This document shows, one piece after another, positions 1 to 64,000 of a stretch of 64,000 bases of DNA; the first letter of the stretch is position 1; each line of letters begins with the position of its first letter. Both the position numbers and the translations under genes were made by a program. The notes beneath the pieces are model-generated. The model saw only the letters and a program-made list of their open reading frames with translations, had not been told where the DNA came from and did no database searches. The stretch covers positions 124,001 to 188,000 of the forward strand of contig NZ_WKKH01000003.1 in assembly GCF_009674725.1 (NCBI RefSeq), written 5' to 3'. The DNA comes from Pedobacter petrophilus (GTDB lineage Bacteria; Bacteroidota; Bacteroidia; Sphingobacteriales; Sphingobacteriaceae).

Positions 1-1350
1 TTCCTGGCTACTGTAACCTTCAGGGCTGACGGTTCTTCGCGGTTTGCGCCGGGCAAACAATGGGGATATTTCCCTGCATTTTCTGTGGGATGGAGAATAT
101 CTAATGAAAAATTTATGAAAGAGGTAAACTGGATCAGCAATTTAAAGATAACAGGTGGATGGGGCGAGCTGGGTAACCAAAACGTAACGCCTTTCCAGTA
201 TGTAAGTTCGATCCTCGTCGGAAACACCTATGGAACAAATGGTTATACTTTCGGCGGAGCAGGTTATAATGGGGCGGCGATCACTAAAACAGCCAATCCG
301 AATATCACCTGGGAACGTTCGGCCATGACGAATGTTAGTGTGGAAGCCGGATTTTTGAAAAACAAATTGAGCACTACGCTAACTTATTTTGATAAGAATA
401 CGAAAGATATGCTAATCCCTGCCGTGCAGGTAGGAACTGCCGGTACAACCATTGCATCAGATGTAAATGCAGGGGAGATGAGCAACCGGGGTGTTGAGGC
501 TGAAATCAATTACAATGCAGGCAATGAGGTGAAGTATTCTGTGGGGATAAATGGTTCGTTTATCAAAAACAAAATCACTAAACTTTATGGAGAAAGCGCT
601 TATATTTCTTCAAAAGTTTATGGTCGTTCCAGCCAGGAAATCTCCAGAACGTATGAAGGACAGTCTATCTCTTCTTTTTACGGCTGGAAAACAAATGGGT
701 TATATCAAACACAGGCAGAAATTAATAATGATGCTGCACTGGCAAATGATTCTCGTAAGGGTGCTATTAAACCAGGTGATGTGCGTTTCTTAGACATCAA
801 CGGTGATGGCTTAATTGACGGAAAAGACCGTACCTATATTGGTAATCCGAATCCTGATGCAACCCTGGGCCTGCAAGGAAGTGTATCTTATAAAAATTTC
901 GATCTATCTGCTAATTTCACTGGTGTATTGGGTATTGATTTGTACAATGCAGACAGGATGCAGGGGATCGATCCTACGTATTCTTTTAATTTGTATGGAG
1001 AAACAATTGGAAGGTGGACTGGCCCGGGAACGAGCAATACGATCCCTAGAATGTCGCTGGATCGCTCTAATGATAACTACAGAACATCAGATCTGTTTAT
1101 TGAAAACGGTAGTTACTTTAGTTTAAAAAATATCACCCTGGGTTATACCTTCCCATCAGCATTGGTTAAAAAAGCAACATTTAGCAGCCTTAGATTATAC
1201 GTAACCGGTCAGAATGTATTTATGCTTACCAAATACACTGGTTACACACCAGAATTAGGTTATACAGATGGCAACAGACAAAGAGGTGTTGACGTAGCGC
1301 AGTACCCTTCTGTACGTTCATTTACGTTTGGTTTAACCCTTAAATTGTAA
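1..1350 (+). CDS. SusC/RagA TonB-dependent receptor, C-terminal part (5' end outside window)
   Basis: This is the last 449 codons of a SusC-family outer-membrane receptor; the frame is open to base 1, so the gene starts before the window. The visible part is the end of the TonB-dependent beta-barrel, with typical SusC features: the RADGSSRF and FPAFSVGWRIS strands near the start, SNRGVEAEI in the middle, an FLDINGDGLID calcium-type loop, and a last strand ending in FTFGLTLKL with the hydrophobic C-terminus expected for barrel assembly. SusC works with the SusD lipoprotein encoded 4 nt downstream to import oligosaccharides using TonB energy. It heads an operon with three glycosidases, so its substrate is probably a glycan fragment released by, or further trimmed by, those enzymes. 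The plug and CarboxypepD_reg region cannot be judged. Confidence 0.95.
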   Translation, partial: FLATVTFRADGSSRFAPGKQWGYFPAFSVGWRISNEKFMKEVNWISNLKITGGWGELGNQNVTPFQYVSSILVGNTYGTNGYTFGGAGYNGAAITKTANPNITWERSAMTNVSVEAGFLKNKLSTTLTYFDKNTKDMLIPAVQVGTAGTTIASDVNAGEMSNRGVEAEINYNAGNEVKYSVGINGSFIKNKITKLYGESAYISSKVYGRSSQEISRTYEGQSISSFYGWKTNGLYQTQAEINNDAALANDSRKGAIKPGDVRFLDINGDGLIDGKDRTYIGNPNPDATLGLQGSVSYKNFDLSANFTGVLGIDLYNADRMQGIDPTYSFNLYGETIGRWTGPGTSNTIPRMSLDRSNDNYRTSDLFIENGSYFSLKNITLGYTFPSALVKKATFSSLRLYVTGQNVFMLTKYTGYTPELGYTDGNRQRGVDVAQYPSVRSFTFGLTLKL

Positions 1351-1354
1351 TCCT

Positions 1355-2836
1355 ATGAAAACGAAAATAAATATTCTTGTACTAACAGCGATTGTACTTT
1401 TAAGTGCGGCTTGTAAAAAGAATCTGGATCTAGACCAGAAAGGTGTTTATAATACAGACAATTATTTCAAAAACGAAACAGATGGGGTAAATGCAGTTAC
1501 CGGAATCTATAACCTGCTTGAACAGGAAGACTATATCAGCCATGCAGAAACTACGTTTGATGTAGCCTCGGATGATTACTGGCGTTCGGGCGATCATTCT
1601 GAAGATGAAGCAATAGAAAACCTGACTTACGATGCTTCTAATGCACAAGTGCGGTATAGCTGGACGTATAAATATGAAACGGTTAACCGTTCTACAAATG
1701 CGATTATCAATATCCCTAAAATACCAACAATGAATGAGGCTGTGCGAAGCAGAAGCATGGGCGAAGCGTACTTTATGCGTGCTTTTGGCTATTGGCGCCT
1801 GATGTTGATTTATGGCGATGTACCTATTATTTCAGAATCAGATTTCACAAATAAAACCTTTAATAAACCGAAATCGAGCGTTGAAGAAGTTAGAAAACAA
1901 ATTGAAGCCGATTTATTAAAGGCCGTAGATTTACTTCCAGAGTCTTACGGTACTACAGATAGAGGTCGCGTAAGCAAGGGAACAGCTTTGGGTTTGCTCA
2001 CAAAATTATATATGTATTGGGAAAAATTACCGCAAGCCATTACTACCGGACAGCGTTTAATTGATAACCCAAAATATAATTTAGCGGCTACTTACAAAGA
2101 GAACTTTACCCGCGCCAACGAAACCAGCACAGAAATCCTCTTCTCTGTTCAAGGTTTACAAAACATAGTACAAAACGATTATACCATTTACTACATCCCG
2201 AGAGCCTGGGGAGGATATGGATTTAGTCAGCCATTACAAGGTTTAGCAGACGAATTCGAAGCGAATGATTCCCGTAAAGCGGCCACTCTTTTGAGTGTTG
2301 GCGATAAAATCAATATTGGCGACGGTGTAGATGACCAAACCTTTACCAGCAGCCTTTCATCTACAGGTTTTGCTTTCCGCAAATATGCAGTCTTCTACCC
2401 ATTTGGATCGGCAGAAGGAAATGGTGTTGATCATAATTATGCAGTTCCATTAATGCGTTCTGCAGATATTTACCTGTTAGTAGCCGAAGCCAGAATCCGT
2501 ACACAAGGTGCAGGAGCCGGCGATGCCCTCATTAACCAGGTCCGCCGCAGAGCATCTACCTTATTACCTCCTGTTGCTGGTGCAGGCATGACCCAATTGA
2601 TTCACGAGCGACGCGTAGAATTAGCCGGCGAAGGAGAAAGACACCAGGATTTAATGCGCTGGGATAAAACCGGAATAGTTAATATCGCAACCATCTATAA
2701 CCGTGCAGTATCAAAAGCACCGGTAGACCAGGGAAAAACGGTTACTTTTATTCGACCTAAACACTATTATTATCCAATCCCACAAGTAGAAATAGACAAA
2801 GCTGGTGGTGTATTGGTACAAAACCCTAATTTTTAA
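1355..2836 (+). CDS. SusD/RagB-type glycan-binding lipoprotein
   Basis: A 493-residue SusD-family surface lipoprotein. A signal peptide ends in the lipobox LSAAC with the lipidated Cys at residue 20. The N-terminal SusD-like region (TDNYFKNETDGVNAVTGIYN) and the helical core with RSMGEAYFMRAFGYWRLM and TKLYMYWEKLPQAI are characteristic, and the C-terminus has the family ending (HERRVELAGEGERHQDLMRW, then YPIPQVEID). The protein caps the SusC barrel and binds the oligosaccharide. It starts 4 nt after the SusC stop and its stop lies 7 nt before the next start, so it is part of one transcript. Length is within the usual 480-600 residues. Confidence 0.95.
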   Translation: MKTKINILVLTAIVLLSAACKKNLDLDQKGVYNTDNYFKNETDGVNAVTGIYNLLEQEDYISHAETTFDVASDDYWRSGDHSEDEAIENLTYDASNAQVRYSWTYKYETVNRSTNAIINIPKIPTMNEAVRSRSMGEAYFMRAFGYWRLMLIYGDVPIISESDFTNKTFNKPKSSVEEVRKQIEADLLKAVDLLPESYGTTDRGRVSKGTALGLLTKLYMYWEKLPQAITTGQRLIDNPKYNLAATYKENFTRANETSTEILFSVQGLQNIVQNDYTIYYIPRAWGGYGFSQPLQGLADEFEANDSRKAATLLSVGDKINIGDGVDDQTFTSSLSSTGFAFRKYAVFYPFGSAEGNGVDHNYAVPLMRSADIYLLVAEARIRTQGAGAGDALINQVRRRASTLLPPVAGAGMTQLIHERRVELAGEGERHQDLMRWDKTGIVNIATIYNRAVSKAPVDQGKTVTFIRPKHYYYPIPQVEIDKAGGVLVQNPNF

Positions 2837-2843
2837 AAATACT

Positions 2844-5051
2844 ATGCATAAGTACATCATTTTATTGTTTCTGGCAGTCGTAACCATGGGTTTAACCACC
2901 CATGCGCAAGTAGACCAGCAAAACACCGCTGCCTTTTTAAAACGTATCGTAGCTAGCCGGGCGGGAGATTTCATTGTAGAAGAAATCCCCAGGAAAAATG
3001 AAAAAGATGTGTTTGAAGTGGAATCCAGAAACAATAAAATTGTACTACGCGGCAACAACGGCTTATCTGTTGCCTCAGCCTTAAACTATTACCTGAAAAA
3101 CTACTGCCAGAGCGATATTGGCTGGAATGGCACCAACCTGAACATTCCTGCTGTTTTGCCAGTAGTATCAGCAAAAATTCATAAAAATACCCCTTACAAT
3201 TACCGTTACTACTTAAACTATTGCACCTTTAATTACACCATGGCCTGGTGGGATTGGGAGCGTTGGCAGAAAGAGATCGACTGGATGGCTTTAAATGGAA
3301 TTAATATGCCGCTAGCCATTACCGGCGAAGAAGCCATCTGGAGAGATGTATACCGCTCTATGGGGTTCACCGAAAAAGAACTCGAAGGTTTTTTTAGCGG
3401 TCCGGCTTACTTTTCCTGGTTGTGGATGGGCAACATTGATGCCTGGGGCGGTCCGCTGCCACAGCACTGGATGGATTCCCATAAAGAACTGCAGAAAAAA
3501 ATCCTCGAACGAGAGAGATCATTTGGGATGAAGCCTGTTTTATCTGCTTTTACTGGTCACGTGCCACCTACATTTAAAGATAAGTTCCCAAAGGCAAAAG
3601 TAAAAAGAACAAACTGGGATGCTGGTTTTCCGGATGTATTTATCCTCGATCCTGAAGATACCTTGTTCGAAAAAATCGGAAAACAATACATTGAAACACA
3701 GACTAAAGAATTTGGAACAGATCACTTGTATTCCTCTGATACCTTTAACGAGAACATCCCACCTACTAACGACTCAACTTATCTGAGCGACATGAGTAAA
3801 AAGGTGCTCCATTCCATGACAGCCGCTGATCCTAAAGCAATTTGGGTGATGCAGGGATGGATGTTCCATTATAACAATAAATTCTGGCAACCGCAGCAGG
3901 TGAAAGCTTTACTAAATGCGGTACCAGACGACCAGATGATTGTGCTGGATTTATACAGCGATGCACACCCGGTATGGAACCGTACAGATGCCTATTATGG
4001 TAAACCATGGATCTGGAATATGCTGCAGAACTTTGGTGGCAACATTAGTTTGTTTGGTAGAATGCGCCATGTGGCAGCAGATCCTTCGATTGCATTGCAT
4101 GATCCTGAATCTAAAAAGATGGTGGGTATTGGGCTGGCTCCCGAAGGAATTGAACAAAACCCTGCATTATTTGGCTTAATGCTGGAAAATGTATGGAGAG
4201 ATACGCCAATTGATGCGGAAGCATGGCTGAAAGATTATGCAAAGCGCAGGTATGGTAAAAAAGTGCCGCAGCTGGATGAGGCCTGGAATATCTTACTGAA
4301 CACCGTTTATAGCGGCGGTTTGACTGAAGGTGGAAATGAGTCTATCATTGTAGCCCGCCCCACCTTCGAGAAAAAAATCGACAGGGTACTGACGGGAGTA
4401 TCTTACGACCCACTTCAATTGGTAAAAGCCTGGGGACTATTTACTGCCAGTGCAGATGAACTAAAAACCAGTGATGGTTTTGAATATGACCTGGTAGATG
4501 TTACCAGGCAGGTATTAGCCAATTATGCGAGCCCACTTCAACAGAAAATGGCAGCTGCTTACCAAGCTAAAGACCATGCTGCCTTTAAAAAATACAGCAA
4601 AGAATTCCTGGAGCTATTAGATGATATGGACCTGTTGTTAGCCACCCGCAAAGATTTCCTGCTGGGCAAATGGATCAATGAAGCAAGAGCAAACGGCATT
4701 ACAGAAAAAGAGAAGAATTTATACGAATTTAATGCGCGAGACCTTGTAACCTTATGGGGTAATAAAGAAAGCAGTTTAAGAGAATACTCGAACCGCCAAT
4801 GGGCGGGATTAATTAAAGGATATTATAAACCAAGATGGGAAATGTTCTTTAAAACAATTGATCAGTCGCTGAAAACCGGTACAACAGTAGACTTGAAAGC
4901 TTTTGATAAAAATGTAAAAAACTGGGAATGGCAATGGGTTAATCTCCATAACAATGCCTATTCTGATAAAATAAAAGGTAATTCTTTTGAAGTGGTGGCA
5001 AAACTTTATGCTAAATATAATGATACGATAAAAGCCGCTCATGCTAAATAA
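2844..5051 (+). CDS. GH89 alpha-N-acetylglucosaminidase (NAGLU family), secreted
   Basis: A 735-residue exo-enzyme that removes terminal alpha-linked GlcNAc. The start chosen is the ATG at 2844, which gives a clean signal peptide (MHKYIILLFLAVV, ending THAQ) and lies 7 nt after the susD stop; the upstream ATG at 2805 would overlap susD. The small N-terminal domain is followed by the barrel signature NYTMAWWDWERWQKEIDWM and NGINMPLAITGEEAIW. The presumed acid/base Glu303 lies in DTFNENIPP and the nucleophile Glu434 in APEGIEQN; their 131-residue separation agrees with human NAGLU (E316/E446). Known family substrates are heparan-type ends and GlcNAc-alpha-1,4-Gal of gastric-type mucin. With GH35 next to it, removing alpha-GlcNAc to expose beta-Gal is an attractive order, but this is inference. 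Confidence 0.95.
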   Translation: MHKYIILLFLAVVTMGLTTHAQVDQQNTAAFLKRIVASRAGDFIVEEIPRKNEKDVFEVESRNNKIVLRGNNGLSVASALNYYLKNYCQSDIGWNGTNLNIPAVLPVVSAKIHKNTPYNYRYYLNYCTFNYTMAWWDWERWQKEIDWMALNGINMPLAITGEEAIWRDVYRSMGFTEKELEGFFSGPAYFSWLWMGNIDAWGGPLPQHWMDSHKELQKKILERERSFGMKPVLSAFTGHVPPTFKDKFPKAKVKRTNWDAGFPDVFILDPEDTLFEKIGKQYIETQTKEFGTDHLYSSDTFNENIPPTNDSTYLSDMSKKVLHSMTAADPKAIWVMQGWMFHYNNKFWQPQQVKALLNAVPDDQMIVLDLYSDAHPVWNRTDAYYGKPWIWNMLQNFGGNISLFGRMRHVAADPSIALHDPESKKMVGIGLAPEGIEQNPALFGLMLENVWRDTPIDAEAWLKDYAKRRYGKKVPQLDEAWNILLNTVYSGGLTEGGNESIIVARPTFEKKIDRVLTGVSYDPLQLVKAWGLFTASADELKTSDGFEYDLVDVTRQVLANYASPLQQKMAAAYQAKDHAAFKKYSKEFLELLDDMDLLLATRKDFLLGKWINEARANGITEKEKNLYEFNARDLVTLWGNKESSLREYSNRQWAGLIKGYYKPRWEMFFKTIDQSLKTGTTVDLKAFDKNVKNWEWQWVNLHNNAYSDKIKGNSFEVVAKLYAKYNDTIKAAHAK

Positions 5052-5084
5052 AATGAGCTTAAAGCCACATAATATTCTCAGCTG

Positions 5085-8033
5085 ATGAAATACGGGAGAC
5101 TTTTATATTCTTTGCTGCTGGCCCTTTCTATTTCTACAGTTGCCAATGCACAGGAAGTTGTAAATGACCACATGTTCCATGCATTGCCTGCAGCAAAGAA
5201 TTTTAGCGATTTCGACAGTAAAGGCTTTCTGATCAATCAAAAAAGAACCTTTATTGTCTCTGCCGGGATGGAATATGCCAGGGTGCCCCATGAACTTTGG
5301 CGGGAACGCCTGCTGCAACTTAAACGGGGAGGCTTTAACTGTGTTGAGGTTTATACCATCTGGAACTTCCATGAACCTACGGAAGGGAAATTTGAGTTTG
5401 ATGGCGACCAGAACCTCGATCAGTTTCTTGCTCTTGTGAAAGAAACGGGACTATATTCAATTGTTCGTGTTGGCCCTTACTATTGTGCAGAATGGGATCA
5501 GGGTGGTTATCCCATCTGGTTACGCTTTAAATCTGGTGTACGGGTGAGGGAACCGAATGCAGAATTTGAAAAATATGTAAACCGCTTCTTTGACCGCTTG
5601 CTGCCTATTGTAATGAAACACCAGATTAATAAAGGTGGCTCCGTAATTTTAGTACAACTCGAAAATGAACATCCTAAAGGCTGGGGAACGGATATACCTA
5701 ACGATTACTTTAAACACCTGCAAAGTAAATCTTTAGCCATGGGGATGGAGGTACCCTACTTTTTTAGCGGTGTACATCATGCAACTGATCCTGCCGGAAA
5801 AGGAATACTCGATGATCCGAAAAGACCTAATCCGTGGTTTTCTACAGAATTCTGGAGCGTTTGGTATTCACAATATGGAGCTAAACCGACAGATGCAGCC
5901 ACTTACGACCGCCGTACCTGGAAAATCATTGCTCATGGCGGCAATGGCTATAACTTTTACATGGCGCATGGCGGATCTAATTTTGGCTACACCAATAATG
6001 ATGAAGACGCAGCCTCTTACGATTATGGCGCCGCAGTTGGCCAGGCCGGAGATTTACGCCCGATTTACTATACTTTTAAACGTGCCGGATATTTTGCACG
6101 CAGTTTCCAGGAAATATTGGAAAATAGTACCGACGCATCCGCAGCTTATCAATACCTAACACCAGATACTACACTCAAAATAAGTGCAAGGATGAGCGAA
6201 GCAGGAACTTTAATCTTCCTCGACAATTCTACTGAAAAACAGCTTACAAAAACCATTACACTTAAAGGTTTACCTCCTTTTACGATCAACTTATTACCAG
6301 GCGAGATCCATCCAATTGTACACCAGTTTAAACTGAATAATCAGGTAGAATTGAATTGGGGATTATCCAGAATATACAGTGTTATAAAACAGCAGAATAC
6401 AACTACCCTCTTGGTAGAAGCAAATGCCGGAGACCCGCTGTATCTAAACTTTATTACTGCTGGAAAAGCTGTTATTAAATCCACTATTCACGTCGATGAT
6501 TTGAAAGTAACCGGCAACAGTATCACCTTAAACACGGTATTTAAACCCGCTGACCAACCAACTCTTTATCTTTTTAAAACAGGCAATCAACTGGTTCGGA
6601 TCCTGGTAATGGACAAGGCGGCAACCAATAAAACATGGATCACAGCCGAAACAGGAAGTGAGGCGATTGTTACCGGTGTTTCTTATCTTGGTGAAACGAA
6701 ACTAAGTAGCACAGGCTTTGAAGGTGTAGCAACCTATCCGTTAGCTGCCGCAAAAGACACCCACGCCATGCTTTATCTCGAAAATGGGATCAAAAATCTG
6801 ATTGTTGCCCCTGTTCAGGATATTAAAATAGATACGCTACTGAGTTTAACGCTATGGGAAAATAAAGATGCTTCGATTTTTGCCGCATCTGCTACAAATA
6901 ACGGAAAGTGGATCGCTAGTGAAAATCCTTTACAAATGGGCAAAAATGGAAACCTGACCAATTCGGCCTGGTACCGAACAAAATTTAACGCACCTTCTAC
7001 CGGAAAATACACATTACAGTCTGACGGGGGCGACCGTGCAACGGTATTTGTAGATGGAAAACTGGTAACCCACTGGAAGATCAGAAGTGGTGAGTTAACC
7101 CTAGACCTAAAAAAAGGCACGCATGACCTGGGCTTTTTTACTGCCCACGATGGCCGTGATAAACTGGCTGCCTACCTCGGTCCTATTACAGATATTGATA
7201 AAAAAGGACTTTCTGGCATTACCCGAATTAAAAAAGGCGGACCATTTATCGCTACCCTTGATAACTGGTATTTCACCGCTGCGTCAGATTCAATAGCTAT
7301 TAAGAATGGCCCACCTCTACTCGACACACTCAAAACCACAAAATATAAAATCGGAGCAGATGTATTCAAACTTAAAGAGGGCTATGGCTGGTTTCAAACC
7401 GTTGTTAAAGCCCAACCGGGTCTTTCCATCCTAATCATTAGCTTTAAAAGTACAGATGAAAATGCAACCCTGTTTATTAACGGTAAAAAAGTATTAAGAC
7501 ACGAAGGCTGGAATATTCCTTTTGAGTATAAAATCACCGAGCCAGCTATCCTGGCTAAGCCGATTGAACTCTCTGTTTTTATAGAAAACATAAGTAACGA
7601 GGGCGGCATTGATCAGCCTGTAAAGATAAATTTAATGGGAACAGGAACCGTTTTAACCGGATGGAAGATGAAAAACGGTGTAGATCCCGAAGATACTTCC
7701 GTAAATTGGGAAATTCTTGCAGGCGTTGATTCCCTTAATGGCCCGCAATTTTACCGATCCACGTTTAATCAGCAAAAATCAGCCAACAGGTATCTAGTAT
7801 GGCGTGTTCACCCTTATGGCATGGGGCACGGTTCAGTTTGGGTTAACGGCCATAACCTGGGGCGTTATCCGGAAAAGATCGGCGATATTGGCCTATATAT
7901 TCCAGAACCCTGGCTAAAAGAGGGACAGAACGAGATTCTGATTTACGATGAAGATGGTAAAAATCCAAGTCAAGTAAAAATAACCTTGGAAAGCGCAGCA
8001 AGCAAAATCAGTTATCAGTTAAAGGCGCAATAG
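5085..8033 (+). CDS. GH35 beta-galactosidase, secreted multidomain
   Basis: A 982-residue family 35 glycosidase that releases terminal beta-galactose. The signal peptide (MKYGRLLYSLLLALSIS, ending ANAQ) is followed by the GH35 barrel: the strand RGGFNCVEVYTIWNFHEP, YYCAEWDQGGYPIWL, the acid/base Glu195 in VQLENEH, and the nucleophile Glu255 in FSTEFWSVW. About 600 residues of beta-sandwich modules follow. These include a jelly-roll around residues 600-700 (GDRATVFVDGKLV) and the usual GH35 terminal jelly-roll with VWVNGHNLGRYPEKIG and YIPEPWLKEGQNEI. The catalytic motif reads ENEHPK rather than the common ENEYG. Sequence alone does not exclude another beta-hexosidase activity, but beta-galactosidase is the usual one. 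It sits 33 nt after the GH89 gene in the same operon. Confidence 0.93.
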   Translation: MKYGRLLYSLLLALSISTVANAQEVVNDHMFHALPAAKNFSDFDSKGFLINQKRTFIVSAGMEYARVPHELWRERLLQLKRGGFNCVEVYTIWNFHEPTEGKFEFDGDQNLDQFLALVKETGLYSIVRVGPYYCAEWDQGGYPIWLRFKSGVRVREPNAEFEKYVNRFFDRLLPIVMKHQINKGGSVILVQLENEHPKGWGTDIPNDYFKHLQSKSLAMGMEVPYFFSGVHHATDPAGKGILDDPKRPNPWFSTEFWSVWYSQYGAKPTDAATYDRRTWKIIAHGGNGYNFYMAHGGSNFGYTNNDEDAASYDYGAAVGQAGDLRPIYYTFKRAGYFARSFQEILENSTDASAAYQYLTPDTTLKISARMSEAGTLIFLDNSTEKQLTKTITLKGLPPFTINLLPGEIHPIVHQFKLNNQVELNWGLSRIYSVIKQQNTTTLLVEANAGDPLYLNFITAGKAVIKSTIHVDDLKVTGNSITLNTVFKPADQPTLYLFKTGNQLVRILVMDKAATNKTWITAETGSEAIVTGVSYLGETKLSSTGFEGVATYPLAAAKDTHAMLYLENGIKNLIVAPVQDIKIDTLLSLTLWENKDASIFAASATNNGKWIASENPLQMGKNGNLTNSAWYRTKFNAPSTGKYTLQSDGGDRATVFVDGKLVTHWKIRSGELTLDLKKGTHDLGFFTAHDGRDKLAAYLGPITDIDKKGLSGITRIKKGGPFIATLDNWYFTAASDSIAIKNGPPLLDTLKTTKYKIGADVFKLKEGYGWFQTVVKAQPGLSILIISFKSTDENATLFINGKKVLRHEGWNIPFEYKITEPAILAKPIELSVFIENISNEGGIDQPVKINLMGTGTVLTGWKMKNGVDPEDTSVNWEILAGVDSLNGPQFYRSTFNQQKSANRYLVWRVHPYGMGHGSVWVNGHNLGRYPEKIGDIGLYIPEPWLKEGQNEILIYDEDGKNPSQVKITLESAASKISYQLKAQ

Positions 8034-8076
8034 CTTAAATGATTGCAGAACGCCAGCACATATATTAATAGAACCT

Positions 8077-9204
8077 ATGGAATTAGCAAACAATAGATTT
8101 ACCACGCTCGATATCTTCAGAGGAATGACCATCTGTTTCATGATTATTGTAAACTCTCCCGGGTCTGGCGCAGTGGTATGGTCACCGCTGGATCATGCGG
8201 CCTGGTTTGGCTTTACACCCACCGATCTCGTTTTTCCATCCTTTCTGTTTGCGGTAGGAAATGCCCTAAGTTTTTCTAAGAAAAAACTTGAAACCAATTC
8301 TGCTTTTTTAGCAAAAATATTTAAGCGAACAGTCATCATCTTTTTGCTGGGCTACCTGATGTACTGGTTTCCCTTTATGCATCAGGATCATGATAACTGG
8401 GTATTTAATTCTTTAAGCCACACCCGTATTATGGGCGTTTTGCAACGAATAGCCCTATGCTATTTTTTTGGTTCGCTTATCGTGCATTATTGTTCAAAAA
8501 AAACGGCTATTATTATTTCTATATTACTTCTGTTACTCTATTGGGCATTTTTACTCCTATTCGGTGCAGTAGGAGAAGAATACAGCATGTTAGGTAATGC
8601 AGGTACTAAATTAGATATCTTAATTTTAGGTGATGCCCATTTATACCACGATCATGGCGGCCCAATAGCCTTTGACCCTGAAGGATTACTAAGTACCATC
8701 ACAGGGATTGTTAACGTAATTGGCGGCTACCTGGCTGGTGCTTATATCCAGCGTAAAGGAAAAAACTTTGAATGTGTAGCTAAACTATTAATGATGGGCG
8801 CATTACTGATTGGTATAGCCTTATTCTGGGGACAATTTTTCCCTATTGCTAAAAAATTGTGGACCAGCTCTTTTGTATTGCTTACCATCGGTTTAGATCT
8901 GGTGATCCTTGGGATCTTGATTTACGCCATCGAACTTAAGAACATCAAATGGGGAACAAACTTCTTCCTGATTTTTGGAAGGAACTCTTTGGCTATCTAT
9001 CTTTTATCAGAATTACTGCTCGTTATTTTGCAATTCGTGCATGTACAACAAGGTGTGAGTTTCTTCAATTGGATTAACAATGTTTTTTACCAGGTAATTT
9101 TCCCCGGCGCATTTGGCACCCTTGTATTCGCAGTAAGCTTTATGATGCTCTGCTGGTTTGTAGGTTATCTGATGGATAAAAGAAAAATTTATATTAAAAT
9201 CTAA
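8077..9204 (+). CDS. HGSNAT/NagX-like multipass acyltransferase (DUF5009/COG4299)
   Basis: A 375-residue inner-membrane protein with about ten hydrophobic segments. The start RFTTLDIFRGMTICFMIIVN, then LDHAAWFGFTPTDLVFPSFLF and RIMGVLQRIALCYF, are the signature of the family that includes human heparan-alpha-glucosaminide N-acetyltransferase and bacterial NagX. The His in DHAAW corresponds to the conserved His of the family. Human HGSNAT uses cytosolic acetyl-CoA to acetylate terminal glucosamine on the other side of the membrane. Members are frequent in Bacteroidota glycan loci. Here it lies 43 nt after GH35 and 6 nt before GH92. Acetylating or transporting an amino sugar released in the periplasm is plausible, but its substrate is unknown. 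Confidence 0.85.
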   Translation: MELANNRFTTLDIFRGMTICFMIIVNSPGSGAVVWSPLDHAAWFGFTPTDLVFPSFLFAVGNALSFSKKKLETNSAFLAKIFKRTVIIFLLGYLMYWFPFMHQDHDNWVFNSLSHTRIMGVLQRIALCYFFGSLIVHYCSKKTAIIISILLLLLYWAFLLLFGAVGEEYSMLGNAGTKLDILILGDAHLYHDHGGPIAFDPEGLLSTITGIVNVIGGYLAGAYIQRKGKNFECVAKLLMMGALLIGIALFWGQFFPIAKKLWTSSFVLLTIGLDLVILGILIYAIELKNIKWGTNFFLIFGRNSLAIYLLSELLLVILQFVHVQQGVSFFNWINNVFYQVIFPGAFGTLVFAVSFMMLCWFVGYLMDKRKIYIKI

Positions 9205-9210
9205 TCCCGC

Positions 9211-12200
9211 ATGTTCGCTAAAATATCCCGTTCACACTGCGTTATACTGTTATTACTTTCTTTATCCCTGTCAGTTCACAGCCAACAGCAGCAGGAGCAA
9301 TCAAAAGGAAACACTTTATGTTGATCCATTTATTGGCACAACAAAAAGCAATGTACTAACCAGCTGGGGAGGCAATGGAGGCACTTATCCGGGTGCAGTC
9401 GCTCCATCAGGCAATATTCAGCTCACGCCAGAAACGCGGGTAACGGGGGCAAAAGGATATGATTACAACGATCAAAATATTTTCTTTTTCAGCTGTTTTA
9501 AGCACTTCAGCGGTTTCCCGGAAGGATCTTCAGGACAAGTGTTCATTCTCCCGGTAGAGAAAGGAAAAAACTTTGAACCAGGAAAATATAACCGACCTTT
9601 TAGTCATACACAGGAACTAGCAACACCAGGTTATTATAAAGTGGTATTTACCGATAATTACACCATTGCCGAAGCCGCAGCAAGTACCCGAACAGGGATT
9701 TTAAAATTCACCTTTCCTGCAAAGATAACACCACAGATCTACATTGGGGAGGCCGGAGATCTTACCCTGAAGAGCAAACGTTTAATTTATGGATCTTCAG
9801 GAAATACCACCATTAACCTGTCATCCAACATTATCGAATCTGACATCGTTAAAGGCGGGTATTTATTAAGCTTTGAAAAATCAGATACGGCAGCGCAAAT
9901 CATCACACTCAAAATCAGTTCATCTTCAGTAAGTTTCAAAGGTGCACAACAGAACATCGATCAAGAAATTGGCCAACTAGACTTTGAGACTTTCCGGGAA
10001 AGAACAGCTAAAGAATGGGATACGCAACTCGCTACAGTCGAGATCAAAAATCCTTCAGTTGAGAATAAAAAGGTTTTTTATACGGCACTTTACCATTCGC
10101 TGCTCATCCCCTGGGTATTTTCTGATGCAGATGGAAAATATAAAGGAGCTGACGGTAAGATTTACCATACGAAAGGAAAAAATCAATATAGCGGTTTTTC
10201 ACCATGGGATACTTTTCGTTCTTTACATCCCCTCCTGACTTTGTTATATCCTGAAAAACAAAATGATGTCATTCTATCGATGCTTGATGTATATGAGCAA
10301 ACGGGATATTTGCCAACAGAAACCATGACTGGAAACCATGCAGTGCCTATCATTGTAGATGCTTATCTTAAAGGGATTACCGGTTATAACCGCAACCTCG
10401 CTTATACCGCAATGCGGAAAAGCATTTTGGAAGGTCCGTTTGCTAAAAACGACATGGAAGTGTATCACCAGCTAGGGTACGTACCGTTTTCCAGATCTGA
10501 ATCGGTAACCAGAACGGTAGAATATGCATATGATGACTGGGCGCTGTCGCAATTTGCAAAACTGGTAATGAAAGACCAGCCAGATCAGCAATTGCTGGAA
10601 AAACGCGGCTTAAATTACAGAAACCTTTTCCATCCTTCAGATCTGTTTATGCTGCCAAGACAAGGCCATGCATATAAATTAAACCCCGGCATGACGGGTT
10701 ATAAAGAAGGTAACAAATGGACATACACCTATTTTATTCCTCATAATGCCAAAGACCTGATCAATTTGCTTGGTGGTGCTGAAGCATTTTCAAACCGTTT
10801 GGATTCTGCAATGACCCATAACGTAATCCTGTACGATAACGAAACCGTACTGCATTTGCCTTACTTATTTAACGCAGCTGGTCACCCGGCACTCACGCAG
10901 CAATGGCTCAGAAACATTATGCTCAATCGATTCTCTGCAACTCCCGGCGGCCTGCCTGGTAATGACGACCTCGGTTCTATGTCGAGCGCCTACATTTTTA
11001 ATGCCCTGGGCTTCTTTCCCATTAGTCCCGGAAACCCAAATTATGCCATTGGCGCCCCATTATTTGAATCTGTAACCCTGCACCTGGCCAATAAAAAAAA
11101 GCTGAAGATCTATGCACAGCAACAATCTTCAACAAACAAATATGTCCAGTCGTTAGCTTTTAACAAACAAATTTATAATCAATTAGACATTCCACATGAG
11201 TTATTGGTTAAAGGTGGTCGGCTGGACTTTGTTATGAGTTCTATTGCTACACAAACGTGGCCAACAAACAGAAATCCGGTATCCCTTTCTTTTACTAAAA
11301 AAGACGCTAATATTAAAATTTTAAAATATAGCATCAGTAAAAAACAAGTTAACCCTAATGAACCCTTTCAGGTACATTTCACCCTAAAAAATGAAGGAAG
11401 CCTCGGAACCAAAAAGGTTATTATTTACGCGAACGGGAAACCATGGTTGTCTAAATCATCATTAGTAGCCCCTGGCACCACCCTTACAGACTCCATCAGC
11501 GGTCACCTGTATGCCTTAGGCACCATAAAAATCAGCATAAATCCATTAGCTAACACAACGATTAAAGTTATTGCACCAAAGAAACCAGTTGCTCAACCTT
11601 TTCAGATTGTTGAACTGACAGCAAAACCAATTATAAAATTAAACACCGAACAAGAAATCAGCTATCGCATTAAAAACGTTACGGGGAAAGTGCAAACCTT
11701 TAAACCCCAGGTTATCCTTAATGATTCAAGCAACAAAGAAACACTGCTTTATACTGATCGGGTATACCTCTTACCAGGGCAGCAAAAAATCATAAATCAT
11801 AGATTTAGCGTAAATCGAACTGGCTTGCAAACAATCAGGACAGGAAACAGGCAATCGATATTTAAAGTTTACGAAACACCTTTAACCGCTTTACTTTTAG
11901 ACTTAAACTTTAATAAATTACACGGCAATCAAGTTCCGGATGCTTCCGGTTTTAACAATAACGCATTGCTGATTAGTGAATCAAAGGATACTAAAAAGCA
12001 TTTTATTGATTTAGGTGACAGTACTTATCTGGAAATTCCAAATGCTCCAAGCCTGGATCAAATGGAAAATAACCTCACTATAATGGCATGGGTTTATCCT
12101 GCCGGAGAGGGAAAAGGTTTGACGGATATACTCACAAAAGGTGATAGCCACGTTATTCAAACTACAGATAACAAAACATTAACATTCTTTGCCGGTGGCT

Positions 12201-12502
12201 GGGGACGAGGAGATTGCACCATAAAACTACCTGCAGATTGGGAAAGGAAATGGCATCATATTGCTGGTGTTTGTGAGGGCGATGTACTTACCATTTACCT
12301 GGATGGAAAACTAGCCGGAAGTGCAAAAGTTGATGGCATAGCCAATCTTTCCAACACCAGCCAATGGCAAATTGGCCGTAATGAAGAATTTCCTTCAGAA
12401 AGAATATTTCACGGTAAGATGGATCAGGTTAAAGTATACGGACAGCCATTATTGGCAAAAGATATTGAAGCTTTATTTGAAAGGGAAAAACGCAGCTATT
12501 AA
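9211..12502 (+). CDS. GH92 alpha-mannosidase with CARDB-like and LamG domains; frameshift after signal peptide
   Basis: Family 92 exo-alpha-mannosidase, calcium dependent in characterised members. The signal peptide starts at ATG 9211 (MFAKISRSH, a Leu-rich core, then VHSQQQQ) but that frame stops at 9322-9324. The mature protein continues one frame over from about 9302 (KETLYVDPFIGTT, the usual GH92 N-terminus) with no stop until 12500-12502. Skipping one base, for instance in the AAAA run at 9303-9306, joins them. Conserved features are ESVTRTVEYAYDDW, the proposed acid Glu in YKEGNKW (codon 10706-10708) and the base Asp in GNDDLGSMS (10964-10969). After the catalytic part come an Ig/CARDB-like segment (about 11330-11860) and a C-terminal LamG/concanavalin domain (about 11900-12490, with WHHIAGV and YLDGKLAG), so the protein is longer than a plain GH92. 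Either it is disrupted or the read carries an error. Confidence 0.85.
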
Positions 12503-12527
12503 AAAGCAGATTTCATTATTTGCATTT

Positions 12528-12550
12528 AAAGCTGCAATATCAGCTTTTTT
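12528..12550 (+). terminator. Rho-independent terminator of the GH89-GH35-GH92 operon
   Basis: Arms AAAGCTG (12528-12534) and CAGCTTT (12541-12547) with a 6-nt loop are followed by further T residues. It lies 25 nt after the GH92 stop on the same strand and would end the first glycan-utilisation operon. Confidence 0.7.
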
Positions 12551-12940
12551 CTAATGCATCTGACAGCGAACAACCTAAATCTTTCACTAGCTAAGAGCAG
12601 ATAAGGTAACAGCTTTGCGGTATTTTGGCAAGAGCTGTTGTATTTTTTGGTATTATATTTATTAATGGGTCTTTAACCAAGATCAGCAATCTATGATTAA
12701 GAAGTTAAGGACGTATTCGGCAATCATTTAATTCTATTTCCCTTTCAAGCGCATCATAAAAGAGGCCAAATGCTGGTGTTAATTCTTCGAATAATGTGGC
12801 CGGCAAAAAAACAAAAAAGTGCCTCCGATAAACAGAGACACTCCACTAATCCAAATCTAACTAACTAAATGTTTTAAATAACGAGGCCTATCTACCCCGT
12901 TATTATTATTTGGCAAACACTAATAAACTAAATTTCAAAA
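12551..12940. other. Convergent intergenic spacer between the two SusC/SusD loci
   Basis: About 390 nt between the end of the GH92 operon and the end of the - strand susD. No open reading frame with coding character was seen. The only structure found is a hairpin at 12877-12904 (AATAACG and CGTTATT arms plus inner GG/CC), listed separately. Confidence 0.6.
12877..12904 (-). terminator. Possible terminator of the second susC-susD operon
   Basis: Inverted repeat with arms AATAACG (12877-12883) and CGTTATT (12898-12904), inner GG/CC pairs, and a T-containing stretch after it on the - strand. It lies 37 nt beyond the susD stop. The T tract is poor, so efficiency is uncertain. Confidence 0.45.
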
Positions 12941-14671
12941 TTAATAACCCGGGTTTTGCTTAAGCTTAGGGTTTGCGTTTAAAATATCCCGTCCTATTGG
13001 AAAGATTTCAGTATGGCCATCAGCATCTGGTTTTTTATCCCACCAGGTGCCTTTATTAAATACGCCCCAACGAATTAAATCCGTCCTCCGTCTATTTTCG
13101 CCAATAAATTCTCTCCCCCATTCATCTAACATTTCCTGATCGGTAAGCTGACCACCACCAGCGGCATATAAACTAGGTGAGCCTACCGGATAATTCCTTT
13201 GCCTCACCTGGTTAAGGTAAGTAGCTGCACCTGCTTTATCGCCCGCACGGTACCTGCACTCAGCAAGCGTATAATAAACTTCTGAAAGGCGGATCTCTGC
13301 ATAGGCAGAGGTAATCCGGTTAGGATCAGGCGTTGGATAAATTGGATATTTAACCAGGAAAATTCCTGAATTATGATCTGCATGATTCATATTAGATTCT
13401 TTATCTGCAATTTTTGTACCTGGCTTAGCGCCCAGAAAGTAACCCACCTGGTCTCTGATAAAAAGCGCATAAGGACCTTTATTTCCCCTCACGGTGTCAA
13501 CTTTACTTGTTCCGTTAACGGTAGTGGTGTATGGCAAATACCCATATAAAAACATCCCTTCGCGTTTGCTGTCGCCAAGGTTTTTATATTTTTTTAAACG
13601 TACATCATCCGGATATTTTTGAAATTTAATAAACGGTTTCCCCATCGCATGGGTATACTCCACGCTGTCTACATCGCGGCCGGGTTGTAAGGCAAATCTT
13701 GGATTCGACTGGCCAAGGTCGGTAAACCCACAATAAAGTGGCGCGGCATCATACGTCATTCCCCAGAAAAACATCCCTCCATCATATTGCCAGTGCGTTC
13801 TGGTTAAGGTTCCGGGGAAGCCATAAATCACTTCAGAGTTTAAAGATTTGTTCGTGTAATCAAAAGGGGCATCCCATCTGGTATCCAGGGTATAATTACC
13901 ATATTTACCGGCAATGATGTCACGGCACACCGCCTCACATTCTACATATTTATCGGTTCCGATATAAACTTTTGCATTCAGATAAAGGCGGGCAAGCAAA
14001 GTAGCGGCCGCAGCTTTGGTCCACCTGCCTATTCCATTGGCACCCAGTTGTTCCCGCATGGGAAGAAAAGGAATAGCCGCTTTAAGTTCTGATTCGATGT
14101 AATCAAAAGTCTCCTGTGGCGTGGCTTGCGAACCACCTTGTGTGGAGTTTTTAACATCCGTCACAATTTCGACATTGCGATAAAAGTCAAAGGCACGGAG
14201 GTAAAACCATGCCCTCAGCGTTCTCAGTTCCGCTTTAAAATCATTTAATTCTTCATTGGTAACACTCAATTTTGCCGGATCAGTAATGCTTTCCATATCT
14301 TGAAGCGAGTTGGTTGCCAGTACAATTCCCTGATAGAAATTTCTCCAGGCACCGGTTGTAAAACCATCTTGTGCCGTCCAGGTGTGGTAGTGCATGCGCT
14401 GATAATATCCTCCATCCTGCCAGTCGCCCTGACGGTTATAAGTTCCGATTTCATCCGTAGAATTTTCGCCCACAGCATATACGTCATTACCCTGAATACT
14501 CCAGTAGGCGTGTTCAAATGGACGTAAGAAATCACGGATCACATCGTCTCTGCGGGTTAAGAAATTAGCTGCATCAACCTGGTCATATACCTTTTCATCT
14601 AATTTTGTACATCCAGAAGCCATTAATAGTGTGGCGAAAACAGTACTAAATAGTAATTTATAATTTTTCAT
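12941..14671 (-). CDS. SusD/RagB-type lipoprotein (second locus)
   Basis: A 576-residue SusD-family protein with signal peptide and lipobox MASGC (Cys21). Family features are the N-terminal LDEKVYDQVDAANFLTRRDD region, the helical repeat with FKAELRTLRAWFYLRAFDFY, and the C-terminal RLSEVYYTLAECRYRAGDKAG, then EFIGENRRRTDLIRWG, with the ending IGRDILNANPKLKQNPGY. It begins 11 nt after the preceding SusC stop and forms its import pair. The operon has no glycosidase within the window, so its ligand cannot be inferred; some such pairs import peptides or other ligands. It belongs to the longer SusD-like group (about 570 residues). Confidence 0.95.
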   Translation of the reverse strand: MKNYKLLFSTVFATLLMASGCTKLDEKVYDQVDAANFLTRRDDVIRDFLRPFEHAYWSIQGNDVYAVGENSTDEIGTYNRQGDWQDGGYYQRMHYHTWTAQDGFTTGAWRNFYQGIVLATNSLQDMESITDPAKLSVTNEELNDFKAELRTLRAWFYLRAFDFYRNVEIVTDVKNSTQGGSQATPQETFDYIESELKAAIPFLPMREQLGANGIGRWTKAAAATLLARLYLNAKVYIGTDKYVECEAVCRDIIAGKYGNYTLDTRWDAPFDYTNKSLNSEVIYGFPGTLTRTHWQYDGGMFFWGMTYDAAPLYCGFTDLGQSNPRFALQPGRDVDSVEYTHAMGKPFIKFQKYPDDVRLKKYKNLGDSKREGMFLYGYLPYTTTVNGTSKVDTVRGNKGPYALFIRDQVGYFLGAKPGTKIADKESNMNHADHNSGIFLVKYPIYPTPDPNRITSAYAEIRLSEVYYTLAECRYRAGDKAGAATYLNQVRQRNYPVGSPSLYAAGGGQLTDQEMLDEWGREFIGENRRRTDLIRWGVFNKGTWWDKKPDADGHTEIFPIGRDILNANPKLKQNPGY

Positions 14672-14682
14672 TTTTTCCAGTG

Positions 14683-17670
14683 TTAAAAAGTAGCTTGTAA
14701 ACCAAAGATGAACTGCATGGTAGACGGATAATAATTTAAGTCATCATTTACGCCTGGCGTAAGTCCGTTTACCCGCACCTGTTCCGGATCTCCGCCTGTG
14801 TACTTGGTAAAAGTGTGGAGGTTTCTTCCGGCAGCATATAAGCGGATCGATTTTAAATATTTGTTATTCAACGGTTGCCTATAGCCCAGCGAAACGTTAT
14901 CAATTTTAACAAATGATCCGTTCTCAAGGAAATAATCAGAAGCAATAGCGGTTGTAGCGCTATTTTTAAGTAATGAATATTTGCTTCCGCTGTCATAAGC
15001 CGACTTTAATACATTTGCATCACTCTGGCTGGAAGGTGTTCCAAGATAGAAAGCATAAGAATTGAAGATCTTGTAACCAAATGTTCCCCTGAAGAATATG
15101 CCAAGGTCAAAACGTTTGTAGGTAAATGTATTTCCTAACGAGGTGATGTATTTTGGCAAACCATTGCCAACAAATTGTTTATCATCATTAGAAGCCAGAT
15201 TCGCCTGAACAATAGCGCCATCATTTTTATAAACCAGTAGTGCACCGGCATCATTAACACCTGCTGACCGGAGCATGTAAAACTCTCCAATGCTATGGCC
15301 TTCCTGAATGCGCTGAATATTTCCAGGAGATCCGGGAGCGGGCAATCCGGCTACATCCTGAAAGGTTCCTCCTTTATAAATCTCATTAGAAAAAGAAATG
15401 AATTTATTGCGGTTATAAGCAAATGCAACGTTAACGTTATAGCTAAAATCATCACTTTTCACTACTTCACCACTTAATGCCAGCTCGATACCGGAGTTTT
15501 TCATGGTTCCAACATTGGTAAAAGTGGTTTGCTGTGTATTAGGCGGAACCGGCACCGTATAATCACCCAATAAATCTTTGTTGGTACGGATATAATAGTC
15601 TAGTGAACCCGTAATTCGGCTATTTAGCACCGAGAAATCTAAACCAACGTTAAAGTTTTCTGATTTCTCCCAGCTTAAATCCGGGTTTACATTTGAGGTA
15701 GGTCCATAAACCTGGTAATATTGGCCGTTAAACGGGAAGTAACCTGCGCCACCATATAGCAACAACGAGCGGTAATTGTCGAAATCCTGGTTACCTGTCA
15801 CACCAAAATCTGCCCGCAGCTTTAACTCATTTACCCAGGGAAGAGATGCTTTCAGGAATTTTTCTTCGGAGATTCTCCAGGCAGCAGATACCGCCGGGAA
15901 ATTTCCCCATTTATTGTTGGCACCAAATTTTGAAGAACCTTCTCGCCTTAAACTCGCCGTTAGGATATATTTATTATCGAAATCGTAGTTTAAACGACCA
16001 AAGAACGAAATCAATGTAGAACCGTTTTGCGTGGAAGCTACTGCAGATTGACCTTGCCCTGCGGCACCGCCGTTGTAAAGCCCTGAGCCCAAATTATTCC
16101 ATAAATAAGTATCAAATGGGAAGTCATAGTTTTGAGCATACAATCTCTTGTAATTGTAAATTGCATAAGAATAACCACCCAGAAGCTTGAAATGGTGTTT
16201 TCCAAAATCCTCAGCATAATTCCCGGTCCACTCGATATTCTTCTGATCATTTTCCAGTTGTTCTTGTGAAGCAAAATTTGTTTGCGTAATCTTATTTGCC
16301 TGCACCACTGATGAAAGTGTAGATGGCCTGAAGTTAAAACTTTTTGCCGATCGGCTGATTTGTGAAATCATCACTGTTGTACTCAGGTTTTTAAGGATAT
16401 TCATCCGGAGAGATCCGTTCAAATCAAGCTCCTTAATTTCTGCTTCTGCTTTAATCTCATTGGCATTTTCAACAGGGTTGTTAGAGAAGAAGCCCGTATT
16501 GATATAATTATACTTACCGGCATTGTTAAAAATTGGATAAGTTGGATTCAGTGTGAGCGCGTTGTTGAAGTTTCCAAGGTCTGAATTATTAGTCTTCATA
16601 TACCTCGGTGCTGCCGTTAAGGTGGCTACAAACATGTTATTGTCTGTGGTGTGGTTCATGTTTAACCTGGCACCATATTCTCTTTTATGCGCCCGCAAGT
16701 CGATTCCATCGGCATCGCGATAGTCGCCAGAGGCAAAGAAGTTCGTTTTAGCTGTACCACCTGAAAATTGAGCCGTGTGTTTTTGGGCAAATGCCGGTGC
16801 ATTAGTGACCTCTTTTAGCCAGTTGGTTTTTGCTTTATAATCCTGTCCCTGTTTGTTAGCTACCCGATTGGAAATAAACTCATCAGCTGATAAATTTTCC
16901 AGCTCATTGGTCAGGTAATCAAAACTCATAAAGCCATCATAAAACATCTGAGACTGGGCACCACCTTTTTTGGTAGTGATGATAATTACACCATTACTGC
17001 CACGGGTACCGTAAATTGCAGATGCTGCACCACCTTTTAACACATCGATACTTTCGATATCATTTTGGTTAATGTTATCAATGTTTCCACCAGGGATACC
17101 ATTGATGACGTAAAGCGGACCTAAGCCAGCATTACGGGATGATACACCCCTTAGCTGAATGCTCGGACTTGAATTGGGATCACTACCTGAAGTATTGGTA
17201 ATACTTAAGCCCGGAACTTTGCCCTGAAGCGACATTAAAGGGTTATTGGATGATACCGTAAGCAGATCTTTGCCAGAAACATGCGTAATGGCACTGGATA
17301 CTTCCCGCTTATCAAGCGTTCCATAACCTACGCTTACTACCACTACTTCTTCGAGCGTATTGGAAGCCGAATTTAAAGCTACATTAATCACATCAGCTGA
17401 TGCGATTGTTACTGTTTTTGCCTGATACCCGATATAGCTAAACGTTAAACTTTTAGCGCCTGCCGGAACGGTGATGGCATATTTACCTTGGGTATTGGTT
17501 GATGTAGTTACAGATTTAGCATTGTCTGCCACAGTAACACCAGGGAGCGCTGTTCCATCTGCCACATCGGTGATTGTTCCGGTAATGACTCTGCTTTGCG
17601 CATTTGCAGGTGATGAAAGTATACAAAGAATTGAGCAAATGCTCAGTAAAAGTAGAAGTTTCTTGTACAT
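14683..17670 (-). CDS. SusC/RagA TonB-dependent receptor (second locus)
   Basis: A complete 995-residue SusC-family receptor. A signal peptide (ending SSPANAQS) leads directly into the CarboxypepD_reg-like Ig domain (ITGTITDVADGTALPGVTV, ending YIGYQAKTV). The linker and TonB-box area EEVVVVSVGYGTLDKREVSSAI follow, then the plug (LQGKVPGLSI, IDNINQNDIESIDVLKGGAASAIYG, GSNGVIIITTKKG) and a barrel ending in MQFIFGLQATF. No STN domain is present, so it is not an anti-sigma-signalling type. It is the first gene of a two-gene operon divergent from the DUF6377 regulator, with a perfect palindrome 59 nt upstream. Confidence 0.96.
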   Translation of the reverse strand: MYKKLLLLLSICSILCILSSPANAQSRVITGTITDVADGTALPGVTVADNAKSVTTSTNTQGKYAITVPAGAKSLTFSYIGYQAKTVTIASADVINVALNSASNTLEEVVVVSVGYGTLDKREVSSAITHVSGKDLLTVSSNNPLMSLQGKVPGLSITNTSGSDPNSSPSIQLRGVSSRNAGLGPLYVINGIPGGNIDNINQNDIESIDVLKGGAASAIYGTRGSNGVIIITTKKGGAQSQMFYDGFMSFDYLTNELENLSADEFISNRVANKQGQDYKAKTNWLKEVTNAPAFAQKHTAQFSGGTAKTNFFASGDYRDADGIDLRAHKREYGARLNMNHTTDNNMFVATLTAAPRYMKTNNSDLGNFNNALTLNPTYPIFNNAGKYNYINTGFFSNNPVENANEIKAEAEIKELDLNGSLRMNILKNLSTTVMISQISRSAKSFNFRPSTLSSVVQANKITQTNFASQEQLENDQKNIEWTGNYAEDFGKHHFKLLGGYSYAIYNYKRLYAQNYDFPFDTYLWNNLGSGLYNGGAAGQGQSAVASTQNGSTLISFFGRLNYDFDNKYILTASLRREGSSKFGANNKWGNFPAVSAAWRISEEKFLKASLPWVNELKLRADFGVTGNQDFDNYRSLLLYGGAGYFPFNGQYYQVYGPTSNVNPDLSWEKSENFNVGLDFSVLNSRITGSLDYYIRTNKDLLGDYTVPVPPNTQQTTFTNVGTMKNSGIELALSGEVVKSDDFSYNVNVAFAYNRNKFISFSNEIYKGGTFQDVAGLPAPGSPGNIQRIQEGHSIGEFYMLRSAGVNDAGALLVYKNDGAIVQANLASNDDKQFVGNGLPKYITSLGNTFTYKRFDLGIFFRGTFGYKIFNSYAFYLGTPSSQSDANVLKSAYDSGSKYSLLKNSATTAIASDYFLENGSFVKIDNVSLGYRQPLNNKYLKSIRLYAAGRNLHTFTKYTGGDPEQVRVNGLTPGVNDDLNYYPSTMQFIFGLQATF

Positions 17671-17728
17671 AGAATGGACGAGTTATTTTTTGGTTAGTTA
17701 ATGCTGTTTCTTGGTACAACTGAAAATA

Positions 17729-17746
17729 TTGGATTTGCAAATCCAA
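17729..17746. promoter_or_regulatory. Perfect 18-bp palindrome upstream of susC
   Basis: TTGGATTTGCAAATCCAA is a perfect palindrome with no spacer, centred about 67 nt before the susC start codon. Two 9-bp half sites fit a dimeric regulator. It could also form a short hairpin in the leader RNA, but with no loop that is less likely. The divergently encoded DUF6377 regulator is the obvious candidate partner, by position only. Confidence 0.5.
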
Positions 17747-18390
17747 AAGAAGCAGCGAAGCGATTAGCAAATTTTGAAATCATATTTCAGTATGATGGTG
17801 ATTTAAACTAAGGAGGTTTGTTTTTTCTCATAATTTGTAAGTTAATCCGGCAGAGATCTAAAGTGACTAAAAGGATTTACTGTTACTCGTTTTCGACAAT
17901 TCGAAATCTGCAGAGATGTATTTGGTTAAATTATTTTTTCGGTTGCTGACCAGGCCTGGCAAATCGAACATCTAATTTATAGACCATAAGCGAGGAAATA
18001 GAGGTAGATAAGGCCCCAGTTAAAAACATATAAGAAAAAAGAGCTTTGTATAAAATCAAAGCATTAATAATCAACCATTTACAATAAAAAGCATCAAGAA
18101 AAATATAAATTATTTAAGCGCTAAAATTGATAAAGAATCAAATATTAGCCATAATTACTATCATTTGGTCACTATTGGAAGTCGTTATAATAAGGCATTA
18201 TACTTTGTTTTTGCGCCATTCCTAGCCGTAAGGTGTATGTAGCAATAGGCTTTTATTGACGCTCTTTTAGAATAAAAGCATTCGAGATCTTTTAGCTTAA
18301 TTAAAATAGTTGCAGATTTTGCAAAGCAACCGGTGACTCGTTGCCTATGAATTATTTTTAATTAAACGTTTTACAGATATACAAATTGAC
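17747..18390. other. A+T-rich divergent spacer between susC and the DUF6377 regulator
   Basis: About 640 nt without a credible reading frame on either strand. It must hold the susC promoter and possibly distal regulator sites, but no clear TAnnTTTG box for susC was found. It is long for a divergent spacer in this window, and I see no repeat or RNA gene in it. Confidence 0.5.
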
Positions 18391-18398
18391 TATTTTTG
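18391..18398 (+). promoter_or_regulatory. Candidate -7 box (TAnnTTTG) for the DUF6377 regulator
   Basis: TATTTTTG matches the Bacteroidota -7 consensus TAnnTTTG and lies 20 nt before the regulator start codon. The -33 element is not obvious, so this is a weak prediction. Confidence 0.35.
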
Positions 18399-18418
18399 GA
18401 TCAACCTATCTCTTATAA

Positions 18419-20032
18419 ATGAAACGTTTGAGCGTTATCCTCCTCTTTCTGCAATTCAATTTTTTTTGTTTCTCATCCGTTAAAAAAGACAGCTTATTAA
18501 ATCAGCTTAAAATTGAAATTGCCAGAAAAGCTACTTATGACAGGCAAAAATTATCAAGGATTAAGGCCATACAATTGGAATTGTTGCTAAACAAAGGGAA
18601 CTCATATGACCAGGTGACTAAGCTATTTGACGAATACGAATATTTTAAATTTGATTCTGCTTATTTATATGGAAAAAGATTACTTGAAATTAGTACCCGA
18701 GCGAAAGACAGCGTAAAGTTAGCGCAAAGCAAAGTTAAGATTGCTTCTCTCTTATTGCATGCCGGCATGTTTAAAGAAACATTTGATTATTTAGCAGAGA
18801 TTGATGAATCAAAGCTTAACAGAAAGTTTAGATATGATTATTACTGCCTGAAGTCGGGAGCCTATTCAAATCTGGCAATTTACAATAACGACCCGAATTT
18901 CACCCGCCCCTATAATGAAAAAGCGATTGAATACCTCGATTCTGCCATTGCACTTTGTCAGCCAAATTCACTGGATTTGCTTTTTACACTCGGTAACCGA
19001 CAAGTAGTTTCTGGTGATATCAATAAACAGCCGAACTATTTTCTTAAATTATTAAAGCACTACAAATTAACGGCACATGATCGTGCCAGACTGCTAACTG
19101 CACTTGCTGCTTTCTATCAAAGCGAAACTGAAAACGACAAAAGAATCTGCTTATTGGCGGAATCTGCTATATATGACATCCGTTCTTCGACAAGGGAGAC
19201 GCTGGCCTCGCTCCTTCTTGCAGAAGATTTGTTTAAACAAGGTTACCTGGACGACGCTTATCTTTTTATTCTGCAATCAAGAGATGATGCTGGCTTTTAT
19301 GGAAACCGCCTCCGGAAACTTAAAATCGAATCGATCTTACCGGATATTGCTTCGCGTGTAAATTTGGAAAGCCAGCAAGATAAAAACAAGTTCATGATTT
19401 ATTCGGTTATTGTTTCCCTCATCACCATCGTAATTTTACTGGCATGTTTTATGATTTTTGTACGGCTAAAACGGCTCAGGTTAAAGGAGCAGATTATTGA
19501 AGAAAAAAATGAAGAACTGGAACAAATCAACAACCAGTTGTTATTCATCAATGATAAGTTGCGGGAATATGCTACAGTAAACGAAAAATACATTGGATAT
19601 TTTTTCGATGTAATTTCTGGTTATATCCTCAAACTTGACAGGCTGAAGAAAAATGTAGAACGAAAAATTCTCGCCAAAAGATATGGAGAGATTCTTCCAT
19701 CGCTACAAGAAATCAACATCAAAAACGAACGGGAAGTGCTGTTCAATACCTTCGACAGTGTATTCATCAGCATTTTCCCTAATTTTATAGAAGTATTCAA
19801 TTCCCTTCTAAACAAGGAAGACCAAATCTGGCCGAAGCATCCCGATTTTTTAAATACAGATTTGCGGATATTTGCACTTATGAGGCTGGGGATTCACGAT
19901 GTAAAAGCCATAGCTGCCATTCTGGAATATTCTGCGAATACGATCTATGTATATAAAATGCGAATTAAGGCCCGGGCATTAGTTTCCGGAGATGAATTTG
20001 ATCGCATTGTGATGTCGGTGAAGGCGGTGTAG
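18419..20032 (+). CDS. Membrane-anchored DUF6377 transcriptional regulator with helical repeats
   Basis: A 537-residue protein whose arrangement matches the DUF6377 regulators found beside SusC/SusD loci. A signal sequence is followed by about 300 residues of TPR-like helices, predicted to be periplasmic. One transmembrane helix lies at about 325-350 (FMIYSVIVSLITIVILLACF), then a charged coiled coil (QIIEEKNEELEQINNQLL) and a cytoplasmic C-terminal part. The last 60 residues (TDLRIFALMRLGIHDVKAIAAIL, then SANTIYVYKMRIKARA) look like a LuxR-type helix-turn-helix. The likely role is to sense an imported ligand in the periplasm and control the divergent susC-susD operon. The ligand is unknown, and direct DNA binding by a membrane-tethered protein is inferred from the family architecture. 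Confidence 0.8.
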   Translation: MKRLSVILLFLQFNFFCFSSVKKDSLLNQLKIEIARKATYDRQKLSRIKAIQLELLLNKGNSYDQVTKLFDEYEYFKFDSAYLYGKRLLEISTRAKDSVKLAQSKVKIASLLLHAGMFKETFDYLAEIDESKLNRKFRYDYYCLKSGAYSNLAIYNNDPNFTRPYNEKAIEYLDSAIALCQPNSLDLLFTLGNRQVVSGDINKQPNYFLKLLKHYKLTAHDRARLLTALAAFYQSETENDKRICLLAESAIYDIRSSTRETLASLLLAEDLFKQGYLDDAYLFILQSRDDAGFYGNRLRKLKIESILPDIASRVNLESQQDKNKFMIYSVIVSLITIVILLACFMIFVRLKRLRLKEQIIEEKNEELEQINNQLLFINDKLREYATVNEKYIGYFFDVISGYILKLDRLKKNVERKILAKRYGEILPSLQEINIKNEREVLFNTFDSVFISIFPNFIEVFNSLLNKEDQIWPKHPDFLNTDLRIFALMRLGIHDVKAIAAILEYSANTIYVYKMRIKARALVSGDEFDRIVMSVKAV

Positions 20033-20305
20033 AAATACTATAAGAGAAGGGGATGGAGTTAGTTTAAGAATCAAATTCCGAAATTTAACTTGAGCAACCT
20101 ATGATATCATAGAAGATGGAACAGCGTTCGATAAATTTTAAAGGAAACTAAAGAATACATGCCGCAAATGAACAACGTCTCCTTTAATCGGGAGTTTGCT
20201 TTGCCTCTTCATTATCCTCCAACTTGCTAATCTTTAATCATCCAAGAATTTTATTAGAGTTCTTTAGAAAACAATTGGAACTAATTTGAGTTTGCTGAAA
20301 AAACC

Positions 20306-21385
20306 TCATCCTTTTTTTCTCTTGAACCACCAAATGTAAAATCCGGTAATCGGTAAACTGGCGCAGATTAAACTCACCAGAAAGAAAATAATTTTTGTTG
20401 TCAGACCGCCAATTGCCCCAACATGCATAGCATAATTCAATTTACGGACTTTGTCCGAAAAAATAAGGTCTTTGAACTGTTTGCCTGATTCCTTTGTTAA
20501 AGAAAGATCTACCGGATTAAAAAAAAGGTCCCGCCAAATACCGTCTTTCATATCTGTACAGGCATAAATTGCTTCATTTGGTTCGTCTGGAAAAGAAACG
20601 ATGATGTCGTCTATATGATCAACAGCAATATGATTACGTACCTCGTACCATACCTGATCCACATTCTGCAACATAGGATTTGGCGAATCCCTAAATAGTT
20701 CTTTGACCGGACGTTGAGTCTGAGGGCGACCACCAGTTAACCAATAAATACTATTGGAGAACCAGGTAAAACTGATGACCAAGCCAGTGATTGCTAAAAG
20801 CAATGCGATGGTAAGGGAGTAAAATCCCAACACATTATGTAAATCGTAGTTGAAACGCTTAATGCGTGCACCCCACTTTATTTTAAAGTTTTGCTGGGTT
20901 GCTTTTTTATTCCATTTTTTTGGCCACCATAAAACCAGGCCCGTTAATAAAAGAACAACAAATACCAGCGTTGCGCAGCCAACTACCATTTTACCGACCT
21001 TTTTACCCATCCACAAATGCCGGTGTCCTTCCTCTATGAAATGAAAAATATCTTCCTGGCGTTTAAATGAGATGATCTTGGCTGTGTATGGATTTATATA
21101 AACAGACGAATCCTGAAGCGCTACGACCGAAGGCTTGCTCAACCCATAATACCATACTGTATTAATTTGCCGGCCCGGGATTGCCCGTGAGATTTCTCGA
21201 TATAGCACAGAGGGTGGGAGCAATTTGGATCTGTCCTGTACCGCAATCCTGACCTCAGTACCTAGCAGATTTTTAATCTCTTGCTCAAATACCAGTATGC
21301 ATCCTGTAAGGCTTAAGATCACAACTATTGCCCCAGATGCCAGCCCTAACCATAAATGTAACCAGGTAATTATTTTTTTAAGCAT
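20306..21385 (-). CDS. PepSY-associated TM protein, XusC-like (iron/siderophore locus)
   Basis: A 359-residue inner-membrane protein of the PepSY-TM family. The ATG at 21385 (MLKKIITWLHLWLGLASGAI) is preferred because it matches the family N-terminus. A start at 21430 adds 15 residues that run through a GC-rich hairpin. Four hydrophobic segments are visible: near the N-terminus, VVGCATLVFVVLLLTGLVLWW, LGFYSLTIALLLAITGLVIS, and IIFFLVSLICASLPITGFYIWW before a basic C-terminus. Large periplasmic PepSY-like loops lie between them. Homologues are thought to act in ferric-siderophore reduction or transfer across the inner membrane. It is the last gene after a TonB receptor and a DUF4374 lipoprotein, the same order as XusA-XusB-XusC of Bacteroides. 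Confidence 0.85.
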   Translation of the reverse strand: MLKKIITWLHLWLGLASGAIVVILSLTGCILVFEQEIKNLLGTEVRIAVQDRSKLLPPSVLYREISRAIPGRQINTVWYYGLSKPSVVALQDSSVYINPYTAKIISFKRQEDIFHFIEEGHRHLWMGKKVGKMVVGCATLVFVVLLLTGLVLWWPKKWNKKATQQNFKIKWGARIKRFNYDLHNVLGFYSLTIALLLAITGLVISFTWFSNSIYWLTGGRPQTQRPVKELFRDSPNPMLQNVDQVWYEVRNHIAVDHIDDIIVSFPDEPNEAIYACTDMKDGIWRDLFFNPVDLSLTKESGKQFKDLIFSDKVRKLNYAMHVGAIGGLTTKIIFFLVSLICASLPITGFYIWWFKRKKG

Positions 21386-21397
21386 AGGTAACCAATA

Positions 21398-21419
21398 GGG
21401 CATCCCTTTAGGGACGCCC
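21398..21419 (-). other. GC-rich hairpin between the DUF4374 gene and the PepSY gene
   Basis: On the coding strand GGGCGTCCC, a TAAA loop and GGGATGCCC form a 9-bp stem with one wobble pair, starting 12 nt after the upstream stop codon. There is no T tract after it, so it is more likely a processing or stability element, or a weak attenuator, than a full terminator. It also argues for the later start codon of the PepSY gene. Confidence 0.5.
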
Positions 21420-21430
21420 ATAAAATGCAA

Positions 21431-22684
21431 TTAGTATTTTAATTTAGAGATTGAGGTTACGTCTGTTGCGCCTTCTAGGTGTAACCCTTTGATGGCTGTA
21501 GCGGTTTCGGCGTTTATTAGATATACGTAGAACTGGCCTGCATCATCTTTAAACACATAATCGATTGTTTTACCATCGCCCTCATAATAAGTATTCAATT
21601 TGAATAGAGGTTGGGCATGTTCAGGAACACCGGTCACATAATTCACTGTTTTGGTGTTCACATCTACAATAGCCATTTTAACCCTACCGCCAGAAATATC
21701 ACCGGTAGTAACACCCGCATAAAGGGCCATCAAAAATTTACCGTTAGCAATATAGGCACCTCGGGCAATTTTAGCCTTGGCAACCTCTTCCATATTAAAG
21801 AAATAAGATTTGTCAAAAACTTCAGTCCCTTTTTTAATCCGAACAATACCTGATGGTTTGGTAGATTTAATCCCATTGATCTCTGGCGCAGTAGACCAGG
21901 TATAAACATCACCGTTCTCAATTTGCTTTAGACCCTGCATACTGAACCAGTTGCCTACGTAGCCTGTACGATCATCTGAAATGGTTTTCTCATATTTGAG
22001 TTCCGGATAGCTAAATACGGCAACCCAGGTACTGTCTAAACTGCCATATTTGCCTTGGCTAAACGGAGCGCCCGCAGCAGGAGGAAAAAATTTATAGTAA
22101 GGCATGTAGATCTTATTATCAACCTGGAACAAACCTGTCCAAACGGCGTTTGCACCTGTTTGGGTAATAGCTTTTAAATCGGTAGTGCTTCTATTTGCCA
22201 CCAAAAGGTTTTCCGCATCGAAGCGAAAGAGTTCGCCCACACCGCTGGAGCGTGGATCGCCTCCGCCTACCCAGGCGTTAGTATTCATGGTACCGTAAAC
22301 ACCTGTGCGGAAAGTTGTTACTACACGGCCAGAAGAGCCCATTTTTCCATCTGTATTTAATCCGAAAGGGGTAACTGGTCCCTGATCGGTATAGGCCTGC
22401 GCAAATACTTTATTGTTCTGAACAATAAATGAATAGGCATCAGTTTCTACCCCATTATTGGCAGAAGAAACAGTGCCCTTTGTTACGTCATCTGCCGTAA
22501 TAATATAGGTTCCTGTGGTACCGGATGCATTGCCGCTATAAACAAATACGTATTTAGACTTCGTTAGGTTATTTGGATCTGTTATGCCGCCTGTATCGGG
22601 TTCGTTATCGTTTTTGCTGCATCCACTAAGCAGTGCTATGGAAAGCAATGCACCTGACATTAATAAGTTAAAAGTTGTTTTCAT
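21431..22684 (-). CDS. DUF4374 lipoprotein, XusB-like siderophore-binding protein
   Basis: A 417-residue lipoprotein with lipobox LLSGC (Cys22), followed by a Gly/Asp-rich linker and a beta-propeller-like DUF4374 domain covering the rest. Family marks include YVFVYSGNASGTTGTYII, FSYPELKYEKTISDDR, DKSYFFNMEE and the C-terminal LHLEGATDVTSI. In Bacteroides, XusB of this family is a surface lipoprotein that captures ferric enterobactin for XusA. The gene starts 42 nt after the receptor stop and is followed by the PepSY gene, so the same role is likely here. The siderophore bound cannot be read from the sequence. Confidence 0.85.
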   Translation of the reverse strand: MKTTFNLLMSGALLSIALLSGCSKNDNEPDTGGITDPNNLTKSKYVFVYSGNASGTTGTYIITADDVTKGTVSSANNGVETDAYSFIVQNNKVFAQAYTDQGPVTPFGLNTDGKMGSSGRVVTTFRTGVYGTMNTNAWVGGGDPRSSGVGELFRFDAENLLVANRSTTDLKAITQTGANAVWTGLFQVDNKIYMPYYKFFPPAAGAPFSQGKYGSLDSTWVAVFSYPELKYEKTISDDRTGYVGNWFSMQGLKQIENGDVYTWSTAPEINGIKSTKPSGIVRIKKGTEVFDKSYFFNMEEVAKAKIARGAYIANGKFLMALYAGVTTGDISGGRVKMAIVDVNTKTVNYVTGVPEHAQPLFKLNTYYEGDGKTIDYVFKDDAGQFYVYLINAETATAIKGLHLEGATDVTSISKLKY

Positions 22685-22726
22685 TTTTTGTATGATATTG
22701 ATATGTGTGAGATGTTTATTGACGAT

Positions 22727-25177
22727 TTACTGCGTTTGTTTAGAAATAAAATACCTGAGTTTGATGTTGAAAGCCCGGCTAGGTTTCTGTAGCATATAGT
22801 TGTCAAATAACCTGGCATCAGTTAGGTCAAGACACTCAAAGGCGATGTTATATTTTCCATTGGCAACTGTATATAGCAAGCTGGCATCATGTATCCATTG
22901 AGTCGGAATGATCAGTTTGCCATCCTTAGCCCCCTGGCTGGGCCAAAATAGGTAGAACTGGTTAACGTAACCTGCATTGTAGCTGATGGAAAAGCGGTCT
23001 TTGGGTTTAAAAATATGATTCATATACAAGGTGCCGTTAGCATTCCCGAATAGATAGGGTGTATTCGGTATGCGGTCACGGTATACAACACTTTGAACGG
23101 CCGACCTTGTCCCGTTAGCCAACGTTTCGAACTGCGTGCCATTGCGAAGATTCTGATAGGTGGCATTGGCGGTTATAGAAAACCTTTTTTTATAGGCATA
23201 TTGGATTTCCACATCTATTCCCCTGTTTGTTACCTTGGCCTCGTTCACGTTCATCTGGATATATTCGCCGTTACTATTGCTTGTACCGCCAGGAACCAGG
23301 ATGCCACGGATATAATCATTGGCATTTCGGAAGATGTAGTTTGCAGAAATATCCAAATAATGCACCTTGTTAAGGTTAAAGCTGTAGGTGGCCCCTAAAT
23401 TTAGGTTATGGCTGTTTTCGGGCTTGAGTGCTATATTACTGGTCTCATTGATTTCATCGCCAAACAACTCATTATTATCCGGCAACCGGTATGCACGTTC
23501 ATAGGATGTTTTTATTTGAAGATCTGCTGCTAAAAAATACGTGGCTGCTAACCCATAACCGGTTTTAGAGAGGTTGGAAGTTCGGTCTGCAATGCTGTAA
23601 TTATACGTTGCGGCTATAGCATCGTAAGTGGCCGTAACCAAGTTACTGATGATATTTTGGTTGTATTGTTTTACAAAAGCTGTGGTATTGAATTTCTCGC
23701 TGATATCATATTTATAACCCAGTCCGAGCATGTTTTTGCGTGTTACCCTTGGCTGTTTGTCGTATATATTTTCCGGATCGAAACTGTTTTGACCCTCACG
23801 ATTAAAGGTGGTGTAAAGTTCATTTAGCGAAACCGAATGTTTTTCATTGATCTGGTAATTTAATCCCACACTGGCAATCCCATTATTATTCTTAAACTTA
23901 TAGTCTCTCAGGGAAACTTCACCCCCGGGTGCTGAAGGATTAACCTTGTTCTTATAAACAAAAGATCCGTCCCAGGTATATCTTTTATTTGCAGTGTCAA
24001 CTGTACGTTCTTCGCCAAAATTGAAATTACCACTTACGTTGAGGTCCAAACCGCTTAGCAACAGATTTTTCTTGGAATACTTAAAGGAAGGCTGTACAAT
24101 ATTGCCTGATCGCCAGCGTGCGCCGTATACATCGTACATGCGGTTACCGGTTTGAATATCGGCGCGGTTTTTACCTAGTGTTAAACCAAAAAGCAGTTGG
24201 TCGGCATATTTTTTACCGGTAACACCAATGTTGGCTACCAGAGTTTCATTATGGTAATGATCATGAAAACGTTTTACCCGGCTTGGATTATTGAGACCGG
24301 TTACCTGGTCTACTACATCAACATCTACCCAATAATTATTGTCTGAATAATTTTGGAACGCATTTAGCTGAACGGTGAAGCCGGATTTGGCAGTATAACC
24401 AGCATTAACAGCCGACTTATGGGTATTGAACGATCCATATGAATAGGAAGCGTCTAAATAAGTGCGTGGTTTGGAATTGGAGATAATATTTACCGCCCCG
24501 CCCAATGCATCGCCCCCCAACCAAACCGGTACAACTCCTTTATAAACCTCAATCCTGTCGGCAAAATTTACGGGAATATTGTTCAGCTGGAAAGACGATC
24601 CGAAATTATCCATAGGTACGCCATCCAGAAAAAACCGTACCTGGCGGCCTGTAAAACCATTGAGACTAAAACGCAGGTCTGATCCTATTCCACCAGATTC
24701 CCTAATCCTCGCTCCAGAAACCCTGTTTATTACTTGGCCAAGATCCATTGTGGTATTATGTAATGGTTTTGCATCTATCGAAGTGACGTTGTAAGCCTGC
24801 TTACCGATCTCTTTTGATTTAGTGATGCCAAGGATGGAAACTTCTTCTAGTTTTTCTGTGGTTTTATCCAGTACAAGATTATAAATATGGGTATCACCAG
24901 CTTTAATGATGATTTCTTTGTTCTGCTTTCGATAGCCTACCACAATAATTTCTAAATTGTATTTACCCGGCTTAAGATTTTCAAAAAAGTAACCACCTTC
25001 ACGATCAGTAGCCTGGGCAATTTTAATAGGCAACAGCCTGATTGTTGCATCTTGCACAGGGATTTGATGATCATCTGTTATATTCCCCTTTAAAGTTCCA
25101 GGTGGATTGGCCTGTGAGCGGGCGCAGAGCGAAAGCAAACAAAATGCCCCCGTTAGCAAAAGCTTATTGAATTCCAT
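22727..25177 (-). CDS. TonB-dependent receptor, XusA-like (siderophore type)
   Basis: An 816-residue outer-membrane receptor. The ATG at 25177 gives a proper signal peptide (MEFNKLLLTGAFCLLSL, ending RSQA); the ATG at 25246 would add 23 residues before it. Next come a CarboxypepD_reg Ig-like domain (LKGNITDDHQIPVQDATIRL), a TonB-box area (EKLEEVSILGITK), and the plug with GARIRESGGIGSDLRFSLNG and VPVWLGGDALGGAVNIIS. The barrel ends with INIKLRY-type strands (AFNIKLRYF). There is no STN domain. The barrel is of the single-chain siderophore/haem type rather than SusC. A conserved motif at 25257-25289, shared with the anti-sigma upstream region, probably marks its ECF-dependent promoter. Confidence 0.9.
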   Translation of the reverse strand: MEFNKLLLTGAFCLLSLCARSQANPPGTLKGNITDDHQIPVQDATIRLLPIKIAQATDREGGYFFENLKPGKYNLEIIVVGYRKQNKEIIIKAGDTHIYNLVLDKTTEKLEEVSILGITKSKEIGKQAYNVTSIDAKPLHNTTMDLGQVINRVSGARIRESGGIGSDLRFSLNGFTGRQVRFFLDGVPMDNFGSSFQLNNIPVNFADRIEVYKGVVPVWLGGDALGGAVNIISNSKPRTYLDASYSYGSFNTHKSAVNAGYTAKSGFTVQLNAFQNYSDNNYWVDVDVVDQVTGLNNPSRVKRFHDHYHNETLVANIGVTGKKYADQLLFGLTLGKNRADIQTGNRMYDVYGARWRSGNIVQPSFKYSKKNLLLSGLDLNVSGNFNFGEERTVDTANKRYTWDGSFVYKNKVNPSAPGGEVSLRDYKFKNNNGIASVGLNYQINEKHSVSLNELYTTFNREGQNSFDPENIYDKQPRVTRKNMLGLGYKYDISEKFNTTAFVKQYNQNIISNLVTATYDAIAATYNYSIADRTSNLSKTGYGLAATYFLAADLQIKTSYERAYRLPDNNELFGDEINETSNIALKPENSHNLNLGATYSFNLNKVHYLDISANYIFRNANDYIRGILVPGGTSNSNGEYIQMNVNEAKVTNRGIDVEIQYAYKKRFSITANATYQNLRNGTQFETLANGTRSAVQSVVYRDRIPNTPYLFGNANGTLYMNHIFKPKDRFSISYNAGYVNQFYLFWPSQGAKDGKLIIPTQWIHDASLLYTVANGKYNIAFECLDLTDARLFDNYMLQKPSRAFNIKLRYFISKQTQ

Positions 25178-25256
25178 AAACCAAAACCTTGTTTGCGAGG
25201 TTAAACGAATTGGAAAATGAGTAAATGGTGATTTATTATGGTGCATTTGAAGGGTA

Positions 25257-25289
25257 GTAGCACAACCCAGTACTTTCCGAAGGTGGTTC
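25257..25289 (-). promoter_or_regulatory. Predicted ECF-sigma promoter of the XusA-like receptor
   Basis: On the + strand it reads GTAGCACAAC, 7 nt, TTTCCG, one base, AGGTGGTT. The same pattern with the same 7-nt spacing occurs at 27251-27282. On the coding strand this is CGGAAA followed by GTTGTGCTAC. GGAAA resembles the -35 element recognised by FecI-type sigma factors, and the distance to CTAC fits a -10. It lies 80-112 nt before the receptor start codon. Confidence 0.6.
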
Positions 25290-25304
25290 TGAAAAAAAAT
25301 AGTT

Positions 25305-26570
25305 TTATTTTTTCTGATCGTACAATTTATCGATCCTCAAGATAAAATCTGTCTCTCCTGATAGCTGTAGTCCACGTTTTAACGACCCGGTTTTAATGTT
25401 ATATTCCCAGATATAACAACCCTTCTTAGGTGAGTTGATTGCAATGTATGCGATGTTACCCTGCACGATAACGCATTCTTTTCTAGTGCCCTTGTCCAAT
25501 GGCAGGTCTAACTTTTTTATTTCCTTCGTATCCAGATTCAGTACATGAAATTCAAAGTGAGGGGTACGATAGTGGTCGTTTAGACCTTTGAACAGATCTG
25601 CTCTTTCCGAACGAATGATGACTTGACGTTGGCCCAGATACCACATTCCATAAGCATGGTTTTTAATGGAAGAGCCAGAGATGTTAAAAAAATAGCTTTT
25701 GTCTGTTTCAGCCTGGGTAGCTTTTATTCGAAATATAGCTGTTGGAAGTTCTGGCCTGTTTCCTAAAGCAATACCAGGGCATGACATGAAATAAAGGTCT
25801 TGCTTTTCATCCTTAAAGGAATAAGGCTGTATAACATTTTGCCCTCCAGGATAAGTTGAACGGATATCTTTATGGGTTTTGACCAGTTTCATGCTGGGAT
25901 AGTTCAGTTCTGAAACATACATCGTATCGCTGGTTTTAAAATTATTAATATCCTGCGATACGTGATACGTATATCCCAATAGCAGACTATTACCTGATCT
26001 TTGTTCAAGCAAACCGATAGAAAGCGTTGTAAATTCGCCTGATGGCCTGGGTATGTCCAGGTTTCCATGCGATATGACTTTCATGGTTGCGGCATTGAGC
26101 AACACAAATTTAGGTGTATTATAGGCCGGCGCGTTTAGGCCCGTTAGCAGGAGCGTATCACCTTTAATCCATTTAAAACACTCTATAGAAAAATTTTTTA
26201 GCAAAAAAGATGATTCGACCTCGACTTCGCCGGGCAACACTTTAAATTTTGAGAACAAGTGTGTTTTAGCGTTTAAACGATAATAGTTAGCATTTCTAAC
26301 GATGAGGTCACGCCCTTTATAGTTCTGGGTAATTTCTGTTCCGTAAACTTCCGGTTTAATGGAACCACTATCCAGATTTGAAGTATGCACTACATAGGTT
26401 TTATTATTCTTTCCGAGGATATATAAGCTGAATTTTGCATCACTGGCATCTTTATTTCCGGTTGAGCACGCACTTAAAACGGCCACAGCGATTAAAATAA
26501 AAAGCTTTCCCCCAACAATTGCCTTATACCAGGAAGAGTGCTTCAAAATAAGTAGGTGTTTAAATATCAA
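25305..26570 (-). CDS. Second DUF4374-like lipoprotein, overlapping the anti-sigma gene
   Basis: A 421-residue protein with an unusually long N-terminal region before a lipobox VLSAC (Cys35). The body resembles the downstream DUF4374 lipoprotein: LYILGKNNKTYVVHTSNLDSG near the start, LNYPSMKLVKTHKDIR, the shared DKSYFFN motif, and a C-terminal LQLSGETDFILRI ending. It is therefore a divergent paralogue. Its start lies inside the last codons of the anti-sigma gene (11-nt overlap), which suggests translational coupling with the regulator rather than with the receptor. It may be a second siderophore-binding protein, or a sensor that passes ligand state to the anti-sigma. Neither role is proven. 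Confidence 0.75.
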   Translation of the reverse strand: MIFKHLLILKHSSWYKAIVGGKLFILIAVAVLSACSTGNKDASDAKFSLYILGKNNKTYVVHTSNLDSGSIKPEVYGTEITQNYKGRDLIVRNANYYRLNAKTHLFSKFKVLPGEVEVESSFLLKNFSIECFKWIKGDTLLLTGLNAPAYNTPKFVLLNAATMKVISHGNLDIPRPSGEFTTLSIGLLEQRSGNSLLLGYTYHVSQDINNFKTSDTMYVSELNYPSMKLVKTHKDIRSTYPGGQNVIQPYSFKDEKQDLYFMSCPGIALGNRPELPTAIFRIKATQAETDKSYFFNISGSSIKNHAYGMWYLGQRQVIIRSERADLFKGLNDHYRTPHFEFHVLNLDTKEIKKLDLPLDKGTRKECVIVQGNIAYIAINSPKKGCYIWEYNIKTGSLKRGLQLSGETDFILRIDKLYDQKK

Positions 26571-27192
26571 AATGCTTGGTTATTTGTCTCTGCATCAAAG
26601 GTGGAAGATCGAACACGTCCTGCTTATTCACCACAATGATACTTTCCGATCCGGTTTTATTTTTAAAGATGATATAACTCTGTCCTTTTTTTAAAGATAT
26701 CTTGGTTTTTGTACCTTCTAAAACCAACTGTACGTCTTTGTTGGCCAATATTAACACACTGCCGTTAAGGTAAATGATGCCCCGTCCATCATTGATACTG
26801 GCAATCGTATTTGGACCTACAGAAACGTCGTATCCTATTGAATTGACCTGTTTTACGGCATAGGCCGAATTGTTGTTCAGCGATAATAATTCCACCTTCT
26901 GTTGAAGAAGAAAGTAAGCTGCTGCAGCCAGCATACAAATGACCATGGATGCTGCAATGGCACCTTTCCACACATAATAACTACTGCTCTTAGACTTAGT
27001 CGTTTCGGTTTCATCTGTTACTGAACGGATGTTGTTCCACATTTCCGCTTTGTGGACATATTTATCTTCGCCAGGCGGTAGCAACAGATCATCAGCGCTT
27101 GTGCTTAATAACCATTCCTCCACAGCCTTCCGCTCTGCGGGAGTGCAGGCACCCTGGTGATAATGTTCTAAAGCCTCCTTGCTAATTCTCAT
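26560..27192 (-). CDS. Short FecR-like anti-sigma factor
   Basis: A 210-residue protein with a cytoplasmic N-terminus containing the FecR_N-type helical region (ALEHYHQGACTPAERKAVEEWL), one membrane helix at about 76-97 (GAIAASMVICMLAAAAYFLL) and a periplasmic beta-rich domain (SVGPNTIASINDGRGIIYLNGS, then KTKISLKKGQSYIIF) like the FecR domain. Typical Bacteroidota FecR proteins are about 320-400 residues and end with a DUF4974 domain that contacts the STN domain of the receptor. That domain is absent here. It presumably holds the ECF sigma factor encoded just upstream inactive until a signal arrives. A shared promoter-like motif lies 59-90 nt before its start. Confidence 0.8.
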   Translation of the reverse strand: MRISKEALEHYHQGACTPAERKAVEEWLLSTSADDLLLPPGEDKYVHKAEMWNNIRSVTDETETTKSKSSSYYVWKGAIAASMVICMLAAAAYFLLQQKVELLSLNNNSAYAVKQVNSIGYDVSVGPNTIASINDGRGIIYLNGSVLILANKDVQLVLEGTKTKISLKKGQSYIIFKNKTGSESIIVVNKQDVFDLPPLMQRQITKHFDI

Positions 27193-27250
27193 AAATGGAC
27201 AGTTGCGGTGTGATAAGGAAAATTAGATAAAGTTATGAATTTAATTGTAA

Positions 27251-27282
27251 GTAGCGCAACAACCCCGTTTCCGTAGGTGCTT
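27251..27282 (-). promoter_or_regulatory. Predicted ECF-sigma promoter of the anti-sigma/DUF4374 unit
   Basis: On the + strand: GTAGCGCAAC, 7 nt, TTTCCG, one base, AGGTGCTT. Outside the 7-nt spacer and the single variable base it differs from the site at 25257-25289 at only two positions. It lies between the sigma gene and the anti-sigma gene, so the sigma factor could drive its own anti-sigma as negative feedback. Confidence 0.6.
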
Positions 27283-27296
27283 ACTATAAATATTTA

Positions 27297-27830
27297 TCAA
27301 TAACCAGCCAGACCAAGTTTAAGGGAACTCATGGCCCGTGTAATATGATACTCTACTGCTCTTTCTGATATGTTGAGTATAGCTGCAATCTCCTTGTTAT
27401 GAAGGCCCTGTTTGCGACTAAGTTTATATACTTTTTTGCATTGTGTAGGCAAGGTATCTACCAGATTTTCTATTTTATCTTTAAGATCATTATATAAAAC
27501 CTGTTCTTCTGTACAATTAGATGTAGCGGGATAGCCTATTAGTTGAGATTCATGAATACGCTTCCGGTTAACCTTGTTTCTAATATATTCAAAAGCTTTG
27601 AATTTTGCAGATCTCATCAGATAATGCTCTATTTCTACGAGCTGAAGATCGTCCCGCCGTTCCCAGAGTGATCTGAAAATATCCTGAACCATTCCCTTTG
27701 CTGGTTCAACATCTCCAATATTATTATAACAAACGGCAAATACTTTCTCCCAATAAATGTTATAAGCTTTTTCGAACGACTGTTTGTCGATCTGAACTGT
27801 CTTACCAGGAAAAAACTTTTTTAAGTCCAT
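27297..27830 (-). CDS. ECF (FecI-type) RNA polymerase sigma factor
   Basis: A 177-residue sigma-70 family ECF factor. Region 2 is visible (ECF-type helices with FEKAYNIYWEKVFAVCY, VQDIFRSLWERRDDL and YLMRSAKFKAFEYIRNK). Region 4 has LVDTLPTQCKKVYKLSRKQG and the helix-turn-helix HNKEIAAILNISERAVEYHI. Length and organisation are those of Bacteroidota FecI homologues, which are normally paired with FecR. The anti-sigma gene starts 104 nt downstream behind its own promoter motif. A TAnnTTTG box at 27850-27857 could give basal, housekeeping-sigma transcription of this gene. Confidence 0.9.
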   Translation of the reverse strand: MDLKKFFPGKTVQIDKQSFEKAYNIYWEKVFAVCYNNIGDVEPAKGMVQDIFRSLWERRDDLQLVEIEHYLMRSAKFKAFEYIRNKVNRKRIHESQLIGYPATSNCTEEQVLYNDLKDKIENLVDTLPTQCKKVYKLSRKQGLHNKEIAAILNISERAVEYHITRAMSSLKLGLAGY

Positions 27831-27849
27831 CTTTAACGCTATACATTTG

Positions 27850-27857
27850 CAAATATA
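27850..27857 (-). promoter_or_regulatory. Candidate -7 box for the ECF sigma gene
   Basis: On the - strand the sequence is TATATTTG, an exact match to TAnnTTTG, 20 nt before the sigma start codon. It overlaps the short palindrome ATTTGCAAAT at 27845-27854, which could be an operator. Confidence 0.4.
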
Positions 27858-28189
27858 GTTTATTAAGATTAATTATAAATAGCTTGATGTAAATTCCTTT
27901 CCACTCCCTCCATGCATCTTTAGCTTTTTGCGTCTATATTTAACAAGTATTGATTTAAAAAGCGGAAGTTATTGGAGGGCAAAAAAAGTTCCCTTGAAAA
28001 TCGGGCAATAAAAAAGGAGTACTATTATCACTTTTAATGTTAGCCCAACAACAAAATATCAGGATTCTATGATTGTTCCCTGGAACAATCTGCTTCATAG
28101 AATCAACGCCCTGTATCTCCACAGAACCACAGTTGATAAACTTGTAAGGTTAAGCTTTTGCTATCAAAGAAAAACTGTTGCCGGAATTT
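27858..28189. other. Spacer between the sigma and HxlR genes, holding a nested inverted repeat
   Basis: About 330 nt with no credible reading frame. Apart from the promoter area of the sigma gene, the only structure is the nested inverted repeat at 28063-28104, described separately. Confidence 0.5.
28063..28104. repeat. Nested inverted repeat downstream of the HxlR gene
   Basis: An outer 9-bp pair GATTCTATG (28063-28071) and CATAGAATC (28096-28104) encloses an inner perfect 8-bp pair ATTGTTCC (28072-28079) and GGAACAAT (28082-28089) with a 2-nt loop; a 6-nt bulge CTGCTT separates the right arms. It may end the HxlR transcript, although no strong T tract follows, or be a small palindromic element. 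Confidence 0.6.
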
Positions 28190-28552
28190 TTATAAAGGCT
28201 CATCGATGACGATCAGGTTCCGATGAGTTTCTCCCCATTCTGATAGAACCCCAATGATTGATTTTGCTGATTTGCCGTATTCGGTCAGCTCATAAGTTAC
28301 TGTAACAGGCTGTGTAACGCTTACCGTTCGCTTGACTAAGCGATTTGTTTCCATTTCCTTCAGTTCCCGACTGAGCACTTTCCCAGAAATACCCTGTACA
28401 TCACGTAAAAGTTCTGAGTACCGTTTGGAGCCAAATAGTAGGGCGGTTATAATATATATTTTCCATTTCCCTCCCAAAACATACATTGCATCATGTACGC
28501 CCATAATAGCTTTCTTGCACTCGTGTGATGGTGTTGCTGTTACTTTAAACAT
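28190..28552 (-). CDS. HxlR-family winged-helix transcriptional regulator
   Basis: A 120-residue HxlR/MarR-like regulator. The N-terminus has the conserved Cys (HECKKAIMGVHDAMYVLGGKWK; Cys12), followed by the winged helix (RYSELLRDVQGISGKVLSRELKEME, VTYELTEYGKSA). The family responds to reactive or electrophilic compounds, often through that Cys. It is divergent from an NAD(P)H-dependent nitroreductase-type gene with an inverted repeat between them, the usual arrangement of a regulator and its target. Confidence 0.92.
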   Translation of the reverse strand: MFKVTATPSHECKKAIMGVHDAMYVLGGKWKIYIITALLFGSKRYSELLRDVQGISGKVLSRELKEMETNRLVKRTVSVTQPVTVTYELTEYGKSAKSIIGVLSEWGETHRNLIVIDEPL

Positions 28553-28576
28553 GGTTACCTAAATGTCACTATTACT

Positions 28577-28597
28577 TTTTGTCACTTGACGACAAAA
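28577..28597. promoter_or_regulatory. Candidate HxlR operator between the divergent genes
   Basis: TTTTGTC (28577-28583) and GACAAAA (28591-28597) form a 7-bp inverted repeat around a 7-nt centre, with an overlapping inner GTCA-CT-TGAC pair. It lies in the 86-nt spacer between the HxlR gene and the oxidoreductase, where it could control both promoters. Confidence 0.5.
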
Positions 28598-28638
28598 GTA
28601 AACATATAATAACGAAGTTTGCGGAACAAAAAAATATT

Positions 28639-29268
28639 ATGAATATTATAGAAAATCTTGAATGGCGTTATGCTACTAAAAAGTTCAGTGACCAAAAAGT
28701 ATCCACTGAAGATTTAAACGAAATTCTGCAAGCTACCAATCTATCCGCTTCATCAACTGGTCTGCAGCCCTACCGTGTATTGGTTATGGAAAATGAGCAG
28801 CTTCGTAAAGAACTCGGTGAAGGTTCTTTTAACTCACAAATATCACAATCTTCGCATCTGTTGGTATTTGCCGCGTATGATAAGGTTACCCTTGAGCAGA
28901 TTGAGACCTACATTTCGCATATTGCAAGCGAACGTGGTATTTTGGAAGATACTCTGGCAGATTTTAAAGCAGCACTAGTTGGTGGCCTTCTTTCCAGAAC
29001 TGATGAAGAAAATTTCCATTGGGCAGCAAGGCAGGCCTACATCGGATTAGGAACAGCTTTAATAGCCGCAGCTGAATTAAAAATAGATTCAACACCGATG
29101 GAAGGATTCGACATTGAAAAATTTGATTCTTTACTCCAGCTGAAAGAAAAAGGACTCAGGCCAGTAGTTCTTTTATCGTTAGGATATCGTGATGCTGTGA
29201 ATGATTATTTCGCTAATCTAAAAAAAGTGCGATTGCCTTTAGATGAGTTCGCTATTGATGTAAAATAA
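28639..29268 (+). CDS. NAD(P)H-dependent oxidoreductase, nitroreductase family
   Basis: A 209-residue FMN nitroreductase-fold enzyme. The ATG at 28639 (MNIIENLEWRYATKKFS) is chosen because family members begin this way (RYATKKF binds FMN phosphate); the ATG at 28579 would read through the operator. Other marks are SASSTGLQPYRVLV, FNSQISQSSHLLVFAA, HWAARQAYIGLGTALIAAAEL and the C-terminal LRPVVLLSLGYRDAVNDYF. It probably reduces nitro compounds or quinones in the cytoplasm and is likely induced through the divergent HxlR regulator in response to such compounds. Confidence 0.92.
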   Translation: MNIIENLEWRYATKKFSDQKVSTEDLNEILQATNLSASSTGLQPYRVLVMENEQLRKELGEGSFNSQISQSSHLLVFAAYDKVTLEQIETYISHIASERGILEDTLADFKAALVGGLLSRTDEENFHWAARQAYIGLGTALIAAAELKIDSTPMEGFDIEKFDSLLQLKEKGLRPVVLLSLGYRDAVNDYFANLKKVRLPLDEFAIDVK

Positions 29269-29278
29269 AACACGTAAT

Positions 29279-29313
29279 AAGGCTGTTAATCATTTTTTTT
29301 TAAACAGCCTTTA
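29279..29313 (+). terminator. Terminator of the nitroreductase gene
   Basis: AAGGCTGTT (29279-29287) pairs with AACAGCCTT (29303-29311), starting 11 nt after the stop codon. The long T run lies in the loop and more T follows the stem. Confidence 0.6.
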
Positions 29314-29495
29314 TTCTTAAACGCTGCTATTCCCGAGAGTAATCATTTCTTGATAAAATGGCTGATGATCTGCTAACAGCCTGTTTCCACAACAACTGGT
29401 TACCCGAAAAATTCACTTTTGAAGAAATGCAAAACCGAACCGCTCAGGTGGGTGAATTATACTCTTTTATATTCTTGATTAACAACGAATTAGTC

Positions 29496-29536
29496 AAAAA
29501 AAAATGGGCAAGCGACCGTTTTACGTGCTTGCCCAT
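29496..29536 (-). terminator. Terminator of the left tRNA-Asn gene
   Basis: Perfect 10-bp stem ATGGGCAAGC (29504-29513) and GCTTGCCCAT (29527-29536), followed on the - strand by about nine T residues. A textbook Rho-independent terminator placed 6 nt after the tRNA 3' end. Confidence 0.85.
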
Positions 29537-29541
29537 TGTGG

Positions 29542-29615
29542 CTCCCTCTGCTGGGCTCGAACCAGCGACCCTCTGATTAACAGTCAGATGCTCTAACCAG
29601 CTGAGCTAAGAAGGA
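29542..29615 (-). tRNA. tRNA-Asn (GTT), copy 1
   Basis: A 74-nt tRNA gene. The acceptor arms TCCTTCT and AGAGGGA pair with one G-T, the D arm is GCTC/GAGC, the anticodon arm TCTGA-CTGTTAA-TCAGA carries GTT, and the T arm is GCTGG-TTCGAGC-CCAGC; the discriminator is G. CCA is not encoded. It is identical to the copy 160 bp to the right. Confidence 0.97.
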
Positions 29616-29669
29616 ATTTATTCTGGTTAATCTGTAATTTTTGCTAAAATCATTTAGCAAGTTTATCAT

Positions 29670-29700
29670 AAAAAATCCCCACATTACTGTGAGGATTTTT
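29670..29700 (-). terminator. Terminator of the right tRNA-Asn gene
   Basis: AAAAATCC (29671-29678) pairs with GGATTTTT (29693-29700) with inner CAC/GTG pairs; on the - strand the stem runs into a T stretch. It separates the two tRNA copies, so each may end independently. A second 8-bp hairpin (TTGCTAAA/TTTAGCAA, 29641-29660) lies just beyond it. Confidence 0.75.
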
Positions 29701-29701
29701 G

Positions 29702-29775
29702 CTCCCTCTGCTGGGCTCGAACCAGCGACCCTCTGATTAACAGTCAGATGCTCTAACCAGCTGAGCTAAGAAGGA
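29702..29775 (-). tRNA. tRNA-Asn (GTT), copy 2
   Basis: The same 74-nt sequence as copy 1, with the GTT anticodon and all paired arms intact. It lies upstream of copy 1 in the direction of transcription. Confidence 0.97.
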
Positions 29776-29919
29776 GTGCTGGTTTTTCCCAAATCGAAGT
29801 TCTTGATGCTTTTCAGCTTGCAAACCCTTGTTCGTTTTGGGAATGCAATATTAGGGCTTTTAAATTATTTATGCAATATTTGCAGTGAAAAATTTTAAAA
29901 AAAATTCAAATAAAAATAT

Positions 29920-30840
29920 ATGAGCCTGATAATCATAGGTACTGTGGCGTTCGATGCTATTGAAACTCCCTTCGGAAAAACAGATAAAATTGTTGGTGGT
30001 GCTGCAACTTACGCAAGTTTAGCTGCTTCTTACTTCTATACTAAAGCAAAAATTGTGGCCGTTGTGGGTGATGATTTCCCAAAAGCAGATATAGATATCT
30101 TTACCGAACACGGAATCGACACCGAAGGATTACAGATTAAAGCCGGCGAAAAATCATTTTTCTGGTCGGGTAAATACCATAACGACATGAATAGTCGCGA
30201 TACGTTAATTACAGAATTAAATGTATTGGAAACCTTCGATCCGGTTATCCCGGAAAGCTACCAGGACTGTGAATTTTTAATGTTAGGAAACTTAACGCCT
30301 CAAGTACAGCAAACAGTGATTAAACGCCTTAAAAAGCGCCCTAAATTAATTGTAATGGACACCATGAACTTTTGGATGGACATCATGATGGATGATTTAC
30401 TGGAAACCATTAAAATGGTAGATGTTTTAACCATTAACGACGCAGAAGCACGCCAACTTTCAGGAGAATATTCATTGGTTAAGGCCGCGAAGAAAATCCT
30501 GGCTATGGGACCAAAATACTTAATCATTAAAAAAGGCGAGCATGGCGCATTGTTATTCCACGAAGATCAGATTTTCTCTGCTCCGGCATTGCCTTTAGCA
30601 GAAGTTTTTGATCCTACAGGCGCTGGCGACACCTTCGCTGGTGGTTTCATTGGTTACCTGGCTAAAGTAGGCACCATCAACTTTAATAACATGAAAAATG
30701 CAATTATCTACGGTTCTGCGCTGGCGTCTTTCTGCGTGGAGAAATTTGGAACTGAAAAGTTATTAAACCTTACCGAGGCTGAAGTATCTGGTAGAATTCA
30801 GGAGTTTGTAAACTTAAGCTCGTTTACGATCGAAGCATAA
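29920..30840 (+). CDS. PfkB-family sugar/nucleoside kinase
   Basis: A 306-residue ribokinase-fold kinase. The N-terminal GTVAFDAIETPFG and GGAATYASLAASYF hold the sugar-binding region. The C-terminal PfkB signature DPTGAGDTFAGGF carries the catalytic base Asp237, and the anion-hole GAGD is intact. The middle sequence LIVMDTMNFWMD and LTINDAEARQLSGEYSL is typical of the adenosine kinase-like or ribokinase-like subgroup. It acts in the cytoplasm, phosphorylating a sugar or nucleoside with ATP; which one cannot be told. It is a single gene ending in a strong terminator, with no sugar operon beside it. Confidence 0.9.
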   Translation: MSLIIIGTVAFDAIETPFGKTDKIVGGAATYASLAASYFYTKAKIVAVVGDDFPKADIDIFTEHGIDTEGLQIKAGEKSFFWSGKYHNDMNSRDTLITELNVLETFDPVIPESYQDCEFLMLGNLTPQVQQTVIKRLKKRPKLIVMDTMNFWMDIMMDDLLETIKMVDVLTINDAEARQLSGEYSLVKAAKKILAMGPKYLIIKKGEHGALLFHEDQIFSAPALPLAEVFDPTGAGDTFAGGFIGYLAKVGTINFNNMKNAIIYGSALASFCVEKFGTEKLLNLTEAEVSGRIQEFVNLSSFTIEA

Positions 30841-30908
30841 TAATTTTCATTTCGCTTCCAAGAAGACCATTGTCGTTTCTGATACTTAGCAAAAACAAAT
30901 ACGACCAG

Positions 30909-30951
30909 CGTGCAGATTTCAGATAAACATCAGAAATCTGCACGCTTTTTT
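30909..30951 (+). terminator. Strong terminator of the PfkB kinase gene
   Basis: A 12-bp perfect stem CGTGCAGATTTC (30909-30920) and GAAATCTGCACG (30933-30944), extendable by one G-C, is followed by CTTTTTT. Confidence 0.85.
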
Positions 30952-31015
30952 ATATTCCATTAGGTAACCTTTTACTCACATTAGCACGAGCAAAAAATAC
31001 CTCAATGCTACTGAT

Positions 31016-31264
31016 TTATGTATGATCTGGAGTAGCCAGCATTGCTATTGGCGTAAACTTTTCAAAAACAGCATCAGTATGTGGCGCATCAGGTAATTCA
31101 TCTGTTAAATCCTGACCAGCCCAATGCTCATAATGTTTTCCATTGCGCCACAACCGGCTATTAGTCATGTCGTAAATTAGACCTTTGTACGCCACCCAAA
31201 TCTGAGGCTTATCCTGCCCGTTTCTAAGCGCTAACTGCTGTTTGGTATAGACAGGCAAATCCAT
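31016..31264 (-). CDS. Cytochrome b5-like haem/steroid-binding domain protein
   Basis: An 82-residue single-domain protein. LPVYTKQQLALRNGQ, WVAYKGLIYDMTNSRLWRNG, HYEHWAGQDLTDEL and APHTDAVFEKFTPI match the small bacterial cytochrome b5-like family; the His residues in KHYEHWAG and APH are the conserved ones. It has no signal peptide or membrane helix. Its start codon overlaps the lycopene cyclase stop (TAATG), so the two are translationally coupled. It might donate electrons to a carotenoid-modifying oxygenase such as CrtZ; that is inference from position only. Confidence 0.8.
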   Translation of the reverse strand: MDLPVYTKQQLALRNGQDKPQIWVAYKGLIYDMTNSRLWRNGKHYEHWAGQDLTDELPDAPHTDAVFEKFTPIAMLATPDHT

Positions 31265-31944
31265 TAGTTCTTCGCCCTGCTTTTAAACCACTCATAAAGA
31301 TAGACATTCATCAGCAGCAGACTCATTAAATAAAAATGGTCTTCAAATGGAATCGTTCCTACCCTGAAATTTAAGTTTTCTTTGTTATTGTAAATCACCA
31401 CCGGGATTGCCGTTAAAAAGCCATTTACAATATAAAATGGAATTAATGCCACTAAATACGCCCTGTAAAATTTGTACATGAAACGAAGTTTCACGTTAAC
31501 GTATTCTACATAGGCAAGTACAATGAAAAGAAATCCAAAATTAATTAAAGTATACCAATGGTGAAAGCCGAAGAAAAGAATGGCAATACACAAGCCTAAA
31601 AACAGATTGCTCAGCGCAAGGCTATATTTTTGAAGTTCGTTTTTGGGGAAATAAGCATTTAGGCATTCATAAATAAAAACACAGGCATAAGGAACGGTTA
31701 AGAAAAATAACATTTCCTCCAGCGGAAGTCCCCATAAATAAACTCCAATAAGATAATCCGGATTAAAAGACCATACATCCAGCTTTACGAAAAGTAAATC
31801 CCAAATCAGAAACACTACTCCGGTAATTAAGATAGCAGGCACAATGTATTTCCATTTACTAAAAAAATGCACTTTCTTGTCGAACGACAATACCAGCGGA
31901 AAGAAAATTACTGCAATGTTGATTAATAAATAGATGTAGTGCAT
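31264..31944 (-). CDS. Lycopene cyclase, fused CrtYc-CrtYd type
   Basis: A 226-residue membrane protein with about seven helices. It carries two copies of the lycopene cyclase domain motif: PLEEMLFFLTVPYACVFIYE in the first half and TIPFEDHFYLMSLLLMNV in the second. In Actinobacteria these are separate CrtYc and CrtYd subunits, while Bacteroidota usually have the fused form. It cyclises the ends of lycopene to give beta- or gamma-carotene in the inner membrane. It is the middle gene of a three-gene - strand unit joined by TAATG overlaps at both ends. Confidence 0.88.
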   Translation of the reverse strand: MHYIYLLINIAVIFFPLVLSFDKKVHFFSKWKYIVPAILITGVVFLIWDLLFVKLDVWSFNPDYLIGVYLWGLPLEEMLFFLTVPYACVFIYECLNAYFPKNELQKYSLALSNLFLGLCIAILFFGFHHWYTLINFGFLFIVLAYVEYVNVKLRFMYKFYRAYLVALIPFYIVNGFLTAIPVVIYNNKENLNFRVGTIPFEDHFYLMSLLLMNVYLYEWFKSRAKN

Positions 31945-32474
31945 TAAATGTATTTTTTTAAAATTTTTACTTCCTCAGGTGTACAACGATTACTATCGAC
32001 CATAAACCTGGCTACATTTTTCACCAGCGTCTGATCAGCAACCCCAAAGTTTCCATTTTGATAGTGCTTAACAATTTCCTTTCTATCCGCTGTTAAATCT
32101 TTACTAAAGCCTAAAAAAGATGGGGTATAATGCTGAATTGAAAACCGCATGAAACGTATTTCCATATTTTCTTTATCCATGTTTATGGCACTCTGCATGG
32201 TTTGCATAGAAACCTTTACATATTTTATCTTACTATACGGATTCCAGGCATGTTTAGCTTTAAGCGCTTCTAATGTACCAATATACGCGGTGGTTAGCGC
32301 AGTCTTATTAGGAAGTTTATTCAGCTTAACCAATAATGATTCAGTCAGCTTACTATTTTCTACCGCTTTTACCAAATCGCTTTTAAGCACGGTTATTTCT
32401 TTAGTTGATAACTGCGCGTAACATAAATTAACACTAAGCGTTAGTAAAAAAAATAAAAATCTGATTTTAAACAT
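31944..32474 (-). CDS. Unknown secreted protein, first gene of the lycopene cyclase unit
   Basis: A 176-residue protein not assigned to a known family. The ATG at 32474 gives a clear signal peptide (MFKIRFLFFLLTLSVNLCYAQ); the ATG four codons earlier is possible. The mature part is mostly helical and Lys-rich (KSDLVKAVENSKLTESLLVKL, TLEALKAKHAWNPYSKIKYV) and ends with CTPEEVKILKKYI. No metal-binding, catalytic or anchor motif is evident. The segment YIGTLEALKAKHAWNPYSKIKYV is reminiscent of a helical repeat. The stop overlaps the cyclase start (TAATG), so it is made with the cyclase, and a role in pigment assembly or envelope function is possible. I cannot propose a function. Confidence 0.75.
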   Translation of the reverse strand: MFKIRFLFFLLTLSVNLCYAQLSTKEITVLKSDLVKAVENSKLTESLLVKLNKLPNKTALTTAYIGTLEALKAKHAWNPYSKIKYVKVSMQTMQSAINMDKENMEIRFMRFSIQHYTPSFLGFSKDLTADRKEIVKHYQNGNFGVADQTLVKNVARFMVDSNRCTPEEVKILKKYI

Positions 32475-32807
32475 GGTTAATTGCAAATGTAATAAAAGGA
32501 AAGCAAATCCATTAGCTGATCAACATGCATTGTAACTGGAATACAAGTGAAGAAATGCAGGATGTCATTTCTACGACTGACATAAAGAGTTTGTCGTTCA
32601 GCGTGCCAGCGAAGCTTCTGCAAGTGATGGAAAACAAACCGTTAATAAACAAAGAACCAAAAGGCGGAAGGTTAATTAAAAAAACGGCGCCTTGCAGGCC
32701 AGGGATTTTCGCTACACGCTGAATAACAGGCATGACAATCTGCCAAAGAATAGTTCTCATTTGATTATTATTCAAACAAAATCCCGGAAAATCCTTTTAT
32801 TTACACT
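32475..32807. other. Divergent spacer between the cyclase unit and crtI
   Basis: 333 nt separating two divergent carotenoid transcripts. It contains overlapping open frames on both strands (65 and 87 codons) without convincing starts, domains or codon bias. The middle part (about 32555-32730) looks like the kind of interspersed non-coding repeat common in this family, but no second copy was found in the window. Promoters for both directions must lie here; no clear box was identified. Confidence 0.4.
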
Positions 32808-34289
32808 ATGGATAAAAAACCACAGATTATAGTTGTCGGCGCTGGTTTCGCAGGGCTTTCTGCCGCAGCTTTACTGGCGAAACATGGCTGCGATGTGACC
32901 GTAATCGAAAAGAATGAAATGGCGGGCGGCAGGGCCAGAATCTGGAAAAAAGATGGCTTTACTTTCGATATGGGGCCTAGCTGGTACTGGATGCCCGATG
33001 TGTTCGAAAACTTCTATAAACTATTTAACAAAACAACAGCTGATTTTTACGAATTAAAAAGATTAGACCCGTCATACCGGATTTATTTCGGTGAAAACGA
33101 TACCATTAATGTACCGGCAACAGAAGAGAAGCTGTATCAGCTGTTTGAAGAATTAGAACCTGGAAGCCGTAAAAACCTTGATGTCTTTCTTCAACAGGCC
33201 AAATACAAATACGATGTGGGCATGAACGAATATGTATTCAAACCTTCTCATAGCGTAATGGAGTACTTCGATCCCAGATTAGCAATTAGCGGGATTAAGC
33301 TCCAGCTTTTGGGCAACATGCGAAAACACGTTCATAAATTGTTTAAAAACGAAAAACTACGGAAGCTTTTAGAATTTCCGGTATTATTTCTGGGTGCTAC
33401 CCCTCAAAATACACCTGCGCTTTACAGCCTGATGAATTATGCCGATTTAATTATGGGCACCTGGTATCCTATCGGGGGCATGCACGAAATCGTATTAGCC
33501 ATGCAGCAAATTGCAGAACAGCAAGGAGTGAAGTTTCTATTTGATACCAATGTAATCAAAATAGAAATAAAAGATAAGATAGCGAAAACAATCAAAACTA
33601 ATAAAGGGAATTTCAGTGCAGATTACGTTATTGCAAATGCTGATTATCACCATGTGGAGCAGCATTTGTTAGAAAAAAACAATCGAAAATACGACGAAAA
33701 TTATTGGGAAAGCCGCACTATGGCACCTTCAAGCCTGCTTTTTTACATCGCTTTGAACAAAAAACTTAAAAATGTTCTTCATCATAATTTATTTTTCGAT
33801 CAGAATTTTGATGAACATGCAGAAGAAATATACACTGATCCAAAGTGGCCTTCCAAGCCATTATTCTACGCTTGCTGCCCTTCTGTAACAGATCAGAGCG
33901 TTGCACCCGAAGGCTGTGAAAACCTTTTCTTTTTAATTCCAGTTGCGCCAGGTTTGGAAGACAGCGAACTAAAACGCGCGGAATACTTTGATCTTCTGGT
34001 AGATAGATTCAAAAAATTAACAGGCAATGACATCAGCAACGCTATCCTATTTAAGAGAAGTTATGCTATGAACGATTTCGTAAGTGATTACAATGCCTTT
34101 AAAGGAAATGCATATGGCTTAGCAAACACTTTGAAACAGACCGCTTTTTTAAAACCGAAGATGAAAAGCAACGTAACGAATATGTTATATACGGGTCAGT
34201 TAACGATTCCAGGCCCTGGAGTGCCCCCTGCGATCATATCCGGACAAGTGGTCGCAAAAGAAATAATAAAAAAGTTAAAAAAAGCTTGA
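32808..34289 (+). CDS. crtI: Phytoene desaturase / CrtI-type carotenoid dehydrogenase
   Basis: A 493-residue FAD enzyme of the CrtI family. The dinucleotide-binding motif VVGAGFAGLSAAALLAKHG and VIEKNEMAGGRA near the N-terminus is followed by GFTFDMGPSWYWMPDVFENF, then WYPIGGMHEIVLAM and ADYVIANADYHHVEQ. The C-terminal signature LYTGQLTIPGPGVPPAIISG closes the FAD site. It desaturates phytoene stepwise towards lycopene at the membrane. The lycopene cyclase lies on the opposite strand across a 333-nt spacer and crtZ is 2.6 kb away. No crtB phytoene synthase follows, which is unusual for this group. Confidence 0.92.
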   Translation: MDKKPQIIVVGAGFAGLSAAALLAKHGCDVTVIEKNEMAGGRARIWKKDGFTFDMGPSWYWMPDVFENFYKLFNKTTADFYELKRLDPSYRIYFGENDTINVPATEEKLYQLFEELEPGSRKNLDVFLQQAKYKYDVGMNEYVFKPSHSVMEYFDPRLAISGIKLQLLGNMRKHVHKLFKNEKLRKLLEFPVLFLGATPQNTPALYSLMNYADLIMGTWYPIGGMHEIVLAMQQIAEQQGVKFLFDTNVIKIEIKDKIAKTIKTNKGNFSADYVIANADYHHVEQHLLEKNNRKYDENYWESRTMAPSSLLFYIALNKKLKNVLHHNLFFDQNFDEHAEEIYTDPKWPSKPLFYACCPSVTDQSVAPEGCENLFFLIPVAPGLEDSELKRAEYFDLLVDRFKKLTGNDISNAILFKRSYAMNDFVSDYNAFKGNAYGLANTLKQTAFLKPKMKSNVTNMLYTGQLTIPGPGVPPAIISGQVVAKEIIKKLKKA

Positions 34290-34307
34290 CAAATTTAAAA
34301 TTTCCCT

Positions 34308-34487
34308 TATCTTTATATCCACAAAACAAAAACACTGCAAATAGCCTTTTAAACACAATATTGTTCAAGGTTTGCATTTGTTTCGAAACGAAAGAGAAGG
34401 CGAATTGTTGAAAGTAAACATAAGAATCAACTAACCAAATATATGATAAGCAAATAAGGCCTGGTTTTTCCGGGCCTTTTGCTTTTT
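34308..34487 (+). ncRNA. Candidate small RNA or structured 3'UTR after crtI
   Basis: Just after the crtI stop there is a promoter-like stretch (TTGAC at 34286-34290 and TATCTTTA at 34308-34315, seven of eight matches to TAnnTTTG). About 140 nt of non-coding, partly palindromic sequence follows (GTTTCGAAAC is a perfect 10-bp palindrome), and then a strong terminator at 34456-34487. This could be an independent RNA of about 165 nt or simply the crtI 3'UTR. I do not recognise a known RNA family. Confidence 0.35.
34456..34487 (+). terminator. Terminator after crtI / candidate small RNA
   Basis: AAGGCCTGG (34456-34464) pairs with CCGGGCCTT (34470-34478), nine pairs with one G-T, followed by TTGCTTTTT. 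Confidence 0.8.
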
Positions 34488-34704
34488 AACATATTTCTGT
34501 AATTAGCTCCCTAACATTTTTCGATCCCACCCGATTCATCATCATTATATCCTGATTTGGTAATTGATTTCGGTTTCATTTATAACTTAAAATTAAGTTA
34601 CTCCTTATGAGTTAGTGGCAACAACTAAAAACTCATGGATATATTTTTAACGGCAAAAGGATGCATTATAAAAACCACCATCGCCTGTTCTCAAAAATTT
34701 AAGC
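34488..34704. other. Spacer between the crtI and sigma-factor terminators
   Basis: About 220 nt of A+T-rich sequence between two convergent terminators. No reading frame, repeat or RNA signature was seen. Confidence 0.5.
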
Positions 34705-34733
34705 AAAAAAAAAGTCCCGATTTAACTCGAGAC
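34705..34733 (-). terminator. Terminator of the ECF sigma factor gene
   Basis: On the - strand GTCTCGA and TCGGGAC form a 7-bp stem (34714-34720 with 34727-34733, one wobble) followed by about nine T residues. Confidence 0.8.
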
Positions 34734-34756
34734 CTTAGTTTTTCAATAGATGTATC

Positions 34757-35287
34757 TTAAGCCATTTCAGCAATGGCAATATCTTTAGAATATGTTTTTA
34801 AGTATTTTTTCAATATTCCGCGGGCTACATGAATACGGGTTTTTACAGTTCCGATTGGAATTTGTAACATATCAGCAATTTCATGGTATTTATATCCTTC
34901 GAAATAGCGAATAAACGGAACGTAATATTCTTCTGGCAATTGAGCAAGTGCTTTATCGATATCGCCCAACACAAACTTACTTTCTGCCTGATTTTTAGTC
35001 GCGCTGTAAGAAAGATTTGCAGATGAAATATCTTCACTCTGTGTAATTAATGTATTTGTTTTAACCAAACGACGATAGTTATTAATGAAGGTGTTTTTCA
35101 TGATGGTAAACAACCAACCTTTTAAATTCGTACCCTCTTTAAACTTATTGTAATAAGTAATGGCTTTCAGCATCGTATCCTGTACAAGATCATTAGCGTC
35201 TTCTGCATCTTTTGTAAAGTTTAAAGCATAAGATCTAAGTGAAACTGAGTGATGGTTAACCAGGTGGTTGAATTCAAATTTTGTCAT
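34757..35287 (-). CDS. ECF RNA polymerase sigma factor near carotenoid genes
   Basis: A 176-residue sigma-70 ECF factor; the ATG at 35287 (MTKFEFNHLVNHHSVSLRSYA) is preferred over one ten codons upstream. Region 2 contains DANDLVQDTMLKAITYYNKF and GTNLKGWLFTIMKNTFINNYRR. Region 4 contains AQLPEEYYVPFIRYFEGYKYHEIADML and IPIGTVKTRIHVARGILKKYL. No anti-sigma gene is adjacent. The placement between crtI and murB/crtZ hints at control of pigment or envelope genes, but factors of this type are widespread in Bacteroidota and the link is not shown by sequence. Confidence 0.9.
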   Translation of the reverse strand: MTKFEFNHLVNHHSVSLRSYALNFTKDAEDANDLVQDTMLKAITYYNKFKEGTNLKGWLFTIMKNTFINNYRRLVKTNTLITQSEDISSANLSYSATKNQAESKFVLGDIDKALAQLPEEYYVPFIRYFEGYKYHEIADMLQIPIGTVKTRIHVARGILKKYLKTYSKDIAIAEMA

Positions 35288-35415
35288 GATATTTAGCTTT
35301 AGGTACAATAAAAACAAATGAATTGATGTTCATTTGCATTAGTCTAATCAAACTTAATACCAAAAAAACCTGGCACACTTTGCTATTCATTAAAGTGGCC
35401 CAAAACGTGTTTTCG

Positions 35416-36432
35416 TCACAGAATATTTACTTCACGATCCAGAGTGACTCCAAAAGTGGACTTTACACTGTCTATAATTTGTTCAGAAAACTGAAAAACT
35501 TCCGTGCCAGTTGCATTCCCATGATTAACCAAAACCAGCGCCTGATTTTTCCAGGTACCGGTTTCGCCAACTTTCCTGCCTTTCCAGCCGCATTGCTCAA
35601 TTAGCCAGCCGGCGGCAAGCTTAATCTTCCCATCCGGAGTAGGGTAATGTACCACATCTGGAAATTTAGCCACAACATCTGCAAACTCATATTTTTCTAT
35701 CACCGGGTTTTTGAAAAAACTCCCCGCATTGCCTATAGTTGACGGATCTGGCAACTTACTTACCCGAATGTGCGAAACTGCTGCCGATACATCTGCAATA
35801 TTCGGATTTTCGATTCCCCTTTGGCGCAGCTCTGCCTCAATTGCTCCATAAGATGTATTTATTTTCGGTTGCGATGATAAACGAAACGTAACTTCGGTGA
35901 TAATATACTTCCCTTTAAAATCGCCTTTAAAAATGCTTTCACGATAACCAAAATGGCAATCTTCGAAAGTGAATGTTTCAATCTGGCCGGTTTTAATTTC
36001 GAAGGCTGTACAACTTTCGAATACATCTTTAAGTTCTACACCATATGCACCAATATTCTGAACGGGCGATGCCCCTACCGTACCGGGGATCAGGCTTAAG
36101 TTTTCAACGCCTGCAAAATTATTCGCTACACAATAGTTAACAAAATCGTTCCATACTTCCCCTGCACCCGATGTAACCAATACATTATCGCCGTTTATTG
36201 CAGCGTTAAGCCCTTTAATACTAACCTTTATTACCAGGCCAGCAAAATCCTGAGTGAACAATATATTGCTTCCTCCACCAACAATTAATAACTTTTGGGT
36301 TTTTAAAAGGCCGGTTTGAAATAAGTCATTCAGGTCATCTGCTGTTTTAATTTCCGCAAAATAATGCGCATTTACATCGATAGCAAAAGAGTTGTATGGC
36401 TTTAAAGAAATGTTTTCTAAAATTTGAAGCAT
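35416..36432 (-). CDS. murB: UDP-N-acetylenolpyruvoylglucosamine reductase
   Basis: A 338-residue cytosolic FAD enzyme that reduces UDP-GlcNAc-enolpyruvate to UDP-MurNAc for peptidoglycan. The start at 36432 (MLQILENISLKPYNSFAID) matches type I MurB proteins; an ATG eight codons upstream exists. FAD-binding motifs are LLIVGGGSNILF and SLIPGTVGASPVQNIGAYG. FGYRESIFK and GNAGSFFKNPV hold substrate-binding and proton-donor residues, and the C-terminal AAGWLIEQCGWKG is typical of type I. It is downstream of a lipoprotein gene and crtZ on the same strand. Confidence 0.95.
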   Translation of the reverse strand: MLQILENISLKPYNSFAIDVNAHYFAEIKTADDLNDLFQTGLLKTQKLLIVGGGSNILFTQDFAGLVIKVSIKGLNAAINGDNVLVTSGAGEVWNDFVNYCVANNFAGVENLSLIPGTVGASPVQNIGAYGVELKDVFESCTAFEIKTGQIETFTFEDCHFGYRESIFKGDFKGKYIITEVTFRLSSQPKINTSYGAIEAELRQRGIENPNIADVSAAVSHIRVSKLPDPSTIGNAGSFFKNPVIEKYEFADVVAKFPDVVHYPTPDGKIKLAAGWLIEQCGWKGRKVGETGTWKNQALVLVNHGNATGTEVFQFSEQIIDSVKSTFGVTLDREVNIL

Positions 36433-36473
36433 GGCAGATTTAAGATTATGCTGCAAAAGTAAAATAAAAATAG

Positions 36474-36923
36474 TTACGGCACGATTACCGTAATACCCTT
36501 ATCAAATTTAAAACTTAACTCGTTCGATTTTGTATCCGCCGGTTTAACTCCAGTTAATTTCCAACCTATAAATTGCGGCTTCACTTTAGCAGTTTCCAAC
36601 AATCGATATCGATCCTTTGTAAGCCTTGCGCTGATCATTCCAACGCTATCTGATTCTTTTTGACTCAAATGTTCTATCTCAGATTCTAATACAGCAAGGA
36701 CAGAATCCAGCTCATTACCCTTCCTGATGCTATCTGCATATGCTTTAGGCTCGATGTTATAAAGGCTATCAAGACTCGAATTTTTAAAATTTAGTTTTTG
36801 ATCTGAGTTTTCATATTTCAATTTCACCAGATCTATAGCCCGATCCTGATCGGTTTTTCTGGCACAGGAAGATAATCCTATTATGGTAAGTGTAAGGAAC
36901 AAAAATTGATAGCGTTTCTTCAT
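36474..36923 (-). CDS. Small lipoprotein of unknown function
   Basis: A 149-residue lipoprotein. The ATG at 36923 puts a short signal peptide before the lipobox GLSSC (Cys20) and avoids overlap with crtZ; the longer frame from 36968 would overlap it. The mature part is charged and helical (IDLVKLKYENSDQKLNFKN, LDSVLAVLESEIEHLSQKESD) and ends in a hydrophobic beta segment (LSFKFDKGITVIVP). It starts 4 nt after the crtZ stop and lies 41 nt before murB. I cannot assign a family. Confidence 0.75.
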   Translation of the reverse strand: MKKRYQFLFLTLTIIGLSSCARKTDQDRAIDLVKLKYENSDQKLNFKNSSLDSLYNIEPKAYADSIRKGNELDSVLAVLESEIEHLSQKESDSVGMISARLTKDRYRLLETAKVKPQFIGWKLTGVKPADTKSNELSFKFDKGITVIVP

Positions 36924-36927
36924 CGGT

Positions 36928-37371
36928 TTAATTTTTAAGCACCTTTTTATTAATAAACAACAGACCAAAAGCCTCCCCCTTATCTTTCCCCTGATTTTTG
37001 TGGTGAATTTTATGCGCCTTTCTAACCGCTTTCAGATAAGTATTATTGCTCTTAAATGTTTTGAATCTTCTGTGTACAAACCAATCATGAACCACAAAAT
37101 AAATTACACCGTACATGGTAATGCCGAAGCCAATAAAAAAGCGATAGCCAAAATACTTTCGATCAACGTACATCAGATAGAGCGATAAGGCTGCAAAAAG
37201 TAGGGCAAATAAATCATTCCATTCAAAAAAAGCGTGCGATTTCTCATGATGACTTTTATGCATAAACCACAATGGTCCATGAAATAAATATTTGTGAATA
37301 CACCAGGAGAGGCATTCCATCACAACAATTGTGCTTAATACGATTAGGATACTGATAATCACATGCATCAT
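36928..37371 (-). CDS. crtZ: Beta-carotene hydroxylase, CrtZ type
   Basis: A 147-residue membrane di-iron hydroxylase (ATG at 37371 or 37368; the frame open to 37398 adds an unlikely leader). The His clusters of the CrtZ/fatty-acid hydroxylase superfamily are present: HKYLFH, HKSHHEKSH, HDWFVHRR and HKIHH. Length and spacing fit CrtZ, which hydroxylates beta-carotene rings to give zeaxanthin. It is separated from the lycopene cyclase by more than 4 kb, so the pathway is split in this genome. Confidence 0.85.
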   Translation of the reverse strand: MMHVIISILIVLSTIVVMECLSWCIHKYLFHGPLWFMHKSHHEKSHAFFEWNDLFALLFAALSLYLMYVDRKYFGYRFFIGFGITMYGVIYFVVHDWFVHRRFKTFKSNNTYLKAVRKAHKIHHKNQGKDKGEAFGLLFINKKVLKN

Positions 37372-37439
37372 CTTATTTGTTACCGTAAATATATACAAAC
37401 CATTTTAAACTGAAATAAATTGTCATTTTCGTGTCAGTT

Positions 37440-37460
37440 GTTGATCGATTGTTAATCAAC
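37440..37460. promoter_or_regulatory. Candidate operator in front of the TetR gene
   Basis: GTTGAT (37440-37445) and ATCAAC (37455-37460) are inverted around nine nt, upstream of the -7 box at 37486. An autoregulatory TetR site is possible; the arms are short. Confidence 0.3.
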
Positions 37461-37485
37461 TAATTAAGAAATGAAAATTTAAATC

Positions 37486-37493
37486 TAACTTTG
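37486..37493 (+). promoter_or_regulatory. Candidate -7 box for the TetR-efflux operon
   Basis: TAACTTTG matches TAnnTTTG exactly, 38 nt before the tetR start codon. Confidence 0.4.
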
Positions 37494-37531
37494 ACTAAAA
37501 TATTAAAAAAGTCAGAAAGTAGAAAAGTAAA

Positions 37532-38137
37532 ATGATTGTAGCTGATAAAAAGCGAGAACAAATTATAGAAGGTGCCATTAAGCGTTTTAGCCATTTTGGA
37601 ATTGGTAAAACAACAATGAACGACATTGCTGAAGATCTATCTGTTTCGAAACCATCTCTTTATTATTATTTCCCGGATAAGAAAAGTCTTATCGTAGGTG
37701 TAATTGAGAAAGTATTTACAGATTATTTCGACTTATTAAAGAAAAAATATAATCCGGATGATGCGATAGAAAACATTCTCTTTCAAACGATCGACATTCG
37801 CAATACTTTTTTTATGAAGTATTTTATGTTAAGAATCTCGGAAGGGCTTCCTGATATTTTTAATGATGATGCGATGAAAAAGAAACTAACAGCATTGAAA
37901 GATTCAGAAAAAGTGTTTTTTGCTCAAATCTTTGAAAGGGCTCAGGAAAAAGGAGAAATCAAACATGAAAACATGGCGCATGTTGCTGAGCTATATCTGG
38001 AAAGTTTAATGGGCTTAACTAACATGTGTATTATGGAACTTGGAAAAGACCTTTTACCTGATAAGAAAACAGTGAACAGGATGACGCAGAAGCAGAAAGA
38101 CTTGTCTACCATCTTTACAAAAGGGCTAACCTGTTAA
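37532..38137 (+). CDS. TetR/AcrR-family regulator of the RND efflux operon
   Basis: A 201-residue regulator with an N-terminal TetR helix-turn-helix (REQIIEGAIKRFSHFGIGKTTMNDIA, then SVSKPSLYYYFPDKKSLI) at about residues 8-54 and an all-helical ligand-binding part. It lies 104 nt upstream of the tolC gene on the same strand, so it probably represses the pump operon and itself. The inducer is unknown. Confidence 0.92.
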   Translation: MIVADKKREQIIEGAIKRFSHFGIGKTTMNDIAEDLSVSKPSLYYYFPDKKSLIVGVIEKVFTDYFDLLKKKYNPDDAIENILFQTIDIRNTFFMKYFMLRISEGLPDIFNDDAMKKKLTALKDSEKVFFAQIFERAQEKGEIKHENMAHVAELYLESLMGLTNMCIMELGKDLLPDKKTVNRMTQKQKDLSTIFTKGLTC

Positions 38138-38241
38138 GCATTTATTGACACAGGTCCCCAGATAAGTTGAATTATAGGCTTTAAGCCTCGAAGTAGTTAA
38201 AAATAATCAGATAGTACCCAAAAAATAAAAAACAATATATT

Positions 38242-39582
38242 ATGCTTAGAGTAAAAATGGTAAAATTAATGCTCGCCTTAATCTTCGGCATAGCTTTACC
38301 ACAATTGGTTGCTGCCCAACAACAGCTTACCCTGAAAGATGCACTCACCTTTGCACTGCAGAACAATGCCAACGTTCGTAAATCGAGATTGGATATTGAA
38401 GGCGGAAGATATAAGGTACAAGAAGTAAGGGCTCAGGCTTTACCAACCATTAGCGGTACTGCCGGATTAACGTACAATCCAATTATCGCACAACAAGTTG
38501 TAGATTTCGGTGGCCAGCTTCAAACATTAAAGTTCGGCCAGAAGTGGAATTCCACTGCGGGGGTTCAACTTTCGCAACAAATCTTCAATCAACAGGTTTT
38601 TACGGGTTTACAAGCTGCAAGATCCAGTGAGGAATATTATAACCTCACTTCTCAGTTAACAGAAGAGCAGATTATCGAGTTGGTAGCTAACAATTATTAT
38701 CAGGTTTTGGTAAACAGACAGCAATTAAATGTGATTGATACCAACATTAAAAATGTTAATGTTGTAGAGAAAATCGTGTCTAATCAATACAAAAACGGAT
38801 TGGCCAGAAAGATTGATGTAGATCGTATTAACGTGAACTTAACCAATTTAACTACCCAACGTGAGCAAGTGATTAATGGCATTACGCAATTGGAAAACCA
38901 ATTAAAATTCTCAATGGGGATGCCGGTATCAACTGAAATCGAATTGCCTTTCACAGAATTAACAGCCGTTAGTCAACTCCCGGTATTTACAGATTCTGTT
39001 GATCTGGCTAACAGAACAGAGGTAAAGTTATTGGATAATCAAGACAAGTTATTATCGCTGCAAAGAAAAGCTTATGTAGCAGAATACTACCCCAGTTTAT
39101 CGCTATCCGGAAATTACACCTATTCCAGTCAAAGTAATGGCTTCGACTTTTTAAACTCGAACGCCTCGGCAATCGGTTTCGGCTCATCAGCCATCGGCTT
39201 AACTTTAAAAGTGCCGATATTTAATGGTTTCTTAACCCGTTCAAAAATCCGCCAGGCAGATGTAAATATCAAAAAAGCACAGGTAGATAGAAGAGAATCA
39301 ACAAACTCTTTGAATCTTGCTTACGAGAATGCTAAAATTCAGTTAAGAAATAACCTGAACACCATCAATTCACAAAGAAAAAATGCTGATTTGGCTCAGG
39401 AAATATATAAGAGTACACAAAACAACTATAACAACGGACTGGCTAGTTTAACTGATTTACTAGATACAGAAAATGCTTTAACTGAAGCACAGAACAGCTA
39501 TACACAGGCTTTGTTAAATTATAAAGTAGCTGAAATACAATTAATAAAATCAAACGGAAATATTAAATCGCTAGTACAATAG
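38242..39582 (+). CDS. TolC-family outer-membrane efflux channel
   Basis: A 446-residue outer-membrane factor. A signal peptide (ending LVAAQQQ) is followed by the duplicated OEP helical repeats: LKDALTFALQNNANVRKSRLDIE begins the first and LANRTEVKLLDNQDKLLSL the second. A beta-strand insert YPSLSLSGNYTYSSQSNG and the region YKSTQNNYNNGLASLTDLLDTENAL are typical. It forms the trimeric exit duct for the adaptor and RND pump encoded directly downstream (2-nt spacing). Confidence 0.93.
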   Translation: MLRVKMVKLMLALIFGIALPQLVAAQQQLTLKDALTFALQNNANVRKSRLDIEGGRYKVQEVRAQALPTISGTAGLTYNPIIAQQVVDFGGQLQTLKFGQKWNSTAGVQLSQQIFNQQVFTGLQAARSSEEYYNLTSQLTEEQIIELVANNYYQVLVNRQQLNVIDTNIKNVNVVEKIVSNQYKNGLARKIDVDRINVNLTNLTTQREQVINGITQLENQLKFSMGMPVSTEIELPFTELTAVSQLPVFTDSVDLANRTEVKLLDNQDKLLSLQRKAYVAEYYPSLSLSGNYTYSSQSNGFDFLNSNASAIGFGSSAIGLTLKVPIFNGFLTRSKIRQADVNIKKAQVDRRESTNSLNLAYENAKIQLRNNLNTINSQRKNADLAQEIYKSTQNNYNNGLASLTDLLDTENALTEAQNSYTQALLNYKVAEIQLIKSNGNIKSLVQ

Positions 39583-39584
39583 AA

Positions 39585-40652
39585 ATGAAAAGAATAATTA
39601 TCGTAATTGTCGTTATTGTTGTTGCCCTTGGTGCAATAGCTTATGTTTTAACAAACAACAAGAAGAAAAATGAGGCTAAAACTGCTTTCATCGCTGAGGG
39701 TGGTGGTGCTGTTGCCGTTCGTATCGCTTCTGTAGAAAAAAAGGTAGTTGATTTAGATTTTGTAGCAAACGGAAATTTTGCACCGAAACAAGAGTTAAAC
39801 TTTCTATCGGAAAATGCTGGTCGCGTGACTAAAATTTACGTTGATGAAGGTGATAAAGTAACTAAAGGACAGGCGTTAGCACGCCTTGATGCCGAAATTA
39901 TCAATACAGACAGAGCAACTGCTGAAGCGACCTACCAGAATGCGGTAAGAGATGAAGCAAGATATCAGAGTTCTTTTCAAACTGGTGGCGTAACGAAACA
40001 ACAGTTGGATCAGGCTAAATTGACAACCAAAAATGCAAAACTGCGTTTACAGGCTTCACAAAGAAAATTAAGTGATGCGAATATCAAATCTCCTATTAAC
40101 GGAATTGTAAACAAAAGATACATTGAAGTTGGTGCTTTCGTTACTGCTCAAGGTACTCAGTTGTTCGAATTGGTTGATGTTTCTAAATTGAAATTGAAAG
40201 TTAATGTAAACGAATCTCAGGTTGCGAGCCTGAAAGTTGGCGATCAGATCAGCATCAAATCAACCATTTTCCCAACGGAGAAATTCTCTGGAAAAATCAC
40301 TTTTATTGCGCCTAAAGCTGATGCAACATTAAACTTCCCGATTGAGGTTGAGGTAACCAACAACTCTAAAAACAGCTTAAGAGCAGGAATGTATGGAACG
40401 GCAGTATTTAGCTTCCCTAAACAGGCACCAAGTATTTTAATTCCCCGTACTTCATTTGTTGGAAGTGTAAGTAGCAATCAGGTTTTTGTTTATGATAAAT
40501 CTAACAATACTTCTAAGCTGCGCAAAGTTGTTCCGGGCCGTATTTTAGGTGATAATGTAGAAATACTTGGAGGCTTAAATGAAGGTGAATCTGTAATTAC
40601 CAGTGGCCAGATTAACTTAGCTGAAGGCACTGCCGTTAGTATTGTTAAATAA
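39585..40652 (+). CDS. RND efflux periplasmic adaptor (membrane fusion protein)
   Basis: A 355-residue adaptor with an N-terminal membrane anchor (IIIVIVVIVVALGAIAYVL) and no lipobox. The lipoyl half-domains are FLSENAGRVTKIYVDEGDKVTKGQALARLD and SPINGIVNKRYIEVGAFVTAQGTQLFEL, with an alpha-hairpin between them, then a beta-barrel (ISIKSTIFPTEKFSGKITFI) and a membrane-proximal domain. It joins the RND pump to the TolC channel across the periplasm. The gene is tightly packed behind tolC. Confidence 0.93.
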   Translation: MKRIIIVIVVIVVALGAIAYVLTNNKKKNEAKTAFIAEGGGAVAVRIASVEKKVVDLDFVANGNFAPKQELNFLSENAGRVTKIYVDEGDKVTKGQALARLDAEIINTDRATAEATYQNAVRDEARYQSSFQTGGVTKQQLDQAKLTTKNAKLRLQASQRKLSDANIKSPINGIVNKRYIEVGAFVTAQGTQLFELVDVSKLKLKVNVNESQVASLKVGDQISIKSTIFPTEKFSGKITFIAPKADATLNFPIEVEVTNNSKNSLRAGMYGTAVFSFPKQAPSILIPRTSFVGSVSSNQVFVYDKSNNTSKLRKVVPGRILGDNVEILGGLNEGESVITSGQINLAEGTAVSIVK

Positions 40653-40717
40653 GTCAGGCGTTTAAAGTCATTAGTCAGATCACGCAGTGGTGCAAACCAT
40701 TGGCATAAAAAATTAAA

Positions 40718-43700
40718 ATGAAAATAACAGACATTTCGATAAAAAGGCCTTCGCTGGTAATTGTGGTTTTCACCGCACTTACCCTCTTAGGGCTATTGAG
40801 TTACTTTTCGCTGGGGTATGAATTATTACCAAAATTCTCAAACAACGTAGTATCCATTTCAACAATCTACCCCGGAGCATCACCTGCGGAGGTAGAAAAT
40901 ACCGTAACCAAGAAAATTGAAGATGCGGTATCCTCCATGGAGAACATTAAAAAAATCAACGCGGTATCATTCGAAAGTTTATCTACGGTAACCATTACCC
41001 TAACGGATGCGGCCAATGTAGATCTCTCTTTAAATGATGCGCAACGGAAGATAAATGCAATTCTATCTGATTTACCTGATGATGTAAAAACGCCTTCACT
41101 GAGTAAATTCTCGTTAGATGATTTACCCGTTATTACCATGACTGCTTCTGCAAATATGGATGATGTGAGTTTCTATGATTTAATTGATCAGCGAATTTCG
41201 CCCGTAATTTCGAGGGTAAAAGGTATTGCACAGGTTAACCTTGTGGGTGGTTCTGAACGTGAAATTCAGGTCTCTTTAGATGCAAACAAATTGCAGGGTT
41301 ACAACCTTTCTGTTCCTCAGGTTCAGCAGATGATTTTAAGTTCTAACTTAGATTTCCCTACCGGAAGTGTTAAAACAGAAAATCAGGATGTTTTAATTCG
41401 TTTATCTGGTAAATACAGAAGCATCGAAGAACTGAGAAACCTGGTGTTATCCACTTCAAAAGATGGTTCACAAATCCGCTTAGGTGATGTAGCCGATGTA
41501 CAGGATTCGCAAAAGGAAACCGAAAAATTAGCACGTATTAACCGCAAGGCATCTATTGCAATTCAAATCATTAAACAAAGTGATGCAAATGCGGTAGAAG
41601 TAAGTGAAGGCGTACACGCCATTATTGCAAAACTTAAAACTGAATACGCAGCAAACAAGCTGGATATTAAGATTGTAAACGATAGTTCAATCTTTACCTT
41701 AGAATCTGCCGATGCCGTTATCCATGATTTAATTTTAGCCGTTATTCTGGTGGCTTTCGTAATGCTTTTCTTCCTGCACAGTTTACGTAATGCGTTAATT
41801 GTAATGGTATCTATCCCGGCATCATTAATTGCAACCTTTATTGGGATCAGTTTATTAGGCTACACGCTAAACCTGATGTCTTTATTAGGGCTATCCCTGG
41901 TGGTGGGTATTCTGGTGGATGATGCAATTGTGGTTTTGGAAAACATCCAGCGCCACATGGAAATGGGTAAAAATAAAGTCCGTGCAGCATCTGATGCAAC
42001 CAGAGAAATTGGTTTTACCGTAGTATCCATTACGATGGTAATTGTGGTGGTATTCTTCCCTATTGCGGTAAGTTCCGGCCTGGTATCTAACATTCTACGC
42101 CAGTTCTGTGTGGTGGTAATCATTGCAACCTTACTTTCATTAGTGGCATCATTTACCATTGTACCTTTACTTTTCTCCCGTTATGGAAAGTTAGAGCACA
42201 TTGAAGGTAAAAATATCTTCGGCCGGTTCATTTTATGGTTCGAGAAACAATTAAAAAAATTCACCATCTGGATTACCGGTGTACTAAACTGGTCGCTAAA
42301 CCATAAAAGACGTACCATTGCTGCCGTTGTAGTATTATTTATCGCGGCAATGTGGTTGGCTGTAGCAGGTTTTATCGGATCAGAGTTTTTCCCGAAATCG
42401 GATAAAGGAGAGTTTTTAGTGCAGATCGAATTACCGAAAGATGCACCATTAGAACAAACCAATTTCTTCACGCAGAGGGCAGAAGCATTCTTAAGCAAAC
42501 AGCCAGAAATTACCCAGTTAATTACAACTGTTGGTCAGGCCAGTGGCGATATGGGCGGAACGCAGGCAACAGCATATAAATCTGAAATCAATGTTAAGCT
42601 AGTTGAGCGTGATAAACGTGAAGGAATGTCATCTGACGTTTTCGCAACGAAAATGAGCCGTGCCCTGGCCAAAGAATTGGTAGGCGCAAAAGTAAAAACA
42701 GTGCCTATTAGTATTTTAGGTATTGCAGAGAATGCGCCAATTAGTTTAGTGGTAATGGGCTCCAACCTGGATAGTGCCTTAAAATATGCGGAAGGTGCTC
42801 AAAAAGTTCTTAAAACCATTCCTGGAGCAACAGAGATTAAGTTATCAGTTGAAAAAGGTACACCAGAGATTAACGTTCAGGTAGATCGTGATAAAATGTC
42901 GGCTGTTGGCTTAACCTTATCAACAGTTGGTTCTACCATGCAAACTGCCTTTGCGGGTAATACGGATGGTAAATATAGAAAAGGAGAATATGAATACGAT
43001 ATTAACATTCAATATCAGGATTTCAACAGAAGAAATATTGATGATGTAAGGAATCTGATCTTTGTAAACGATCAGGGTGCCCAGATTAAATTATCACAGT
43101 TTGCAAACATTACAGAAGGTTCGGGCCCAAGCCAGTTAGAGCGTTTTAACAAATCAACATCAGTATCCGTACAAGCGCAATCTATTGGTAGGCCAACCGG
43201 GACTATCGTAGCTGATTATAAGAAAAAACTACTGGAGATGCAAAAGAATGGCAAATTGAAAGCTCCTGTAGGCGTAAGTTATACCTGGGGTGGTGATGAA
43301 GAGAACCAGGCTGAAGGTTTTGGTACTTTAGGTATCGCCTTGCTTGCTTCCATCATTTTAGTTTACCTGATCATGGTTGCTTTATATGATAGTTTTGTTT
43401 ATCCATTCGTGGTGATGTTCTCGCTTCCATTGGCTTTAATTGGGGCATTTTTAGCGCTGGCGTTAACGAACAACTCAATTGGTATCTTCACCATTTTAGG
43501 TTTTATTATGTTGATGGGTCTGGTAGCGAAGAATGCGATTATCCTGGTCGATTTTACCAACCAGATGAAAGCCGAAGGAAAATCGACAATCGAAGCCCTT
43601 GTTCTTGCTAATCATGCACGTTTACGCCCAATCTTAATGACCACCATTGCCATGATTTTTGGTATGCTTCCAATTGCATTGGCAAGTGGAGCGGGTGCAG

Positions 43701-43912
43701 AATGGAAAAATGGTTTGGCCTGGGTTATTGTTGGTGGATTAACCAGTTCGTTATTTTTAACCTTGATTGTAGTACCAGTAGTGTATCTTATTTTTGATAT
43801 TATGTTAGATAAACTTGGTTTCAACAAAAAAGGAAAAACTATTGAGGAATTAATGGTTGAACCATATGACCATAAAGAAGTATTAGAATACGATTTAGAT
43901 ACTAAACATTAA
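40718..43912 (+). CDS. RND-family efflux permease (HAE1/AcrB type)
   Basis: A 1064-residue proton-driven pump of AcrB length. The N-terminus has the first TM helix and the porter domain (YPGASPAEVENTVTKKIEDAV). TM4 carries the proton-relay pair Asp401-Asp402 in GILVDDAIVVLENIQRHME, and the second half repeats the layout with LMGLVAKNAIILVDFTNQM and ARLRPILMTTIAMIFGMLP. These features fit hydrophobic/amphiphilic efflux rather than metal (CusA) efflux; no Met cluster was seen. The C-terminal tail after the last helix is charged. Substrates are unknown; drugs, bile-like or pigment-related compounds are all possible. Confidence 0.95.
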   Translation: MKITDISIKRPSLVIVVFTALTLLGLLSYFSLGYELLPKFSNNVVSISTIYPGASPAEVENTVTKKIEDAVSSMENIKKINAVSFESLSTVTITLTDAANVDLSLNDAQRKINAILSDLPDDVKTPSLSKFSLDDLPVITMTASANMDDVSFYDLIDQRISPVISRVKGIAQVNLVGGSEREIQVSLDANKLQGYNLSVPQVQQMILSSNLDFPTGSVKTENQDVLIRLSGKYRSIEELRNLVLSTSKDGSQIRLGDVADVQDSQKETEKLARINRKASIAIQIIKQSDANAVEVSEGVHAIIAKLKTEYAANKLDIKIVNDSSIFTLESADAVIHDLILAVILVAFVMLFFLHSLRNALIVMVSIPASLIATFIGISLLGYTLNLMSLLGLSLVVGILVDDAIVVLENIQRHMEMGKNKVRAASDATREIGFTVVSITMVIVVVFFPIAVSSGLVSNILRQFCVVVIIATLLSLVASFTIVPLLFSRYGKLEHIEGKNIFGRFILWFEKQLKKFTIWITGVLNWSLNHKRRTIAAVVVLFIAAMWLAVAGFIGSEFFPKSDKGEFLVQIELPKDAPLEQTNFFTQRAEAFLSKQPEITQLITTVGQASGDMGGTQATAYKSEINVKLVERDKREGMSSDVFATKMSRALAKELVGAKVKTVPISILGIAENAPISLVVMGSNLDSALKYAEGAQKVLKTIPGATEIKLSVEKGTPEINVQVDRDKMSAVGLTLSTVGSTMQTAFAGNTDGKYRKGEYEYDINIQYQDFNRRNIDDVRNLIFVNDQGAQIKLSQFANITEGSGPSQLERFNKSTSVSVQAQSIGRPTGTIVADYKKKLLEMQKNGKLKAPVGVSYTWGGDEENQAEGFGTLGIALLASIILVYLIMVALYDSFVYPFVVMFSLPLALIGAFLALALTNNSIGIFTILGFIMLMGLVAKNAIILVDFTNQMKAEGKSTIEALVLANHARLRPILMTTIAMIFGMLPIALASGAGAEWKNGLAWVIVGGLTSSLFLTLIVVPVVYLIFDIMLDKLGFNKKGKTIEELMVEPYDHKEVLEYDLDTKH

Positions 43913-43941
43913 GATAAATACATCCAAAATAACAATCAATC

Positions 43942-43970
43942 AGGCTGCCTTCCCAAAGGCAGCCTTTTTT
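43942..43970 (+). terminator. Terminator of the RND efflux operon
   Basis: Perfect 10-bp stem AGGCTGCCTT (43942-43951) and AAGGCAGCCT (43956-43965) with a 4-nt loop, followed by a T run, 29 nt after the permease stop. Confidence 0.9.
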
Positions 43971-44114
43971 GTTTCTGGCTGTCGAGGGCCTACAGCAATA
44001 AAAAACACCAGTAAGCAACTGATTATCAACATCAATTAAGTCAATCCACATACTGGATCAGGATAAATGATTAGTCATCAAACAAAATAATATTCAACAT
44101 TGTATATTAGTGAT

Positions 44115-44918
44115 ATGTTTAAAGTTGTATTATCCCTGATTTTAATCAGCGCTTCCCTTTTAGTTCGAGCACAACACCCACCAGTTTTCGCAGCAATGAC
44201 CAGCGACTCATCCTTTATTAAGGTTGCTGATTTAGATATTACCCTGGTTAAATACAGTTACAAACCTAACGGCGTCCGTTTTTTAGTCGTTCACGATAAT
44301 GAAGATACTGGCGTAAAGGCTGGATTCGATTATATCCGGTGGAGTGGCGGCGAATTAATTGATAGTCAATATGGTGGCGTGAGAGATTACACCTTCACAC
44401 ACATGGACGATCCCTATCGAATTGATCCGAATGCGATTTATACCGAAACCGGCGTTAAAACCCGGTTAAAAAAAGAGGCATACAGTTCTGGCGAGATAGA
44501 GAAATCTATTCTTGATGCCGGTAAACAAATCGTTAATTTCTACGATCCGAAATCTATCGGATACTTTCTTACCCTACATAATAACGGGGACGGCGGTTTT
44601 GGAATTTCATCGTACCTACCGGGTTACGATTTATCAAGCACAGCAGATTCGGTTTACATTAATTTTGAAATGGATGGAGACGATTTACTTTACGTTACAG
44701 AGCCTCGTTTGTTCACCAGCTTAAAGAAGGCCAATGTAAATGTTATCCTGCAATCTAAATTTGCAGAGAATGATGGTTCCTTATCAGTTTACGCAATGAT
44801 CAATCATATTCCGTATATCAATGTAGAAGTACAACATGGTCATCAGGAAGAAAACCTCCGGCTGATTGAAATTGCTATAGCTGCACTTAAGGAGCACGGA
44901 CTAATAAAAAAAGAGTGA
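44115..44918 (+). CDS. Putative secreted M14-like metallohydrolase
   Basis: A 267-residue exported protein (signal peptide MFKVVLSLILISASLLVRAQ; a TTG at 44100 is an alternative start). I see the pattern of the M14/AspA-AstE fold: HxxE in VVHDNEDTG (His60, Glu63), a third possible zinc ligand His155 in LTLHNNGDGG, and a possible catalytic Glu238 in NVEVQHGHQ. This suggests a zinc carboxypeptidase or amidohydrolase acting in the periplasm, for example on peptidoglycan or peptides. No exact family is recognised, and the lack of a wider substrate-binding motif keeps this tentative. It converges with an MFS gene with only 4 nt between the stops. Confidence 0.6.
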   Translation: MFKVVLSLILISASLLVRAQHPPVFAAMTSDSSFIKVADLDITLVKYSYKPNGVRFLVVHDNEDTGVKAGFDYIRWSGGELIDSQYGGVRDYTFTHMDDPYRIDPNAIYTETGVKTRLKKEAYSSGEIEKSILDAGKQIVNFYDPKSIGYFLTLHNNGDGGFGISSYLPGYDLSSTADSVYINFEMDGDDLLYVTEPRLFTSLKKANVNVILQSKFAENDGSLSVYAMINHIPYINVEVQHGHQEENLRLIEIAIAALKEHGLIKKE

Positions 44919-44922
44919 AACG

Positions 44923-46125
44923 CTACTCAATTGCTTTGATTTTACCAACCAGAAAGCTTACCAATAAGCCAAAAACGCCAATCACCCCATAAGAATATTG
45001 TAGGCTGGATAGTGCAGAAATGTAACCGATTAGTGGTGGACCCATTAGGAAACCTAAATAACTTACACTCGAAACTACCGCAATTGCAATTCCCGGAGAT
45101 ACTTTTCCGTTTTTCCCGGCAACGCTATAAAGCGTTGGTACAATACTCGAAACACCAACCCCAACAAGCATAAACCCAATTGTGGCCGTGATCATATAAG
45201 GGAAAAACACAGACAAAAACATGCCCGTAGACATAATTAATCCACTGATTTGAATGGTCTTTTTACGGCCTAATCTGGAAATGATTCTATCGCCAACGAA
45301 ACGACCGGTAGCCATCATGATCATGAATGAAGCATAGCCCAAAATTACCAGAGATGTAGGTGCCTTGACAATATCTTTAAAATAAACTCCACTCCAATCA
45401 AACATCGCGCCTTCTGTGGCCATGCTGCAAAAGCCAATAATTCCAAGTTGCATCAGCGCCCCTTCGGGCATAGTGAACAATTTAGGTTTGCGTTCGGTTG
45501 TGGTACCCTTACCCGGAACAAGATGTTTATAATTAAAGAATACATTTACAAAAATTAATCCGCTAATGATCCAGAAGTGATAGTATGGAATGATATGGAG
45601 ATTGACCATCAGCAGGCCCACTAATGCTCCGGTAAATCCGGCAATGCTCCAGGCACCATGGAAAGAGGTCATAATGGGTCTGCCAAAAAGTTTTTCTGCT
45701 TCAGAACCTTGCGTATTCACCGCAATATTACACATGTTACCTACTACACCAAAAAGGAACAGAAATGCAGCCAAATGCCACGGCGCAGTAGCCAGACCTA
45801 AGTTTCCCAATGCTAAAACATAGAGCGGCGCAGTAATGGTTAATATCTTTTTGCTTCCGTATTTAGTTACTAATCTGCCTGATATTGGCATCGTAATTAA
45901 TTGGCCAAGAGGTAATGCCAGCAAAATACTTCCCAATGCACCATCTGATAAATCCAAAGTATGTTTAATATCAGGGATACGGCTTGCCCAGGATGCAAAA
46001 GCAATTCCCTGACCGAAGTAAAAAAGCGAAACAGCTAATCGAATTCTATTTGGAGAGCTTTGTGCTAATACAGGTTTTTTATCTGCTTGAACTGAATTTT
46101 CCTGGGCTGCCTTTGTCTCTTCCAA
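44923..46125 (-). CDS. MFS transporter
   Basis: A 400-residue major facilitator protein with twelve hydrophobic segments. After a polar N-terminal tail come RLAVSLFYFGQGIAFASWASRIPDIK and the loop GRLVTKYGSKKIL between TM2 and TM3 (the MFS motif A region). In the second half GRFVGDRIISRLGRKKTIQ is the repeat of that loop. It resembles the YbjJ/FucP-like group. It is a single gene and its substrate cannot be inferred. Its 3' end is 4 nt from the convergent hydrolase gene. Confidence 0.88.
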   Translation of the reverse strand: MEETKAAQENSVQADKKPVLAQSSPNRIRLAVSLFYFGQGIAFASWASRIPDIKHTLDLSDGALGSILLALPLGQLITMPISGRLVTKYGSKKILTITAPLYVLALGNLGLATAPWHLAAFLFLFGVVGNMCNIAVNTQGSEAEKLFGRPIMTSFHGAWSIAGFTGALVGLLMVNLHIIPYYHFWIISGLIFVNVFFNYKHLVPGKGTTTERKPKLFTMPEGALMQLGIIGFCSMATEGAMFDWSGVYFKDIVKAPTSLVILGYASFMIMMATGRFVGDRIISRLGRKKTIQISGLIMSTGMFLSVFFPYMITATIGFMLVGVGVSSIVPTLYSVAGKNGKVSPGIAIAVVSSVSYLGFLMGPPLIGYISALSSLQYSYGVIGVFGLLVSFLVGKIKAIE

Positions 46126-46314
46126 ATTATTGTTTCTTTTATGAACGGGTAATACTTTGCAAAGTTCCTTAAATCAATTGAAAAAATAAAGCATTATTAT
46201 CATTTAGAAATCACTAAAACGAAAAACTGCTCCTTATCTATTAGAAAAAGAAAGCAGATGTGCTATATGTAAAGCCTATAGGGTTAATGAAACCTACGAG
46301 GTTTGGAGGGTGAA

Positions 46315-46354
46315 ATAAACAAAAACAGCCAGTAATTTCTTACCAGCTGTTTTG
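46315..46354 (-). terminator. Terminator of lpdA
   Basis: AAAACAGC (46322-46329) pairs with GCTGTTTT (46346-46353); on the - strand the stem is followed by TTTGTTTATTT. It lies 36 nt beyond the lpdA stop. Confidence 0.65.
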
Positions 46355-46389
46355 TGTATATCTGCTAAAACAAATTCAGCTTACTAATT

Positions 46390-47796
46390 TTAAATGTGGA
46401 TTGCCCTGTTATCCGTTGCAGCCAACGCAGCTTCTTTTAATGCTTCAGTATACGTTGGGTGAGCATGACAAGTACGTGCAATATCTTCTGCTGATGCACG
46501 GAACTCCATTGCGATTACGGCTTCTGCAATTACATCAGCCACACGTGGACCAATCATATGCACGCCTAAAACTTCATCAGTTGCGGCATCAGCTAATACC
46601 TTAATGAAACCATCAGTATCCATACTGGCTTTAGCACGGCCACTCGCTTTAAAAGGGAATGAACCAGCCTTATATTTTGTTCCTTTTTCTTTCAATTGCT
46701 CTTCTGTATAACCAACAGAGGCAACTTCCGGCCAGGTATAAACTACGCCCGGAATCAGGTTATAATTGATATGCGGTTTTTGTCCGGCGATAACTTCGGC
46801 AACATAGGTTCCTTCATCTTCCGCCTTGTGTGCTAACATTGCACCGGTAATTACATCGCCGATGGCATAAACACCTTCAACCGAAGTTTCTAAATGTTCA
46901 TTTACAGGAATCTTTTTACCTCTTTCTTCTACCGTAATCCCGATTTTATCTAAACCTAAACCTTCGCTGTAAGCCGTACGACCTACTGCAACGATGCAAT
47001 AATCAGCATCTAAAGAAATGGTTTCACCTTTTGGCGTTTGAGCAGTAACCGTTACCGTTTCACCGTTATTGGTTGCGCCAGTAACTTTATGGCCCATGTA
47101 AAATTCCATGTTCAGGTGTTTCTTTAAAACACGTTGAAGTTCTTTACCTAAACTAGCATCCATTGTTGCAATGATTGATGGTAAAAATTCTACAACAGAA
47201 ACTTTCGTACCTAAACGTGCATACACTGAACCTAACTCTAAACCGATTACGCCACCACCAATAACCACCATCGATTTTGGAACTTCTTTAATATTTAAAG
47301 CTTCAGTTGAGGTAATGATCCGTTTTTTATCGATTGGTAAAAATGGCAATGTGGTCGGTTTTGAACCCGTAGCAATGATCACATTTTTAGCAGATAATGT
47401 TTCTGTAGAACCATCAGCCTTAGTAACCAAAATTGTGTTTTTGTCTACAAACGAGCCAACACCTTCATAAGAATCGATTTTATTTTTCTTAAACAAATAT
47501 GTGATACCGGCAGTATTTTGAGCCACAACGTCGTCTTTACGGGCGATCATTTGGTTCATATCAACTGATAAATCTTTTAAATTGATACCATGAATGGGAA
47601 ATGACTGAGCAGCATTGTGGTAATGCTCAGACGAATCTAATAGCGCTTTTGATGGAATACAACCCACGTTCAAGCAAGTGCCTCCAAAGGTTTTATATTT
47701 TTCAACAACTGCAGTTTTTAGACCTAACTGTGCACAACGGATTGCGCCTACATAACCGCCCGGCCCTGAACCGATAACAATGACATCGTATTGCAT
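46390..47796 (-). CDS. lpdA: Dihydrolipoyl dehydrogenase
   Basis: A 468-residue FAD disulfide oxidoreductase. The redox-active pair Cys41-Cys46 is in GGTCLNVGCIPSK, after the FAD motif VIGSGPGGYVGAIRCAQLG. The NAD motif is VIGGGVIGLELGSVYARLG, GVYAIGDVITGAMLAHKAEDEG binds FAD, and the C-terminal dimer motif CHAHPTYTEALKEAALA holds the catalytic His-Glu. It re-oxidises lipoamide of the 2-oxoacid dehydrogenase complexes. No E1/E2 genes are adjacent, so it probably serves several complexes. Confidence 0.96.
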   Translation of the reverse strand: MQYDVIVIGSGPGGYVGAIRCAQLGLKTAVVEKYKTFGGTCLNVGCIPSKALLDSSEHYHNAAQSFPIHGINLKDLSVDMNQMIARKDDVVAQNTAGITYLFKKNKIDSYEGVGSFVDKNTILVTKADGSTETLSAKNVIIATGSKPTTLPFLPIDKKRIITSTEALNIKEVPKSMVVIGGGVIGLELGSVYARLGTKVSVVEFLPSIIATMDASLGKELQRVLKKHLNMEFYMGHKVTGATNNGETVTVTAQTPKGETISLDADYCIVAVGRTAYSEGLGLDKIGITVEERGKKIPVNEHLETSVEGVYAIGDVITGAMLAHKAEDEGTYVAEVIAGQKPHINYNLIPGVVYTWPEVASVGYTEEQLKEKGTKYKAGSFPFKASGRAKASMDTDGFIKVLADAATDEVLGVHMIGPRVADVIAEAVIAMEFRASAEDIARTCHAHPTYTEALKEAALAATDNRAIHI

Positions 47797-47819
47797 AATT
47801 TCTTTAAAATTTGATTGTT

Positions 47820-47827
47820 CAAATGTA
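47820..47827 (-). promoter_or_regulatory. Candidate -7 box for lpdA
   Basis: On the - strand TACATTTG matches TAnnTTTG, 24 nt before the lpdA start codon. Confidence 0.4.
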
Positions 47828-47971
47828 ACGAAAAAAGGCGGAAAGGTGAAGCCTCAAAAGCTTAAAGACACGAGGTAAAATGACAATTTTACACTGAAAA
47901 TGGATTGTAATTACTTATTTCTAATTCGTTTCTAATACAACCAGCCAATTAAAAAGCTCCAGCTGATCTTT

Positions 47972-48011
47972 AAAAAACAAAACAGGCTTCGGCAATACCG
48001 AAACCTGTTTT
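47972..48011 (-). terminator. Terminator of the small lipoprotein gene
   Basis: AAAACAGG (47979-47986) pairs with CCTGTTTT (48004-48011), with an inner TTCGG/CCGAA stem. On the - strand TTTTGTTTTTT follows. The stem is close to symmetric. Confidence 0.75.
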
Positions 48012-48057
48012 AAACATTTGATTTTCACCAAATAGCTGAGGCAATAATTTGTTAATA

Positions 48058-48462
48058 TTAAAAGCTATACGAGGTATTCGCGATTAAAGCTTGTCCCGTA
48101 GAAGTACCTTCTTTTTTTAGTTGACCATCTACATAAATCTGTGCCTTCAGTGATGATGTTCCATTTGCACCTGTTGCACTACCAGACATAGTTGCAACAA
48201 CCGTACCTGCAGGAACGATAACCTCAGGGCTTGTCCATGCTGTGCCGCTAAGTGAAGAGGCAGTGGTTACCTGGCCATCATAACCATAAGCAACTACACT
48301 AAGGTTACTGCCAGCAGATGCTTCAAGTTTGAAAACCACTTTATGCGAGGTTTTGTTAGGTGGACTGTCTACGTCTTCATCTTTTTTACAAGACATTAAA
48401 CCAGTAAATAATAGTAAAGCAAAAAAAGATAGTAATGTTGTTTTAATCCTTCTGTTTTCCAT
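48058..48462 (-). CDS. Small lipoprotein, beta-sandwich-like, unknown function
   Basis: A 134-residue lipoprotein with lipobox GLMSC (Cys25), a short acidic linker (KKDEDVDSPP) and one beta-rich domain of about 95 residues. Gly/Ser/Thr-rich strands (HKVVFKLEASAGSNLSVVAYG, TVVATMSGSATG, LKAQIYVDGQLKKEG) suggest a small immunoglobulin-like or MmpS-like sandwich. No catalytic or binding motif is visible. It is a single gene with its own terminator. Confidence 0.75.
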   Translation of the reverse strand: MENRRIKTTLLSFFALLLFTGLMSCKKDEDVDSPPNKTSHKVVFKLEASAGSNLSVVAYGYDGQVTTASSLSGTAWTSPEVIVPAGTVVATMSGSATGANGTSSLKAQIYVDGQLKKEGTSTGQALIANTSYSF

Positions 48463-48736
48463 GGGTATAATCGTTTTTTAAAGTTGTTTCATCTTGCCTG
48501 CCTTGCCATCATTTTAGATTTACAAGCACAGAAATATTGAATCACAAATAAACGAACGGAGGTTTTGATTCACAATCCCCAATAAAAGCGATTTTTTTAT
48601 CCTTGTTTTTAAGTAGAAAATTGGTTTTGTACGGCCCTATACGGAGATAATATTTTTCGATAGCGAGATTAATGGCGATTGTAAAAAAATCACAAAACAA
48701 AATTTGAAAAACGAATAATAATGGAAATGATTAAAC

Positions 48737-49402
48737 TCAGATCAATTGTTTGTTCAACATAAATTCTTTGGCATTTGCAAAACTCAGAAACAATTCATCT
48801 GCGATCTTTAATTTCAGATGCGCCCTTACATTACTTTGAATGGCATAACAGGTAATACCCGCAGCCATAGCAGATTTTACACCATTAATCGTATCTTCGA
48901 AAACAAGACATTCCTCCTTTCTAAAACCCAGTTTTTCTACACAAATATTATAACTTTCCGGATCTGGCTTACTTTTACTTACATCTGTTCTGGTCACGAA
49001 TAAAGTAAAGTATTTGGCTAAACCATTTCTGTTGAATACTGCTTCTACATCTGCCCTCGGACTAGCGGTTACCACTGCCAGTGTAAGTCCTTTTTCATAA
49101 AAATAGCGAACAAAATCTAAAGCATGGGGCATTAATTCAATGTCATTATGCTCAAATCCGTAGCGTGTTAATTGCTCCCTTCTGATAATAAAATTATCTA
49201 AATCTGCATTAATTTTATATTTATCAGTAATGGTTTTGGCATTTTGGGGTAAAGGGATTCCGGCATAATTGGCTATCCAGTCTTTAAAGTCCAATTTAAC
49301 GCCGAATTCATGTAAAAACTCATTCCAGCAATCAAAATGAAACTTCTCAGAATCAATTAATGTTCCATCCAAATCAAATAATAACGCTTTTATTTTACTC
49401 AT
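48737..49402 (-). CDS. HAD-superfamily phosphatase, beta-phosphoglucomutase-like
   Basis: A 221-residue HAD hydrolase. Motif I is FDLDGTLIDSE with the nucleophile Asp11 and the acid/base Asp13, motif II is VVTAS, motif III is the Lys in KSKPDPESY, and motif IV is VFEDTINGVKSAMAAG. The helical cap between motifs I and II is of the beta-PGM/phosphatase type. It probably dephosphorylates a small sugar phosphate or similar cytosolic compound. There are no informative neighbours. Confidence 0.9.
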   Translation of the reverse strand: MSKIKALLFDLDGTLIDSEKFHFDCWNEFLHEFGVKLDFKDWIANYAGIPLPQNAKTITDKYKINADLDNFIIRREQLTRYGFEHNDIELMPHALDFVRYFYEKGLTLAVVTASPRADVEAVFNRNGLAKYFTLFVTRTDVSKSKPDPESYNICVEKLGFRKEECLVFEDTINGVKSAMAAGITCYAIQSNVRAHLKLKIADELFLSFANAKEFMLNKQLI

Positions 49403-49469
49403 TATATTTTTTATTATAGAAGTATTAAGTCCAGACTAAAGACTCCGGACTCAAGACTCAAGACTTCCT

Positions 49470-50684
49470 TCACGGCATCACCTCGAATAAAAAGAACTGC
49501 TGCACCTGGGTTTTTCCAAAATTATTATCCACACAGCACACAAGTGTATGGTTTCCATTTGGCAGTTTTGGACCAAAGGTAATGCCTTCGATGTTATCAA
49601 TGTGCATGTTCAAACTATCAAAATCAAAAAGCAATTTCTTTTGAAGTGGCTTTGGAGGGTTTTTGATAAAAGAAGGATTATCAATAACATTTTCAGCACC
49701 TTGTAAATCAACCAGATAGAGCTTAACAAAAGAATGATCATCCCGTCCCCTCGCCCAGGCCCTTTCCATGACCAAAAGTATGTGACTATTAACGGCCAAT
49801 ATTTCAGAAACCCCGTTTAAATTCCAGTCACTTTCTACGGTAGGTTTAATCGGCAAAGCATCAAGACGGTAAGCATATTGTGCGGTATTCCTTTTTGCAT
49901 CCACATCGAATTTCAAAATTCGGGTAAGCGCCTGGTCGAACTGGAATGCTGCTGGCGCTCCATCCTGATAAAGTGGCTCTTCTAAACTTGCATATAACGT
50001 TTTGTATTGATCAGCATACGCTAAACCTTCAAAAAAAGCATTTTTTCTTATCCCATATTCTTGCTTTGTAATATGAAAACCTGCCGGGAGTGGTACAGTA
50101 TCAATATATTTCCCGGCTAAAGAAATCAACGTTAATGCTGGCTGAACGATAGTTGTATCAGTTGGGCGATATAAACGCTCACCTTCGTTACTCCACACTA
50201 ACGTTTTTCCAGCTGGATTATAACGAACCGATTCACCATCGGCTTTTGAATTTTTACCGTACTGATATTTTGGATATTGCCTGCCATCTTCTTGCGAAAT
50301 GAAGATAACATCCTTCAGGTTGATCGTATCTATCTTATTTTCTTTAACCACTATTTTAGCAGTATAAATTCTCGCCGGACTAAACTGCGAAGGATCATCA
50401 CTGATCAGATAATATTGATCATTTCCAGCATCATAATCTATTCCCGATAAACCACCTACCAATGTATTCTGGAAGGTGTCATTTAACGGCATAATGTATT
50501 CGCTCAAAAACTTAATTGATGATATGGTAGTTTCCTTCGACTGGACGGCAACATTTTTGGTTGCAATGCAAGAAGAAAAAAGAATAATAAACGAAAAACA
50601 GGAAAGAATTACTTTGGATGATACTTTTTTCAAACCGGATATTTTATGACACAAAAGTATAGAAATTGCAATGACAATAGTCAA
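49470..50684 (-). CDS. Phytase-like esterase domain lipoprotein
   Basis: A 404-residue protein of the 'esterase-like activity of phytase' family. It has a lipobox LFSSC (Cys39 from this ATG). A TTG at 50633 would give a more ordinary 21-residue leader, so the start is uncertain. The beta-propeller-like body shows GGLSGIDYDAGNDQYYLISDD, FEGLAYADQYKTLYASLE, LNGVSEILAVNSHILLVMER and NIEGITFGPKLPNGNHTLVCCVDNNF. Members are extracytoplasmic phosphoesterases or binding proteins; activity on phytate is not established for most. It is a single gene. Confidence 0.85.
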   Translation of the reverse strand: MTIVIAISILLCHKISGLKKVSSKVILSCFSFIILFSSCIATKNVAVQSKETTISSIKFLSEYIMPLNDTFQNTLVGGLSGIDYDAGNDQYYLISDDPSQFSPARIYTAKIVVKENKIDTINLKDVIFISQEDGRQYPKYQYGKNSKADGESVRYNPAGKTLVWSNEGERLYRPTDTTIVQPALTLISLAGKYIDTVPLPAGFHITKQEYGIRKNAFFEGLAYADQYKTLYASLEEPLYQDGAPAAFQFDQALTRILKFDVDAKRNTAQYAYRLDALPIKPTVESDWNLNGVSEILAVNSHILLVMERAWARGRDDHSFVKLYLVDLQGAENVIDNPSFIKNPPKPLQKKLLFDFDSLNMHIDNIEGITFGPKLPNGNHTLVCCVDNNFGKTQVQQFFLFEVMP

Positions 50685-50819
50685 AAATATGCATAGAGAT
50701 ATGATGTCTGTAAGTAATCAAATTGAATGAGATTTTAGAAAATTAACCGAACACCTGCTGAAGCATCAAGGCATGAAGCTGATCACTCATTCTTCATGCC
50801 CTGATCACTTAAATAAGGT

Positions 50820-51659
50820 CTAAAACAACTTACCAATTACGCGATAAGATATAGTAGTCCCATCTACTACTTCTTCATAGTAAACATCATCAGGCGAAAC
50901 GAAATATTTTTCATCTTTAATGGTTACTTCCCGGCAACCTTCAGGTAATTGAGTCACAATTTCGCCAATCTGGTGTGCATTTACCGGTCCGTCTGCTGTA
51001 TTTAATACCCCATCTTTTCCAGCCACTAAATAAACAGTTTCACCGTTTTTATTTTGTCCCTGAGTATAATAAACGCCTTTGTATTCATAATAATCTACCC
51101 CGTTAATAGTCACTAAATTTGCCTCCTGCGGAATACTTGGCACCTCTGCACCAACCGGCGGAACAACTACTTCATATTGATTATTATTTTGTTGATAAAA
51201 TAAGCCTCCAGAGTAATAAAATTGATTTGCGCCATAATAAAACGGATAATACCCATAAGGCAAAACCCCTATTCTAATCCCCAGAAATGGCCTGTAGAAA
51301 TTATGATAGCTATAATATGGACGTCCGAAGCCTGAACGGTAGCCAAAACCAGATCTATAATAACTTCCGCCCCTATAACCCTGACGGTTGTAATGATATC
51401 CAGGTCGCTCCGATCTGATCCCTGACCGGACTATCCCTTGTGAATATCCGCCCCGGTTCGGCGATTGAAAAACCCTGTTGTTTGAAGGCGAACGATAACT
51501 TGAGCCACCCCTTGAGGCAACTGAACCCGATCTGCCACCGCCCCCGGAATAACTACCACCTCTGCCGGGTCTTTGAGCAGAAACAATTTCTACATTTAAA
51601 GTAGCTATCAATGCTGTTGCAGCAAAGAGAACCAGACCCTTATTGAATAACCTTTTCAT
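50820..51659 (-). CDS. DUF6515-like secreted protein with Gly/Arg/Tyr-rich region
   Basis: A 279-residue exported protein: a signal peptide (ending IVSAQR), then about 90 residues of low-complexity Gly/Ser/Arg/Tyr sequence (PGRGGSYSGGGGRSG; RSGFGYRSGFGRPYYSYH). An aromatic hydrophobic stretch follows (FLGIRIGVLPYGYYPFYYGA), and two small beta domains (DYYEYKGVYYTQGQNKNGE; EKYFVSPDDVYYEEVVDG). The architecture matches DUF6515 proteins of Bacteroidota; their function is not known. The low-complexity part may be surface-exposed or bind polyanions; this is inference. Confidence 0.75.
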   Translation of the reverse strand: MKRLFNKGLVLFAATALIATLNVEIVSAQRPGRGGSYSGGGGRSGSVASRGGSSYRSPSNNRVFQSPNRGGYSQGIVRSGIRSERPGYHYNRQGYRGGSYYRSGFGYRSGFGRPYYSYHNFYRPFLGIRIGVLPYGYYPFYYGANQFYYSGGLFYQQNNNQYEVVVPPVGAEVPSIPQEANLVTINGVDYYEYKGVYYTQGQNKNGETVYLVAGKDGVLNTADGPVNAHQIGEIVTQLPEGCREVTIKDEKYFVSPDDVYYEEVVDGTTISYRVIGKLF

Positions 51660-51849
51660 TTTGTGTGTTTTTAGTTAACCATATGACGATAAAAAGCTTT
51701 AAAAGATTGTCGGTCAGAAAGATTTAACTAAATTTTGATATAATAATGACTATTTATAACGCAATCACTAACAAACCTTTTACCATATGTTTATCAAAAT
51801 GATCGCTCATTCGCTTATCTTTAAATTTTATTCCAAAAACTAACTTCAA

Positions 51850-53718
51850 ATGAACTTTTTAAGATTTTTCAGCCTCCTATTTTGTCTGTTTATCACGAAT
51901 AGCGTATTGGCTCAGGAAAGCGATTCTGCTTACGTGAGGCAAAATTACACTAAAATAGAGCGCCAGATTCCGATGCGCGATGGAATCAAACTTTTTACTT
52001 CCATCTACATTCCCAAAAACCAAACTAAAAAATTCCCTTTTTTACTCAACAGAACTCCTTATACCGTGGCGCCTTACGGAGAGGATAAATATAAATTAAG
52101 CCTGGGGAGTTTCCCAGCCCTGATGCGCGAAGGCTTTATTTTTGTTTATCAGGATGTTCGCGGAAAATGGATGAGCGAAGGGACTTTCGAAGACATCCGC
52201 CCGCAAACCACCAAAAAGGGCAAAAAGGATATTGATGAAAGCACCGACACTTATGATACTATTGATTGGCTGGTAAAAAATGTGAAAGGCAACAATGGAA
52301 ACGTCGGAATATCTGGCATTTCATATCCAGGCTTTTATTCTACCGCCTCCTTACCAAATGCACACCCGGCACTAAAGGCTGTTTCGCCGCAGGCGCCAGT
52401 TACCGATTGGTATATGGGTGATGATTTTCACCATCGTGGCGTCTTATTTTTAATGGATGCATTTTCTTTTATGGGTAGCTTTGGTGTGCCACGCCCAAAA
52501 CCCATCACGCCTGATCAGGGTCCGAAAGGATTTAAATTTCCAATCGAAGATAACTACCGTTTTTACCTTGAAGCAGGCTCAGTAAAAAACCTGAAGGATA
52601 AATATTTCACAGACAGTATTAAATTCTGGAATGATCTTTCCAAGCATCCAAATCTGGATACTTTCTGGAAAGCCAGATTAATTACGCCTCACTTAAAAAA
52701 TATAAAACCTGCCGTAATGGTGGTTGGCGGCTTTTTCGATGCGGAAGATGCCTACGGCACATTTGATACCTATAAAGCAATTGAAAAACAAAATCCGGGC
52801 GCAAACAATATTTTAGTCGCAGGTCCATGGTTTCACGGGGGCTGGGTACGTAGTGACGGCTCTTCATTCGGGGATATTCCATTCGGAAAAAAAACCAGCA
52901 TCGACTACCAGCAACAATATGAATTGCCATTCTTTAAACACTATTTAAAAGGCGAGGGTGATTTTAATGCTGCCGAAGCCAACATCTTTGTAACGGGTTC
53001 AAACGAATGGAAAAAATTCCAGAGCTGGCCGCCAAAAGATGTGGAAACTAAAAATCTTTATTTGCAGCCTAACGGAAAACTTAGCTTCGAAAAAGTGGGC
53101 AGAACAGATAGCTGGGACGAATATGTAAGTGATCCCGATAACCCTGTCCCTTATCAGGACGGAATCCAGGCGAAACGGACCAGAGAATACATGATCGATG
53201 ATCAGCGTTTTGCTTCCCGCAGGCCAGATGTTAAAGTTTATCAAACTGATGTTTTAACAGAAGATATTACCCTTACCGGCCCTGTGCTGGCCAATCTTGT
53301 GGTTTCAACTACTGGTACAGATGCAGATTATGTAGTTAAACTGATCGATGTTTATCCCGAGGATGCACCAAATCCAACACCAAATCCTAAAAACCTGATC
53401 ATGGGCGGCTATCAAATGTTAGTTCGTGGTGAAATTATGCGTGGCAAATACCGCAACAGTTTTGAAAAACCAGAAGCATTTACGCCTGGTACCATTACCA
53501 AAGTGAATTATCCCCTGCCGGATGTGGCACATACCTTTAAAAAAGGACATAAAATGATGATTCAAATTCAAAATTCATGGTTTCCACTGGCCGATCGTAA
53601 CCCGCAAAAGTTCATGGATATTTATCAGGCAGAACCTGCTGATTTTCAAAAAGCAACCCACAAAATTTATCACGACGTTAAGAACAGTTCATATTTAACC
53701 ATCTCCGTTTTAAAGTAA
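51850..53718 (+). CDS. CocE/NonD family hydrolase (X-Pro dipeptidyl-peptidase-like)
   Basis: A 622-residue exported alpha/beta hydrolase. After the signal peptide (ending VLAQES) come IPMRDGIKLFTSIYIPKN, the oxyanion region FLLNRTPYTV, and the nucleophile Ser158 in GISGISYPGFYS. Asp297 (GGFFDAEDAYGTF) and His329 (AGPWFHGGW) complete the triad. A C-terminal jelly-roll (LTGPVLANLVVSTTGTDADYVVKLIDVYP) is typical of CocE and glutaryl-7-ACA acylases. It probably cleaves acyl or peptide bonds in the periplasm, with unknown substrate. Confidence 0.93.
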   Translation: MNFLRFFSLLFCLFITNSVLAQESDSAYVRQNYTKIERQIPMRDGIKLFTSIYIPKNQTKKFPFLLNRTPYTVAPYGEDKYKLSLGSFPALMREGFIFVYQDVRGKWMSEGTFEDIRPQTTKKGKKDIDESTDTYDTIDWLVKNVKGNNGNVGISGISYPGFYSTASLPNAHPALKAVSPQAPVTDWYMGDDFHHRGVLFLMDAFSFMGSFGVPRPKPITPDQGPKGFKFPIEDNYRFYLEAGSVKNLKDKYFTDSIKFWNDLSKHPNLDTFWKARLITPHLKNIKPAVMVVGGFFDAEDAYGTFDTYKAIEKQNPGANNILVAGPWFHGGWVRSDGSSFGDIPFGKKTSIDYQQQYELPFFKHYLKGEGDFNAAEANIFVTGSNEWKKFQSWPPKDVETKNLYLQPNGKLSFEKVGRTDSWDEYVSDPDNPVPYQDGIQAKRTREYMIDDQRFASRRPDVKVYQTDVLTEDITLTGPVLANLVVSTTGTDADYVVKLIDVYPEDAPNPTPNPKNLIMGGYQMLVRGEIMRGKYRNSFEKPEAFTPGTITKVNYPLPDVAHTFKKGHKMMIQIQNSWFPLADRNPQKFMDIYQAEPADFQKATHKIYHDVKNSSYLTISVLK

Positions 53719-53807
53719 CTGCATTTGTACAAAGCGATGTAAACTATAATTAGCGAGAACTGTAAATCAGAAACCTAAATAAGAACTTCAGTTATTATAA
53801 GTAACAG

Positions 53808-54108
53808 AACCACCCCCACCCCCTCCTTGAAAATAAGGAGGGGAGCGCCGTTCCAAAGCCTTAAAAACCCGTTCATATAGAACAATAAATTTAATAGCAC
53901 TATCCAGTTCCCTTCCAATTTAGGAGGAAAACCACTGGAAAAATAAATGATCATAAAAAGTAACGCCTCCCTTCCCTGAAGATAACGAGGGGAGCATCGT
54001 TCTAAAGCCCTAAAAGGAAAAGATAAAACGGAACCGTTCATAAAGAAATAGTAAATTTAAAACACTGTCCAGCTCCCCTCCTAATTTAGGAGGGGGAAGG
54101 GGGTGGTT
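53808..54108. repeat. 301-bp element with terminal inverted repeats and two internal direct units
   Basis: The left end (53808-53827) reads AACCACCCCCACCCCCTCCT and the right end (54088-54108) is its reverse complement apart from one substitution and one extra base. Inside are two imperfect direct units: 53821-53934 and 53966-54096. Each opens with a CCTCC...GGAGGGGAGC hairpin and closes with an AATTTAGGAGG stretch. It has no coding capacity worth calling. It fills the spacer between the CocE-type hydrolase and the M1 peptidase, ending 12 nt before the peptidase start, and looks like a small non-autonomous interspersed repeat. Confidence 0.65.
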
Positions 54109-54120
54109 AACCACAACAAA

Positions 54121-55773
54121 ATGAAAAAAATAATTATTCTTTTTGCCCTCGCGCTTGGCATCTCCACTGCAAATGCCCAAATGCTTGGAAAAAATCAAAT
54201 AAATGCCAGTGCCGATAGTTTAAGAGGCACCCTTACCCCTTTACGTACCTGCTACGACATTAATTATTACCATTTAGATGTTAAAATAGATTTAGATCAG
54301 CAATCAGTTGCAGGCAGTAATGAATTTGCCTTTACCGCTATACAAGATTTCACTAAACTTCAGTTCGATTTATTTGATAACCTAAAAATAGAAAAGGTAG
54401 TGTACCAGGGCCAAAACCTGCCATTTACAAGAGAATACAATGCTGTTTTCGTGACCTTTCCAAAAGCAATAAAAAAAGGAAGCAAAGATAAGTTCACTGT
54501 TTTTTATGCTGGCAATCCGGTGGTAGCGAAGAATGCACCATGGGACGGAGGTTTTATATTCAAGAAAGATTCTGCCGGGAACCCTTTCGTTTCTGTAGCC
54601 TGCCAGGGGCTTGGTGCCAGTGTTTGGTGGCCCAATAAAGACCATCAAAGCGATGAGGTAGACAGTATGTTAATCAGCATTAGCGTACCTGAAACTTTGC
54701 AGGAAATTTCAAACGGCAGACTCAGAAATACCGTTACCAAACCAAATGGATACAAACAATACAACTGGTTTGTAAGTAACCCCATTAATAACTATGATGT
54801 AACTTTTTATATTGGAAAATATGCACATTGGCAAGACAGCTACGCCGGCGAGAATGGAAATTTAAGTATCGATTATTGGGCCTTACAGGTAGATAGCGCA
54901 AAAGCACGACCACATTGGAATGCTGATGTTAAACCCATGTTAAAATGTTTTGAATACTGGTTTGGCCCCTATCCATGGTACAAAGATGGCTATAAGCTGG
55001 TTCAGGCGCCGCATTTGGGCATGGAGCATCAAAGTGCAGTAGCTTATGGCAATAAATTTATGAAAGGCTATCTGGGCAGAGACCTAAGTGGAACCGGCCA
55101 CGGCCTGAAATGGGATTTTATCACCATCCATGAAAGCGGGCATGAATGGTTTGGCAACAACATTACCTCGAAAGATATTGCAGACATGTGGATTCACGAA
55201 GGATTTACCAATTATTCTGAAACCTTATTTACAGAATGTACCGATAGTAAGCAATCAGGAAGCGAATATGTGATCGGAATCAGACAAGGAATAGAGAACG
55301 ATATCCCGATTATCGGACCGTATGGCGTAAATAAAGAAGGCAGCGGAGATATGTATCCGAAAGGAGCAAACCTGATCCACACCATCCGCCAGTTAATCAA
55401 TAATGACGAAAAGTTCAGGCAAATTCTTAGGGGACTTAACAAAACTTTTTACCATAAAACAGTTACTACGGCAGAAATTGAAAACTATATCTCCAAACAA
55501 AGCGGCTTAAAACTTGATAAGGTTTTTGATCAATATCTCCGCCATGCCAGCATCCCCGTTTTGGCCTACAAAATCAATAATGGCGTTTTATCTTACCGTT
55601 GGATCACAGATGTAAAAAACTTTGACATGCCAGTTAGGGTAACCTTAAAAGCTGGCGGTTACACCTTAATCCAACCTAAAAATGAGTGGAAAACAATAAA
55701 AATTGATCAGAGCGTAACAGCAGATAATTTTAAAAATGACCCTCAATTTTATATCAAAACCAAAAAAGAATAA
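54121..55773 (+). CDS. M1-family zinc metallopeptidase, exported
   Basis: A 550-residue aminopeptidase-like enzyme. The ATG at 54121 starts a normal signal peptide (MKKIIILFALALG, ending ANAQ). An N-terminal beta-saddle domain (YHLDVKIDLDQQSVAGSNEF) precedes the catalytic part, in which the exopeptidase motif reads GMEHQSAVAYG instead of the usual GxMEN. The zinc site is complete: HESGHEWFGNN with His337, Glu338 and His341, and the third ligand Glu360 in IHEGFTNYSE. It lacks the large C-terminal HEAT domain of PepN, like the short periplasmic M1 proteins of Bacteroidota. It probably trims peptides in the periplasm. The upstream repeat element lies directly against its start region. Confidence 0.93.
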   Translation: MKKIIILFALALGISTANAQMLGKNQINASADSLRGTLTPLRTCYDINYYHLDVKIDLDQQSVAGSNEFAFTAIQDFTKLQFDLFDNLKIEKVVYQGQNLPFTREYNAVFVTFPKAIKKGSKDKFTVFYAGNPVVAKNAPWDGGFIFKKDSAGNPFVSVACQGLGASVWWPNKDHQSDEVDSMLISISVPETLQEISNGRLRNTVTKPNGYKQYNWFVSNPINNYDVTFYIGKYAHWQDSYAGENGNLSIDYWALQVDSAKARPHWNADVKPMLKCFEYWFGPYPWYKDGYKLVQAPHLGMEHQSAVAYGNKFMKGYLGRDLSGTGHGLKWDFITIHESGHEWFGNNITSKDIADMWIHEGFTNYSETLFTECTDSKQSGSEYVIGIRQGIENDIPIIGPYGVNKEGSGDMYPKGANLIHTIRQLINNDEKFRQILRGLNKTFYHKTVTTAEIENYISKQSGLKLDKVFDQYLRHASIPVLAYKINNGVLSYRWITDVKNFDMPVRVTLKAGGYTLIQPKNEWKTIKIDQSVTADNFKNDPQFYIKTKKE

Positions 55774-55815
55774 TTGCCGGATGATCATCTTTTAGAACTA
55801 AAATAGTAAAGAAAC

Positions 55816-55846
55816 CCATTGCACCGCTATTGCAATGGTTTTTTTG
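55816..55846 (+). terminator. Terminator of the M1 peptidase gene
   Basis: CCATTGCA (55816-55823) pairs with TGCAATGG (55831-55838), followed by seven T residues, 43 nt after the stop. Confidence 0.85.
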
Positions 55847-55960
55847 TTGAATGAAGAAATCTGATTACTTGTGCAACTTTTTAATATTTTAATCGTCTTA
55901 TAACAAAAGCTCATTCAAATCATTCCCGGGCAAAGCATTAACAAACTAAAAATTCATACT

Positions 55961-56689
55961 ATGAAAAAATTATTCGCCGTTTTATTTGCAACGCTTACGC
56001 TAACAACAAGCATTAATGCCATTGCAAAAGATCAGATAAACATTACATCATCAAAATATAACGATGACAGAGACGTAAGCAACTTTAATGGCATTGCCGC
56101 CGCTGGCCCGATCAATGTTGTGGTGACCCTGGGAAATAAAGAAAGTTGTCGTTTAGAAGGAGATGCAGAAGCCATTGCATCTATCGTTACAGAAGTAAAA
56201 GGAAATATTCTTATTATACGTCCTAAAAATAGTATCACAAGCTGGTCTAAAAAATACGAAGGAAAACAAATTACAGCCTATGTTTCTGCTCATGAGCTTG
56301 CCAGTTTAACCATGAGTGGATCTGGAAATATGACTGTAAATGGTAAGATCAGCACCGGTGATTTAACTACAACTTTAAGCGGCTCAGGCAGTATTAAAGC
56401 AAATGCCGATGTAGATAATTATAGTGGTGTAATTAGTGGTTCCGGATCATTAAACATCACCGGAAGTACAGACAGAGCAAAAATTGTAGTCAGCAGTTCC
56501 GGCTCTTTCGAAGGAAAAAGTTTCTCTTCAAATACCTTATCCACTACGATCAGTGGATCAGGAACGGTTAACATTAAAACGGATCAATCTATTAAAGCTG
56601 TAATTAGCGGTTCCGGAAGCGTTAACTATTCTGGTAACGCAACCGTTGATAAAACCATCATCGGTTCAGGAAGAGTGAGAAAAATCTAA
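55961..56689 (+). CDS. GIN-domain (DUF2807) exported protein
   Basis: A 242-residue protein with a signal peptide (ending INAIA) and a GIN/'auto-transporter adhesin head' domain. The domain is built from repeated strands with SGSG turns (MSGSGNM, LSGSGSI, ISGSGSL, SSSGSF, ISGSGTV, ISGSGSV, IGSGRV) about 20 residues apart, forming a right-handed beta-helix. The N-terminal part (FNGIAAAGPINVVVTLGNKESC) is the usual cap. It is exported and possibly membrane or surface associated. Function in the family is unclear; no transporter domain is present here. Confidence 0.88.
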   Translation: MKKLFAVLFATLTLTTSINAIAKDQINITSSKYNDDRDVSNFNGIAAAGPINVVVTLGNKESCRLEGDAEAIASIVTEVKGNILIIRPKNSITSWSKKYEGKQITAYVSAHELASLTMSGSGNMTVNGKISTGDLTTTLSGSGSIKANADVDNYSGVISGSGSLNITGSTDRAKIVVSSSGSFEGKSFSSNTLSTTISGSGTVNIKTDQSIKAVISGSGSVNYSGNATVDKTIIGSGRVRKI

Positions 56690-57102
56690 TTTAAAGCCAT
56701 AAAGGTGTGTCTTCACACACATTAAAATCTTTTTTTTTGAAAATAAAGACACCTGCAGGAAATTGCGGGTATTTTTGTTGGTCATGATCATAGTAATGCA
56801 TCCGTAATGTGTCACTTCATTAAATTGAATAATCTAAAATTCATTATCAAAAACTCAAAAATCATTTTTGATTAATGGAATAGGTTTATGATAATGAGCA
56901 AAATACAGTGAATTAATCTTGGGAGCTTATATCACTCTAATCCAGAACTTCGTGATGGTGTCGATTTAAATTCTCAGTAATTGAGAGGGTTTGGTAATTA
57001 ATATGTGAAGTGTAAATTCGCCCTTTATCGACTCACTAATCTTAAAAAGTTAAATTTGATTATTGATCTTTAACTCCATTAAGATACTTGATCCAGAAGT
57101 TT
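56690..57102. other. Spacer between the GIN-domain and AraC genes
   Basis: 413 nt. Near the left end is a possible terminator (56749-56775, arms ACCTGC and GCGGGT, then ATTTTT) preceded by a short GTGTG-TCTT-CACAC hairpin. The remainder is A+T-rich, without a credible frame or repeat, and must hold the AraC promoter. Confidence 0.5.
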
Positions 57103-57966
57103 ATGCCACCTAAAGATAGACAAACCCTCTCATTGCAAAACACGAAAAGTAAGGTAAATATCATCCGGTATAATTCGGACGTAGCCACGAGTAATTCTAA
57201 AATTAAATTAGCGCAAAACTTATTTAGTTTTTTACTCGAGGGCAATAAGAGTGTACAATATGCAGGAACAAAGGTAACGATAAACACCAATCAATTTTTC
57301 CTTCTTTCTGCTGGCAATTGCTTAATGAGTGAAAAAATCGCTACCCCCGGCGGCCAATACAGAAGTCTTTTATTTTTTTTCGACAATGAATTATTGACAG
57401 ACTTTTTTATGCGTCATCCTGTGCAAACCAACCCACTGAAGAGCAAACCTAAAGAGGAGCCTTTCGTTGTGTTTGAGAAAGACGCCTTTCTTACCAACTT
57501 TGTAGACTCTTTAGGCCTAATATTGGCCTCTGGTCAATCATTATCTAAAGAACTGGAAAGTGTGAAACTTGAAGAATTGCTTATTTATATTTCCGGTTGC
57601 TATCCAGAACTTCTTAGAGGGTTTAATGACTATAATTATAGTTCTGATAAGGTTTTTTTAATCCGCCAGGTGATTACAGCCAATATTTATAATGTTATGA
57701 CTGTGGAAGAGTTGGCATTTCTATGTTCCATGACGCTGTCGACATTTAAACGGAACTTTGCTGAACTTTATGGTACATCACCAAAAAAATGGTTTTTAGA
57801 GAAACGAATGCAAAAAGCAGCCCAAATGCTTAGAAAAAGTGACCTCCATTCAAGCGAGATATACCTGGAACTTGGTTATGAAAATTTGTCTAGTTTCATT
57901 CAATCATTTAAGCAGATTTACGGAACGACCCCCAAGCAATATCAACTTAATAAGTTGAACGTTTAG
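57103..57966 (+). CDS. AraC-family transcriptional regulator
   Basis: A 287-residue regulator (ATG at 57103; a TTG at 57088 is possible). The N-terminal half is a cupin-like sensing domain (LFSFLLEGNKSVQYAGTKVTIN, then LLSAGNCLMSEK). The C-terminal half carries the two AraC helix-turn-helix motifs (MTVEELAFLCSMTLSTFKRNFAELYG; SEIYLELGYENLSSFIQSFKQIYG). It lies 74 nt upstream of a DinB-family gene on the same strand and may control it. Its ligand is unknown. Confidence 0.92.
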   Translation: MPPKDRQTLSLQNTKSKVNIIRYNSDVATSNSKIKLAQNLFSFLLEGNKSVQYAGTKVTINTNQFFLLSAGNCLMSEKIATPGGQYRSLLFFFDNELLTDFFMRHPVQTNPLKSKPKEEPFVVFEKDAFLTNFVDSLGLILASGQSLSKELESVKLEELLIYISGCYPELLRGFNDYNYSSDKVFLIRQVITANIYNVMTVEELAFLCSMTLSTFKRNFAELYGTSPKKWFLEKRMQKAAQMLRKSDLHSSEIYLELGYENLSSFIQSFKQIYGTTPKQYQLNKLNV

Positions 57967-58040
57967 CTAAACTTTTTGAACGTTAAGCCCTCCCGTGTGG
58001 CCTTTCGTAACTCCTAACTTTGAGTTAAATTCAAAAGAAC

Positions 58041-58571
58041 ATGACAACATTATTAACACGCACAGAAAACAGTAATGAGGGCCTTAAAGGCTATTTTGTA
58101 GAATTAGCCGATTTTACCAACTGGGCAGACAATCGTGCTATTGACTGGCTTACTCAAATCACTGATGAACAATGGACCCAAGCTTCTATCAGCAGTTTTG
58201 GAAGCATCAGGGACACCGCTGTACATATTGTCAGCGCAAAAAAAATATGGATAGACTTCTGGACAGATGTTCAGGATCCCGCATACCTTTCGTCAGAATT
58301 TAAGGGGACCAGAGAAGATCTGATAGACATTTGGAAGACAATTTCTGCTGAGCTCAGATCTTTCATCGAAAATTATCCTTTAGAGAATTATGCAAATGAG
58401 ATAAATGTAAAGAAACCAAATGGAGAAATGAGCAAAATGGTATTTAGAAAAACATTTCCACATATGATTAATCATTCTACATACCATCGGGGGCAACTGG
58501 TAACTCAATTACGTCAGTCAGGCTTTTCGAGTTTATCAAATACTGACCTTTTTACGTACTATAGCACCTAA
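58041..58571 (+). CDS. DinB-family protein
   Basis: A 176-residue four-helix DinB-like protein. The three conserved metal-binding His positions appear in DTAVHIVSAKKIW and NHSTYHRGQLVTQLRQ, and the N-terminal helix YFVELADFTNWADNRAIDWL is typical. DinB-fold proteins are metal-dependent thiol transferases or damage-associated proteins; the exact reaction here is unknown. The gene follows an AraC regulator, which may link it to a stress or thiol signal. Confidence 0.88.
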   Translation: MTTLLTRTENSNEGLKGYFVELADFTNWADNRAIDWLTQITDEQWTQASISSFGSIRDTAVHIVSAKKIWIDFWTDVQDPAYLSSEFKGTREDLIDIWKTISAELRSFIENYPLENYANEINVKKPNGEMSKMVFRKTFPHMINHSTYHRGQLVTQLRQSGFSSLSNTDLFTYYST

Positions 58572-58820
58572 TCATACTTAAAAAATAAAAGCTTAATCAT
58601 TGGACAACTATATTAAATGAAATCCCAGGAATGAGGTTTTCTGAATATGGCATAAAAAATTCTTGTTTTGATAAATCGATGCATAGTGGGCAAATAAATC
58701 AGTAAAAGTGCCAATCAAAAGGCTCGTTTTACGATAATCGACCAATTTTTTGCATTAAATTATCAAGATGAGTTCAACGCCACTAAATTAGATTTATACT
58801 TACCCTAAAAGCTTAACGAT

Positions 58821-59270
58821 ATGCTCACAGAAATACTAAAATCACTTTTCAGCCGAGACCTTAACAAACTTAAAACCGAAATTGAAACCTATAAGGATGA
58901 ATCTAAAATTTGGCTGGTTGAGCCAAACATTTCGAATGCTGCAGGTAACCTTTGCCTTCACTTAATCGGAAACCTCAATACGTATATCGGCGCAACATTA
59001 GGCCGCACCAATTATGTCAGAAACCGCGAACTTGAATTTTCTTTAAAAAATATTCCGCAAAAAGAGCTTATTAAACAAATTGAAGAGACAATAACTGTGG
59101 TTAACGAAACATTAAGCAGCATAACGCAGGAAGAAATTGAAGCCGAATATCCAGTATTGGTTTTAGCAGAAAAAACTTCAACAGCGTTTTTTCTCATTCA
59201 CCTGACCACGCATCTTGCTTACCATTTAGGTCAGATTAATTACCACCGAAGATTGTTAGATCATGCATAA
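58821..59270 (+). CDS. DinB-family protein, DUF1572-like
   Basis: A 149-residue DinB/YfiT-fold protein. The metal-site His residues are in NLCLHLIGNLNTYIG and HLTTHLAYHLGQINYHRRLL, and the long central helix KELIKQIEETITVVNETLSSI fits DUF1572. It lies 249 nt beyond the first DinB gene on the same strand but is a different subfamily, so it is not a recent duplication. Biochemical role unknown. Confidence 0.85.
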   Translation: MLTEILKSLFSRDLNKLKTEIETYKDESKIWLVEPNISNAAGNLCLHLIGNLNTYIGATLGRTNYVRNRELEFSLKNIPQKELIKQIEETITVVNETLSSITQEEIEAEYPVLVLAEKTSTAFFLIHLTTHLAYHLGQINYHRRLLDHA

Positions 59271-59318
59271 GGCTATGATTCGAAGCACGGAGCATTAGCA
59301 ATTTGTACTACAGATGCA

Positions 59319-59363
59319 GCGTTGTCAACTTTGATAGCCTATTAATATGAAAGTTGACAACGC
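59319..59363. repeat. Perfect 14-bp inverted repeat
   Basis: GCGTTGTCAACTTT (59319-59332) and AAAGTTGACAACGC (59350-59363) are perfectly complementary with a 17-nt loop, 48 nt after the DinB stop. No T tract follows on either strand, so it is not a classical terminator. Confidence 0.75.
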
Positions 59364-59376
59364 TAATTTAAGGGGT

Positions 59377-59451
59377 CGTCCTGAGTTTAGCGTCACCCTG
59401 AATTTATTTCAGGGCCCATTTTGAAGATGCTGAATCAAGTTCAGCAGGACG
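59377..59451. repeat. Three-stem palindromic intergenic repeat
   Basis: An outer stem CGTCCTG (59377-59383) with CAGGACG (59445-59451) encloses two hairpins: CCCTGAA/TTCAGGG (59396-59414) and GCTGAA/TTCAGC (59429-59445, sharing one C with the outer arm). The sequence type (CCTGAA...TTCAGG) is that of interspersed intergenic repeats frequent in Sphingobacteriaceae. Confidence 0.65.
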
Positions 59452-59843
59452 GATAAACCAAAAATCTTCACAACAATATCCCCCACTTCAATAATCTTTA
59501 CCCCTCCCTTATTTTTATCAGCACTCTTTTATTTTTTAGCTGCTTTATTTGTATTTATTTAAAAATACTTTGAACTTTTAACTACCCTGTTTTACCTTTT
59601 AGCGAGTTAATTTATACTTATTGGCAGTTAGTTTAATATTCTTCAAACTGCAGTTTATATTTTAATAAGAGTGTTTGTACTAATTTAAAAAGTATTTATA
59701 GTTTTTCCTTTTGCTATTGTACTTCTTTTAAGATATATTTATCATATCCAATCCTGCATTGCGGTTTTATAACCCACAATACATATTGTCAAATCATCCC
59801 TGATAATTGAACATCCTTTTTTATCACTTAAACGGTTAACAAT

Positions 59844-60224
59844 ATGTTATTTCTAAACGTACAATTTATTTTTAATGCCAGGGGTATTGAAAGGCCCTCC
59901 ACCTATCTTATTAAATCAGGCTTCAGTGCACATTCAGCGCATTATATTTTACATGGCAAAACCCGCTCCATCAGATTAGATCATATCGAAAGCCTATGCA
60001 AGCTACTCATCTGCGAGCCCAGCGATCTTTTTACCTGGCAGCCAGATCAAAATGAAAACCTTCCGGCATCACAACCCATAACGAAACTTAGAAAACACGA
60101 AACACAACAAAGTATCCAAAACCTCATTACCGATATTCCTTTAAAACAAATCAAAGAAATTGCAGCGGTAATTCAGGAAAAGAAAGAAGAACCAATTACC
60201 CCTAAAACAAAAAATGAGGCTTAA
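59844..60224 (+). CDS. Small XRE/Cro-type helix-turn-helix protein
   Basis: A 126-residue protein with an N-terminal Cro/C1-like fold (ERPSTYLIKSGFSAHSAHYILHG, TRSIRLDHIESLCKLLICEPSDLFTW) of about 70 residues. A charged C-terminal tail includes a helix (IQNLITDIPLKQIKEIAAVIQEK). It probably binds DNA. No adjacent toxin or target gene is obvious. The stop codon sits inside a 24-nt palindrome that acts as terminator. Confidence 0.78.
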   Translation: MLFLNVQFIFNARGIERPSTYLIKSGFSAHSAHYILHGKTRSIRLDHIESLCKLLICEPSDLFTWQPDQNENLPASQPITKLRKHETQQSIQNLITDIPLKQIKEIAAVIQEKKEEPITPKTKNEA

Positions 60225-60234
60225 GCCTCATTTT
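60211..60234. terminator. Bidirectional terminator between the XRE and beta-barrel genes
   Basis: A 24-nt perfect palindrome centred at 60222/60223, with arms AAAATGAGGCTT and AAGCCTCATTTT; it covers the XRE stop codon. Both strands end in T-rich sequence, and the convergent gene ends 9 nt away at 60243. Confidence 0.8.
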
Positions 60235-60242
60235 ATATATTT

Positions 60243-61133
60243 TTAAAACTGAACACCAACAACCGTCAGGTTTTCAATGTAATTAATTTTCTGACTGGCT
60301 TTATCATATTCATCCCAGCCGGTGGTATGAATGGTTTTCAAATTTGTTGTACCAACTTTCGTTGTATTTTGAAGATAAACATTTTTCCAGACATAAAATT
60401 TCAAGCCCACTTTAGCAGATACGCCATAGCCTGCAACATTCCAATGGTTGTTTCTGCCAAGGCCAAATAAACGAACATCAGAACGGGGAACAACCAGCCC
60501 TCCACCTAATCCGGTTTCTAAAGTAAGGGATGTATTTCCTCCTGGTGCCACCCAAATATCGTCGTAACGTTCCAATTCAACATTGGCATAATTAAAGCCA
60601 TCTGTATGTTCAAACGTTAACATACTTTCTTTCACATTAATACTTTCGCCGTTATAAGTTCCGGCTAAAGAACCTGTGGGCGCATTTTCTGGCGTAATAT
60701 TGGCGCCAATTGTACCTGTAATGGCTACCGTTTGCGGAATATCCATCACATATTTCATATGATCCCAGCCAATGGAAATGCTATAATTATCTTTTATAAA
60801 ATAACCTACACGAATATTGTATTGCGGAACGGTAATTAAACCTGGATTTAAATAATCCCAGCTTAATTTCGATTGCCTGTCGTGAGCCACCACATCGTGT
60901 AACTTAAAATCATAATTAGGCCCGGTAAACCTGATGTCGCTCTTTCCATACCAGGAATGGTTATATCCCCAATGAAAGTAGAAATCGCCCTTACGGGAAA
61001 AATTTCTTTTATGTTCAGGATTAAAAATGCTTTTTGAAGTAGGAGTATTTGAATTTGTTGAGTTTTGATGCTCTTGTGCCTGCATCCGCTTCGCAAATAA
61101 GAGGGACAAAACCAATATTAAGTATTTCTTCAC
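60243..61133 (-). CDS. Outer-membrane beta-barrel protein of unknown function
   Basis: A 296-residue exported protein with a signal peptide (ending MQAQEH), a polar N-terminal linker (NSTNSNTPTSK), then alternating aromatic/hydrophobic strands typical of an outer-membrane barrel (GDFYFHWGYNHSWYGKSDIRF; YNIRVGYFIKDNYSISIGWDHMKY; GVSAKVGLKFYVWKNVYLQN). It ends in an aromatic residue (VVGVQF). No enzymatic motif was recognised. The neighbouring - strand gene also encodes a barrel (DUF2490), so both may belong to envelope remodelling. Confidence 0.75.
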   Translation of the reverse strand: MKKYLILVLSLLFAKRMQAQEHQNSTNSNTPTSKSIFNPEHKRNFSRKGDFYFHWGYNHSWYGKSDIRFTGPNYDFKLHDVVAHDRQSKLSWDYLNPGLITVPQYNIRVGYFIKDNYSISIGWDHMKYVMDIPQTVAITGTIGANITPENAPTGSLAGTYNGESINVKESMLTFEHTDGFNYANVELERYDDIWVAPGGNTSLTLETGLGGGLVVPRSDVRLFGLGRNNHWNVAGYGVSAKVGLKFYVWKNVYLQNTTKVGTTNLKTIHTTGWDEYDKASQKINYIENLTVVGVQF

Positions 61134-61229
61134 GCCGCAAATTGAGTGAAAACCATTGTGAAATACAATAATTTCGGATGATCAACCAACCCACTAACTG
61201 AAAAATGACTTTAAGACATTAAAACCTGA

Positions 61230-61934
61230 TTAAAAACGAGTGTAAAGTGCCAGTTGTACGATATTATTATTGGTATGATTGCTAACATTTTTTATCGCCT
61301 GATTCATATAACCTGCCTCAATATCCACTTTTTTAGAAAAGCGATATCCGGCAGCCACATAAAGTCTGTTTTGATCAAAAACGCTATTATTTAACTGGTC
61401 TTTGTTTTGGAAATTCAAAAATACTTCATTTTGTAAAGCCACGAAAGTACCCTTTGTAAAAGATGATTCTATTTTCTTTAAAGGCTGAATCAACCTAAAA
61501 AAATAGCGAAACCGCTGGGCAAATACATCTTCATTCGCTCTTCCGATAAAACGCTGTTCTACCCTAACCCGATGACTGACAAAAATCGATTTCAGTTTAT
61601 GATTGAAGATATATTGCTCAAAAATACGGTGTTCATGTAAAAACGTATCAGGCGCATCTACCAGCTGATTTTGTGTAGTTTGCCACAAATACCCCAGGGC
61701 AACATTGCTTTTATTATTTATAAAATATTGAAGCGCCGGGCGAACCAATGTATTTCTTACATGGCCCCAATCATCAGCAGAACGCACCTGCAAATCGAAT
61801 TGCAATCCCCACTTCGCGTTAAATTTTGTATTATTTAAAAACATAAACCAACCAGAATTTTGGTGTTGTGTTTGTGCATATAGCTTCCCCGGCAAAAAGG
61901 AAAGCAAAAGAAAAGTTAAGAAAATGTTTTTCAT
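61230..61934 (-). CDS. DUF2490 outer-membrane protein
   Basis: A 234-residue protein matching DUF2490: a signal peptide (ending LYAQT), WFMFLNNTKFNAKWGLQFDLQVR, VRPALQYFINNKSNVALGYLW, HEHRIFEQYIF, VSHRVRVEQRF and a terminal strand NNIVQLALYTRF. A twelve-strand-like barrel in the outer membrane is expected. Function in the family is unknown. It lies 96 nt upstream of the other barrel gene on the same strand. Confidence 0.88.
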   Translation of the reverse strand: MKNIFLTFLLLSFLPGKLYAQTQHQNSGWFMFLNNTKFNAKWGLQFDLQVRSADDWGHVRNTLVRPALQYFINNKSNVALGYLWQTTQNQLVDAPDTFLHEHRIFEQYIFNHKLKSIFVSHRVRVEQRFIGRANEDVFAQRFRYFFRLIQPLKKIESSFTKGTFVALQNEVFLNFQNKDQLNNSVFDQNRLYVAAGYRFSKKVDIEAGYMNQAIKNVSNHTNNNIVQLALYTRF

Positions 61935-62115
61935 AAAGCTATCAAATGTGTGTTTCTACCTACGTAACGATTAAACTGGATAAATTGTGTAAAGCTAAGT
62001 AGTTTACATTAAATTAATTTTAGCAAATTTTTAACCGCATTAAGATTGATGATATTGCTTTATTTGAATTTCATTTAACGTTACGCAATTAAAAATTTAT
62101 CTTCGTTGAAGATTT

Positions 62116-62151
62116 GGACTTCAGAATTATATTATTTTCTGAAATTTGTCC
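62116..62151. promoter_or_regulatory. Nested inverted repeat upstream of fabV
   Basis: GGAC (62116-62119) and GTCC (62148-62151) flank TCAGAA (62121-62126) and TTCTGA (62137-62142), about 40 nt before the fabV start. It could be an operator for a fatty-acid regulator, or leader RNA structure. Confidence 0.4.
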
Positions 62152-62188
62152 ATACGCTAAGCATTACAAAACGTAAAATAAGAACAAA

Positions 62189-63382
62189 ATGATTATTGAA
62201 CCGAGAATGAGGGGCTTTATTTGTTTAACTGCACATCCAGATGGATGCGCACAAAACGTAAAGAATCAAATTGAATATGTAAAATCTAAAGGTGCAATTA
62301 ACGGCCCTAAAAAAGTATTGGTAATTGGTGCATCTACCGGTTTTGGCCTGGCATCACGCATTACCGCCGCTTTTGGTTCTGACGCATCAACTATTGGTGT
62401 GTTCTTTGAAAAAGCACCTTCTGCAGGCAAAACAGCATCTCCAGGCTGGTACAATACGGCAGCATTCGAAAAAGAAGCACATGCAGCTGGCTTATATGCA
62501 AAGAGTATTAATGGTGATGCATTCTCAAAAGAAATTAAACAAATTACGCTAGATTTAATCAAAGCAGATTTAGGTCAGGTTGATTTAGTGATCTATAGCC
62601 TGGCATCTCCGGTAAGAAAACATCCTGATACTGAAGTTTTGCATCGTTCTACTTTAAAACCAATAGGCGGCACGTATACCAACAAAACAGTAGATTTCCA
62701 TACCGGAAACGTAACCGATATTTCTATTGAGCCTGCAACTGATGAAGATATCGAAAATACCGTTGCAGTAATGGGTGGCGAAGACTGGACCATGTGGATT
62801 GATGCCTTAAAAGCAGAAAACCTATTGGCTGAAGGCGCAACAACCGTTGCTTATTCTTACATAGGCCCTGCCTTAACAGAACCGGTTTACCGTAAAGGAA
62901 CAATAGGAAGAGCTAAAGATGATCTGGAAGCTACAGCGTTCAAAATTGGTGATAAGCTGAAAGACATTAATGGAAGAGCTTTTGTTTCTGTAAATAAAGC
63001 TTTAGTAACCCAGGCCAGTTCAGCAATTCCGGTGATTCCGCTTTACATTTCATTACTGTATAAAATTATGAAAGAAGAAGGCATTCACGAAGGAACGATT
63101 GAGCAAATTCAACGTTTGTATGCGGATAGGTTGTATACAGGTGGCGAAATCCCTGTTGATGAGAAAGGAAGAATCAGAATTGATGATTGGGAAATGCGTG
63201 AAGACGTTCAGGCAAAAGTAGCTAAACTTTGGGAAGAGGCTACAACTGAAACTTTACCGGCTATTGGAGACTTACCAGGTTACCGTGCAGATTTCTTAAG
63301 CCTTTTTGGCTTTGAAGTTGATCAGGTTGATTATCAAAAAGATACGAACGAAGTAGTTGAAATCGAAGGATTGGCAAACTAA
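62189..63382 (+). CDS. fabV: Trans-2-enoyl-ACP/CoA reductase FabV
   Basis: A 397-residue SDR-like reductase that completes each round of fatty-acid elongation and is intrinsically resistant to triclosan in characterised members. Features are the N-terminal IIEPRMRGFICLTAHPDGCAQ, the NADH motif VLVIGASTGFGLASRI, and the catalytic pair Tyr234-x8-Lys243 (EPVYRKGTIGRAK). This matches the FabV Y-x8-K rather than the FabI Y-x6-K spacing. Length (about 400) is also FabV. No other fab genes are adjacent, and the gene ends in a strong terminator. Confidence 0.96.
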   Translation: MIIEPRMRGFICLTAHPDGCAQNVKNQIEYVKSKGAINGPKKVLVIGASTGFGLASRITAAFGSDASTIGVFFEKAPSAGKTASPGWYNTAAFEKEAHAAGLYAKSINGDAFSKEIKQITLDLIKADLGQVDLVIYSLASPVRKHPDTEVLHRSTLKPIGGTYTNKTVDFHTGNVTDISIEPATDEDIENTVAVMGGEDWTMWIDALKAENLLAEGATTVAYSYIGPALTEPVYRKGTIGRAKDDLEATAFKIGDKLKDINGRAFVSVNKALVTQASSAIPVIPLYISLLYKIMKEEGIHEGTIEQIQRLYADRLYTGGEIPVDEKGRIRIDDWEMREDVQAKVAKLWEEATTETLPAIGDLPGYRADFLSLFGFEVDQVDYQKDTNEVVEIEGLAN

Positions 63383-63477
63383 ACATCTTTTTTATTGTTG
63401 TTTTGTTTCAACCCTGTACCAGAGAAATGTGGTTACAACGGATGAAATAACAACAAAAAAAATATAGCATAAACAAA

Positions 63478-63511
63478 ATTAACGGCTGGCCTTAAAACCA
63501 GCCGTTTTTAA
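63478..63511 (+). terminator. Terminator of fabV
   Basis: AACGGCTGG (63481-63489) pairs with CCAGCCGTT (63498-63506), followed by TTT and A. Confidence 0.85.
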
Positions 63512-63522
63512 TAACACATTAG

Positions 63523-64000
63523 ATGAGTTTTGACCTTCAACCTTCGTTTAAAAGCGATTTAATTAAAATTGTTCCATTAAAGGAAAGTGATTTTGAAAAC
63601 CTCTATGCCGTAGCTTCTGATCCCTTAATTTGGGAACAACATCCAAATCCAGACCGTTATAAGCAGGAGGTATTTCAAACCTTTTTTCAGGGAGCGATAG
63701 CATCAGGAGGAGCTTTTATTGTTTATGATCAGGCTACAGGCGATGTGGTTGGGAGTTCAAGATATTATGAATGGGATGAAGAAGCCAATTCAATTGCAAT
63801 TGGTTATACTTTCATTGCCAGGCGATTTTGGGGTAAGGGCTTTAATGGCACAATGAAAAAACTGATGGTTGATTATGCCTTCCGGTTTGTAGACCAAGTA
63901 ATTCTGCACATTGGTGCGACAAATTTTCGCTCCCAAAGGGCAATAGAAAAACTAGGTGCAGTAAAAATAGCAGAGATTGAAGTTGCCTATTACGGCGAAC
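63523..64000 (+). CDS. GNAT N-acetyltransferase, cut by window end
   Basis: The first 159 codons of a GNAT-fold acetyltransferase. It starts MSFDLQPSFKSDLIKIVPL, continues with DPLIWEQHPNPDRY, and contains the acetyl-CoA region IAIGYTFIARRFWGKGFNG and ATNFRSQRAIEKLGAVKIA typical of RimJ/RimL-like enzymes. It probably acetylates a ribosomal protein, antibiotic or small amine in the cytoplasm. The C-terminus lies outside the window. The gene begins 12 nt after the fabV terminator stem. Confidence 0.9.
   Translation, partial: MSFDLQPSFKSDLIKIVPLKESDFENLYAVASDPLIWEQHPNPDRYKQEVFQTFFQGAIASGGAFIVYDQATGDVVGSSRYYEWDEEANSIAIGYTFIARRFWGKGFNGTMKKLMVDYAFRFVDQVILHIGATNFRSQRAIEKLGAVKIAEIEVAYYGE

Follow-up and report, generated by a model that had tools for sequence, protein, structure and literature searches.

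As far as PMC9249621 describes the HasI-HasS-HasR heme system of Serratia marcescens, the sigma factor HasI drives hasS and hasR, not hasI, and its -35 sequence is TTTACGGGTTT. The FecIRA, PupIRB, and FoxIRA systems, in the parts of PMC9249621 and PMC11637429 that deal with them, have a FecI-like sigma factor under Fur-type control, a TonB receptor as target, and a membrane anti-sigma factor with a PupR-type fold; FecI does not drive fecIR. The XusABC system of Bacteroides, as presented in PMC13142918, has a TonB receptor, a DUF4374 lipoprotein, and a PepSY protein. In the main text of that paper "anti-sigma" and "regulat" are absent, and the single use of "sigma" refers to image noise. Among the matches listed from the open-licence literature, neither a sigma-controlled Xus locus nor the motif considered here was found in print.

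The window, the whole 64,000-nucleotide stretch of Pedobacter petrophilus DNA that was analysed, contains the following features.

20306..21430, minus strand: PepSY_TM inner-membrane protein, XusC-like (PF03929, E 4.1e-65)
21431..22684, minus strand: DUF4374 lipoprotein, XusB-like (PF14298; XusB 9hqe_A, E 3.1e-28)
22727..25177, minus strand: XusA-type TonB-dependent receptor, 816 aa (CarboxypepD_reg, plug, and barrel; 9gbc_A, E 8.7e-172)
25257..25285, minus strand: T site, putative receptor promoter, coding strand CACCTTCGGAAA-N7-GTTGTGCTAC, conserved before relatives' receptors; -35-like box ACCTTCGG at 25277-25284, -10-like box GCTAC at 25257-25261
25292..25299, minus strand (T on the coding strand): T-tract, possible UP-like element, upstream of the -35-like box of the T site
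25305..26570, minus strand: divergent DUF4374 (XusB-like) lipoprotein, between the anti-sigma and receptor genes and overlapping the anti-sigma gene
26560..27192, minus strand: short membrane protein, putative anti-sigma factor, 210 aa (PupR-like model; without Pfam FecR match)
27251..27279, minus strand: A site, putative anti-sigma promoter, coding strand CACCTACGGAAA-N7-GTTGCGCTAC, between the sigma and anti-sigma genes; -35-like box ACCTACGG at 27271-27278, -10-like box GCTAC at 27251-27255
27297..27830, minus strand: FecI-like ECF sigma factor, 177 aa (TIGR02985, 128 bits, above the curated cut-off of 126.4; PF08281)
27850..27857, minus strand: TATATTTG, matching the TANNTTTG -7 element, housekeeping type, the sigma gene's own predicted promoter
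27860..27882, no strand assigned: palindromic Fur-like box before the sigma gene (from its sequence and other genome copies)

The XusA receptor, XusB DUF4374 lipoprotein, and XusC PepSY protein genes lie side by side in the order of XusABC, and they are expected to encode a putative xenosiderophore uptake system. Unlike XusABC as described in PMC13142918, the operon lies behind a sigma/anti-sigma/lipoprotein module, with predicted promoters of its own. Among the upstream lipoproteins (set A1) the lipobox-type Cys was invariant, and the A1 profile matched XusB 9hqe (E 2.9e-14).

The FecI-like ECF sigma factor probably (about 0.83) uses the two sites as its promoters, in a circuit like HasISR. 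Sites precede the receptor and anti-sigma genes and none precedes the sigma gene in the window, a layout like that described in PMC9249621, in which the sigma factor drives the genes for the receptor and the anti-sigma factor but not its own. The sigma gene is Fur controlled in that account and has a candidate Fur-like box here, and the HasI -35 sequence has TTACGG in common with the A sites of relatives. Compared with that description, the present system is in another phylum, its expected ligand is a siderophore rather than heme, its receptor has no signaling domain, its anti-sigma factor has one periplasmic subdomain, and it includes an extra DUF4374 lipoprotein gene.

The locus resembles FecIRA, PupIRB, and FoxIRA, as portrayed in the two sources above, in its FecI-like sigma factor, TonB receptor target, possible Fur-type control of the sigma gene, and putative membrane anti-sigma factor with the first subdomain of the PupR-type fold. 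It differs from them in the domains that would carry the signal. The STN domain of canonical TonB-dependent cell-surface signaling was found in none of 29 receptors scanned, the window's included (E ≤ 0.01). The putative anti-sigma factor has cytoplasmic helices, a helix at residues 70-96 taken as the membrane span, and a FecR-fold periplasmic domain at 100-210. Its model superposed on PupR 6ovk (111-250) with Z 9.4 and rmsd 3.3 over 102 residues, covering one subdomain, at which the protein ends. The STN-binding FecR_C subdomain is therefore absent, and the protein lacks the pair of periplasmic subdomains (FecR plus FecR_C/STN-like) of canonical FecIRA signaling. Neither Pfam FecR nor FecR_C matched any of 38 anti-sigma factors at E ≤ 0.01, FecR matched none of eight even at E 10, and a profile of the 38 yielded nothing useful against PDB sequences. 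A Foldseek search gave 4m0h_B (E 1.1e-3) and 4m0h_A (E 3.1e-3) as its top two rows, none at or below 0.001. A further difference from FecIRA, in which FecI does not drive fecIR, is that the anti-sigma gene is a likely target here.

Classical sigma/FecR/SusC loci of the same genome likewise have a TIGR02985-type sigma gene followed by anti-sigma and receptor genes. However, their anti-sigma factors are long, with FecR and FecR_C in all four scanned (one FecR_C just under the cut-off), STN occurs in two of their four receptors (one under the cut-off), and the motif is absent from the loci scanned.

The preliminary description had reported two sites with a shared pattern, and both were located where it had placed them. 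On the forward strand the receptor-side site (25257-25285) reads GTAGCACAAC-CCAGTAC-TTTCCG-A-AGGTG and the anti-sigma-side site (27251-27279) reads GTAGCGCAAC-AACCCCG-TTTCCG-T-AGGTG. The two-site pattern, with up to three mismatches, matched twice in the window and in none of 100 shuffles. The same description had proposed a genome scan, and in the genome of 5,474,439 bases the pattern matched twice, both times in place before these genes, versus no match for the reversed pattern. The outcome that it had named as refuting, a common motif lacking any preference of position, was not observed. A genome-wide repeat is excluded by the presence of only two matches in 5.47 Mb. A looser pattern, whose fixed T was one position off so that the known sites scored one mismatch, matched these sites and four others in the genome, versus four control matches; three of the four others were in ORFs and one (L343) was outside any frame of at least 120 codons. 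The anti-sigma ATG (27192) follows the end of the A site by 58 nt. The receptor most likely starts at ATG 25177, which gives a signal-peptide-like N terminus as judged by eye, and the T site thus ends 79 nt before the receptor start. ATG 25246 was rejected as the start because only about 10 nt would remain after the T site.

Across relatives, the site consists of two boxes, ACCTTCGGnAA-N7-gTTnnGC[T/A]AC, and it usually precedes a XusA-type TonB receptor where the sigma/anti-sigma module occurs. CTTCGG is the best-conserved upstream box. Over 39 receptor sites, the window's included, which were chosen by likeness to the window's own sites, the T, C, G, and G of cT(T)CGG were present in 39/39, the first C in 35/39, and the second T in 34/39. 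The third base of GGAAA, which had been placed at a FecI-like -35 position, was T in 22, G in 10, and A in 7 of them. GGAAA is therefore not a conserved core, and conservation places the -35-like box better on CTTCGG/TTACGG. This box and GC[T/A]AC are about 21 nt apart, center to center, and the sequence and position of these two conserved boxes upstream of their targets suggest an ECF-type promoter.

The exact family pattern had 46 matches in 44 of 301 genomes, versus 10 for the control: 25 preceded receptors, 4 preceded YncE-like propellers, 16 fell within ORFs, and 1 (G123) was unplaced. Intergenic sites were placed in 28 genomes, and by hand count each of these belongs to the 49 genomes in which a near full-length anti-sigma match was obtained. 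A second count covered 80 named loci, many from the same genomes: 47 of 54 core matches were at most 320 nt before a receptor, 3 were before an anti-sigma gene, and none was labelled to a sigma gene, versus 3 control matches. Of the 68 named loci with a receptor match, 47 had an exact core in front of the receptor. The distance from the site to the estimated receptor start had a median of 28 nt (14-76; 47 sites). In a phylum-wide draw, 3 of 296 genomes had matches versus 10 control matches, indicating no signal outside the family in that draw; the site was also seen in named loci of Dyadobacter, Spirosoma, and Niabella. Some loci (L094/L287 and L204/L304) had no recognizable T site, and others had drifted ones, with spacing increased by one in a Sphingobacterium group or with TTGCGG or TTCCG boxes. 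A related version of the A site precedes the anti-sigma genes of some relatives only.

The sites might instead be operators of a conventional DNA-binding regulator encoded elsewhere, with the promoter core on one side of them or the other. For an ECF promoter the motif is long, and some downstream positions in an AT-rich stretch are partly conserved too. However, because the receptor start typically follows so closely, there is little space for another core promoter downstream. The motif has no evident palindrome or direct repeat; its two unlike boxes have promoter spacing and stand behind a T-tract, which is kept upstream of relatives' T sites. The one-base shift in spacing in one lineage is of the kind seen between -35 and -10 boxes, and where loci were examined, the sigma/anti-sigma pair was the regulator that accompanied the site. 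An operator is therefore unlikely.

Comparison supports the proposal of the preliminary description that the ECF sigma factor at 27297-27830 reads the motif. In genomes with the module, 48 of 52 receptor upstream regions scored at least 13 of 19 (one, L204, an artefact) and 43 of 52, counted by hand, at least 15. Where no full-length anti-sigma factor was detected in a genome of the same genus, none of 27 receptor regions scored at least 13; 18 of these 27 receptors are closely related to that of the window, and at least 8 of 40 genomes searched had partial matches to longer FecR-like frames. The site thus goes with the module, not with the receptor alone, with co-occurrence partly reflecting synteny because the sigma, anti-sigma, and receptor genes are mostly linked. 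The link is also favored by detached targets in module-bearing genomes: L104 (some 115 kb from the sigma gene), L200/L201 (megabases), L102, and L103.

The site also fits the sigma lineage despite an apparent exchange of receptors. The site end, GCTAC or GCAAC, changed five times by plain count on a tree of the 42 sigma factors with a site. The window's receptor belongs to a different clade from the receptors of the sigma factor's relatives, yet its T site is of the sigma factor's type. The near-identical sigma factors L087 and L088 differ in the T/A base, and that base is therefore not strictly read. These patterns bear on whether the sites are a conserved leader RNA or repeat element that moves with the receptor gene and is no promoter. 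Most copies are tied to one receptor family, as such an element would be, but the clade of the window's receptor has 18 module-less members without the site, the window's site is of the sigma clade's type, and copies also precede anti-sigma and YncE-like genes. A mobile leader or repeat is therefore extremely improbable.

Another ECF sigma factor could read the sites, whose nearness to the sigma gene at 27297-27830 would then be incidental. TIGR02985 matched 33 times in the genome at E ≤ 1e-8, and cross-talk among ECF sigma factors is known in general. However, the site is absent before the 27 receptors of module-less genomes of the genus, and its type fits the tree of this sigma factor. Twelve other sigma loci, out of the 33 sigma-like genes, were scanned without finding the motif, the best scores being 8-12 of 19 (an overlap at L136 left its anti-sigma gap out, and L143 had no called FecR gene). 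Recognition by another sigma factor is thus very unlikely, and the idea that the motif is common to the genome's sigma loci was rejected on the 12 scanned. Recognition by the module's own sigma factor would define, for one FecI-like sigma, a promoter that is conserved in several genera, with module-less receptors, a swapped receptor, and detached targets as natural controls, and would allow sequence-based regulon prediction for this sigma group. The description of the regulon as "self-contained" is limited to the P. petrophilus genome because some relatives have more targets.

The sigma gene itself appears to be expressed differently. No sigma-type site precedes it in the window, and none was labelled to a sigma gene in relatives. 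Of 76 regions upstream of sigma genes, 54 had the TANNTTTG -7 element, with the consensus as given in the relevant part of PMC9723704. The Fur-like box was found with up to five mismatches in 69/76 of these regions versus 0/76 shuffles, with the consensus derived from the same sequences. It occurred at 21 places in the P. petrophilus genome (control, 3), and of 10 genes scanned beside other copies, 6 were iron linked and 4 were not obviously so.

A circuit can be proposed from what sequence and comparison provide: the sites, their conservation, the sigma-module link, the detached targets, the Fur-like box, and the missing domains. At low iron, a Fur-like repressor would leave the box beside the housekeeping promoter of the sigma gene, and the sigma factor would be made. 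The 210-aa membrane protein, as the presumed anti-sigma factor, would keep it bound. We infer that iron or siderophore is the signal: a ferric (xeno)siderophore at the XusA-XusB receptor pair would set the sigma factor free. Its region 4 would then read the CTTCGG/CTACGG box and its region 2 the GC[T/A]AC box about 21 nt away. At the T site, free sigma factor would transcribe the receptor operon, a positive drive on uptake. At the A site, it would direct synthesis of the extra XusB-like lipoprotein and of new anti-sigma factor, giving negative feedback. The sigma gene itself would stay outside its regulon. The feedback would not be universal because, of 76 loci that have an anti-sigma gene, only 29 had a recognized A site.

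The signal's presumed route to the anti-sigma factor would differ from the usual one. With neither partner of the usual STN-to-FecR_C contact present, a tentative suggestion is that the XusB-like lipoprotein at 25305-26570 replaces the receptor signaling domain, relaying receptor occupancy to the one-domain anti-sigma factor, and that the module accepts exchanged XusAB cassettes, as seems to have happened to the receptor cassette in the window. The system would point to a signaling route without the receptor domain used by well-studied cell-surface signaling systems. Against it, L217 has a more distant sigma factor (39%) and an anti-sigma factor without the middle lipoprotein, and L256, L257, L272, and L308 have the lipoprotein without a sigma, anti-sigma, or receptor match in the 15-kb locus. 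As a possible hint of surface export, the acidic residues that follow the lipobox were counted; they averaged 0.86 in 81 upstream versus 1.47 in 64 downstream lipoproteins, with some lipobox picks visibly wrong.

Sequence comparison across the family suggests that the two sites are a pair of conserved promoters specific to the sigma. They probably belong to a circuit for xenosiderophore uptake that is HasISR-like and gated by Fur. The kinds of parts in this circuit are known; what is new is how they are combined, how the promoter is defined, and that the signalling contact is stripped. The minus-strand order of the locus is as follows:

27297..27830, minus strand, FecI-like ECF sigma gene
27251..27279, minus strand, A site
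26560..27192, minus strand, putative anti-sigma gene (short membrane protein, 210 aa)
25305..26570, minus strand, divergent DUF4374 lipoprotein gene (the middle lipoprotein)
25257..25285, minus strand, T site
22727..25177, minus strand, TonB receptor gene
21431..22684, minus strand, DUF4374 lipoprotein gene
20306..21430, minus strand, PepSY protein gene

The preliminary description was correct about the positions of the two sites and their match to each other. On the coding strand, the T site, 5' of the TonB receptor, reads CACCTTCGGAAA-N7-GTTGTGCTAC, and the A site, between the sigma and anti-sigma genes, reads CACCTACGGAAA-N7-GTTGCGCTAC. The genome scan that it had proposed returned only these two sites, with no further copies at up to 3 mismatches elsewhere in the 5,474,439-base genome and no matches to the reversed control pattern. 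The -35 element, which it assigned to GGAAA, is better placed elsewhere, as the best-conserved boxes are CTTCGG (T sites) or [C/T]T[A/T]CGG (A sites) and GC[T/A]AC. The centre of the CTTCGG-type box lies about 21 nt from that of GC[T/A]AC, close to the usual ECF promoter geometry; GGAAA to GCTAC would span about 17 nt. The conserved-box sites were picked by similarity, and flanking positions are the fairer measure of conservation. The distance from the site to the estimated receptor start (median, 28 nt; range, 14 to 76; 47 sites) would fit a transcription start just after GC[T/A]AC.

A search with the anti-sigma covered 301 genomes of the family, from which 44 stretches and then 17 more were fetched, and most anti-sigma loci repeated the gene order sigma, anti-sigma, lipoprotein, receptor, lipoprotein, PepSY. 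Upstream of the receptors of relatives the consensus is ACCTTCGGnAA-N7-gTTnnGC[T/A]AC, usually behind a T-tract. In genomes with the sigma/anti-sigma module, the window's included, 48 of 52 receptor upstream regions scored at least 13 of the 19 motif positions (one of these, L204, is artefactual, its 11-kb region having been badly cut), and 43 of 52 scored at least 15 (hand count). Shuffled regions had a 95th percentile of 12 to 13 (14 for the long region of L204), and the best of 200 shuffles per region reached 13 to 15. The loci below 13 were L094, L100 (a spacing variant), L200, and L201; in the last two the site precedes a gene other than the receptor.

Fifty-five same-genus genomes in the draw had no near full-length anti-sigma match. 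Searching 40 of them with the window's receptor recovered 27 receptors from 21 genomes, and none of the 27 upstream regions (one, L238, only 140 nt long) scored 13 or more; the best scored 12. Eighteen of these receptors share 42 to 52% identity with the window's receptor, more than many site-bearing receptors do (33 to 40%), and the other nine share 28 to 33%. One of the eighteen, in locus L217, adjoins a more distant sigma (39% identity). In the receptor tree the window's receptor falls in a 27-row clade with the eighteen site-less receptors and eight from the Sphingobacterium group that have GCAAC at the end of their sites. In the sigma tree the window's sigma groups with sigmas of Pedobacter whose sites have TTGTGCTAC at the end, and the window's site is of the type of its sigma's clade. 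This is most simply explained by an exchange of the receptor cassette in which the promoter stayed with the sigma. The tree placement is uncertain, because the trees were built quickly and the branches leading to the window's rows are long.

Across the 301 family genomes, the window's own pattern at up to 3 mismatches gave 55 matches in 46 genomes, versus 16 for the reversed control, and a stricter family pattern gave 46 matches in 44 genomes, versus 10 (all hand-counted). Of the family-pattern matches that were placed (all 46 except that in genome G123), 25 precede a receptor and 4 a YncE-like propeller gene; the other 16 are inside ORFs whose start codon lies upstream of the site. In L176, L181, L184, and L188 the site is inside the receptor's stop-to-stop frame yet 5' of the first start codon. 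An intergenic site was placed in 28 genomes, every one of which is among the 49 that gave a near full-length match to the anti-sigma (E up to 1.4e-8; one in two pieces; hand-counted). In a phylum draw there were 3 matches in 3 of 296 genomes versus 10 control matches, and the two besides the window's lie inside ORFs.

Some sites are detached from the sigma gene. A site-bearing receptor lies about 115 kb from the sigma in genome G299; G188 has a second one on another contig; and that of G251 is on another contig, the sigma contig stopping short of where the receptor usually lies. Genomes G166 and G238 have a site before a propeller gene that is separated from the sigma by 2.6 and 3.6 Mb, respectively, when counted along the record (or by 2.5 and 1.7 Mb in the opposite direction, should the chromosome be circular), with a TonB receptor, a siderophore-interacting protein, and a periplasmic binding protein as neighbours (domains scanned in L201 only). 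The motif precedes YncE-like propeller genes in four Sphingobacterium-group genomes (L200:4974-5000, L201:5037-5063, L202:5234-5260, and L203:13253-13279), where these genes adjoin genes for TonB or outer-membrane barrel proteins; two of the four are megabases from the sigma and have a siderophore-interacting protein gene nearby (L201 and L202 were scanned for domains).

A second set, which shares many genomes with the first, was obtained by scanning named genomes with the upstream (middle) lipoprotein. Its 80 loci (the best 80 of 94) include Pedobacter, Mucilaginibacter, Sphingobacterium, Dyadobacter, Spirosoma, Niabella, Chitinophaga, Filimonas, and others. The core CTTCGG-N15-GC[T/A]AC occurred 54 times in the 1,165,105 bases of these loci, and the reversed control 3 times. 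Forty-seven matches, from the 68 loci with a receptor match, were no more than 320 nt before a receptor; 3 preceded the anti-sigma gene, 1 a DUF4374 gene, and 1 a PepSY gene, 2 were elsewhere, and none of the 54 was assigned to the sigma gene. A sites ([C/T]T[A/T]CG[G/T]-N15-GCTAC) were recognised in 29 of 76 anti-sigma loci, Dyadobacter and Spirosoma included, with none of the 29 in Sphingobacterium. One Sphingobacterium group has box spacing longer by 1 and a GCAAC end, another has TTGCGG as the upstream box, and two Dyadobacter have TTCCG; the downstream box is retained in all these variants.

The sigma matches TIGR02985 (128 bits; cut-off, 126.4). Because the window's receptor matches the solved receptor 9gbc_A (E 8.7e-172) and the downstream lipoprotein matches XusB 9hqe_A (E 3.1e-28), the receptor, DUF4374 lipoprotein, and PepSY genes look like the Xus xenosiderophore operon of Bacteroides described in PMC13142918, which has the same gene order. 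The upstream lipoprotein family, as a profile of 14 sequences, also matches XusB 9hqe_A (E 2.9e-14). The B. thetaiotaomicron Xus counterpart has ratios of 489.4 to 676.1 in the iron-dependent stimulon table of PMC10434189, which we read as up in low iron. The same locus is present in Pedobacter nototheniae (NZ_RQRS01000020.1). Next to the Xus operon, positions 14683-20032 encode a SusC-type receptor and, beside it, a glycan regulator of the SusR family (NF058541, 535.6 bits; cut-off, 480).

No STN domain was found by Pfam in 29 receptors, and neither FecR nor FecR_C in 38 anti-sigmas; of four paralogous loci of the same genome, all had FecR and FecR_C and two had STN, with one of the FecR_C matches and one of the STN matches slightly under cut-off. 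In the anti-sigma structure model (pLDDT 82.2, pTM 0.50), residues 100-210 align with residues 111-250 of PupR 6ovk (Z 9.4, rmsd 3.3, 102 residues) and also with an anti-sigma of Parabacteroides (Z 8.7, rmsd 3.5, 103 residues); after these, the best unrelated entry scores Z 4.8. The aligned part is the first of PupR's two periplasmic subdomains, and the modelled protein stops at the point where the second would start. According to PMC9249621, PupR needs both subdomains to bind the receptor's signalling domain, and according to PMC11637429 the STN-like domain of FoxR is required for the same contact. The usual contact therefore lacks both its partners here, the second subdomain and the receptor STN. 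We propose that the middle lipoprotein, whose gene overlaps the anti-sigma gene, relays the signal to the anti-sigma. Evidence against a strict link comes from L217, which has sigma and anti-sigma without the middle lipoprotein, and from four Pedobacter loci (L256, L257, L272, and L308) that have the lipoprotein alone (51 to 53% identity), their 15-kb stretches giving no match to the sigma, the anti-sigma, or the receptor. L217:1510-5234, which includes a short N run, also encodes a receptor (52%) and DUF4374 and lacks the motif; it is possibly a sister system with another promoter.

In place of the motif, a palindrome similar to TTATTTAGANTNANTCTAAATAA precedes the sigma gene, and we read it as a putative Fur box. 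At up to 5 mismatches it was found in 69 of 76 sigma upstream regions versus 0 of 76 single shuffles, a count that is partly circular because the consensus was derived from the same regions. In 51 of the 76 it ends 1 to 5 nt before TANNTTTG. The pattern occurs at 21 places in the window's genome versus 3 for the control. Ten genes beside these copies were scanned; six are iron-linked (FeoA, aconitase, NuoB, a succinate dehydrogenase subunit below its cut-off, and two TonB receptors) and four not obviously so (a gluconate dehydrogenase subunit, a DUF6686 protein, trehalase, and acyl-CoA dehydrogenase). The palindrome at 27860-27882 and the 20 further places could serve as a Fur box definition for the genus.

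Directly upstream of the sigma gene, at 28190-29268, an HxlR-type regulator is divergent from a nitroreductase. A second TIGR02985-like sigma gene (34757-35317; 100.9 bits, under the cut-off) has no large same-strand gene listed close behind it. Another sigma-like gene of the genome, on contig C82 (G000:C82:1180-1650), contains an in-frame TGA and is probably a pseudogene.
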